A stretch of DNA of 35,228 nt from a virus. Made by a program: the position numbers and the translations under genes. The notes beneath the pieces were generated by a model, which did no database searches, was not told where the DNA came from, and was given only the letters and a program-made list of their open reading frames with translations. Shown here piece by piece: positions 1 through 35,228 of this stretch (positions are counted from its first letter, which is position 1; each line of letters starts with the position of its first letter). The DNA lies in the IMG/VR virus record IMGVR_UViG_3300031772_005065, positions 1-35,228 of that record, one strand, 5' to 3'.

Positions 1-1
1 C

Positions 2-667
2 AAACTTAATAAGATGAAAACCGTGTCCCGTTTCTTTTGGGCATACGGTAAACTCATTGCTTATTGTGAACAGACAAAGCCGTTTGTGCATCTTGATAAT
101 GACGTGTTCCTGTGGAATCCATTACCCGATTATATTCTTAATGCGAGACTTTGTTTTCAGTCACTTGAACCTTTTGATCTTCCGGGATACCATTACTACA
201 ACCTTCTAAGACCAAGTTTTGATGCAGCGCCAGTGAAGCCACAAGCGATTATAGATAACCCTGTGACAGACTTTGCATACAACTGTGGTATATGTGGCGG
301 ACACGACCTTGCGTTCTTTAAAGAGTGGAAAAAGTGCAGTGAGGAGTATATCTTTGCCCCGGAGAACCAGGATATTTTCTTCAAAAAGTTCTGGGACGTG
401 CTTATTCATCAGAATTTGTTTCATGAACAGTATTTTTTGGCATCCCTGATAAAGAAACATAACCTCCGGTCAGAGGTTCAGATATTGAATAAGGATGCTA
501 TGAAGATCAATGATGACTGTCCCCCAGGTAAACCACGATATGTTCATCTGTGGGGTACGGGGAAACTAAATTCAGGCAGGATGGCGAAAGTACGATTGTC
601 ACTGTTGTATCAAAACAGGGCATTATTTGAGAGAGTTAGAAAATTTTGTGAAAAAAATAATATATGA
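2..667 (+). CDS. Glycosyltransferase-like protein, 5' end outside the window
   Basis: The reading frame is open to the left edge, so the ATG at 14 is probably internal and the gene starts upstream. The visible part holds the segment FVHLDNDVFLW, a DxD-type motif (D28 and D30 counted from the ATG at 14) that in many glycosyltransferases binds the metal and nucleotide sugar. The protein resembles the DUF6734-type putative glycosyltransferases of Bacteroidota, but I judge this by eye only. There is no signal peptide or membrane helix in the visible part. It precedes the early gene block and may be the end of another sugar-related operon. The acceptor and donor are unknown. Confidence 0.6.
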   Translation, partial: KLNKMKTVSRFFWAYGKLIAYCEQTKPFVHLDNDVFLWNPLPDYILNARLCFQSLEPFDLPGYHYYNLLRPSFDAAPVKPQAIIDNPVTDFAYNCGICGGHDLAFFKEWKKCSEEYIFAPENQDIFFKKFWDVLIHQNLFHEQYFLASLIKKHNLRSEVQILNKDAMKINDDCPPGKPRYVHLWGTGKLNSGRMAKVRLSLLYQNRALFERVRKFCEKNNI

Positions 668-687
668 TCTTAGTTTTAGAAATTGCA

Positions 688-695
688 TACCTTTG
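688..695 (+). promoter_or_regulatory. Bacteroidota-type -7 box (TACCTTTG)
   Basis: TACCTTTG matches the Bacteroidota consensus TAnnTTTG and lies 25 bases before the ATG at 721, just after the stop of the preceding gene. No convincing -33 TTTG is seen at the usual distance, so the call rests on the -7 box and its position. Confidence 0.5.
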
Positions 696-720
696 TTTCA
701 TAAATTAAAATATTAATGTC

Positions 721-990
721 ATGGAAGAATTAGAAGTAATCAAATTAAAACCATTGCAGGAGGTACAAAATATTAATATTGAACCTGCAGACAACGGAGG
801 ATGTGTTCTTAGATTTACTATTCACACCCCGTCTAAAACATATTCAGAATCCAATTATGACAATCGTGTCGAACTGTTTGATGAAGATGAGATTGAAAGT
901 GCCCTTGATCGCATAAGAGATTTGTATAAAGCAAATATAGAAGGGAAAAAGACAAAAAAATCCGGTACTGCGGAACCAATGAAGGGTTAA
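721..990 (+). CDS. Small acidic protein of unknown function
   Basis: This 89-aa protein is not recognised. Its middle (around residues 15-45) looks beta-rich, and residues 50-70 are acidic and likely helical (DEDEIESALDRIRDLY). The C-terminal tail is lysine-rich and probably flexible. It has no cysteine pair, signal peptide or membrane segment. It has its own promoter candidate 25 bases upstream and is followed by a strong inverted repeat with a T-run, so it is probably a monocistronic unit. Start chosen as the first ATG after the promoter; no Shine-Dalgarno sequence is apparent, which is normal for Bacteroidota. Confidence 0.7.
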   Translation: MEELEVIKLKPLQEVQNINIEPADNGGCVLRFTIHTPSKTYSESNYDNRVELFDEDEIESALDRIRDLYKANIEGKKTKKSGTAEPMKG

Positions 991-995
991 AATAT

Positions 996-1107
996 ATGAT
1001 CCCCGGTACGTTCTTTCATTTTCATATTACTTAAGATCAAGTTCTCATAGTGCTTAGATCGGTTAGTTATTAGGTTTATTTAACACCCAAAGCCGGGGAT
1101 CATTTTT
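996..1107 (+). terminator. Long-loop inverted repeat followed by T-run: terminator or structured RNA
   Basis: ATGATCCCCGG (996-1006) is perfectly complementary to CCGGGGATCAT (1093-1103), and the right arm runs straight into TTTTT. An 11-bp GC-rich stem ending in a T-run is terminator-like, but the 86-base spacer is much longer than in an ordinary intrinsic terminator. The spacer could fold into internal hairpins, making this a possible small structured RNA. It follows the 89-aa gene and ends just before the next promoter. Confidence 0.5.
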
Positions 1108-1110
1108 AAT

Positions 1111-1138
1111 TTGCATATTTAAAAAAGTTGTATATTTG
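1111..1138 (+). promoter_or_regulatory. Bacteroidota-type promoter (TTG / TATATTTG)
   Basis: TATATTTG at 1131-1138 fits TAnnTTTG exactly, and a TTG at 1111-1113 lies 17 bases upstream as a short-spaced -33 element. Transcription would begin near 1145, just before the inverted-repeat leader of the replication gene. This is the best-formed promoter in the window. Confidence 0.6.
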
Positions 1139-1147
1139 TAAAGTATT

Positions 1148-1269
1148 AAAACTGAGCGACAATGAAATTTAATTTTAATTTATTAAAGATACTGCCCTCA
1201 CGGGTAAAAATGCCACAAGGTTTTACTGGTCGCTCAGTTTTCCTTAGTGGTTTTTTACTTTGTGAGGGC
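1148..1269 (+). promoter_or_regulatory. Interlocked inverted repeats in the leader of the replication gene
   Basis: Two perfect inverted repeats interlock. The first pairs 1148-1160 with 1229-1241 (13 bp, core CTGAGCGAC/GTCGCTCAG). The second pairs GCCCTCAC (1194-1201) with GTGAGGGC (1262-1269). The left arm of the second lies inside the loop of the first, and its right arm lies outside it, so both can form together only as a pseudoknot; otherwise they are alternative folds. The second stem is followed by a T-rich run and then the Shine-Dalgarno sequence of the next gene. The position, between promoter and ribosome-binding site, suggests control of transcript elongation or translation. Confidence 0.5.
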
Positions 1270-1296
1270 TTTTATTTTAAGGAGGTGTGGCAATGA
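1162..1296 (+). CDS. Candidate 44-aa leader peptide coupled to the replication gene
   Basis: An ATG shortly after the predicted transcript start opens a 44-aa frame whose TGA overlaps the ATG of the next gene as ATGA, a typical translational-coupling junction. The frame spans the interlocked inverted repeats, and the strong Shine-Dalgarno sequence of the next gene lies in its last codons. The peptide is basic and hydrophobic (LLKILPSRVKMPQG near the middle) and resembles no family I know. It may be a leader peptide whose translation opens or closes the RNA structure, or a chance frame. Confidence 0.35.
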   Translation: MKFNFNLLKILPSRVKMPQGFTGRSVFLSGFLLCEGFYFKEVWQ

Positions 1297-1799
1297 AATA
1301 TTTTCTCCACGATACAAGCTCCTTTGATGATGAAAAAATAACTGAATTATATCTTAAATTTGGGTATGAGGGATTAGGATTGTTTTATACAATGCTTGAA
1401 AAAATAGCAAGACAGGAAAAACCAATTAAAACTGAGGTATTGAAATCACAATTACATGTAGGTAAAAAATTAGAAAAGTGTTGGAATTTTATGGAAAAAA
1501 TTGGACTCATTTCATCATCAAATGGTGATACTTTTAATGAAAGATTACTAAACTTTAGTGAAACGTACGAAATAAAAAAAGAAAACACAAGGAAAAGAGT
1601 TTCAGAATGGCGTGAAAGACAGAAGGATATAAAAAATGTAACAAGTTACGTACCTGTTAGTAACGCTCCTAAAGTAAAGTTAAGTAAAGTAAAGAAAGAA
1701 AAAGAAGAAGAAAAAGAAATTTTTCTTTCTAAAAGCGAAATCCAAAAGGAAAAAGAAATAGCAGAGCATAACGCAAAAATATTGGCAGAAGAATATTAA
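1293..1799 (+). CDS. Lin1244/Lin1753 (DUF4373)-type phage replication protein
   Basis: This 168-aa protein begins with the pattern of the Lin1244/Lin1753 N-terminal domain (DUF4373): MKYFLHDTSSFDDEKITELY, then YEGLGLFYTMLEKI, over about residues 1-95. The domain is a winged-helix type found at the N-terminus of phage and plasmid replication-initiation-like proteins. Residues 95-145 are lysine/glutamate-rich low complexity, encoded by near-repeats of AAGTAAAG. The protein is shorter than many relatives and lacks a clear C-terminal domain. The start at 1293 is favoured over the GTG at 1287 because AAGGAGG (1279-1285) lies seven bases before it. Its likely role is early replication or control. 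Confidence 0.7.
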   Translation: MKYFLHDTSSFDDEKITELYLKFGYEGLGLFYTMLEKIARQEKPIKTEVLKSQLHVGKKLEKCWNFMEKIGLISSSNGDTFNERLLNFSETYEIKKENTRKRVSEWRERQKDIKNVTSYVPVSNAPKVKLSKVKKEKEEEKEIFLSKSEIQKEKEIAEHNAKILAEEY

Positions 1800-1817
1800 C
1801 CAACCTAACTTTTAAAA

Positions 1818-1934
1818 ATGAAATCAAAAATAAAAAATAGATTATCTTTGTTCAGTCAGATGCCGACTGACAATTCTGCTTTTCTTGTTTCATGTAGCAC
1901 GACCCTCGTACGAGTTGCGAGGGTTTTGCATTAA
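1818..1934 (+). CDS. Candidate 38-aa leader frame upstream of the HExxH gene
   Basis: A 38-aa open frame ends 13 bases before the ATG at 1948 and covers the promoter box and two hairpins. From its internal ATG at 1860 the remaining peptide begins MPTDNSAFLVS, loosely like the MPQGFTGRSVFLSG segment of the 44-aa leader frame at 1162-1296. Because the -7 box lies inside the frame, only the part from 1860 could be translated from that promoter. It may be a leader peptide or simply non-coding leader. Confidence 0.2.
   Translation: MKSKIKNRLSLFSQMPTDNSAFLVSCSTTLVRVARVLH
1843..1850 (+). promoter_or_regulatory. Bacteroidota-type -7 box (TATCTTTG)
   Basis: TATCTTTG matches TAnnTTTG and lies 98 bases before the ATG at 1948, giving a long leader. 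No good -33 box is visible. It is followed at once by a short dyad and then a terminator-like hairpin, the same order as in the leader at 1131-1296. Confidence 0.5.
1852..1927 (+). promoter_or_regulatory. Two-hairpin leader of the HExxH gene
   Basis: TCAGTC (1852-1857) can pair with GACTGA (1865-1870) around a 7-base loop. This dyad overlaps the expected transcription start, so it could equally be a DNA operator. Further on, ACCCTCG (1902-1908) pairs with CGAGGGT (1918-1924) around a 9-base loop, followed by TTTT: an intrinsic-terminator shape placed before the gene, as in an attenuator. The right arm (GAGGG then T-run) resembles the corresponding part of the leader at 1262-1275. Confidence 0.45.
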
Positions 1935-1947
1935 AACTATATAAATT

Positions 1948-2310
1948 ATGAAAATTAAGAAATTTGAAGTAGAAATATATGAGTGGAAAGTAACTCTTAT
2001 TGAAACAACTTCAGTTAAGGATTTTAAAAAAGTAAAAAAACACTTATCCGCAATTGGAGTATCAAAAGAAGACCTGAAGTATGTTAAAACAAATTTTTCA
2101 AAAGTTGATGGGGGGGATCATTTTTATCATCCTAATAGGAGGGAGAGTATTTTAATACTTTATCGGATGACCTCCATAAAACAGAGATTAAATATTATCT
2201 GTCATGAGAAAAGACATCTTGAAGATAGAATTAAATTATTTTGTCACATAGGAGACGATGTTGAATCATTAGGTTATCTTGCAGGTTATCTTGGAAAAAT
2301 GCTTATTTAA
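1948..2310 (+). CDS. Small HExxH-motif protein, possible zinc metallopeptidase fold
   Basis: The 120-aa protein contains CHEKRHLEDR, giving HExxH with H86, E87 and H90. E106 in DDVESLGYLAGYLGK fifteen residues later could serve as a third zinc ligand, as in gluzincin-like proteins. The N-terminal half (residues 1-65) is lysine-rich and mixed alpha/beta. It is shorter than most secreted peptidases and has no signal peptide, so it would act in the cytoplasm, perhaps against a host regulator, though no target can be read. HExxH can also occur by chance; the clean spacing to E106 is the main support. It stands alone behind its own promoter and attenuator-like leader. Confidence 0.5.
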   Translation: MKIKKFEVEIYEWKVTLIETTSVKDFKKVKKHLSAIGVSKEDLKYVKTNFSKVDGGDHFYHPNRRESILILYRMTSIKQRLNIICHEKRHLEDRIKLFCHIGDDVESLGYLAGYLGKMLI

Positions 2311-2322
2311 AAAAAAAAATCA

Positions 2323-2330
2323 TAATTTTG
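2323..2330 (+). promoter_or_regulatory. Bacteroidota-type -7 box (TAATTTTG)
   Basis: TAATTTTG fits TAnnTTTG and lies 29 bases before the ATG at 2360, after an A-rich tract that follows the previous stop codon. No convincing -33 box. It could drive the run of genes from 2360 to 5039 and possibly beyond, as no terminator is visible after it. Confidence 0.45.
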
Positions 2331-2359
2331 ACATCAGGTATAATTAAACTTCAAATATC

Positions 2360-2524
2360 ATGGCAAAGCAAACCAAACTCGAAAAGACGGATCCTGTAAC
2401 AATGGCACAAGCTCAGGAGATTGTTCTAAAGATCAAAAGAGGATTACAGAAAAAAACATCTGTAACGAAACTTTCAACGGAACTGGCGGTACACCTTGCC
2501 TCTATCAAGAAAGAAGGAAAGTAG
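2360..2524 (+). CDS. Small basic helical protein (54 aa), unknown
   Basis: A 54-aa frame starts 29 bases after a promoter box. The sequence is basic and predicted helical: residues 15-32 form one likely helix, and residues 34-50 (SVTKLSTELAVHLASIK) resemble the second part of a small helix-turn-helix, but no family is recognised. It ends five bases before the next ATG, which supports real translation as the first gene of the operon. It could be a small DNA-binding regulator. Confidence 0.5.
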   Translation: MAKQTKLEKTDPVTMAQAQEIVLKIKRGLQKKTSVTKLSTELAVHLASIKKEGK

Positions 2525-2528
2525 TGTT

Positions 2529-2855
2529 ATGTGGAAGCAGATTGTCTCGGCACTGAAAAAATTATGGCAATGGTTAAGATATTGGCTCTGGAAACATCCA
2601 ATATCAAAACCTGAACCATTAAAAGTCACCGAGGTAATCAAACACTGGACAATTATTTATTATCACGGACAGAAAATAAATCTCCACAAAAACGAACTGG
2701 CATATTGGTATGGATTATCTCGAAAAGATAAGAGGGCAATGGCATTGCGCTTTGAGGTCATGGAGAAAAAAGGACTGGTAAAATTTATTGAGATAAACGG
2801 CAAATTAACTTGCGTGCGAAACAAAGACTATGAACAGAAAATTAACGTTCAATAA
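2529..2855 (+). CDS. Tryptophan-rich N-terminus plus winged-helix-like domain, unknown
   Basis: The ATG at 2529 is preferred to the upstream TTG at 2496, which would overlap the previous gene. The 108-aa product starts with an amphipathic, tryptophan-rich stretch (five Trp in residues 1-24), suggesting a membrane-surface helix. Residues 50-100 (HKNELAYWYGLSRKDKRAM, then VMEKKGLVKFIEINGK) have the helix-helix-beta-hairpin look of a winged helix. The combination is not one I recognise. It overlaps the GroES-like gene by 26 bases, so the two are probably co-translated. Confidence 0.5.
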   Translation: MWKQIVSALKKLWQWLRYWLWKHPISKPEPLKVTEVIKHWTIIYYHGQKINLHKNELAYWYGLSRKDKRAMALRFEVMEKKGLVKFIEINGKLTCVRNKDYEQKINVQ

Positions 2856-3531
2856 CCAGGTTCTCATCAAACTTGATCCCGAAAACACGAGTATAAAACT
2901 CCGAAATGGATTTGAGTTGTACGCGGACAATACCTATGAACCAGAAAAGAACTCTACCGTTATGGGAACTATTTGGGGAGTTCCGTCTCATTTATCTTAT
3001 TCAGGCATCCCTAATAAAGACATGCCATGGGAAATCCCATTAGAAGCAAAATTAGGGGACAGATGTGTTTTATATTATCTCTCAGTAGTAAATGCACTTA
3101 AACCACAAGAAAGTCGTTGTTTTATTGAAGATAAAGAAAGATATATACTTGTTCAATATCAATTTTTATATGCTCTTATTAGAGAAGACAGGATAATACC
3201 CATCAACGGTTACTGTCTTATTGAGCCAACGGAAGATCCATTTGTCGCAGAACAAAGGAAAAGAATGGAGGCAATAGGGATGGAACTGATTCTGTTTAAC
3301 AAGAAAAGCAACACCAATGTATCATTTGGCATTGTCCGTTATGTGAGTGTCCCAAATAGACGTTATGTTGATGAACACAGTTCCGACGAGGGTGTTGACA
3401 TTGCCATTGGCGATACTGTCGTGTTAAGAAAGACTTATGACTTACCACTCCAGTATGATTTACATGCGAAGATTGACGGGGGGAAAAAGTATTTAAGAGT
3501 GCAACGAAGATCAATACTTGCAAAAATATAA
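2830..3531 (+). CDS. Tandem GroES-like co-chaperonin protein
   Basis: The 233-aa product reads as two GroES (cpn10) folds in series. Half one has VLIKLDP (11-17), KLGDRCVLYY (74-83) and RYILVQYQFLYALI near 104-118. Half two has INGYCLIEP (125-133), IAIGDTVVLRK (191-201) and KYLRVQRRSILAKI (220-233), very close to the GroES ending pattern of a glycine turn, YLxxRExDILAxI. Bacterial GroES is about 95 aa with one domain. Phage co-chaperonins such as T4 gp31 and other GroES-like proteins help fold capsid protein with host GroEL. The mobile loop that docks on GroEL would lie near residues 30-40 and 155-165, but neither is a classical match. Inferred role: capsid or virion protein folding. Confidence 0.65.
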   Translation: MNRKLTFNNQVLIKLDPENTSIKLRNGFELYADNTYEPEKNSTVMGTIWGVPSHLSYSGIPNKDMPWEIPLEAKLGDRCVLYYLSVVNALKPQESRCFIEDKERYILVQYQFLYALIREDRIIPINGYCLIEPTEDPFVAEQRKRMEAIGMELILFNKKSNTNVSFGIVRYVSVPNRRYVDEHSSDEGVDIAIGDTVVLRKTYDLPLQYDLHAKIDGGKKYLRVQRRSILAKI

Positions 3532-3532
3532 T

Positions 3533-3598
3533 ATGAAAATAATTTCATTATCACAAGACAATGTTGTACTAATAAACAATACAGAACCATGCTTATAA
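3533..3598 (+). CDS. Possible 21-aa leader ORF overlapping the methyltransferase start
   Basis: A 21-aa frame begins one base after the preceding stop codon and ends inside the methyltransferase start region (overlap 3589-3598). It has no recognisable sequence. It may be a coupling ORF that brings ribosomes to the ATG at 3589, or a chance frame; the tight spacing is the only support. Confidence 0.2.
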   Translation: MKIISLSQDNVVLINNTEPCL

Positions 3599-4386
3599 AC
3601 GATCATTTTCAGAATTTTAAAGTTTATCAAATTCCAAGAGCTCAATTAATAATTGCGGACATTCCTTACAATTTGGGAAATAATGCTTATGCCTCAAATC
3701 CAAGTTGGTATATCGATGGGGACAATAAAAAGGGAGAAAGTGAATTGGCCGGAACTAATTTTTTTAGTACAGATATAGATTTTCGCCCTGCTGAATTTAT
3801 GCATTTTTGCTCAACAATGCTTAAAAAAGAACCGAAAGAAACAGGCAAAGCACCTTGCATGATTGTTTTTTGTGAATTTGAACAGCAATTTTCTTTAATT
3901 GAACTTGCAAAAAAATATGGGTTGAACAATTATATTAATCTTGTTTTCCGTAAAAACTTCTCTGCTCAGGTTTTAAAAGCTAATATGCGTATTGTCGGAA
4001 ATTGTGAATATGGCTTAATCTTGTTTCGGGACAAACTTCCAAAATTCAACAACAATGGGAAAATGGTTTTTAACTGTATGGATGTAGAAAGAGATAATGA
4101 TATAGAAAAAATCCATCCAACACAAAAATCAATTAAATTATTACAGCGACTTATTGAAATATTTACAGACAAAGGGGAGGTAGTAATTGATCCAGTAGCC
4201 GGAAGTGGAACAACTTTAATAGCTGCTGATAACTGCGGCAGGAAGTCTTACGGTTTTGAGATTAAAAAGAATTTCTATAATGATGCGGTAAGATTTATAG
4301 ATAAATACAAGACAAGAGGCACTGAGATTAAAGAGTTAGGATATTCAAAAACAGAGTTGGCTAAAGAGCATCCTTTATTATTTTGA
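3589..4386 (+). CDS. Orphan beta-class DNA methyltransferase (N4-cytosine/N6-adenine)
   Basis: The 265-aa protein has the permuted order of beta-class amino-methyltransferases. Catalytic motif IV comes first as ADIPYNLG (D24-Y27), then motif X IHPTQKS (about 175-181), then the AdoMet-binding motif I DPVAGSGTT (201-209). DIPY replaces the usual DPPY or SPPY; the isoleucine is uncommon but D, P and Y are kept. A target-recognition region would fall between about residues 40 and 150. No restriction enzyme gene is adjacent, so it is an orphan. Likely roles are protection of phage DNA from host restriction or epigenetic marking. The recognition sequence cannot be read. Confidence 0.85.
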   Translation: MLINDHFQNFKVYQIPRAQLIIADIPYNLGNNAYASNPSWYIDGDNKKGESELAGTNFFSTDIDFRPAEFMHFCSTMLKKEPKETGKAPCMIVFCEFEQQFSLIELAKKYGLNNYINLVFRKNFSAQVLKANMRIVGNCEYGLILFRDKLPKFNNNGKMVFNCMDVERDNDIEKIHPTQKSIKLLQRLIEIFTDKGEVVIDPVAGSGTTLIAADNCGRKSYGFEIKKNFYNDAVRFIDKYKTRGTEIKELGYSKTELAKEHPLLF

Positions 4387-4418
4387 AATAAATTTACAAA
4401 TCTAAACTTCAAAGAATA

Positions 4419-5039
4419 ATGAATCTTAGTTTTCACCAAAAGGAATATTCTCAAATGATGTTTGATGCCTCAAAAGTACCAAGCGGGAGTGATATTTTAA
4501 AGTTTTATAAAGAACTTGGGAAGATAAGAGAGTTTAGGTTAAATCCAGGAGAGGGACTAGACAACAGCAAGGTGATGCAGTATGTTCTTTGTTTGTACGA
4601 CAAGAACTCACCATATCGGAGGAAATATCCCGATGTTCTTAAAAGAAAAATAGAGGTGGCACATGATTGCGAGTTTCAAATAGAGACAGGTGGTAATTTT
4701 GAACCATTGGTTGAGGATTTCTTAAAAGGTAAAAACCGTATTGTGAACCAAAAAGCAGTTGCATACGTAAGACTGCACCGCAACTTTAAGTTTGCATACA
4801 TGGTAACTATTGAGGAATCCTATTATACCCTGATGCTTGAAATACTTGGGGGGGAGACAAAAAAAATTGCTACTGCAAAAGAGATACAAGGGGAACTGGA
4901 AGAAACACTTTTGGAGATACTCAATCAGGACAATAACCCCTATCTAAGAGATGAAATACTTCGATACATGGAAGATGAAAGACTACAATTAAGGCCGGAA
5001 GACATTGCAAAAAAGGCACAGGAAGGAGTAAAAAAATGA
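4419..5039 (+). CDS. Conserved-looking phage protein of unknown function (206 aa)
   Basis: This 206-aa protein is not assigned. It is charged and likely mostly helical, with no membrane segment. The C-terminal third (GGETKKIATAKEIQGELEET onward) looks like a coiled helical region. Its segment SPYRRKYPDVLKRKIEVAHD suggests a nucleic-acid or protein-interaction surface, but this is only a guess. It is the last gene before the sugar cluster: its stop overlaps the next ATG as ATGA, so the cluster is probably read on the same message. The gene might belong with packaging functions interrupted by the cargo; nothing proves this. Confidence 0.6.
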   Translation: MNLSFHQKEYSQMMFDASKVPSGSDILKFYKELGKIREFRLNPGEGLDNSKVMQYVLCLYDKNSPYRRKYPDVLKRKIEVAHDCEFQIETGGNFEPLVEDFLKGKNRIVNQKAVAYVRLHRNFKFAYMVTIEESYYTLMLEILGGETKKIATAKEIQGELEETLLEILNQDNNPYLRDEILRYMEDERLQLRPEDIAKKAQEGVKK

Positions 5040-5665
5040 TAGTAAAAGGATTTGCACATTGGTACTTAATCAATGACTGGTACACGATAGTAACAGATCA
5101 GATGCGCATACTTCTCACATCAGGACTATATGACGAGTGTGAGCAAATAAGCATCGGGTGTATTGGCTTTCCGGAAGACAAGGCATTGCTTGAAAAACTG
5201 ATTATAAACCAATACCCAAAACTGATTATCCGGTATTATTCTCAGGAACCACAGGACTATGAGTTTAAGACTCTAAAGTTAATTGAGGATGATAATTCTG
5301 AGTATGTAGGATTTTATTTTCACACCAAGGCTATTACAAGACCATTTGAACCTATCATAAATCACTGGAGGGCGTGGTTAAATGAGAGCATACTTAATCG
5401 GTGGGAGGAGCATCGTAATCGGGTAGAATCTGCTTATGATGTCTCATCAGTAAACGAGTTGAAGTCACCGGACCATTTCTCTGGCAACTTCTGGTGGTTT
5501 AATCGGGAATACATCAACAGACTGCCAAAGATTGACACCCTTGATAAGAAAAACCGATTTGCTGCAGAACAATGGATATGTATGTATAAGCACAGACACA
5601 CATATGCCAAAGAATTTTTAGAACCAGGGAGAGACACATTCATAATGCAATATAACCATGTATAA
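5036..5665 (+). CDS. Glycosyltransferase-like protein, first gene of the sugar cluster
   Basis: The 209-aa product has the pattern of small glycosyltransferase-like proteins found in surface-polysaccharide clusters: a strand with an E-D-D triad near residue 85, YFHTKAITRP around 95-104, and HFSGNFWWFNREYINRLP around 148-166. The HTK and SGNFWW motifs recur in that family. I cannot name the family number. There is no signal peptide or transmembrane helix, so it would act on the cytoplasmic side. AAGGAG lies upstream and its ATG overlaps the previous stop (ATGA), so it starts the overlapping gene run. Confidence 0.6.
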   Translation: MIVKGFAHWYLINDWYTIVTDQMRILLTSGLYDECEQISIGCIGFPEDKALLEKLIINQYPKLIIRYYSQEPQDYEFKTLKLIEDDNSEYVGFYFHTKAITRPFEPIINHWRAWLNESILNRWEEHRNRVESAYDVSSVNELKSPDHFSGNFWWFNREYINRLPKIDTLDKKNRFAAEQWICMYKHRHTYAKEFLEPGRDTFIMQYNHV

Positions 5666-6356
5666 GGACAAAACAGTTTTAATAACAGGTGCGAGTAGAG
5701 GAGTCGGTAAGTTTCTTACTGAGTATTTTTTAAAAAATGATGCTAAGGTAATTGGGGTAAGCAGATCAGGAGGAGAAGAAGGAATAAATCATAGGCATTA
5801 TGCTATTGATTTATCAGTGCCATCTGGGATTGAAAAAGTATTTACTCAAATAAAAGGACTTACAGATGAGATTGATATTGTAATTAACAATGCAGCCGTT
5901 CTCACATCTCAGTATTCAATGAAGATGTTATGGCAGTGTGCAGAAGGCATGGTAAAAACAAATTTACTTGCCCCATTTCTTATTGCCAGAGAATCCGCAA
6001 AATTAATGAAGAATGGAGGACAGATAATAAACATTAGTTCTATGGCAGTAGCACTTGAACCGATGGGAGATTCTATGTACGCAGCGTGCAAGGCAGGACT
6101 TAATAAGATGTCAAACATCATGGCAAAGGAGTTTGCAGGATTCGGGATCACGGTGAACACCCTTGCTATATCTGCTATTGACACGGATATGCTCAGGCAA
6201 TTAAACAAAGAGAAAGTGGACAAGGTGGTTGCCGGACTGCCGATACCGAGATATGCCACCATAGATGATATTACCAATGTCATTGACTTCTTTTGCTCAC
6301 CAAAATCAAATTATGTCACATCCCAAACTATCTACCTTGGAGGGGTACACGCATGA
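5658..6356 (+). CDS. SDR oxidoreductase, 3-oxoacyl-ACP reductase (FabG)-like
   Basis: A classical short-chain dehydrogenase of 232 aa. TGASRGVG (10-17) is the NADP-binding glycine motif, NNAA (77-80) the structural motif, and the catalytic tetrad is N102, S128, Y141 and K145 in YAACK. Length and motifs fit FabG-type 3-oxoacyl-ACP reductases, although SDRs also reduce sugars. The neighbours (ketosynthase, MaoC hydratase, ACP) favour reduction of a 3-keto group on an ACP-bound acyl chain. It overlaps the preceding gene by 8 bases and the FabH-like gene by the ATGA junction. Confidence 0.85.
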   Translation: MYKDKTVLITGASRGVGKFLTEYFLKNDAKVIGVSRSGGEEGINHRHYAIDLSVPSGIEKVFTQIKGLTDEIDIVINNAAVLTSQYSMKMLWQCAEGMVKTNLLAPFLIARESAKLMKNGGQIINISSMAVALEPMGDSMYAACKAGLNKMSNIMAKEFAGFGITVNTLAISAIDTDMLRQLNKEKVDKVVAGLPIPRYATIDDITNVIDFFCSPKSNYVTSQTIYLGGVHA

Positions 6357-7297
6357 CAGGGATAGGCATAATAAAGACAGCAAGTTATCTTCCGTGCAAC
6401 ATACAGACAAATGAGGATGTTTGTCGGTACGTGAAGGAATTGACACCTGAATGGATTATCGAAAAGACAGGCATCAAACAAAGGCATCTTGCTAATGGAG
6501 AAAAACCCTCAGTAATGGCAGGTGTTATCGCAAACAGACTTGCTTATGGAGACAAAGGGCTTAATCCGGAGATAGGTCTGATAATAGTATCATCATTCAG
6601 TCAGGATTATATGCTACCTCCTATGTCAGCAAGAGTACATTGGTCAATGGGGGCACATAAGAACTGCCAGATAATTGATATAAATACCAACTGCACCGGA
6701 CTTATAACCGGAACAACCATCGCAGTAGAGAGAATGAGGGCAAATCCAAAGATTAAGTATGCGATTGTCATTGGAGTAGAGGTACTTTCAAGATGGGTAG
6801 ATAAAACCGATAAGTTCACAGCACCATTTTTCAGTGATGGTGCAAGTGGAGTACTATTAGGACGTGTAAAGGAAGGATATGGACACCTAAACTCATTCTT
6901 TTGCACTGATTCATCAGCATACGAGGACGTGAGATTGAAAAGAGGTGGTTTCATTGAGCATAATGGCAAGGAGACGTGGACTCAGGCGATAACCAACGTG
7001 CCATACGTGATGAAAGAGTTGTGTCATTCATCAAAAATATCCATAAAAGATGTGGACTTCTTCATATTTCATCAGGCAAACAAGGTTATGATTGACTATA
7101 TCATGGACAAACACCGGATACCACATGAAAAAACCTATACCAATGTGGAGGAGATAGGAAATACAGGTGCAGCGAGCATAGGGATAGCCTTGGACGAGGC
7201 ATATCGTAAGGGATTAATAAAGTCGGGCGATCTATTGATGCTCGCAGGTGTAGGTGCAGGATTTAACTTTGGAGCAAACCTATGGAAAATTCAGTAA
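6353..7297 (+). CDS. 3-oxoacyl-ACP synthase III (FabH)-like ketosynthase
   Basis: The 314-aa protein has the complete KAS III triad: C114 in NTNCTGL, H240 in FHQAN and N270 in IGNTGAAS. The N-terminal half starts with MTGIGIIKTASYLP, as in FabH. KAS III enzymes condense a short acyl starter with malonyl-ACP, and some relatives act as acyl transfer enzymes in natural-product pathways. The start at 6353 is chosen because it is the ATGA overlap with the reductase; a frame starting at 6293 would overlap it too far. Neighbouring acyl-chain genes support chain extension on the ACP encoded at 9516. No malonyl transferase is present, so malonyl-ACP would come from the host. Confidence 0.9.
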   Translation: MTGIGIIKTASYLPCNIQTNEDVCRYVKELTPEWIIEKTGIKQRHLANGEKPSVMAGVIANRLAYGDKGLNPEIGLIIVSSFSQDYMLPPMSARVHWSMGAHKNCQIIDINTNCTGLITGTTIAVERMRANPKIKYAIVIGVEVLSRWVDKTDKFTAPFFSDGASGVLLGRVKEGYGHLNSFFCTDSSAYEDVRLKRGGFIEHNGKETWTQAITNVPYVMKELCHSSKISIKDVDFFIFHQANKVMIDYIMDKHRIPHEKTYTNVEEIGNTGAASIGIALDEAYRKGLIKSGDLLMLAGVGAGFNFGANLWKIQ

Positions 7298-8160
7298 CAT
7301 ACATAAAACGCTTATTGCACGCAATAGGCAAACGAGATAAGTTACATGCCAAAACATTAAGAAGGAGCATGGAGTCTATGCGGGGTCGGGAATATTGGAG
7401 ATTAGCAGAGATCATTCAGACCTATTTCATTAACAACGGGGTCAAAGTAAAACAACTATCTGAAGATTATCTGCACATGGTGAATGACATGAGAATAGAA
7501 ATGAAGTATTTTGAGCAGACAGGGGAATATTCATGTAAAAATGAAAAAGAAGCGTATGGCAAGGTGTATTCAAATCCAGGAGTGATGGGTTATTACATGA
7601 ACGCATTGCTTATATCACAAATACTCTGGACGCATCACTTTGAAATTTTAAAGAGATTTACCGAACAAGTAGTAAAATATGGAGGCAAAGGGAATGGTGA
7701 AAGTATTCTCGACATAGGGTCTGGACATGGACTATTCTCAAAGATTATGAAGGATAACATGCCTAATATTCGATTCATTGATGTGGTTGATATAAGTGAA
7801 AGGTCAATAAGCATGGTAAAGAGTTTCTTAGGCACTGATAAGGTTAATTATTTCACCTGTGACATAATGGACTTTGACAGGGTAGGTGGCTATGACATCA
7901 TAATCCTTGGAGAAATACTTGAACACTTGGATAACCCATTGAGAGTATTAAAACATGCGGTATCTCTGTTAGACAGAAATGGAGTCATCTGGATTACTAT
8001 TCCGATAAACGCTCCTGCAATAGATCATGTTTATTTATTTGATAGTCCCGAGATGATTGATGATCTGGTTGAGAGTGCCGGATTAAATTACCTCATTGAA
8101 AATTACGAATTTGTAGATGGACAAACGTCTATAATGAGTGCATTTTGCATAAAGAAATGA
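7282..8160 (+). CDS. Class I SAM-dependent methyltransferase
   Basis: The 292-aa protein has AdoMet motif I as ILDIGSGHG (142-150), the acidic end of strand two at VVDIS near 168, and LGEILEHLDNPLRVL about 60 residues after motif I, a hallmark of Methyltransf_23/11-type enzymes. Residues 1-130 form an extra helical N-terminal domain, possibly a substrate-binding or partner domain. The gene lies between the ketosynthase and the hydratase, so the methyl acceptor might be the growing acyl chain or the sugar. It overlaps its upstream neighbour by 16 bases and its downstream neighbour by four. Confidence 0.85.
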   Translation: MENSVTYIKRLLHAIGKRDKLHAKTLRRSMESMRGREYWRLAEIIQTYFINNGVKVKQLSEDYLHMVNDMRIEMKYFEQTGEYSCKNEKEAYGKVYSNPGVMGYYMNALLISQILWTHHFEILKRFTEQVVKYGGKGNGESILDIGSGHGLFSKIMKDNMPNIRFIDVVDISERSISMVKSFLGTDKVNYFTCDIMDFDRVGGYDIIILGEILEHLDNPLRVLKHAVSLLDRNGVIWITIPINAPAIDHVYLFDSPEMIDDLVESAGLNYLIENYEFVDGQTSIMSAFCIKK

Positions 8161-8540
8161 AGTACGAAGAAATAGAAATAGGACAAAGTGTAAGATATAC
8201 AAAATGGATAATTCCATATATGTTACAGAAATTTATTACTATTTCAGGAGACAATAATTCAGTGCATACAAAAGGGGAGAAGCCGATAGTTCATGGGATG
8301 CTCATTTGCTCATTTATTTCAACCTTAATTGGGAAACAGTTACCAGGAGACGGGGCATTATGGATGTCATTTGATGTTAAGTTCATTCAGCCAATATATG
8401 TAGCGGAAAAAATAGTCATCATAGGTCGGGTACACTCAAAGAATGACACCAATAGGAGTATTAAATTACTCATAGATGTTTTCAATGAAAATGATGACCT
8501 TTGCATAGCAAGTACAGCAGTTGTAAAAGTACCAGAGTAA
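8157..8540 (+). CDS. MaoC-like hydratase/dehydratase, hot-dog fold
   Basis: A 127-aa single hot-dog protein with the R-hydratase motif: GDNNSVH (D32, N34 and H37) followed by PIVHGML (43-49). In this family the Asp and His activate water for reversible (R)-3-hydroxyacyl dehydration, and 127 aa fits PhaJ/MaoC single domains. The ATG at 8157 gives ATGA overlap with the methyltransferase gene. With FabG-like and FabH-like genes beside it, a dehydration step on an ACP-linked acyl chain is the natural reading. No enoyl reductase gene is seen, so the chain might stay unsaturated or hydroxylated. Confidence 0.8.
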   Translation: MKYEEIEIGQSVRYTKWIIPYMLQKFITISGDNNSVHTKGEKPIVHGMLICSFISTLIGKQLPGDGALWMSFDVKFIQPIYVAEKIVIIGRVHSKNDTNRSIKLLIDVFNENDDLCIASTAVVKVPE

Positions 8541-9523
8541 TGAAAAAAGCAATAATCTTTGATTGTGATAACACCTTATGGCAAGGGATAGTTGGGGAAG
8601 AGAGCATAATCCATGATGCGGGTATGCAACAGGATATTGTATTCTTAGCCAATCACGGGGTTATCATCGGGTTGTGCAGTAAAAATAATGAAGAAGATGT
8701 AATCAAGGCATTAGAGAATCAAATACTCAGGGAAGAACATATCTCTGTAAAAAGGATTAATTGGAAAGACAAAGTATCAAATCTGAAAGAGATTGCACAG
8801 GAACTCAACATTGGAATGGATGCCATAATGTTTGTTGATGATTCTCTTTTTGAAAGGAATCTTATAAGGGAATACCTTCCCGAAGTATTGACTATTATGC
8901 CACAAGACCTGATGAAAAATGTACTTGAATGTTTTGATCTTACTGGTACTTTCTCCAAGACCCAACAATACAAAGAAAACTACTTGCGTGCCAAAGCAGA
9001 AACACAGTTTACGGACATAGAAGAATATCTTGCATCACTGAAGATGGTTCTTTCCATTAAGATTAATGAACAATCCCATATCCCACGTATCACAGAACTC
9101 ACGCAAAAGACAAATCAGTTTAACCTTACCACAAACAGACACGATAAAGAAGATATTGCAATATTTATGGAGACAGGAAGAGTGTATTCGTTATCGGTAA
9201 AAGATAGGTTTGGTGACAATGGGATTGTGGGAGTTTGCATTGTTGTATTGAATAAGATAGAGACTTTTCTACTAAGTTGCAGGGTACTCGGTCGTGGAAT
9301 AGAATATGCGTTTTTTGATTACGTTATTGAAATGGAATACAATTATGGAAAGATTGTTCTATTGGCTGAATATAAACCTACCGCTAAAAATAAACAGACA
9401 AAAAACTTTTATGGGAATGTTGGATTTGAATGTTTTAACATTACAAAAGAAAATGTTATGTTTTCTATGGGATGGTTAGAGAATTACACACCAAAAGCAA
9501 AAAAATATTTTCGTTATGAATAG
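8540..9523 (+). CDS. FkbH-like HAD-IIIC protein with C-terminal acyltransferase-like domain
   Basis: The 327-aa protein starts with MKKAIIFDCDNTLWQGIVGE, the FkbH-type HAD motif DxDNTLWxGxxGE (D8 and D10), and has VDDSLFER near 99-106, matching the family's (I/V)DD-ER motif. The C-terminal half (about 160-327, with FNLTTNRH and VYSLSVKDRFGDNGIVG) resembles the GNAT-like domain usually fused in FkbH proteins. Known relatives capture 1,3-bisphosphoglycerate as glyceryl, or lactyl equivalents, and load them onto an ACP. The next gene encodes an ACP, which fits exactly. Its start overlaps the previous stop as TAATG. Confidence 0.85.
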   Translation: MKKAIIFDCDNTLWQGIVGEESIIHDAGMQQDIVFLANHGVIIGLCSKNNEEDVIKALENQILREEHISVKRINWKDKVSNLKEIAQELNIGMDAIMFVDDSLFERNLIREYLPEVLTIMPQDLMKNVLECFDLTGTFSKTQQYKENYLRAKAETQFTDIEEYLASLKMVLSIKINEQSHIPRITELTQKTNQFNLTTNRHDKEDIAIFMETGRVYSLSVKDRFGDNGIVGVCIVVLNKIETFLLSCRVLGRGIEYAFFDYVIEMEYNYGKIVLLAEYKPTAKNKQTKNFYGNVGFECFNITKENVMFSMGWLENYTPKAKKYFRYE

Positions 9524-9749
9524 CAAGATACAAGAGATAATGGCTCAGGCTTTTGAAGTGCCGGTGAAAGATATAACAGTCAATTCAACCCAAGACAATA
9601 TAGATAATTGGGATTCTATTCATCATATTAAAATGATTGTCTTTTTGGAAAGGGCATTTGATATTACTATCCCTGATGAGGACGTAGGGAAGATGGTTGG
9701 TTATAAACTCATAGAACTGGTTGTTAATAAGTGCATCAATGAAACATAA
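9516..9749 (+). CDS. Acyl carrier protein
   Basis: A 77-aa protein with the acyl carrier fold. DNIDNWDSIHHIKMI contains the phosphopantetheine-accepting Ser34 in W-D-S-I, a variant of D-S-L; D-S-I is found in other carrier proteins dedicated to natural-product pathways. The charge is less extreme than in host AcpP. It overlaps the FkbH-like gene by 8 bases and the GNAT gene by 11, so stoichiometric production with them is likely. No phosphopantetheinyl transferase is in the window, so activation would rely on the host enzyme. Confidence 0.9.
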   Translation: MNSKIQEIMAQAFEVPVKDITVNSTQDNIDNWDSIHHIKMIVFLERAFDITIPDEDVGKMVGYKLIELVVNKCINET

Positions 9750-10320
9750 GTTTGCAACAATGGTTGAGGGTGAATTTATTGACCTGCAAAAAGTAACGGT
9801 TGATGATGCAGAATTTATCTATGAGTTAAGGACAAGCAAGGGAGCGCAGTATCTTAATCAGCCACCAAACTACTCTATAAGCAGTCAGCGAGAATGGATT
9901 GAAAAGAGAACCGCAGACGAAATCAATTATATTATCTATTCCAAAGACAGGGAGAGAGTAGGCATGGTGTCTATCTATGACTGTGATTGGAGTAATGGAG
10001 TGTCAAATGTAGGCAGATTACTATTAAAAGAACAATTCATCCATGCGTCAACTCCTTTTGGATTAGAGGCATTGCTTATAACATACGACTATGTCTTTTA
10101 CACGATGGGATTCAGAAAGATTGCAGGGACAATAAACAGTCGCAACGAGAAAGTAGTAAGTCTGCAAAAATATCTTGGGATGACAGAAGAGGGATATTTC
10201 AGAGGGCATGTGTTACTTGATGGAGAACCACAGGACTTGTATTGGTTAGCATTATTCAAAGAAGATTTTCCGAGGTATAGCGCAAAGATATATTCACTTC
10301 TTAATAAGTTTCGTATATGA
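9739..10320 (+). CDS. GNAT-family N-acyltransferase (RimJ/RimL-like)
   Basis: The 193-aa protein begins with IDLQKVTVDDAEFIYELRTS and later has RLLLKEQFIHASTPFGLEAL and FRKIAGTINSRNEKVVSLQK, the layout of RimJ/RimL-type GNAT enzymes. Enzymes of this type (for example PseH) N-acylate amino sugars on nucleotide carriers. Placement between an ACP gene and an amino-sugar pathway suggests the donor may be acyl-ACP and the acceptor a sugar amine; this is inferred from order only. The ATG at 9739 overlaps the ACP gene, which is preferred to the earlier TTG at 9721. Confidence 0.75.
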   Translation: MKHKFATMVEGEFIDLQKVTVDDAEFIYELRTSKGAQYLNQPPNYSISSQREWIEKRTADEINYIIYSKDRERVGMVSIYDCDWSNGVSNVGRLLLKEQFIHASTPFGLEALLITYDYVFYTMGFRKIAGTINSRNEKVVSLQKYLGMTEEGYFRGHVLLDGEPQDLYWLALFKEDFPRYSAKIYSLLNKFRI

Positions 10321-10733
10321 ACGCCACGGTAATTGATTGTGAAATTATACCTTTGAGAAAAATAAAATCTTCAAGCGGTAATCTTGTTGTTATACAGGGG
10401 AGGCAAGACATCCCTTTTGATATAAAAAGAATATACTACATCAATGACGTACCGGAAAAAGGAGACAGGGGAAGCCATGCACACAAAAACCTCACACAGT
10501 TTATAGTTGCCACGGAAGGAGTGTTTACGCTTGTATTAGATGATGGGAAGTCAAAACGTAATATCTTATTAAGCAAAGAGGGAGACTGTTGGGGGGTACT
10601 TATAAAGCCTGGGATATGGCGAATATTGGAAGGGTTTTCAAAAGGAGCAGTATGTTTGGTACTCGCATCGGCAGATTATGATGAAAATGATTATATACGT
10701 AATTATGACGAGTTTTTAAAATTTAAGTTATGA
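10317..10733 (+). CDS. fdtA: FdtA/WxcM-like cupin, 3,4-ketoisomerase of nucleotide deoxysugars
   Basis: A 138-aa cupin with RGSHAHKNLTQF, whose H54 and H56 match the essential histidine pair of FdtA, and the conserved C-terminal YDENDYIRNYDEFLKF. FdtA and relatives convert dTDP-4-keto-6-deoxyglucose into the 3-keto isomer, the step before amination to 3-amino-3,6-dideoxyhexoses. Length and both motifs fit the family fully. ATGA overlaps couple it on both sides to the GNAT and dehydratase genes. The substrate carrier (dTDP or UDP) is uncertain because the dehydratase next to it looks UDP-GlcNAc-type. Confidence 0.85.
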   Translation: MNATVIDCEIIPLRKIKSSSGNLVVIQGRQDIPFDIKRIYYINDVPEKGDRGSHAHKNLTQFIVATEGVFTLVLDDGKSKRNILLSKEGDCWGVLIKPGIWRILEGFSKGAVCLVLASADYDENDYIRNYDEFLKFKL

Positions 10734-11533
10734 AGTATATTTACAGGGCACTTATAACTGGTGGTACTGGCACAATAGGACGTGAACTGGCGAACCAAAT
10801 GATAGGTTGGAATATATCTATATTTTCACGCAATGAGAAGGATCAGTTTTTTATGAAACAACAGTATCCCTCATTTCGTTATGTTATAGGAGATGTAAGG
10901 GATTCATCTGCGGTATTAAAAGCATGTGAGGGGAAGGACTATGTGTTTCACACGGCTTCGCTTAAAAGAGTAGAAGTTTGTGAGGAGGAGACAGAAGAGG
11001 CAGTTAAAACTAATTTAATAGGGTCACTTAATATCATCAACGCTTGTCGGCAGTATGGGTGTCAGATGATTAATATGTCAACAGACAAGGCTATTAATCC
11101 GAGTAACGTATATGGCAGAACAAAGTCGTTAGTAGAGGCGATGATTACTCAGTCCAAGTATGTCAATATACGAAGTTGTAATGTCTTGTGGTCGTCAGGG
11201 AGCGTGTTACCGATATGGCAGTTACAACTCGCAACATCTAACGAGATAAACCTTACATCTAAAGAGATGACAAGGTTCTTTATTCATCCCACAGAACTTG
11301 CGTTATTTATATTAAGTCATAAGGATGATTCAGGCACATTTACCGTTCCTATGAAGGCGTTTAGGATACACGACATTGCAGAGAGGTTTGTATCATTATA
11401 TGGGAATAAAGATTCTAAGATTAACATAACAGGACTGCGCTCAGGGGAGAGGTTACATGAATATATGGATGATGTTATATCTTCTGATAAAAATGTTTGT
11501 AGTGATTTAGAATATATATTTAAAAGCAAATGA
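10730..11533 (+). CDS. Extended SDR, UDP-GlcNAc 4,6-dehydratase (PseB/CapD-like), short
   Basis: The 267-aa protein has GGTGTIG (11-17), MSTDKAINPSNVYGRTK with S117-K120 and the YxxxK pair Y128 and K132, plus EMTRFF near 182-187, all typical of Polysacc_synt_2 dehydratases such as PseB/FlaA1. HTASLKRVEVCE (74-85) also matches. The family usually has about 330 residues, so this is a compact version. The activity would be 4,6-dehydration of a UDP-N-acetylhexosamine, making a 4-keto-6-deoxy sugar. It is tied to its neighbours by ATGA overlaps. Confidence 0.8.
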   Translation: MKYIYRALITGGTGTIGRELANQMIGWNISIFSRNEKDQFFMKQQYPSFRYVIGDVRDSSAVLKACEGKDYVFHTASLKRVEVCEEETEEAVKTNLIGSLNIINACRQYGCQMINMSTDKAINPSNVYGRTKSLVEAMITQSKYVNIRSCNVLWSSGSVLPIWQLQLATSNEINLTSKEMTRFFIHPTELALFILSHKDDSGTFTVPMKAFRIHDIAERFVSLYGNKDSKINITGLRSGERLHEYMDDVISSDKNVCSDLEYIFKSK

Positions 11534-12159
11534 CACCTTATTCGGTTACAGAAGAGTTTGAAAGAGTTTTATCTGACTACACGGGTGCGCCCTATGCAGT
11601 AGCATTGGATAATTGTAGTAATGCGTTATTCTTAGCATTAACGTATGACAATATTAAGGGGAAAACCATTGAAATCCCGTGCAGGACATACATGAGCGTT
11701 CCTTGTGAAATACGTCATGCCGGAGGTTTTGTGAAGTTTTTACCCCCCGATGGAGATACGTTAAAGGGAGCATACCAGTTAAAGGGATCAAATGTTATTG
11801 ATTCAGCATTAAGGCTTACAGCCAATATGTATATTCCTGGGACGTACACTTGTTGTTCTTTCACAGGGAAATATAAACCGTTAAAATTGGGCAAAGGAGG
11901 GTGTATTTTAACTGATAACAAAGAAGCGTTCTTATGGTTTAAAAGGGCACGTTTTTCAGGAAGGAAAGAAACTGAATATTCAGAAGATGATTTCTCAATG
12001 ATGGGATGGAATTTTTATATGCACCCCATGGTTGCTGAATTGGGATTATTGTTAATGGGACAGTTTTATAATTCCGATAAGAGTAAGAAAGATATGCCTG
12101 ATGTTGAGATGGAATATCCCGATTTATCACAATATAAAATATATACCGATGTATTATAG
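11530..12159 (+). CDS. Short DegT/DnrJ/EryC1-type sugar aminotransferase
   Basis: The product starts like a DegT-family PLP enzyme (residues 5-35: VTEEFERVLSDYTGAPYAVAL then DNCSNALFLAL) and contains CSFTGKYKPLKLGKGGCIL near 116-134, which aligns with SFHATKxxTTGEGG including the PLP lysine. At 209 aa it is little over half of the usual 370 or more residues and lacks most of the C-terminal small domain. The frame ends cleanly in an 11-base overlap with the next gene, so it is not an obvious pseudogene. It may be a compact active form or a partner-dependent one. Expected role: amination of the keto sugar made upstream. Confidence 0.7.
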   Translation: MTPYSVTEEFERVLSDYTGAPYAVALDNCSNALFLALTYDNIKGKTIEIPCRTYMSVPCEIRHAGGFVKFLPPDGDTLKGAYQLKGSNVIDSALRLTANMYIPGTYTCCSFTGKYKPLKLGKGGCILTDNKEAFLWFKRARFSGRKETEYSEDDFSMMGWNFYMHPMVAELGLLLMGQFYNSDKSKKDMPDVEMEYPDLSQYKIYTDVL

Positions 12160-12895
12160 CATGATTAGCGCACAGGTAAGGGATGATAACCGCTATCTTG
12201 ATGAATGGGTTGAATATAATTTTGCGATAGGTTTTGAACATATTGTGATAGTGGATCATAGAAGTGAAGAACCTGTAATTGCTAAGTGGGGAGATAAAGT
12301 AACGGTTATCAGAGAAAATAAAACAGACGATAATCCCTACGATAATGTGAACGCCAATCTGAAGGCATTTAAGAGCAAATGGTTTGCCGTCATTGCAGTA
12401 GATCAGTTTATAGTCCTGTTAAGAGATAAAAGCATTAATGATCTATTGGCAGACTACGAACAATATGGTGGACTGTCTATCAATTGGTCTGTGTATGGGA
12501 GTTCCGGTCACATAAAGAGACCTGAAGGATTGGTAAAAGATAATTACTTATGGAGGATGCCTTACGACATAAAAGATACATGCCAAGACCTTGTTCAGAC
12601 AATCGCAAACACCGAACATTGTGTTCGTTACCATAATGATCATACTTGTATTACCACAAGACCCATTGTTAATGAAGATTATGTCAATACAAACAATTCT
12701 GCGATAAGTTTTTCTTCAAGAACACGGTGTAAAGTAAATCATTATATGACACGATCACATGAAGACTGGGAGTTTAAGACAGAACGTGCAAGGAAGGCAA
12801 GACCCACGCATCAGTACGATGAGAATGGGTTTCATCTCATAGATGATTTTTGTACCGTTTATGACGATGTGTTAAAAGATTTTGGCAAAAAATAA
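12149..12895 (+). CDS. Glycosyltransferase-like protein (GT92/GT2-type), altered DxD
   Basis: The 248-aa product has an N-terminus of the GT92-like pattern: RDDNRYLDEWVEYNFAIGFE then HIVIVDHRS. Where relatives carry a DxDEF metal site, this protein reads AVDQF (83-87), so the first aspartate and the glutamate are changed. It could be a divergent or metal-independent enzyme, or catalytically weak. The C-terminal part has several His and Cys residues but no clear zinc site. The start at 12149 is chosen over a frame beginning at 12101 because it leaves the usual short overlap. Confidence 0.6.
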   Translation: MYYSMISAQVRDDNRYLDEWVEYNFAIGFEHIVIVDHRSEEPVIAKWGDKVTVIRENKTDDNPYDNVNANLKAFKSKWFAVIAVDQFIVLLRDKSINDLLADYEQYGGLSINWSVYGSSGHIKRPEGLVKDNYLWRMPYDIKDTCQDLVQTIANTEHCVRYHNDHTCITTRPIVNEDYVNTNNSAISFSSRTRCKVNHYMTRSHEDWEFKTERARKARPTHQYDENGFHLIDDFCTVYDDVLKDFGKK

Positions 12896-12899
12896 AGTT

Positions 12900-13445
12900 A
12901 TGATACACGAAAGAGGATATTGGTTGGACAAAGAAGAGATAGCAACTCACATGCACGATGAGGCATTATGCGATGCCATTATCAAGACATTTAGTGATGT
13001 AAGAACGATTATTGACATTGGGTGTGGCGATGGATATTATACAAAGAGACTTACAGAACACGGGTTTGAATGTATAGGATTTGACGGGTCTCCGTTAACC
13101 CCCGAAATAACAAACGGGATATGCGAGGTAAGAGATTTTTCCGAACAGGTAAACATGGGCGAGTTTGATCTTGTACTTAGTCTGGAGGTAGGAGAACATA
13201 TTCCTGATAAGTATGAACAGGTTTTTATAGATAATCTTATATGCGCATCCAAGGGATATATATGCTTATCCTGGGGTGTGGAAGGGCAACAGGGAGTAGG
13301 TCATGTTAATTGCAGAAATAATGATTATGTGATTAAGGAATTATTTGAAAGAGGATTCATTTACAGTGCCGACAAGTCTCAGTATCTAAGGGATAATTCG
13401 ACATTGCCATGGTTTAAAAACACGGTATTGATATTCTATAAATAA
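12900..13445 (+). CDS. Class I SAM-dependent methyltransferase, small
   Basis: The 181-aa protein has motif I DIGCGDGYYTKRL (39-51), an acidic residue at the end of strand two (FDGSPL) and FDLVLSLEVGEHIPD near 93-107, as in Methyltransf_23-type enzymes. It consists of little more than the Rossmann core. The ATG at 12900 is favoured over a TTG at 12882 that would overlap the previous gene. A sugar or peptide O-methylation is plausible from context; the substrate is not known. Confidence 0.75.
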   Translation: MIHERGYWLDKEEIATHMHDEALCDAIIKTFSDVRTIIDIGCGDGYYTKRLTEHGFECIGFDGSPLTPEITNGICEVRDFSEQVNMGEFDLVLSLEVGEHIPDKYEQVFIDNLICASKGYICLSWGVEGQQGVGHVNCRNNDYVIKELFERGFIYSADKSQYLRDNSTLPWFKNTVLIFYK

Positions 13446-13939
13446 TGCAACAGGTATCGAACATAGAAGATATTTTCAGGGAGTATTTTAAAAATGCGAT
13501 AGTGCCGGATAGGATAATTGAGCTAGGGACGGCTACCGGGGTGTTTGCCCATCTTATCTATAAGTTAAGAAAGGAGATAAATAATAACTTTGACTTTATA
13601 ACCATTGACAGACTCTCGTTAATTGATGACTTGCCTTCAAATATGATCTTTTGTAAGATGAACATTTATAAAAATATCAAATTCATCGCAAATCTTATCA
13701 AGCCACGGACGTTATTCCTTTGTGACGGAGGAAATAAGATATCAGAGGTAAGATTATTTACTCCTTTTCTCAAAGAGGATTGTGTTATCATGGCACACGA
13801 CTATGCTAAAAACAAAAGCATTGGCAATAAGTATTGGTGGTGTTGTGAAATAGAATGGAGTGACATATCGGACTTAGAAATGTTGTTTTATTTTCAGGAA
13901 CTAATGGAAACAGGAGGATGGGTGTCCTTAAAGAAATAA
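13445..13939 (+). CDS. CmcI-like (cephalosporin hydroxylase family) SAM-fold protein
   Basis: The 164-aa product shows ELGTATGVFAHLIYKL (26-41), a TIDR strand end near 53-56, LFLCDGGNKISEVRLFTPFL about 90-109 and CVIMAHDYA. The D-G-G-N-K and M-A-H-D-Y motifs are those of the cephalosporin-hydroxylase-like methyltransferase family, common in glycan clusters. It is shorter than the usual 200-plus residues. It shares one base with the previous stop (TAATG). It may methylate a sugar hydroxyl. Confidence 0.6.
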   Translation: MQQVSNIEDIFREYFKNAIVPDRIIELGTATGVFAHLIYKLRKEINNNFDFITIDRLSLIDDLPSNMIFCKMNIYKNIKFIANLIKPRTLFLCDGGNKISEVRLFTPFLKEDCVIMAHDYAKNKSIGNKYWWCCEIEWSDISDLEMLFYFQELMETGGWVSLKK

Positions 13940-13941
13940 CT

Positions 13942-14589
13942 ATGATAACAGTAGTAATAACCTCATGCGGGAGACTTGATCTTCTTAAAAGGACAACAGA
14001 ATCGTTCCAGAGGTTTAACACCTATCCGATCACTGAATATATTATCGTGGATGATTCCGGGGACGCAGGAATACATAATGAGATAAGGCGACTATATCCC
14101 GGATGGACACTTATTCTTGCGCCACAAAACAGAGGGCAGGTGCAGTGTATTGATATCGCCTACTCCAAGGTTAAAACACCTTACATATTCCATTGTGAGG
14201 ATGATTGGGAGTTTACTAAGGGAGGTTTTATAGAACCATCATTAAAGATTCTGGAACAAAATAAAAGAATTTTATTAGTACGACTTTTATGCCATGACTT
14301 GCCTATTGAACCAGAGGTTTTTAAAGCAGGGGACATAGAATATCGATTGGTTGGACATGATATCAATAACTGGTGGCATGGATTTACATGGAATCCAAGT
14401 TTACGCAGACTATCGGAATATGACTTAGTAAAACCATATATTCAATATGCTAAAAATAGAGATTCTGCAATAACCGAATGTCATATAGGAATGGAACTTT
14501 ATGATAGATATGGATTTAAAGTGGCTATTTTAAATGACGAGTATTGTTTCCATACAGGAGACAAAGATCAAAAAAGACCAACATTATGA
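13942..14589 (+). CDS. Family 2-type glycosyltransferase
   Basis: A 215-aa GT-A protein with a classical GT2 start (MITVVITSCGRLDLLKRTTE), the nucleotide-binding IIVDDSG (34-40) and HCEDDWEF (84-91) as the DxD-equivalent metal motif. The C-terminal half has NNWWHGFTWNPSLRR, likely part of the acceptor site. It is only about two thirds of a full GT2 length, typical for the small enzymes of this cluster. The ATG at 13942 follows the previous stop by two bases; an earlier ATG at 13918 would lie inside that gene. Confidence 0.85.
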   Translation: MITVVITSCGRLDLLKRTTESFQRFNTYPITEYIIVDDSGDAGIHNEIRRLYPGWTLILAPQNRGQVQCIDIAYSKVKTPYIFHCEDDWEFTKGGFIEPSLKILEQNKRILLVRLLCHDLPIEPEVFKAGDIEYRLVGHDINNWWHGFTWNPSLRRLSEYDLVKPYIQYAKNRDSAITECHIGMELYDRYGFKVAILNDEYCFHTGDKDQKRPTL

Positions 14590-15371
14590 AACAAATAATA
14601 TGGGTGTATGCTTTGTGTTACAATGAAAGTCATTTCATTGGCAATTTTCTTACAGCCTATAAGGATGCTGACAGGATTATCATTTACGACAATCACTCCA
14701 CAGATAACTCGGTGGAATTGCTCATGCGTGACCCCCGTGTAGAGATAAGATATTTTGATTCTAATTCAGAGTTACGTGATGATATTCACATCCAGATCAA
14801 GGACAACTGTTGGAAGGAGGCGAGAGGCAAAGCAGATTGGGTTATTGTGGTAGATTTCGATGAGGTATTTGCAAGGGTGACGGTTGTGAATGGTGAGGTG
14901 GTATTTGATCTTGACCTGTCAGAACCATACAATAATGGGTTTAATATTATTAAACCTTATGGTTATAATATGATTTCACTTGATGCGCCACTTTATACTA
15001 ACGATCATCCCTTCAAACACTGTCCACGGGGAGCATACCATCCCCCGGCAGAGAAACCATGTTGTTTCAGACCAGATCAGATCGGAGAAATGAACTATAC
15101 TGTTGGGTGTCATACCGCAGACCCCTTAGACATAAAAGGGAGCAGAGATGGAGTGAAGATACTTTACGACAAGGACTATAAACATCTCCATTTCAGGTTT
15201 TGGAATTATGATCTTTATATGAAGAAAGCAGAAATTGGGAGGAACAGATTATCTTCTGTTAATAAAGATCATGGTTGGGGATGGCAGTATCTCGAAACAA
15301 ACGAACAGCAAGGTAGCATGTATCTTGCAGGCATGAAACTTTCTAAACATCTTTTAGATATAGAAAAATGA
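14586..15371 (+). CDS. Glycosyltransferase, tandem paralogue 1 (Glyco_tranf_2_4-type)
   Basis: First of three adjacent homologous genes (261 aa). It has IIWVYALCYNESHFIGNFL, then DNHSTDNS (35-42), RDDIHIQIKDNCWKE (64-78) and ADWVIVVDFDE with D90 and D92 as the DxD. The family is the one annotated Glyco_tranf_2_4 or GT92-like. It differs from the other two in having about 25 more residues, with an insertion after the DxD. ATGA overlaps join it to both neighbours. Confidence 0.85.
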   Translation: MKQIIWVYALCYNESHFIGNFLTAYKDADRIIIYDNHSTDNSVELLMRDPRVEIRYFDSNSELRDDIHIQIKDNCWKEARGKADWVIVVDFDEVFARVTVVNGEVVFDLDLSEPYNNGFNIIKPYGYNMISLDAPLYTNDHPFKHCPRGAYHPPAEKPCCFRPDQIGEMNYTVGCHTADPLDIKGSRDGVKILYDKDYKHLHFRFWNYDLYMKKAEIGRNRLSSVNKDHGWGWQYLETNEQQGSMYLAGMKLSKHLLDIEK

Positions 15372-16087
15372 ATATAGAAATTTACGCATTGTGCCATCAG
15401 GAAGCACCCATGATTCCGTATTTCATGCGTCACTATAACCAATACGGTAAGATATTTCTTTTTGAAAGTGGTTCTACTGACGGGTCGGCTGAGTTGGCAC
15501 AATCACTTGGGGCAACAATAGTGCCATTTGACACAGGGAATCAAATCAGGGATGACTTATACCTGGAGATGAAAAATAATTGTTGGAAACAATCGAAAGC
15601 AGACTGGGTTATTATCTGTGACATGGATGAATTTGTGTATCATCCAAATTTCAAAGAATATCTCAAGACCATAGAAGGGACGATCATTCAGCCACGTCAT
15701 TATGAAATGTTTTCTGATGTGTTTCCTACAACACAAGGGCAGATTTATGAAGAGGTGACAATGGGGGCAACGTCCGACAAAGAGAGAAACACAAGTGCTA
15801 AATTATGTTTGTTTAAGCCACAGGAGATAACAGAGATGAACTATGAACCAGGTGCGCACTTAGCACACCCCACGGGGAACGTAATAATTAACGACAAGAA
15901 TGAAGTGATCTCTATGCACATGCGTCATCTTAATATTGACTATATTATGAAACGCAATGCCTATTTTGTTTCAAGATTAAGTGCCATAAATAATGAAAAA
16001 GGATGGGGGTCTCATTATAGGGTTTCACGTGAGAATGTTCAGAATTGGTATGATATTCATAAACCCGATTTAGTAAAAGTAATATGA
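15368..16087 (+). CDS. Glycosyltransferase, tandem paralogue 2
   Basis: A 239-aa protein closely matching the next gene: IEIYALCHQEAPMIPYFMRH, ESGSTDGSAEL, RDDLYLEMKNNCWKQSKADW, DMDEFVYH with D85 and D87, and the later block VFPTTQGQIYEEVTMG. The first and third paralogues share each block. It probably transfers a sugar with different donor or acceptor specificity. No membrane anchor. Confidence 0.85.
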   Translation: MNIEIYALCHQEAPMIPYFMRHYNQYGKIFLFESGSTDGSAELAQSLGATIVPFDTGNQIRDDLYLEMKNNCWKQSKADWVIICDMDEFVYHPNFKEYLKTIEGTIIQPRHYEMFSDVFPTTQGQIYEEVTMGATSDKERNTSAKLCLFKPQEITEMNYEPGAHLAHPTGNVIINDKNEVISMHMRHLNIDYIMKRNAYFVSRLSAINNEKGWGSHYRVSRENVQNWYDIHKPDLVKVI

Positions 16088-16785
16088 AAATAGAAGTATA
16101 TGCAGTTTGTTACAATGAGGAAAGGTTACTTCCTTATTTTCTGAGACACTATTCTCAGTTTGCGGATGTCTGTGTTTATGATAATTATTCAACAGATAAA
16201 TCTGCACAAATCATCCAAAGCGCAGGAGCAAAAGTTATAGAGTTTGATTCCGATGGTGAGTTCAGGGAAGATATACTCGTGGACATAAGAAACAATTGTT
16301 GGAAGGACTCAAAAGCAGATTGGGTCATTATAGTTGATATTGATGAGTTTGTTTATCACAAAAATCTTCCGCAGGCACTTGAAAACATATCAGGGACAGT
16401 TATCATGCCAAGGATGTTTAATATGTATTCTGATGTTTTCCCATTAACAGAAGGGCAGATTTATGAGGAAGTAGTAATGGGAACCGACACGACAAGTAAG
16501 ATGAATTTGTTTCGACCTTTAGAAATAAAGGCTATGAATTATGATGCCGGATGTCACAACGCCAAGCCGGAAGGTAATTTTGTATTAAATATAAATTCAG
16601 ACATAATCGCATTACATTTCAGATACCTTTCTCCTGAATATGTTATATGGAGAAACTACACAACAAATTTAAGACAGAGCAGTGTGAATAGAAAAAATGG
16701 CTGGAACTGGCATTTTGCAGAGAAAGCAGAATCGGTATTAACTAATTTTCGGGATACAAAACCCAGATTAATAAAGGTTGTATGA
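16084..16785 (+). CDS. Glycosyltransferase, tandem paralogue 3
   Basis: A 233-aa protein with the same block order as paralogue 2: IEVYAVCYNEERLLPYFLRH, DNYSTDKSAQ, REDILVDIRNNCWKDSKADW, DIDEFVYH with D85 and D87, and VFPLTEGQIYEEVVMG. The pair shares most residues in these blocks, so the two genes come from a duplication. It is coupled by ATGA junctions at both ends. Confidence 0.85.
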   Translation: MKIEVYAVCYNEERLLPYFLRHYSQFADVCVYDNYSTDKSAQIIQSAGAKVIEFDSDGEFREDILVDIRNNCWKDSKADWVIIVDIDEFVYHKNLPQALENISGTVIMPRMFNMYSDVFPLTEGQIYEEVVMGTDTTSKMNLFRPLEIKAMNYDAGCHNAKPEGNFVLNINSDIIALHFRYLSPEYVIWRNYTTNLRQSSVNRKNGWNWHFAEKAESVLTNFRDTKPRLIKVV

Positions 16786-17387
16786 TAACACTAAAAATAC
16801 TTCATGTGATAGTGGTTGCATATCGAAGGGCAATACCACTAAGAATAATGATTGACAGTTTTCTGTTACAAACAAATCCCCGATGGACACTCCATGTCAT
16901 CCACGATGGACCTATGCCACAAGATGTAAAGGACGTAGTTGACTTGCCTCAGTACAAAGATTATCGAATATCGTTTTCAGAGACAGCAGTAGTAAACGGA
17001 CACTGGGGGCATCCTAACAGGAAATTTATGTTAGGACAGATACCTCTTAATCATCGTGATTTTGTATTAATAACAAATGATGATAATTATTACGTTCCAA
17101 AATTTGTGGAATATTTTTTAGAAGAGGGTAACAAAGAGGATGTTGGGTTTGTTTATTGTAATACTGTACATTCTTATTATAAATATGATATATTAACCAC
17201 AGTGGTCAAAGAGAATCAGATTGACATGGGTTCTTTTATGGTAAAACTTGATGTTGCAAGACATATTGGATTTAACCATATCCACTTATCCGCAGATGGT
17301 TTGTATGCAGAAGAATGTGCAGATTATTGTCGTTTGCGAAGACTGAAAGTGGTTCATATACCAAAACCGATTTTTATTCACAATTGA
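16782..17387 (+). CDS. Glycosyltransferase, last gene of the sugar cluster
   Basis: A 201-aa GT-A-like protein: LHVIVVAYRRAIPLRIMIDS at the start, HVIHDGP for the first acidic strand, and LITNDDNYYVPKF (96-108) as the DxD region. GHWGHPNRKFML (73-84) is a further motif seen in related small transferases of polysaccharide clusters. The likely donor is a nucleotide sugar. Its stop lies seven bases before the terminase ATG, with no terminator between, so the packaging genes may be read from the same message. Confidence 0.75.
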   Translation: MITLKILHVIVVAYRRAIPLRIMIDSFLLQTNPRWTLHVIHDGPMPQDVKDVVDLPQYKDYRISFSETAVVNGHWGHPNRKFMLGQIPLNHRDFVLITNDDNYYVPKFVEYFLEEGNKEDVGFVYCNTVHSYYKYDILTTVVKENQIDMGSFMVKLDVARHIGFNHIHLSADGLYAEECADYCRLRRLKVVHIPKPIFIHN

Positions 17388-17393
17388 TGAAAC

Positions 17394-19634
17394 ATGAACC
17401 ATTTAGCCCTATTAAAACGCTATTATAAAGAAGTTGATCCGCAGATACTATCACAGTATCAGGAGGCAGATAAAAGCGTATGGGTAAACACCGATGACAA
17501 AGATTTAATCCCGATAGAGATAGAACTACCGGAGCCACCGGAGCCACACCTGATAGATAACTTTGGATTACCTGCAGCAGATCAGATGTGGCATCCTCCA
17601 AAACTACCAAGGAGGCTTAAAGAGTTACAGAGTAAGTATGAGACACTTGATGAGATATGGGATGAGTTGGAAGATCATAAAGACATCTATTCTGATGAGA
17701 TAAAGTTTATAGAACTGCAATGGGAACGGAGACTTAACGGGTACTGGTTTTATAACAATGGCATACCTACATTCATTGACGGATGGAATTATTTTTATTG
17801 TGGATGGTGGCATATTGACGTTGGATTACCAAAATACAGGGACAGAGACCGGAGATTCTTTCTGTTTGCACGTAAAATCTATAATGAAAAAAAGTCTCCA
17901 AAATGTAATGTCAAAGGGTTTGCCATAAAAAACAACAAAGGAGAGTATGAATGGATAGAGTTTAATGATAAGTTATTTTATGGCTTTAACTATCCCAAAC
18001 ATCGTAGGGAAGGTGCATCATATAAGGGAGGTTGCATTAATTATGAGATCATAAGCAGGACAATCAATGCACGTGGGGGCATACAATCAATGACGGACGA
18101 TAAGGCTAAGATCGTATTTTTAAGACATATCGTAAGTCCTTGGAAGAAACTGCCATTTTTCTTTAAACCTAACTATGAGGGGTCAACGTCTCCAAAGACA
18201 GAGTTATCCTTTTCCCCCCCGGCCAAAAGACTTTCCTCAAAAGGAGCATTGTCAATGTCTGAACTTGGACTTGAATCCGGGATTGACTTTGGAGTAGCAG
18301 ATGAGACAGCTTATGAAGGTACAAAACTATATTTTCACCATGACGATGAGGTAGGTCGTCTTAAAAAAGGGGTGGACTGTTGGGCACGGCATGGGGTGGT
18401 CAAAGAGTGTCTTGTGGATGGAGCGACAATAATTGGGTTTACAATAAAGACATCAACGGTTGGGGAGATGGAGAAAGGAGGTGGAAAGGCATTTAAACAC
18501 CAGTGCGAGATGAGTAATTATTATGAGAGAGATCTGAATGGACAAACATATTCCGGACTTGCCACTCTTTTTATTCCGGCCTATGATGGGTTAAAAGGGT
18601 TTATTGATGAGTATGGGATAAGTATTGTTGGCACACCAAATAAAAAACAGGCAGTTTATATCGGGAAGACCATAGGAGCAAAGGAATTTCTCTTAAACAA
18701 ACGCAAAGGTAAGATAGGCGATCAGGATGCGTTATCGGAGGAGATAAGATTATATCCTATCAGGTTTGCAGAGTGTTTTCGTACCTCAACGAAATCATCA
18801 GGGTTTAATATGAACAAACTGGAATCGTATATCGATGAACTGTCATTTACTAAACAGCCGATAACAATAGGTAATCTCAGTTGGGAAAACAATGTAAGAG
18901 ACAGTAAGGTGATATTCACATCAAACCCGCAAGGGAAATTCAAGATAAGTCATTTATTAAACAACCATGAGGCAAATAAGAAGTTTTGGAGTAATGACGA
19001 ACAGTTATGGAAACCAGGTAATTCACATTGGGGAGTAGCGGGAGGAGACCCCTTTAAATTTAACATCACAAAAAGCAACCGGAAGTCAAAAGGAGGAGGA
19101 GCGGTTCTAAAGAAGGCCCAGATAAAAGACGGTGATTTTTCTATGAAACGTAAGTTTGCCTGCACCTACGCTAATCGGACGTATGACAAAAACATCTATG
19201 GAGAAGATATGATTATGATGTGTGTCTATTTTGGTGTTCCAATGTTTCCCGAAATTGACTTTCCTTTTATATGGGATTATTTTACAGAGAGAGGATATGA
19301 AGGATATTTACTTTACAAAGTTGATCCAAGGACATTTAAGATAAGCAACACCCCCGGTGGTACGGCAAACAGGGTTAAGCAGGACATCTTTACAGAATAC
19401 ATGACATGGATTGAGAATGAGGCTGACGAAGAAAATCATATTGAGGTATTGGAGGAGTGCAGGGATATTGACGGTCCGGAAGACATGACCAATTATGACT
19501 TATTCACAGCCGGAGGATATGCACTACTTGGTACACGTGGACTGTATGATGAGATAGCAGAATTGGATGAGAAGGAATATACCCTTGACAGTTATTTCAA
19601 AAAAAGAACGTATAGTTCCATGAGAAAGTATTAA
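17394..19634 (+). CDS. Large terminase subunit
   Basis: A 746-aa terminase ATPase-nuclease that drives DNA packaging into the procapsid. Visible ATPase features are a Walker A-like segment RREGASYKGG (204-213), a Walker B-like LYFHHDDEVG (312-321) and a coupling motif around KTSTVGEMEKGGG (352-364). The nuclease half holds VAGGDPFKFN around 548-557, with D552 as a candidate metal ligand, and later acidic clusters near 619 and 690. The Walker A is divergent, as in terminases of Bacteroidota phages. The size is larger than most terminases (450-600 aa) and fits crAss-like relatives. It begins the virion gene block. Confidence 0.85.
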   Translation: MNHLALLKRYYKEVDPQILSQYQEADKSVWVNTDDKDLIPIEIELPEPPEPHLIDNFGLPAADQMWHPPKLPRRLKELQSKYETLDEIWDELEDHKDIYSDEIKFIELQWERRLNGYWFYNNGIPTFIDGWNYFYCGWWHIDVGLPKYRDRDRRFFLFARKIYNEKKSPKCNVKGFAIKNNKGEYEWIEFNDKLFYGFNYPKHRREGASYKGGCINYEIISRTINARGGIQSMTDDKAKIVFLRHIVSPWKKLPFFFKPNYEGSTSPKTELSFSPPAKRLSSKGALSMSELGLESGIDFGVADETAYEGTKLYFHHDDEVGRLKKGVDCWARHGVVKECLVDGATIIGFTIKTSTVGEMEKGGGKAFKHQCEMSNYYERDLNGQTYSGLATLFIPAYDGLKGFIDEYGISIVGTPNKKQAVYIGKTIGAKEFLLNKRKGKIGDQDALSEEIRLYPIRFAECFRTSTKSSGFNMNKLESYIDELSFTKQPITIGNLSWENNVRDSKVIFTSNPQGKFKISHLLNNHEANKKFWSNDEQLWKPGNSHWGVAGGDPFKFNITKSNRKSKGGGAVLKKAQIKDGDFSMKRKFACTYANRTYDKNIYGEDMIMMCVYFGVPMFPEIDFPFIWDYFTERGYEGYLLYKVDPRTFKISNTPGGTANRVKQDIFTEYMTWIENEADEENHIEVLEECRDIDGPEDMTNYDLFTAGGYALLGTRGLYDEIAELDEKEYTLDSYFKKRTYSSMRKY

Positions 19635-19658
19635 CTTTATCAAAAATTTTCCGACACA

Positions 19659-21950
19659 ATGGCTCTTTCATTGGAAAAATACGCAACGGGAGCATACCCG
19701 TTCCCAAAGGATGACATCAATCCGGTGGACAAAGACGAAAAATGGGGGAAAAAGTGGTGCGAAGCCATATATGCACGATGGAAGCAAAATATGACAGCTA
19801 TTCCATTCAGTGCCGTTAATGAGATACAATCCCTGAGAACACTTGCAGACGGGAAACAAGATGTTCTCCAATATCAAAACATACTACTTGATGAGAGTGA
19901 AGATAGCGGTGACTTGAAGGGTTTCATGAATATCAATTGGGATATTTTTTCCGTGATGCCTAAGTTTTTACGAGTTGTCGAAGGTATGATGGAACAGACC
20001 GATCATCAGGTAGTCGCCACCGCCGTTGACCCGACAAGCACAGAAGAAAAAGAATCCGCAAAATTGGACATGGAGTACCGGATGAAGTTTAAAGAGACAC
20101 TTGACTACATTGATAAGTCTATGGGGATTGATAGATCAGGAGAATACGTACCCGAATCAATGGAGGAACTTAATCTTTATGAAGGAGCCGGAGGGTTTAA
20201 GTTAGCAAAAGAGACAGAGATTGAACAAGGACTTGACTACACGTTCTACATATCCGCATGGAAAGAGATTAAGAAAAAAATTATCCGTGATTTTGCTGTT
20301 ATAAATTGTGCAGGGACAAAAGATTTGACCGATCAGTATGCCAAAAAGGTAAGGGTAAGATATGTTGACCCCGCAGTGTTCGTAGGTCAATATTCAAAAC
20401 ATTGGGATCATAAGAACATGGAGTTTGGGGGGGAGATTATTCAGGTACTCATCTCCGACCTTCGCAAACTGAATCCAGACCTTAAAGAAGAAGTATTACT
20501 CGAACTTGCAAGAAGTTATAATGGAGCAGCAGGGAATATTTCAGTAACGAATTTGAGTTTCAATACTGAGACACTAACTGGTAATTATGATAGTTTTCTT
20601 GTGGATGTATTAGATGCTGAATGGATGTCAGTTAATAGTAAGTATCGCACAACACGGCAAACGCAATATGGCACTAAACTGACGTATGATGAAGAATGGG
20701 GAAAAGTACATAATACCGACAAGAAAACAACCGAGAAGTTTGACATAAAAACTGTTTACAAATGTAAGTGGATCATAGGAACTGATAATGTGTATGATTT
20801 CGGGTTACAGTTTGACGTGCCACGTCCGGGGAAGAAAGAAGTGGAGTTATCCTATCATCTTTATAAACTGCCATACAGATCGCTTGTGAGTCTGTCAGAG
20901 TCACATCTACACCAGATGGCACTTGCCTTCTTTAAACTACAAAACGCTATTGCGATGGCTTCACCTCCGGGTATTGCCATAGAATTTACTTCTTTGCAGA
21001 ACATGACTCTTGGGGGCAATAAACTGACTCCTTTAGATATTCTGAAGATAAAAAGACAGACCGGAGATGTTATTTATAAGGCCACAACGCATAAGGGAGT
21101 GCCAAATGCCCCCGGAGGTTACAGACCAATTCAGGAATTACAGGGGGGGATAGGTGCACAGTTACAGGAGTTTCTTGCAGTATTTGAGTTTAACACCAAT
21201 GCTATCAGGGAACTGACAGGGATAAATCAGATTGCAGACGCATCAACACCGAGTACAGAGATGCCGGTAGGGACATCAGAGATTGCTCTGGCAGCAACAA
21301 ACAATGCGTTACGACCTATTTACAGTGCATATCTGAACCTTAAAGAAAGGACTGCTAAGAATATTGGATTACGGTTACAACTGCTTATAAAACATGATAA
21401 GGAAGCCTATAAGGGATATATGCCGGTGATAGGTTCTATTGGAGTAAAAGTAATAAGTGTAGGGGCAGACGTTGTGGATGCTGATTATTACATCAAATAT
21501 GAGGCAAAACCAACTGAAAAACGTAAAGAGGTTATTCGACAAGCAGCCATAGCAGCAATGTCCCCCGACAGGGATGGTATAATTGGCATTGAGTTACCAG
21601 ACTTTTTGATGATAGAAAGACTTTTGGAGAGTGGTAATTTAAAGTATGCAGAAGCATATTTGAATCATAAAAGTAAAAAGAATAAAGAACGACAATTAAA
21701 ACTACAACGTGATAATATGAATCTCGATAAAGAGCGAGAAAAAGAAAACAATGAGTTAAAATCTAAACTTAAAGAGTCAGAATTAAAGACAAAACTTGAA
21801 GCGGATATTAAATTTTATCGAACAAAAAAAGAAATTGATGAGGAGTTTGCACAAAAAGAACATCAAAGAGAGATGGAGAAACTTGGATTACAGAGTTCTT
21901 TAAGTGTTATTCAGGATACCGCAAAGCAACAATCGGCAGTTGTACAATAA
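19659..21950 (+). CDS. Portal protein
   Basis: Placed directly after the terminase, this 763-aa protein fits the size and position of a large portal protein. It has an N-terminal segment typical of portals that starts the clip/stem fold, a middle region with conserved ASPPGIAIEFTSLQN and a proline-rich start of a helical stem (about 440-460), and a C-terminal coiled-coil tail from about 680 (charged K/E repeats with QLKLQRDNMNLDKEREKE). The portal ring is the DNA gateway of the capsid. No short motif is unique to portals, so the call leans on size, order and overall look. Confidence 0.75.
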   Translation: MALSLEKYATGAYPFPKDDINPVDKDEKWGKKWCEAIYARWKQNMTAIPFSAVNEIQSLRTLADGKQDVLQYQNILLDESEDSGDLKGFMNINWDIFSVMPKFLRVVEGMMEQTDHQVVATAVDPTSTEEKESAKLDMEYRMKFKETLDYIDKSMGIDRSGEYVPESMEELNLYEGAGGFKLAKETEIEQGLDYTFYISAWKEIKKKIIRDFAVINCAGTKDLTDQYAKKVRVRYVDPAVFVGQYSKHWDHKNMEFGGEIIQVLISDLRKLNPDLKEEVLLELARSYNGAAGNISVTNLSFNTETLTGNYDSFLVDVLDAEWMSVNSKYRTTRQTQYGTKLTYDEEWGKVHNTDKKTTEKFDIKTVYKCKWIIGTDNVYDFGLQFDVPRPGKKEVELSYHLYKLPYRSLVSLSESHLHQMALAFFKLQNAIAMASPPGIAIEFTSLQNMTLGGNKLTPLDILKIKRQTGDVIYKATTHKGVPNAPGGYRPIQELQGGIGAQLQEFLAVFEFNTNAIRELTGINQIADASTPSTEMPVGTSEIALAATNNALRPIYSAYLNLKERTAKNIGLRLQLLIKHDKEAYKGYMPVIGSIGVKVISVGADVVDADYYIKYEAKPTEKRKEVIRQAAIAAMSPDRDGIIGIELPDFLMIERLLESGNLKYAEAYLNHKSKKNKERQLKLQRDNMNLDKEREKENNELKSKLKESELKTKLEADIKFYRTKKEIDEEFAQKEHQREMEKLGLQSSLSVIQDTAKQQSAVVQ

Positions 21951-21957
21951 ATTTTTA

Positions 21958-21965
21958 TAACTTTG
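21958..21965 (+). promoter_or_regulatory. Bacteroidota-type -7 box (TAACTTTG)
   Basis: TATAACTTTG, containing the TAnnTTTG box, lies 23 bases before the ATG at 21989. The same decamer occurs at 25755-25764. A TTG lies 15 bases upstream, a little close for a -33 element. Confidence 0.45.
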
Positions 21966-21988
21966 TTAAACTAAAATAATTTAATGCT

Positions 21989-23209
21989 ATGGGAAAACAA
22001 CAGGATGGCAGAGATGAAGAAATAGAAGCCTTACGGAACATAGAGGGCATAGATTCGGCAAAAATCGCAGCTCAGATTAATAAAAGGAATGGAGTAGAAG
22101 ATACTCTTCCTGATGATAAAAAACCGGATATTAAACCGGATGACAAAAAACCGGATGATAAAAAGCCGGACGACAAAACAAAGGACGTACTTGATCCAGA
22201 GACTGTCCGCACTACCATGCTGAACGAGATGTTCGGAGAGCAGTTTAAGACAGTTGCGGATTTTAAAAAAGCAAATATACCCGAACAACTAAAGGAACTG
22301 ACGAATCTGAGACAGAAGAATCAGGAACTTGACGCACTTGTTAAGGCAAAACCGAAACATCATTTCGCTAATGATGATATTGCCAAGATGAATGAGTTTG
22401 TACGTGAGACGGGCATTAAAGATGTAGGAGTATTCAACAGGCTTAATGCAGCAGATTTGGCAAATATGTCAGACATAGATGCTTTGATGTTGCAGCATGT
22501 GATTGATAATCCTCGTCTTGCAAGCAGAGACCCACAAGAGGTACGCAGGTATATCGAGACGAAATACAATGTGGACCCTGCAAAGATTGATCCCAAAAAG
22601 GTTGAGGCAGGAGACCTTACCCAGGAAGAACTTGACAAAAACAAAAGAGAGTTTGAGTACAATAAAATGGAATTAGAGGTTAATGCCGATAAAGCCAAGA
22701 CTAAACTCCAGGAACTAAAAGGTAAGATCAAGATGCCAGAACCTCCGGCAGATGAGCCGGGAAGTAAAACCAAGTGGACACCTGAGATTGAGAAGACCCA
22801 AAAGGCAGGATGGACGAAGGTAAATGAGAAAATGGGAGAGGAATTTACAAAACTTCCAATCCGTATTAAAGGAGGAACAGAACCTATTGTCACCTTTGTT
22901 ATACCAGAGGAGATGAGAAAGGTAGTATTAACAACAGCACTCGACTATGTAGTTAGTAACCAGATGGAAATTAATGAAGCAAATGTCAAAAGTGTTGCAA
23001 ACATGATGTACTCCGAACTAATCTTATCTAATCTTGACGAGATCACACATGCCGTATTTGAGCGTGCGAGAAGTATGACAGAAGATGAGACTTTGAAACT
23101 TTACCACAACCCATCACCGAAGAACACCGACAATCCTCCAGCAGGAGGAGAGCCATTATCTGAGGAAGCCAAGAAGGAAAAAGCATTTCGGGCAGAACTT
23201 GAAAGGTAA
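21989..23209 (+). CDS. Scaffold-like head protein with DDKKPD repeats
   Basis: This 406-aa protein sits between portal and capsid, the usual place of a scaffold. It has a low-complexity linker with several tandem DDKKPD/DIKPDDKK units (about residues 41-66), a long charged helical middle (EELDKNKREFEYNKMELEV near 220-240), and a second folded region near 290-380. There is no protease motif. Scaffolds are poorly conserved, so the function is assigned by place and composition. The C-terminus (GGEPLSEEAKKEKAFRAELE) could contact the capsid protein. It has its own promoter candidate. Confidence 0.55.
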   Translation: MGKQQDGRDEEIEALRNIEGIDSAKIAAQINKRNGVEDTLPDDKKPDIKPDDKKPDDKKPDDKTKDVLDPETVRTTMLNEMFGEQFKTVADFKKANIPEQLKELTNLRQKNQELDALVKAKPKHHFANDDIAKMNEFVRETGIKDVGVFNRLNAADLANMSDIDALMLQHVIDNPRLASRDPQEVRRYIETKYNVDPAKIDPKKVEAGDLTQEELDKNKREFEYNKMELEVNADKAKTKLQELKGKIKMPEPPADEPGSKTKWTPEIEKTQKAGWTKVNEKMGEEFTKLPIRIKGGTEPIVTFVIPEEMRKVVLTTALDYVVSNQMEINEANVKSVANMMYSELILSNLDEITHAVFERARSMTEDETLKLYHNPSPKNTDNPPAGGEPLSEEAKKEKAFRAELER

Positions 23210-23274
23210 TTTTTTTTGACAAAACAGTAATCACAAGAGGCATTGATAGTATTAACATCTAAAAACGTAAAAAA

Positions 23275-24666
23275 ATGAATCCAGATGCTATTGCTCAAAT
23301 ATATGCCTCTGATATAGTTTCAGGCTTCGATATCCACAAGCCGGAATACTTGAACGTACTTTTTAGCAGGTACGGAGATCAGGGAGCTTCTTTCTTCCAG
23401 TTACTCAGATCCATGGGATTTGAGAAACCGGTGGCTGCCGATGTGTACGGTCACTTTGAAGAAAATCATATCCACGAGATTGTTCATTCCAGGGAGATTG
23501 TTGCACAACCCGCACAGGGAGATCCCATCACGTTCATACTTGATACAGACGACCTTGATGCCAATAACAATTTCTATCTAAGACTTTGGGATACGTTATT
23601 ATTTCCAAATGAAGTTGTTGGTTCAGTTGTTGAGATTGATACAACCGTGCATGGTACTCCGGCAGCACCATGGATAACGGTAGAACCGAGTGAGGAACAT
23701 GATCGTTTTCCTGCATTGACAGCAGGAGAAGAACTGGTAATCAATTCCAATGCTTTTGCAGAAGGATCAGGTCAGCCGGAAGGTGCAGTATCAGGAACAT
23801 GGGAGTATTCCAATTATGCACAGATCATAAAGGAGACTATTGGTTACACCGGAACTGAAATGGTTAATCAGACATGGTTTGATGTGACCAGTAAAGGGCA
23901 GTCAATACCTGCATTTTATTTCAAAGGGCAGATTGATATTGACTATCGTATGGCACTTCGTATTGATGGTGCACTTCTTTGGAACAAACCAACCACCAAC
24001 GCTGCAATTGTTGATAATTCAGATGCCGGTGGAGGACGTGCAATCAAAACGACTGAGGGTGCAATTCCTTACACCAGACGTGTAGGGAACGAACAGTCAT
24101 ATACATCAGGAGCCTTTGATGTGGATGAATTTAATGAAATGGACAACACACTTGACAGGGAGTTTGCCGGGAATTATATTCTTGGTCTGTTAGGTATTTC
24201 ACTTCATCAGGATATTGAAGACTCATTGAAGGACTATTTTGCAAACACCAACATACAGTTTGCAAAACAAGCCACTAACGATGTTTTGTTCAACAAGAAT
24301 GAAGCTCTTAGTGCCTCTGTCAACTTCATTTATCTTACCAAGTCCGAAAGGACATTCCTTTTGAAAAGGATGGGTGTATTCAATAACAAGAAGCTCTATG
24401 GAGCAACTGGTTATAATGCACCAAAGATGGGACTCTGGATGCCTATTAACAGGGGTAAAGACCCGGTATCAGGTAACATGGTTGATTCCATTGGTACTCG
24501 TTACCGTGCTCTTGGTAAGTATTCCCGGAGGATGGAAGTATGGCAGGTAGGTGGCGCAGGCGAAGGTTTGAAGGTAACTGAATTTGATAAGAGAAACACT
24601 TATCAGAGATGCCATGTAGGTGCTCATTTTCGTGGAGGGAATCAGTTTATCCTTATGGAAGACTAA
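23275..24666 (+). CDS. Major capsid protein
   Basis: A 463-aa protein located after portal and scaffold candidates and just before a terminator-like hairpin. The N-terminal SDIVSGFDIHKPEYLNVLFS and the arrangement of a beta-rich central region (180-300) resemble HK97-fold capsid proteins of Bacteroidota podovirus-type phages. There is no obvious cleavage site near the N-terminus. The promoter at 21958 and the terminator after the gene suggest a strongly transcribed scaffold-capsid unit. The call rests on position, size and overall similarity. Confidence 0.75.
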   Translation: MNPDAIAQIYASDIVSGFDIHKPEYLNVLFSRYGDQGASFFQLLRSMGFEKPVAADVYGHFEENHIHEIVHSREIVAQPAQGDPITFILDTDDLDANNNFYLRLWDTLLFPNEVVGSVVEIDTTVHGTPAAPWITVEPSEEHDRFPALTAGEELVINSNAFAEGSGQPEGAVSGTWEYSNYAQIIKETIGYTGTEMVNQTWFDVTSKGQSIPAFYFKGQIDIDYRMALRIDGALLWNKPTTNAAIVDNSDAGGGRAIKTTEGAIPYTRRVGNEQSYTSGAFDVDEFNEMDNTLDREFAGNYILGLLGISLHQDIEDSLKDYFANTNIQFAKQATNDVLFNKNEALSASVNFIYLTKSERTFLLKRMGVFNNKKLYGATGYNAPKMGLWMPINRGKDPVSGNMVDSIGTRYRALGKYSRRMEVWQVGGAGEGLKVTEFDKRNTYQRCHVGAHFRGGNQFILMED

Positions 24667-24682
24667 ATGTAATCACAGGATA

Positions 24683-24710
24683 GGGAGGAGGATTTATTTC
24701 TCCTCCTATT
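24683..24710 (+). terminator. Terminator-like hairpin after the capsid gene
   Basis: GGAGGAG (24684-24690) pairs with CTCCTCC (24700-24706) around a 9-base loop, followed by TATTTCC. The stem is GC-rich but the T-run is broken, so termination may be partial, which would lower expression of the next gene relative to capsid. Confidence 0.55.
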
Positions 24711-24731
24711 TCCTTTAAAACTAAATATGCT

Positions 24732-25667
24732 ATGTTATACAAGAATGAGGTGATTTATGAATTATCACGATTTCCAAAAGAGATCGAAGCAGTTGAAAAA
24801 CATTTCCACGGCAAGTTTCCAGTAAAAGTGGTGTATCCTCCAGATCGCATTGTGCCAAGTAAATTAAAGCATAATCGCAGACCGGACAAACCTAACTCCA
24901 TATCATTTGATCTAAAAGCAACTGTAAAGACTTCAGTTGGGACGGAGGTATGGAGGTATGCAGAAAACATTATTGTAGGTGAACAAGGGAAAAAACGGTA
25001 CATCCCGAAAAAATTCTTATTTGATGGCACACGATTCCTTGACAGGAATGATATTGAATTGATTTATTTTCTTCTCAGAAAGTCAGAGTATTGTCTGGGA
25101 GGAGATAATCAGGGGAAGATGACAAAATTTATGTTTGAGGACCTTATTACCGAAGCTGACAAGAAAGCAGAAAAGAAAAAGATTGAGACAAAGATCAACA
25201 TTCTTCTGTATGGTGATGATCTTGCGTTATCTGAAGAGAGGTTACGCAAGGTAGCAATGGCTTACGGTATCAAGAATGTTGATACGTTCACGTTTTCGCA
25301 GGTAAAGATTCTTATTAGCAATAAAATAAATGAATCAAAGACAGGTGCAGACCGATTCTTTGACATGGTTAATGCTGATGAGGAGATAGCAGCACGTGTA
25401 TCAATCCAGAGGGCTATTGACATGGATGTTCTTAAATACGACAAGAACAAAGCCACGTGGCTATGGAAGACACAGGAAGGTGACAGGGTTGTTGGTGGGG
25501 GGAAAGTACCATTAGACAAAAGTGCCTTTGATGCTCTTTATACTCTTTATATGGGAGATGAAAGTTTCAGGGAAGATTTGAAGGCTGTTTCGATAACGAA
25601 AAAGCCATTGTCTCCAAAAAAAGGTGGCAAAGGCCATGAACAAATTGATGAAGAAAAAGATGAATAA
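24732..25667 (+). CDS. Virion-region protein of unknown function (311 aa)
   Basis: Not recognised. The first half (to about residue 130) looks beta-rich, with RPDKPNSISFDLKATVKTSV near 54-73 and a glycine turn. The second half is helical, with ADKKAEKKKIETKINILLYG (about 140-159) and a strongly charged lysine-rich tail. It lacks a signal peptide. It lies directly after the capsid gene and ends before a strong terminator, so it is probably a head or head-completion protein. A DNA-binding internal protein is also possible because of the basic tail, but nothing decides this. Confidence 0.55.
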   Translation: MLYKNEVIYELSRFPKEIEAVEKHFHGKFPVKVVYPPDRIVPSKLKHNRRPDKPNSISFDLKATVKTSVGTEVWRYAENIIVGEQGKKRYIPKKFLFDGTRFLDRNDIELIYFLLRKSEYCLGGDNQGKMTKFMFEDLITEADKKAEKKKIETKINILLYGDDLALSEERLRKVAMAYGIKNVDTFTFSQVKILISNKINESKTGADRFFDMVNADEEIAARVSIQRAIDMDVLKYDKNKATWLWKTQEGDRVVGGGKVPLDKSAFDALYTLYMGDESFREDLKAVSITKKPLSPKKGGKGHEQIDEEKDE

Positions 25668-25709
25668 CTTTATATTTCCCATTGCGTAGTTCTCCATTTT
25701 TCATGTTCG

Positions 25710-25744
25710 CCCCGAATTAAAATCATAGTTCGGGGTTTCTTTTG
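25710..25744 (+). terminator. Intrinsic terminator
   Basis: CCCCGAA (25710-25716) and TTCGGGG (25729-25735) form a perfect 7-bp stem with a 12-base loop, followed by TTTCTTTT. It follows the stop of the 311-aa gene by about 40 bases and is the cleanest intrinsic terminator in the window. Confidence 0.8.
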
Positions 25745-25756
25745 TGAAAAATAGTA

Positions 25757-25764
25757 TAACTTTG
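25757..25764 (+). promoter_or_regulatory. Bacteroidota-type -7 box (TAACTTTG)
   Basis: TAACTTTG within TATAACTTTG lies 13 bases after the terminator and 55 bases before the ATG at 25819. The identical decamer precedes the scaffold gene, suggesting both belong to one (late) promoter class. A TTTG at 25741-25744 is too close to be a standard -33 box. Confidence 0.5.
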
Positions 25765-25818
25765 GGTGAAATTGTTATGGTAAGTTAGTGAAGTTTTTAA
25801 CGTTTAAAAAATAGTAAG

Positions 25819-26394
25819 ATGATAACAATAGTAGTTGCCGATGCTCATATCTTAGTAAATGGCACGGATCGTTACAGTTTAGATTTTGAGGCTTACTGTC
25901 TCCGTGACGAAATAGGAATCCGTCACATGAATCAACAAGACCTTACTCTTTTTAAAGGCAGAGTCCATCCAGATGAGATAACTCTTAATGGTGTTACTTA
26001 TGGTAATGCAATTGATTTTGTGTATGCTTTTAATGCGGTGACTGCACCAGCCTTGTCATATCTCTTGACAAATTTAAAGGCGAGTACGGAAAATATTGAA
26101 GAACACACCAGTTATCCTCCAAATTTATTTTCGCAACATTGGCATCCAAGTATTGTCACAGAAGGGCGAGTAGTTCCTATCCCTGCAATCGGGAAGGCAG
26201 GATATGTCACATTAACAGCGATGGATGCTAACACAAGTCCAATCTATGTAGGAGAAACAGGGGTAAATGCCACCAACTATCATCTTGAACCAGGAAAATC
26301 AAACACTTGGGAACTTAATGATATTGGAGATATGTATGTTCTTGCCGTTACCACAGGAGACGGTATCAATTCTACTGGTGGTTACAAAGATTAA
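25819..26394 (+). CDS. Virion-region protein of unknown function (191 aa)
   Basis: This 191-aa protein is not assigned. It is mostly beta-rich, with alternating hydrophobic strands and glycines, and has a proline-containing segment around residues 100-125. It begins a new transcription unit behind the promoter at 25757 and precedes the fibre-like protein. A small structural or decoration protein would fit; there is no catalytic motif. Confidence 0.55.
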   Translation: MITIVVADAHILVNGTDRYSLDFEAYCLRDEIGIRHMNQQDLTLFKGRVHPDEITLNGVTYGNAIDFVYAFNAVTAPALSYLLTNLKASTENIEEHTSYPPNLFSQHWHPSIVTEGRVVPIPAIGKAGYVTLTAMDANTSPIYVGETGVNATNYHLEPGKSNTWELNDIGDMYVLAVTTGDGINSTGGYKD

Positions 26395-26415
26395 CTTCTG
26401 TTAAAGACTGAATAA

Positions 26416-28335
26416 ATGCAACACAGGTTAAGACATTCAGGTGATCTCGGTAATCGTATAGGCGGTTCTTCTTCCAGTTGGAGTAGTTACTGGAATACAC
26501 TCATTTCAGCAACAGTTGAAAATGCAGCACCGACTAAGGTGATTCTGACATTTAGTAAGGCAAACATTTCTCTGGTAACTACTGACTTTACTATTGCGGG
26601 GAAGACAATCACATTACTTGAAAGGGATGCTACTAATAAAATATTGACATTAACAGTATCCGTTGCTTTTGTATATGGTGATACTCCGGTGGTTACTTTT
26701 GTCAAGACAGGAGGAACGGCAAATGTCACGAATAATGTTGTAGGCATTGGATTTCTTACTGAATGGACAGTATCGGGTGATACAACTGCAAGAACAATCA
26801 CACTTCCTTTAATACAGAATAGAACTGAGGGTGCATTGGCGTATAACTGTATTGTTGATTGGGGCGATGGAACTGCAACTTCAACTGTTACAACCTATAA
26901 TGATGCAAACAGAATACATACCTATGCTTCTAATGGGACGTATCAGGTTAAGATTACCGGCACTATGGAGGGTTGGAGTTTCAATAATGGTGGTGACAAG
27001 TTGAAAATTACTAAGGTTGTTAATTGGGGAGTTTCAGGGGTGTTTAATGGTTTTAAATATTTACTTGGTGGATTTTATGGGTGTACCAATCTTACAAGTA
27101 TAGGAACAGGTAAGATACTTGCAAGTGGAACAGGAGTGTTAACGCAAGGCTTTTACCAGACATTTTATGGGTGTAAATTCACGACTATTCCTACTGGATT
27201 ATTTGACAATCATACGGCATTAACAACTCAATCGTTTTTTCAAACATTCACTAATTGTAATCTTATAACCGCAATACCTGTTGATCTGTTTAGATACAAT
27301 ACATTAGTAACCACGAATGTATTTAATGGAACATTTTATGGGTGTAGCTCTATTACAACTATTCCAACTGATCTTTTCAGATATAACACATTAATAACAA
27401 CGAGTGCTTTTACAACGACATTTTTTGGATGTACCTCATTAACTGAAATACCAACAGATTTATTCAGGTATAACACAGAGGTAAGTACTTCAGGATTTTA
27501 TCAGACATTCAGAAGTTGTACCCCATTAACAGTAATACCGACTGATTTATTTAGATACAATACGAAAGTAAGTACTTCAGGATTTTATGATACATTTCAG
27601 AGTGATATTAATATAACATCTATACCTGTTGATTTATTCAGATATAATACATTAGTATCAAGTCAGGGGTTTGAGGGGACGTTTATACAAACAGGAATAA
27701 CAACTCTTCCTGCTGATTTATTCAAATACAACACGTTAGTTGGGCAAGGTGGATTTCAAGTGACATTCCAAACTTGTGCAAATCTTCAAACATTACCTGC
27801 AAATTTATTCAGATATAATGTATCAACAGCTCTATATGGTTTTGTTCAGACATTTGAAGGATGTGTTAAACTTCAATTAAGAGCTGATATATTTTATGCT
27901 GATGGCGAACAGGCAACGAGATTCCTTAATACGTTAAGTAGTTTTACTAATTGTTTTAACAGAGCAACATTTACCGGAACTCAGGGTGTTGCTCCTGATT
28001 TATGGAACTGTACTTATCCGACAAAATTAGAGGTAAGTATTAATCCTGCTACTGCATGGGTTCCTGGAGATACAATTACGGGACAATCAAGTGGAGTTAC
28101 AAGTGTGTTGATAGTTAGATGGACCACGTGGATTTGGTTGGTAACAACGCCTTCTGGTAATTATACTTCTGGAGAAATTATTGGAGTTACGGGTGTTCCT
28201 GCTAAACTGGCTGATCAGGCAGCAGGTTATCCGACACAAGTATCAGCACTTGTTAATACAGATTGTTTCAATGGCGCAGGGAACAGTCTAACAAGTATTT
28301 CCAACTATGGAGATATTCCAGCACCGTGGTTATAA
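26416..28335 (+). CDS. Fibre/adhesin-like protein with Ig-like, PKD and leucine-rich repeats
   Basis: The 639-aa protein has a modular surface-protein build. Residues 35-120 read as a SwmB-like bacterial Ig domain; 120-185 carry a PKD-type signature (VDWGDGTA, then HTYASNGTYQVKITG); 210-490 form BspA-type leucine-rich repeats with eight units of about 29 residues (DNA about 27190-27879), core P-x-DLFRYNT-x-V-x-T-x-x-F. The C-terminal 140 residues are a separate beta-rich domain. BspA-like repeats mediate adhesion in Bacteroidota and eukaryotic surface proteins. A role in host attachment or virion decoration is inferred. There is no signal peptide, as expected for a phage protein assembled inside the cell. 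Confidence 0.75.
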   Translation: MQHRLRHSGDLGNRIGGSSSSWSSYWNTLISATVENAAPTKVILTFSKANISLVTTDFTIAGKTITLLERDATNKILTLTVSVAFVYGDTPVVTFVKTGGTANVTNNVVGIGFLTEWTVSGDTTARTITLPLIQNRTEGALAYNCIVDWGDGTATSTVTTYNDANRIHTYASNGTYQVKITGTMEGWSFNNGGDKLKITKVVNWGVSGVFNGFKYLLGGFYGCTNLTSIGTGKILASGTGVLTQGFYQTFYGCKFTTIPTGLFDNHTALTTQSFFQTFTNCNLITAIPVDLFRYNTLVTTNVFNGTFYGCSSITTIPTDLFRYNTLITTSAFTTTFFGCTSLTEIPTDLFRYNTEVSTSGFYQTFRSCTPLTVIPTDLFRYNTKVSTSGFYDTFQSDINITSIPVDLFRYNTLVSSQGFEGTFIQTGITTLPADLFKYNTLVGQGGFQVTFQTCANLQTLPANLFRYNVSTALYGFVQTFEGCVKLQLRADIFYADGEQATRFLNTLSSFTNCFNRATFTGTQGVAPDLWNCTYPTKLEVSINPATAWVPGDTITGQSSGVTSVLIVRWTTWIWLVTTPSGNYTSGEIIGVTGVPAKLADQAAGYPTQVSALVNTDCFNGAGNSLTSISNYGDIPAPWL

Positions 28336-28356
28336 AGTATATTAAAATATATTTGT

Positions 28357-28671
28357 ATGAGTTACGAAATTAGAAGGTTAATTAAGAGTAAAAGCAGAGA
28401 AGGCGATGAAGAGTTATTTATTCATTTAGCAATTTCTGATGAACTTGGTATTTTTGAATATGGAGAGTGGTTGCCGATGCCTGCGATAAAAGCAATGAGA
28501 AAAGAATATGGGAAGAATTACGATAAATGTAATTCACTTCACGAGTTTAAAAATATGAAGGATAGCAAGATTCTCAAATCCATTGCAGATGATTGCATCC
28601 CAAAGGCAAGAGCGAATAGAATACAGTCATTAGAAGAAGAAAAGGATTTGAAAATAATAAAATCGGTATAG
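28357..28671 (+). CDS. Small charged protein of unknown function (104 aa)
   Basis: A 104-aa, highly charged, probably helical protein; residues 40-60 (WLPMPAIKAMRKEYGKNYDK) contain a Pro/Trp segment and residues 85-100 a glutamate/lysine helix. No family is recognised. It follows the fibre-like gene. A TATATTTG box ends two bases before the ATG, too close to serve as this gene's own promoter. Confidence 0.5.
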   Translation: MSYEIRRLIKSKSREGDEELFIHLAISDELGIFEYGEWLPMPAIKAMRKEYGKNYDKCNSLHEFKNMKDSKILKSIADDCIPKARANRIQSLEEEKDLKIIKSV

Positions 28672-28723
28672 TAAACACTATTTAAAGAAGCAATGCAACG
28701 AAACAATATAACAACTCAACAAT

Positions 28724-28798
28724 ATGACAGATCACGAGATACATGAATTGATTGATGACAACAAGATCACCGATAAGAAAGATAAAATCAAAATATAA
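28724..28798 (+). CDS. Possible 24-aa ORF
   Basis: A 24-aa acidic frame (MTDHEIHELIDDNKITDKKD then DKIKI) lies in the 138-base gap before the next gene. It ends 11 bases before the following ATG. It could be a very small helical protein or a chance frame. Confidence 0.2.
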   Translation: MTDHEIHELIDDNKITDKKDKIKI

Positions 28799-28809
28799 TA
28801 TTTTAAGAT

Positions 28810-29319
28810 ATGGAACTGTGTAGTAAAGAAAAAGAACTTGGTGAGATAACAGTTATATTAGACAGACTCAGCAAGGAGGTTCTTGGTAATCATCAGGAAG
28901 GACTTGCAAAGACCGTCCCACGGTTGGAGAGTAAGATCAATGACCTTGTTGGTAGTGTGGCATCACATACAAAAGTTATTTCAAACTTCATTGAGTTTCA
29001 GGCAAGTCATAATGGGGAGATAAAAGGGAAAAAAGAATTGGAAGAGAGGGAAAGGATTGCAAAGGAACTTAGAACAACACAGAAAAGGGATAAGATACAG
29101 AGAAGATTTTTATATGTTATGGCTATTATTGCCGCAACAGGATTAAGTTTAACTGCATATTTTGGATATACAAACAGAAAAGTGCCTATTCAAATACAAG
29201 AGACAAAAGAAGAGATAAAAAAAAGTATTGATTTACAGGAAGGAATTTCAAAGATAACAAGAGGGGGTTACGTTAAATATAACGATCAGGGATTAAGTGA
29301 TTCGATAAAACTCAAATAA
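28810..29319 (+). CDS. Coiled-coil protein with one membrane helix
   Basis: The 169-aa protein has a helical N-terminal half (residues 8-60 and 70-98, rich in heptad-like hydrophobics) and one clear transmembrane segment at about 100-120 (RRFLYVMAIIAATGLSLTAY). A polar C-terminal half follows. The layout resembles phage XhlA/Bdr-like or spanin-like accessory proteins, but I cannot assign it. One helix and a large charged N-terminus could anchor it at the cytoplasmic membrane, so a lysis or entry function is a fair guess. It is read in the virion gene block. Confidence 0.55.
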   Translation: MELCSKEKELGEITVILDRLSKEVLGNHQEGLAKTVPRLESKINDLVGSVASHTKVISNFIEFQASHNGEIKGKKELEERERIAKELRTTQKRDKIQRRFLYVMAIIAATGLSLTAYFGYTNRKVPIQIQETKEEIKKSIDLQEGISKITRGGYVKYNDQGLSDSIKLK

Positions 29320-29328
29320 AAAAAGACC

Positions 29329-30027
29329 ATGACTCTTTTTCAAATGTTTTCGTTAATAGAGTATATTACAAATAAAGACTTTTTGGGCAATATTGTTACT
29401 CCTGAAAAGTTTGCAGAACTTATCAAGGTAGTGAACATTGATCTGTTTCGGAAGAAGTACGGACTACCGGAGGAGTATCAGCCAGGACGTCCCATCCCAA
29501 ATGAGTATGCTGATATCACATTAAAAAATACTGATGATCTGAAAGTATTTAAGATGTCACTTATTGACACAACTGTAACAAATGGGTTATTGCCATTTCC
29601 GACTGACTATGCACACAGAGACACCGTATCATATAACTTTTCTAAAATAATAAATGGTGTTGCAACCATACTTCCAAAGTTGGTGGAGGTTTTGAGAGAG
29701 TCTGAGTTTACTTCAAGAAGTGGCAATTATACCAAACTACCAACAACTACTAATCCAATAGGTGTTGTACGAAGTGATGGCATACACATATTGCCAATTA
29801 CCATTTCTCAGGTTGATTTTCATTATTTCAGATGGCCTATTGATCCGGTGTTTGCTTATGTACTTGGTGATGGGTTTATAACGTATGATGCAGTAAATTC
29901 TACTGAGATTGAGTGGGTAAAGGATGAACACCTTACTTTGGTGAGGATGATACTTGGATATGTAGGGATTAACTTACGTGAGGCAGATATTTTTCAATAT
30001 TCAGAGCAAAAGTTAAAGGAGGGCTAA
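29329..30027 (+). CDS. Virion-region protein, possible neck/adaptor protein (232 aa)
   Basis: The 232-aa product resembles conserved structural-region proteins of Bacteroidota phages. It has FRWPIDPVFAYVLGDGF (about 170-186) followed by WVKDEHLTLVRMILGYVGIN, an arrangement I recall from such proteins at the head-tail region. No enzyme motif is present. It precedes another neck-like gene and a small basic protein. The assignment as adaptor is tentative. Confidence 0.55.
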   Translation: MTLFQMFSLIEYITNKDFLGNIVTPEKFAELIKVVNIDLFRKKYGLPEEYQPGRPIPNEYADITLKNTDDLKVFKMSLIDTTVTNGLLPFPTDYAHRDTVSYNFSKIINGVATILPKLVEVLRESEFTSRSGNYTKLPTTTNPIGVVRSDGIHILPITISQVDFHYFRWPIDPVFAYVLGDGFITYDAVNSTEIEWVKDEHLTLVRMILGYVGINLREADIFQYSEQKLKEG

Positions 30028-30030
30028 GCC

Positions 30031-30171
30031 ATGCCATATAAAAGTGCTGCTCAAAGAGCTAAGTTTCATATCCTTGAAAAACAAGGGAAAATCTCACGCA
30101 AGACAGTTGCGGAATGGGATAGGGAAAGTAAAGGATTAAGATTGCCCGAACATGCTAAAAAGAAGAAGTAA
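30031..30171 (+). CDS. Small basic phage protein of the MPYKSxAQR type (46 aa)
   Basis: The 46-aa protein reads MPYKSAAQRAKFHILEKQGK, then KISRKTVAEWDRESKGLRLP. Proteins with this opening and a K-I-S-x-K-T-V motif recur beside structural genes in many phages; their function is not known to me. Start supported by AAGGAGGG at 30016-30023 eight bases before the ATG, and its TAA abuts the next ATG at 30172. Confidence 0.75.
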   Translation: MPYKSAAQRAKFHILEKQGKISRKTVAEWDRESKGLRLPEHAKKKK

Positions 30172-30831
30172 ATGAAGAAAATTCATATCATAGAGGCTAT
30201 TCAGAGTTTCTTTGCAAGTGATCTTGCAGGAGATCAGAAAGGCACGTATCATCCGGAAGAAATCAAGGTCCATCTTTCAAATGTATTTAATCAGGTAGTT
30301 TATAACACGTGGTTAAATGGCAAAAAATTCAGTGATTTTAGTCAGTTGGATGCGTGGAGCAAGACGTATGAGATTATTGTGACAAATCAGGTAGGGACGA
30401 TAGCTTATGCTTTTCTTCCATTTGCACCCATACAACTTCCTAACGGTGCAGGGTTAAGACAGGTCTGTGACCATGCAGACACAGGTAATGTACTTGCACC
30501 CATTGAAGCAACAGCAAACGTGGTGTTTGCAGAACTTGAAGTTGATGCGCATGATGACACCCCAACATACAGACTGGAACAGAATAATCTCAATACAGGA
30601 GCAGGGGAGAAAAGTCATCTATTACGTCTTGAGAGACTACCAATAGGGACGGATATAATAAGTACCCTTGATGTGATGATGATACAGAGTCTTGAACAAG
30701 CGGATGATTTTGATGAAATTGCTTGTCCTGCGGGGAGTGAGGATAGTCTTATAAAACAAGTAATTGACATTATGAGTAAAAAACCAGTTTCTGATACAAC
30801 TAACGATATGGTCTTTGATAAAAAAGTATAA
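30172..30831 (+). CDS. Virion-region protein, possible neck/ring protein (219 aa)
   Basis: A 219-aa protein whose start (IHIIEAIQSFFASDLAGDQK), followed by YHPEEIKVHLSNVFNQVVYN, recalls neck or ring proteins of Bacteroidota phages. It is a mixed alpha/beta protein without catalytic motifs. The TAA of the small basic gene precedes its ATG directly. Between this gene and the next structural gene an HNH endonuclease gene intervenes, so it was probably adjacent to the 356-aa gene before that insertion. Confidence 0.5.
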   Translation: MKKIHIIEAIQSFFASDLAGDQKGTYHPEEIKVHLSNVFNQVVYNTWLNGKKFSDFSQLDAWSKTYEIIVTNQVGTIAYAFLPFAPIQLPNGAGLRQVCDHADTGNVLAPIEATANVVFAELEVDAHDDTPTYRLEQNNLNTGAGEKSHLLRLERLPIGTDIISTLDVMMIQSLEQADDFDEIACPAGSEDSLIKQVIDIMSKKPVSDTTNDMVFDKKV

Positions 30832-30832
30832 T

Positions 30833-31525
30833 ATGAATAAAATAGAATATAAAACCGGTGAATTTTTTATGAACACTAATCTATTTCTTATTAAGGATAT
30901 TGGGTCTATATATGGAAATACGGGGAGTCCTGTGAGAAAAGGTCTTTTTAAATGTTTTTGTGGTAAGATTTTTGAGGGAAGATATAACCAAGTAAAGGGA
31001 GGTCATATAACCTCTTGCGGATGTATTAAAATAAAAACAATTATTTTGCGAAACACAACGCATGGATTAACTCATAATCCTATATATCAGATATGGATAA
31101 ATATGAAAAATCGGATTTTTAATAAAAAAAGAAACGACTATAAACATTATGGGGAAAGAGGGATCACTATATTTCCTCCATGGATACATGATTTTCAGTT
31201 ATTCTATGATTATGTATCTGCCCTTCCTGATTTTGGTAGAAAAAAATATTCAATAGATCGAATAGATGTAAATGGTAATTACGAACCTGGAAATCTTCGT
31301 TGGACTACACAACACATTCAAACAATAAATATTCGTAAAAAGATAAATAATTCTTCGGGATATTTTGGAGTGGGGAAATTAAGAGAAAAGTGGCAAGCAA
31401 CTGTTGGTAAGAAATATATTGGATGTGCTGATACCCCCGCAGAAACAGTTATTCTAAGAAATAATTACATTATAGCAAACAATTTAACTGAATATAAGAT
31501 ACAGGAGGTGTTATTATGTCAATAG
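30833..31525 (+). CDS. HNH homing endonuclease with AP2-like DNA-binding domain
   Basis: The 230-aa protein holds a cysteine pattern C41-x-C43 ... C62-x-C64 (CFCG and SCGC), then the phage HNH nuclease signature YGERGITIFPPW (106-117) and YSIDRIDVNGNYEPGNLRW (139-157), and a C-terminal AP2-like block SGYFGVGKLREKWQATVG (175-192). Such free-standing HNH proteins are selfish mobile genes that cut intron-less or endonuclease-less alleles. The gene is visibly more AT-rich than its neighbours and lies between two structural genes, with ATG one base after the upstream stop and its end overlapping the next gene by 10 bases. No intron boundary is evident, so it seems free-standing. Confidence 0.85.
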   Translation: MNKIEYKTGEFFMNTNLFLIKDIGSIYGNTGSPVRKGLFKCFCGKIFEGRYNQVKGGHITSCGCIKIKTIILRNTTHGLTHNPIYQIWINMKNRIFNKKRNDYKHYGERGITIFPPWIHDFQLFYDYVSALPDFGRKKYSIDRIDVNGNYEPGNLRWTTQHIQTINIRKKINNSSGYFGVGKLREKWQATVGKKYIGCADTPAETVILRNNYIIANNLTEYKIQEVLLCQ

Positions 31526-32586
31526 CATTACCAAAGACCTCAGGGATGGTTACTATTAGATATGTAGTAATGAGTGTGTTAAATAGATTAGGGCAATATG
31601 ACTTAAAATCTTACAAACGACTTGTGCAAATCTGTATTGAGGGGTACACGGATTTAGCAATTTGGCATATTGGACAATCATTGGAGACTGTATATTTACA
31701 CATGTCAACAGCAAAAACAGTTGACTTACCCTCAGACTTTATATCTTATGTAAAAATTGGTGTGCCGATTAACGGAAAACTTCGGGTACTTACACACCAT
31801 AATCAGATTCTATTACCAAGGACTTTTTACAACACATTGATACAGGCAGCAGCACAGTTTGTGACAGACAATGAGGCAGCATATCTTATTGGAGGTGTTG
31901 TGTTAAGTTCATCGGGTGCTGCAATAATATTCACATCAGGGACCGCAGGAGTTAATTTTACAGGCAGTACAACGATTGTGAACACTTCCGGTGACATGTC
32001 CGGCACGGTGGTTAATACTACCGCTAATGCACCTGCAGTAAAGAGAGTTGACACCATTACCCTATCCGGTACGTATGGCACTGCAAGTATTCTCTGTGAT
32101 GCACTTACTAAGACGGTAGCTTTTGATTCAGGAGAGGCAGTAGGAAACACCGATTCAGATGATGGAGGAGGTATATCAAATGCTATTTATTTTAGTGATC
32201 ATTTTAGAAATGGCGTTTTCATTGGAGGTATGTATGGTTTGCCAGGAGGTATTGATGAGGCATATTGCAGGGTTGACAGGGAAAACCGTCAGATAGTTTT
32301 TTCAGGATCGGTACCACGATCAGAAATTGTCTTAGAATATATCTCATCAGGAGTGAAAGAAGGAGGTGGCACACTCATACCAAGAGAAGCCGTTCCTGCA
32401 CTAAGAACTTATGTATTATGGCAGATGGTGGAGAATGACCCGAAAGTTGCCTACAATGAACGTGAGAGGCGCAAGAGAGAACATGAGGAAGCCGTTGAGA
32501 TGCTAAGATCGTTCCAACAAATATTTACCAAGGACGAGTACCTCCGGATGGTATATGGTACGAGTAAACAATCGCCAAAGAGATAG
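31516..32586 (+). CDS. Virion neck/ring-type protein (356 aa)
   Basis: The 356-aa protein has an N-terminal MVTIRYVVMSVLNRLGQYDL and DLPSDFISYVKIGVPINGKL (about residues 70-89), which I recall from ring/adaptor proteins of crAss-like phages, interrupted by a serine/threonine/glycine/alanine-rich beta domain (about 130-210). The C-terminal helical tail (RERRKREHEEAVEMLRS) is typical. AGGAGGTG (31503-31510) gives a strong ribosome-binding site for the ATG at 31516. The role in joining head and tail is by analogy only. Confidence 0.6.
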   Translation: MSIALPKTSGMVTIRYVVMSVLNRLGQYDLKSYKRLVQICIEGYTDLAIWHIGQSLETVYLHMSTAKTVDLPSDFISYVKIGVPINGKLRVLTHHNQILLPRTFYNTLIQAAAQFVTDNEAAYLIGGVVLSSSGAAIIFTSGTAGVNFTGSTTIVNTSGDMSGTVVNTTANAPAVKRVDTITLSGTYGTASILCDALTKTVAFDSGEAVGNTDSDDGGGISNAIYFSDHFRNGVFIGGMYGLPGGIDEAYCRVDRENRQIVFSGSVPRSEIVLEYISSGVKEGGGTLIPREAVPALRTYVLWQMVENDPKVAYNERERRKREHEEAVEMLRSFQQIFTKDEYLRMVYGTSKQSPKR

Positions 32587-32588
32587 AT

Positions 32589-33440
32589 ATGCAGTGGTCT
32601 GATATTAAGAAATTTTTTGGTGGATTGAACACAGACGATAATCCTAACCAACTGCCTGAAGGAGATTACACAGGAGGTTTGAATATTCGCACATTGGGTT
32701 CATCAGAACAGCATGGCGAAGGACCTTTAGAAACTTTACAATCAGAGATTGAAATTATTCTTGGTGTTACAGCAGATATAACTTATTACGGTGATGTCAT
32801 CGGAGGTGATTTTATATACACCGGCTATGAAGAAGTGCAGATTGGCAGTCAAGTATGGATGAAGAATAATTGGGATGCTGATTATCCGGGTAGTAAGGCT
32901 TATGATGATGATGAAGATAACGCAGATGTTTATGGAAGGCTTTACACGCATGATCAGGTAATGGCAACTAACTTTTGTCCGGCAGGGTTGCATATACCAA
33001 CAGAAGCGGAAGTTGATGAGTTATTGGCATTTCTTATATCAGATCAGGGAGGAAAGTTAAAGAACGCAGGGACAGAACGATGGCTTGCACCAAATACAGG
33101 GGCAACCGATTCATCAGGATTTAAAGCATTGCCTGGGGGTAAGTTTGATTCCGCATTTGAGTTACTTGGCTTAAATGGGTTGTTCTGGTTGCAGGATGAT
33201 GGTGATCCGACTGCTCCGGTGGCATTAAATGGCAGCGCACCAACAGCAACAACATTTACAGCAAACTGGTTAGCATTAGAAGGGGTGTCTGGTTATCGAC
33301 TTGACGTGGCAACAGATATTGCGTTTACAGCATTTGTGGCAGGGTTTAATAACCTTGATGTAGGAAACGTATTGAGTTATATAGTAACGGGATTAGTACC
33401 CTTCACAGATTATTTTTATCGTGTACGAGCATATAATTAA
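32589..33440 (+). CDS. Tail-protein N-terminus fused to FISUMP and FN3 domains
   Basis: The 283-aa protein begins with FFGGLNTDDNPNQLPEGDYT (9-28), the N-terminal signature of a large conserved tail protein of Bacteroidota phages. After about residue 60 it turns into a FISUMP domain (80-200: VQIGSQVWMKNNWD, FCPAGLHIPTEAEVDELL), a C-type-lectin-fold module, then a fibronectin III-like domain (208-283, ending YFYRVRAYN). The rest of the tail protein seems to lie at 34430 onward, so this gene may be only the N-terminal piece. The lectin and FN3 modules suggest host glycan binding. Confidence 0.65.
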   Translation: MQWSDIKKFFGGLNTDDNPNQLPEGDYTGGLNIRTLGSSEQHGEGPLETLQSEIEIILGVTADITYYGDVIGGDFIYTGYEEVQIGSQVWMKNNWDADYPGSKAYDDDEDNADVYGRLYTHDQVMATNFCPAGLHIPTEAEVDELLAFLISDQGGKLKNAGTERWLAPNTGATDSSGFKALPGGKFDSAFELLGLNGLFWLQDDGDPTAPVALNGSAPTATTFTANWLALEGVSGYRLDVATDIAFTAFVAGFNNLDVGNVLSYIVTGLVPFTDYFYRVRAYN

Positions 33441-33446
33441 GTTGAT

Positions 33447-34430
33447 ATGAGCGAAAATTCAAATATAATAACAATGAAGACATTACCAGGGGGTGACTGG
33501 TTTTTGCCGTCAAAGGATGAAGTAACTGCAATGTATGATGAATTATATCTCTATGATATTGGAGAGTTTGATGATCAGGGGGACTTTTATTGGACTTCTT
33601 CTGAAATCAATGCAAGTACTGCATATGAATTTGATTTTGAGAATAATGAATTTTACAACTACTCAAAAACAAAATCAAATAGAGTTCGTGCTTGTCGTAA
33701 ATTTACATCAACCGATGTTTATGCTTTAAGAGATGTAGGCCCAGCAGGCGGGTACATCTTCTGGAAGTCAGGCAATGATTACTTAGAGGCAGCATCAACA
33801 GATCAAAGTAGTGGCTATGCGTGGAGTAATATAGTTGATATAGCATTAGGTACAACAGGTACAGCAATAGGTACTGGCCAAGCTAATACCACTGCTATAA
33901 TCAACCAAGTAGGAGGAGCAAATGGCTGGTTTCTTCCATCAAGAGATGAACTTGGCACAATGTATTCCAATTTATATTTATATTTAGTTGGTGATTTTTC
34001 TGCAAGTTCATATTGGGTTTCAAATGAATACTCCGCAACAAATGGATGTAAAGTTAATTTTGCAACTGGGTTATTTAGTTCTGAGTCAAAATCTAGTGCG
34101 TTGAGAGTTCGTGCTTGTCGTTTTTTTACTTCATTAACTTCTTATAATTTAAGAGATGTTGGACCTACTGGTGGTTGGATTTGTTATAAGAATGGAAATA
34201 ATTATCTTGAAGCTGCTCACACTGATCAAAGCAGTTCTCAATCTTGGAGTAATATAATCAATCAAGAAGTAGGTGTTTATGATGCTTCTATAGGTGCAGG
34301 TCAAGCAAATACTAATGCAATAATTTCTCAAGGAGGTCATATAAATAGTGCAGCAAAACTTTGTGATGTTTTTGATAATTTATATGGTCATATCAATAGT
34401 GCAGCAAAACTTTGTGATGATTTAATTTAA
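33447..34430 (+). CDS. Tandem DUF1566/C-type-lectin-like protein
   Basis: The 327-aa protein holds two near-complete DUF1566-type units and a truncated third. Each complete unit ends in RVRACR-F (79-85 and 220-226) and then Y-x-LRDVGP-x-GG (92-102 and 233-243). Other shared blocks are WFLPSKDEV (18-26) and WFLPSRDEL (161-169), YLEAA-x-TDQSS (112-122 and 253-263), and IG-x-GQANT (141-148 and 282-289). Unit three stops after SAAKLCD, so its WFLPS half is missing. DUF1566 domains are C-type-lectin folds used by receptor-binding proteins. No signal peptide. It begins six bases after the previous stop and its end overlaps the next ATG (TAATG). Confidence 0.7.
   Translation: MSENSNIITMKTLPGGDWFLPSKDEVTAMYDELYLYDIGEFDDQGDFYWTSSEINASTAYEFDFENNEFYNYSKTKSNRVRACRKFTSTDVYALRDVGPAGGYIFWKSGNDYLEAASTDQSSGYAWSNIVDIALGTTGTAIGTGQANTTAIINQVGGANGWFLPSRDELGTMYSNLYLYLVGDFSASSYWVSNEYSATNGCKVNFATGLFSSESKSSALRVRACRFFTSLTSYNLRDVGPTGGWICYKNGNNYLEAAHTDQSSSQSWSNIINQEVGVYDASIGAGQANTNAIISQGGHINSAAKLCDVFDNLYGHINSAAKLCDDLI
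34335..34419 (+). repeat. 51-bp-period tandem repeat at the end of the lectin gene
   Basis: The 34-base segment at 34335-34368 is repeated at 34386-34419 with one mismatch, giving the twice-read GHINSAAKLCD. The period is 51 bases, in frame. A further AATAGTGCAGCA copy occurs at 34466-34477, in the next gene. The pattern suggests slippage or recombination at the truncated third lectin unit. Confidence 0.85.
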
Positions 34431-35228
34431 TGAGTTCATACGCAAAAATATTATCCCTTTCTTATAATAGTGCAGCAGCATCAAAAACATCTGCACTAAA
34501 ATCTTATTACAGGTCAGTGAGGTTCATTAAGGATAGTGGTACTGTTAATCCCAAGCAACCGTCTTATATAACGAATGTTCTCTTAAATGGTAAATGTATT
34601 GACCCCGAAACGAGATGTCTGTATGTCTTTTATATCGATACTTATTTTGGTTCAGCATGGATCATTGAGATTAATATTGACACACGGGTGCAGACAGTAG
34701 TTTATTACGACAAGTATAATGATATAGGATTTGATGCTGATTATAGGATTTACAATGCAAGAGTAGTACATGGCAGGTTGATATGGACTGACAACAAAAA
34801 TCCTATTTACCAAATGGATATTGTAAGAGCCAAAAACTCATTCTATTATAAGATAGGATATGGTTATTATACTGATACGGCAGTATGGGACACTTTGACG
34901 AGTTATGGCATTAATCAGGTTGTTGCCAATGGCAACTATTTTTACAAAAGTCTTATTGATAACAATATCAACAATGAGCCAAAGACAGATAGTGGCACAA
35001 ACTGGAAAGTATGTTGTATGATTGAGGATGCGTATTACTCTATGAACATTGAAAACTTCTATTTTGAACCGATACCACCAAAACACCCCCCGACAGTAGA
35101 GTATCAATCGGATGACACACGTAAGATAAATAACCTCAGACAGACCTTGTTTCAGATTGCATACCGTTATGTGTATATGGATTGGAGAAAGAGTACATTT
35201 TCTCCTGCAAGTATTGTTCCCGTGCCAC
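34430..35228 (+). CDS. Large conserved tail protein, body (3' end outside the window)
   Basis: An open frame from ATG 34430 reads 266 codons without a stop to the right edge. It contains GRLIWTDNKNPIYQMDIVRA (115-134) and FQIAYRYVYMDWRKSTFSP (241-259), hallmarks of the tail protein whose N-terminal part appears at 32589. Residues about 151-196 (WDTLTSY, then NGNYFYKSLIDNN, then GTNWKV) look like a CBM5/12-like carbohydrate-binding insert. The start overlaps the previous stop as TAATG, and the frame has a stop at 34418-34420 just upstream. It could reassemble with the N-terminal piece as two polypeptides. Confidence 0.7.
   Translation, partial: MSSYAKILSLSYNSAAASKTSALKSYYRSVRFIKDSGTVNPKQPSYITNVLLNGKCIDPETRCLYVFYIDTYFGSAWIIEINIDTRVQTVVYYDKYNDIGFDADYRIYNARVVHGRLIWTDNKNPIYQMDIVRAKNSFYYKIGYGYYTDTAVWDTLTSYGINQVVANGNYFYKSLIDNNINNEPKTDSGTNWKVCCMIEDAYYSMNIENFYFEPIPPKHPPTVEYQSDDTRKINNLRQTLFQIAYRYVYMDWRKSTFSPASIVPVP

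Follow-up and report, generated by a model that had tools for sequence, protein, structure and literature searches.

A variable sugar-gene slot beside the phage terminase gene and its proposed role in virion glycosylation

Why would a tailed phage carry enzymes for acyl chains, for a deoxyamino sugar and for glycan assembly directly next to its DNA-packaging gene? In the DNA analysed here (the window, 35,228 nucleotides, i.e. 35 kb of this phage's genome), an unbroken run of 19 open reading frames, all on the + strand, occupies positions 5036-17387; the initial annotation counted 17 genes, although its own tally of five acyl, four sugar, three methyltransferase and seven glycosyltransferase (GT) genes amounts to 19. 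In this phage the run fills a slot of variable content that is flanked by a conserved gene, a candidate small terminase, and by the large terminase (TerL). We propose, with a probability of roughly 0.6, that this variable cassette directs the cytoplasmic synthesis of an N-acylated deoxyamino sugar, which is built into a virion-protein glycan during late expression. The slot and its boundaries are arranged as follows.

4419..5039, + strand: conserved gene, left slot boundary, candidate small terminase; abuts TerL in empty-slot phages
5036..5665, + strand: GT1, first slot gene, GT-A-like fold (model, Foldseek), candidate initiating glycosyltransferase
5658..6356, + strand: FabG-like 3-oxoacyl-ACP reductase (SDR), motifs TGASRGVG and YxxxK
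6353..7297, + strand: FabH/KASIII-like synthase, active-site Cys, His and Asn conserved
7282..8160, + strand: SAM methyltransferase MT1 (domain match)
8157..8540, + strand: MaoC-type (R)-specific hydratase/dehydratase, GDNNSVH motif
8540..9523, + strand: FkbH domain protein (HAD-IIIC, putative glyceryl-ACP former), TIGR01686 above cut-off
9516..9749, + strand: acyl carrier protein (ACP), phosphopantetheine Ser in NWDSIHHI
9739..10320, + strand: GNAT, PseH-like N-acyltransferase (weak match)
10317..10733, + strand: FdtA-type nucleotide-sugar 3,4-ketoisomerase (domain match)
10730..11533, + strand: PseB/FnlA-like nucleotide-sugar 4,6-dehydratase, short (267 aa), TDK and YGxTK motifs
11530..12159, + strand: mini-DegT sugar aminotransferase, putative, 209 aa, K116 and D91 conserved
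12161..12895, + strand: GT2, glycosyltransferase family 2-type (PF13704)
12900..13445, + strand: SAM methyltransferase MT2 (domain match)
13445..13939, + strand: MT3, methyltransferase-like by sequence and neighbours, no Pfam match
13942..14589, + strand: GT3, glycosyltransferase family 2 (domain match)
14586..15371, + strand: GT4, GT2_4/GT92-like (domain match)
15368..16087, + strand: GT5, GT2_4/GT92-like (domain match)
16084..16785, + strand: GT6, GT2_4/GT92-like (domain match)
16782..17387, + strand: GT7, last slot gene (domain search)
17394..19634, + strand: large terminase (TerL), right slot boundary

The acyl enzymes named in the initial annotation, FabG, FabH, MaoC, FkbH and ACP, are backed by Pfam/NCBIfam domains and catalytic motifs. 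FabH matches at 1e-28, FkbH reaches 237.6 bits against TIGR01686 (cut-off 146.65) with its DxD HAD motif, FDCDNT, conserved, and the ACP combines a weak domain match with the Asp-Ser motif. By domains and motifs, the KASIII, ketoreductase and ACP expected of a viosamine-type acyl-chain set are all present. The module recurs in one other lineage, and the FabG- and FabH-like proteins are 75% and 88% identical to their copies in contig L004. Further afield, FabH-like matches from the phage collection do not exceed 35% identity, most of them in unannotated records, and one unannotated 75-kb faecal record encodes an FkbH at 37%. FkbH matches among the plasmids listed are 31-37% identical, with other gene contexts in the three that were viewed, while the scan of bacterial genomes, with patterns that were too unspecific, returned only two matches, at 35-39%, in Acidobacteriota.

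Domain matches likewise bear out the assignment of a 4,6-dehydratase (Polysacc_synt_2, 7e-60), FdtA (6e-47), DegT and GNAT, with the qualifications that the DegT is short and that the GNAT resembles PseH weakly, far below the NCBIfam cut-off. We note that FdtA is unusual as the partner of a PseB-like dehydratase. Scans of IMG/VR with FdtA and GNAT found no relatives; such single-protein scans reach close relatives only. The mini-DegT matches Pfam DegT partially (1e-14, 54.6 bits versus 19.8) over its 209 aa. Aligned to perosamine synthase, it retains the large PLP domain with the catalytic Lys and the cofactor Asp, as in DegT/DnrJ/EryC1/StrS aminotransferases, and both residues, K116 and D91, are invariant in 38 phage sequences; the full enzymes measure about 360-400 aa in all, and their C-terminal small domain is missing here. 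A high-confidence structure model gives a sugar aminotransferase minus the C-terminal domain, and the top structural matches are all 359-442 aa (TM by target 0.31-0.40). The protein is thus a truncated phage branch of the DegT superfamily, a putative aminotransferase of assumed activity. The phage family to which it belongs comprises at least 572 IMG/VR loci. A PglD/hexapeptide-type gene lies nearby in most other phage contigs, and in contig L112 the mini-DegT forms a fusion with both a GT and an FkbM methyltransferase; plasmids gave no match.

For the remaining slot proteins the earlier assignments hold in part. MT1 and MT2 of the three methyltransferase-fold proteins are identified by domain match, whereas MT3, with a 60% identical copy in the L006 slot, is placed by sequence and neighbours. 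Six of the seven GT-like proteins match GT2/GT92-type domains, whereas GT1 has no Pfam match and is GT-A-like in its model (pLDDT 82.7); Foldseek relates it to nucleotidyl- and glycosyltransferases (E 7e-6 to 2e-4, TM by query about 0.4-0.56).

Comparison with relatives places the run in context. The window's phage belongs to a clade of tailed phages whose distant relatives include Flavobacterium elemo and Cellulophaga phages. Among 35 complete slot intervals, from relatives that are metagenome contigs of unestablished completeness, 17 are empty and 18 are filled with differing sets of sugar genes, the window's filling being the largest. A single TerL clade with full support (100/100) contains all the filled slots; the tree implies four slot changes, and its deeper branches are empty. 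Contigs L005 and L052 have flanking proteins that are 95.3% and 94.8% identical, and their cassettes are nearly unrelated. The GT1 family occurs in 15 of the 18 filled slots and GT7 in nine, and shared genes are under purifying selection (pN/pS 0.14-0.59). The left boundary gene has no Pfam match and one weak PHROG match, to a family of unknown function. The initial annotation was unfamiliar with the complete gene set as one phage unit, and searches of phage collections indeed gave no second instance of that set; sugar clusters as such, however, are not unique to this phage, as a cultured Flavobacterium phage and published Bacteroidetes phages show.

The position within the genome suggests when the slot is used. 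All ten ATGA junctions reported earlier are present (5036, 6353, 8157, 10317, 10730, 11530, 14586, 15368, 16084 and 16782), and none occurs among the window's other called genes. From 4387 to 21950 the largest intergenic gap is at most 32 bp, so that the slot, judging by gene order, is likely co-expressed with the packaging genes, i.e. late. Matches to the Bacteroidota promoter motif numbered two, as expected by chance.

The closest parallel in module logic is bacterial. The viosamine island of P. syringae (vioA, vioM, vioT, vioS (KASIII), vioB, vioR (FabG-type) and acp) yields N-(3-hydroxy-1-oxobutyl)-2-O-methylviosamine for flagellin (PMC3927599); in islands of this type an N-acylated, methylated deoxyamino sugar decorates a filament protein. 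This island and the one for flagellin glycosylation in P. aeruginosa PAK combine a DegT-type aminotransferase, a methyltransferase, a GT, a KASIII, a FabG-type reductase, an ACP and an N-acyltransferase, for all of which the phage set has counterparts, with the aminotransferase and the N-acyltransferase as putative ones. The viosamine island is, however, bacterial and flagellin-linked, its seven named genes lack the MaoC, FkbH and FdtA of the phage set, VioA is full-length (372 aa versus 209 aa), and it uses a dTDP-sugar, whereas a UDP-GlcNAc-type dehydratase is part of the phage set itself. Among phages, Flavobacterium phage vB_FspM_immuto (cultured, 160 kb) combines GTs, a methyltransferase and a short DegT of 214 aa, 62% identical to the window's and followed by an annotated pilin-glycosylation protein; its cluster lies elsewhere in the genome, with neither a terminase nor an ACP/FabH/FkbH module annotated in the 30 kb viewed. 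Large aquatic bS21-encoding Bacteroidetes phages also carry polysaccharide/LPS-type genes and DegT, in their case read as host-surface remodelling, and the excerpted text on them mentions no acyl-ACP module (PMC9723584). In the open-access literature we found nothing relevant on a phage acyl-ACP/FdtA cluster.

Virion glycans have precedent in mycobacteriophages, where they occur on the capsid and tail tube (Freeman et al. 2023, via PMC12619734). For the present system, gene content and position speak for such a glycan. Mycobacteriophages are not Bacteroidota-type phages. To our knowledge, mycobacteriophage glycosylation involves GTs only, with no dedicated deoxyamino-sugar and acyl pathway.

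We propose that the cassette operates as follows. FkbH and/or FabH-FabG-MaoC would load the ACP with a short thioester, either (hydroxy)acyl or glyceryl, and the 4,6-dehydratase, FdtA and mini-DegT would convert a host nucleotide sugar to a 3- or 4-amino-6-deoxy sugar. GNAT would then transfer the acyl group to the sugar amine and the methyltransferases would trim the product. A phage structural protein would receive its first sugar from GT1, after which the remaining GTs would lengthen the chain, with these steps taking place in the cytoplasm while the late genes are expressed and giving a glycan that differs between relatives in a serotype-like manner. The virion is inferred as the target since the slot proteins of the 18 filled and partial slots contain no convincing membrane segment (among 222 slot-region proteins the hydropathy threshold was exceeded by two only, FkbH and a truncated end ORF) and GtrA is absent from 13 related records.

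The same observations weigh against the strongest alternative, that a host lipid carrier, flippase and ligase deliver the glycan to the cell surface of the host, be it LPS, capsule or S-layer, where it blocks adsorption of competing phages. Host-surface roles have been proposed for the LPS-type genes noted above and for a Gratiaviridae glycosyltransferase (PMC8008677). Single parts of the run are typical of bacterial polysaccharide operons, and the host could provide flippase and ligase. Genes within the packaging operon would, however, come late for superinfection exclusion. Like the slot, the gtr serotype-conversion operons of temperate phages serve phage-borne glycan diversification; they do so with membrane proteins, GtrA and a membrane glucosyltransferase, which were not found among the slot proteins or related records. 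From the late position and the lack of membrane genes we favour virion decoration, and consider host-surface change unlikely, at about one chance in four by our judgement.

Hypermodification of phage DNA by T4-type glycosylation is improbable. DNA-modifying phage GTs are known and a DNA-methyltransferase-like gene lies at 3589, but no thymidylate synthase/dCMP hydroxymethylase family gene was found in the window or in 12 related records, which may be incomplete (other base chemistries exist), and a multi-sugar cassette that varies, spans 3-12 kb and includes an ACP acyl route seems out of proportion for modifying bases. Even less probable is a diffusible, GT-glycosylated tetronate- or polyketide-like product of FkbH, ACP, FabH and MaoC: the combination of FkbH, ACP and a FabH-like synthase belongs to the tetronate chemistry of polyether antibiotics, and a cluster of that kind is the topic of PMC7489565, but the slot holds no polyketide synthase or exporter, and other filled lineages keep sugar genes and GTs mostly without the acyl module. 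That the assembly joined phage with bacterial DNA into a chimera, as the bacterial-type acyl and sugar families might suggest and as a break at 5036 or 17390 would have indicated, is very unlikely and largely refuted: the 4-bp overlap before the first slot gene recurs in independent contigs L003 and L006 and the 6-bp gap before TerL in L003, GC does not jump at either edge, and in another lineage two records share an identical stretch of 22,244 bp in which phage genes surround the acyl module.

Returning to virion decoration, a glycan that varies like a serotype most likely shields or re-addresses the particle. More tentatively, at somewhat less than even odds, the slot may be the phage's own serotype locus, in which exchangeable terminase-side cassettes put different, complete and sometimes acylated sugar chains on the virion via miniaturised sugar enzymes of phage type, the 209-aa DegT among them. 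Swapping cassettes, and not tail-fibre change alone, would then diversify the particles in their antigens or in receptor binding.

In conclusion, phage glycosyltransferases are often met singly and their targets are an open question, whereas the close relatives compared here differ in whole sugar pathways, one of which brings its own acyl-carrier chemistry, at a single fixed place in the packaging region. These near-isogenic natural pairs allow the role of the glycan to be tested, and the large phage family of miniature sugar aminotransferases may provide useful enzymes.

Within the 35,228-bp IMG/VR virus record, a cassette of 19 genes on one strand, with spacing near nil, occupies a slot between phage genes, arranged as follows.

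4419-5039, plus strand, conserved left-flank gene, candidate small terminase
5036-17387, plus strand, cassette, from GT1 (5036-5665) to GT7 (16782-17387)
17394-19634, plus strand, large terminase (TerL); the portal gene also lies downstream of the cassette
23275, SU10-type major capsid protein, downstream of the cassette

The initial annotation had counted 17 genes; its ten ATGA junctions are confirmed, and the FabG-, FabH-, MaoC-, FkbH-, ACP-, GNAT-, FdtA-, 4,6-dehydratase- and DegT-type proteins are matched by Pfam/NCBIfam. Two of the three methyltransferases it named are recovered likewise, the third, at 13445, lacking a Pfam match, and six of its seven glycosyltransferases are recognised by sequence. 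The seventh, GT1, is assigned from a structure model (pLDDT 82.7) that shows a GT-A-like fold; its best Foldseek E-value is 7e-6, and the TM-scores are only ~0.5. FabH keeps Cys-His-Asn, MaoC its hydratase motif, and FkbH its HAD motif while reaching the curated score. Just upstream of the slot, a DNA-methyltransferase-like gene (3589-4386; partial match to phrog_67) is absent or poorly matched in most relatives. The largest early intergenic gap holds a Bacteroidota-like promoter match (1110-1138, TTTG...TATATTTG), a motif whose total matches in the window are not above chance.

TerL is 27-31% identical to that of cultured Flavobacterium (Elemovirus), Maribacter and related phages, and no cassette-like genes are annotated before TerL in the three cultured relatives examined. 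IMG/VR yielded 61 TerL loci, nearly all closer than the cultured phages. Where the whole interval from the conserved gene to TerL is readable (35 loci, window included), the slot is empty in 17 and filled in 18, spanning 3.1 to 12.35 kb, with the window's the largest. About 13 filled loci are independent, since some duplicate one virus (L004 and L024, L014 and L050, over the compared stretch) and others look alike. In a TerL tree built without those duplicates, every filled locus falls in one 18-row clade (support 100/100) together with five empty loci, and the deeper branches are all empty; four changes of state are enough, as compared to ten with shuffled labels. The simplest reading is one acquisition, followed by a few losses. 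All 164 filled-slot genes lie on the plus strand, which is weak evidence because most neighbouring genes do so too. In contig L019, a GT7-/GT1-like pair (686-1973) lies upstream of the g00 homologue and the slot before TerL is empty; here the cassette may have moved.

The lineage of L004 and L063 carries FabG, FabH, the methyltransferase MT1 (7282-8160 in the window), MaoC, FkbH and ACP in the window's order. Identity to the window is 88% for FabH, 77% for TerL, 47% for MT1 and 43% for MaoC: the acyl module is a mosaic. The pN/pS of the shared genes (0.14-0.59, synonymous sites being mostly saturated) indicates that they are maintained. The L004/L063 slot has no GNAT, FdtA or dehydratase counterparts, and its DegT gene is followed by a hexapeptide-type gene. 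IMG/VR scans with FabH and FkbH matched no further lineage.

The window's DegT protein (mini-DegT, 11530-12159) has 209 aa, and relatives occur in at least 572 IMG/VR loci, mostly of 205-224 aa among the 80 retained. In 75 contigs of the retained set, the mini-DegT gene has a PglD/hexapeptide-type neighbour no more than a few genes away, usually directly 3' of it (Pfam PglD_N in L110). In L112 (1267-3867; similarly L114, L126, L139 and L148), mini-DegT makes up the C-terminal portion of a triple fusion of 860-930 aa, the other two components being a group-1 glycosyltransferase and an FkbM methyltransferase. The model (pLDDT 94.2, pTM 0.91) matches GDP-perosamine synthase, PseC and ArnB across the large domain, with TM ~0.65 by query and at most 0.40 by target. 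K116 and D91, which from the perosamine synthase alignment and family knowledge we take to be the catalytic lysine and cofactor aspartate, are invariant in 38 sequences. The cultured Flavobacterium phage vB_FspM_immuto carries a 62% identical copy within a glycan cluster. In phage contig L072, a NeuB-family (nonulosonic acid synthase) gene (14066-14932) adjoins a second mini-DegT and a hexapeptide gene, which may point to a phage-encoded route to a legionaminic/pseudaminic-type acid.

Sugar clusters in phages and glycosylation of virions are already known; in the open-access literature, we found neither a phage ACP-based acyl module accompanied by deoxyamino-sugar genes nor a comparable swap slot described. 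The nearest worked-out logic is that of the Pseudomonas syringae viosamine island, in which a KASIII, a FabG-type reductase, an ACP and an acyltransferase yield N-(3-hydroxy-1-oxobutyl)-2-O-methylviosamine for flagellin (PMC3927599). Each of these roles has a phage counterpart, with MaoC, FkbH and FdtA in addition, from which we infer that the product would be an N-acyl (hydroxyacyl or glyceryl) 3- or 4-amino-6-deoxy sugar. Our best guess for the acceptor is a cytoplasmic, late-made virion protein (probability about 0.6), because the slot proteins show no convincing membrane segment, GtrA was not found (weak evidence, as absence from metagenome records), and the genes are packed between packaging genes. 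The host surface ranks next as glycan target, though as an unlikely one. Modification of DNA by the sugars is made less likely, since no thymidylate-synthase-family enzyme was found, an absence that again weighs little in metagenome records.

Other slots encode UDP-GlcNAc 2-epimerase, an amine-oxidase-fold protein, RmlD-type reductases, C-methyltransferases, a radical SAM/B12-binding protein (L033, 6452-7555, within a phage glycan slot), FkbM methyltransferases, GT10/11/25-type proteins and hexapeptide acyltransferases. Between L005 and L052, identity reaches 95.3% for the left-flank protein and 94.8% for TerL (over 466 aa), yet among their ten slot genes each, GT1 alone is clearly common (69%), the remaining matches being remote (<30%). 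Similarly, L012 and L033 share 86.9% in TerL versus no slot genes by BLAST. GIY-YIG or HNH homing-endonuclease-like genes, which could drive such exchange, are found within three slots or at their margins (L052, 1296-2201; L058, 4706-5461; L031, 6511-7143). GT1-family genes are present in 15 of the 18 filled slots, which would fit GT1 carrying out an invariant initial step on an invariant acceptor.
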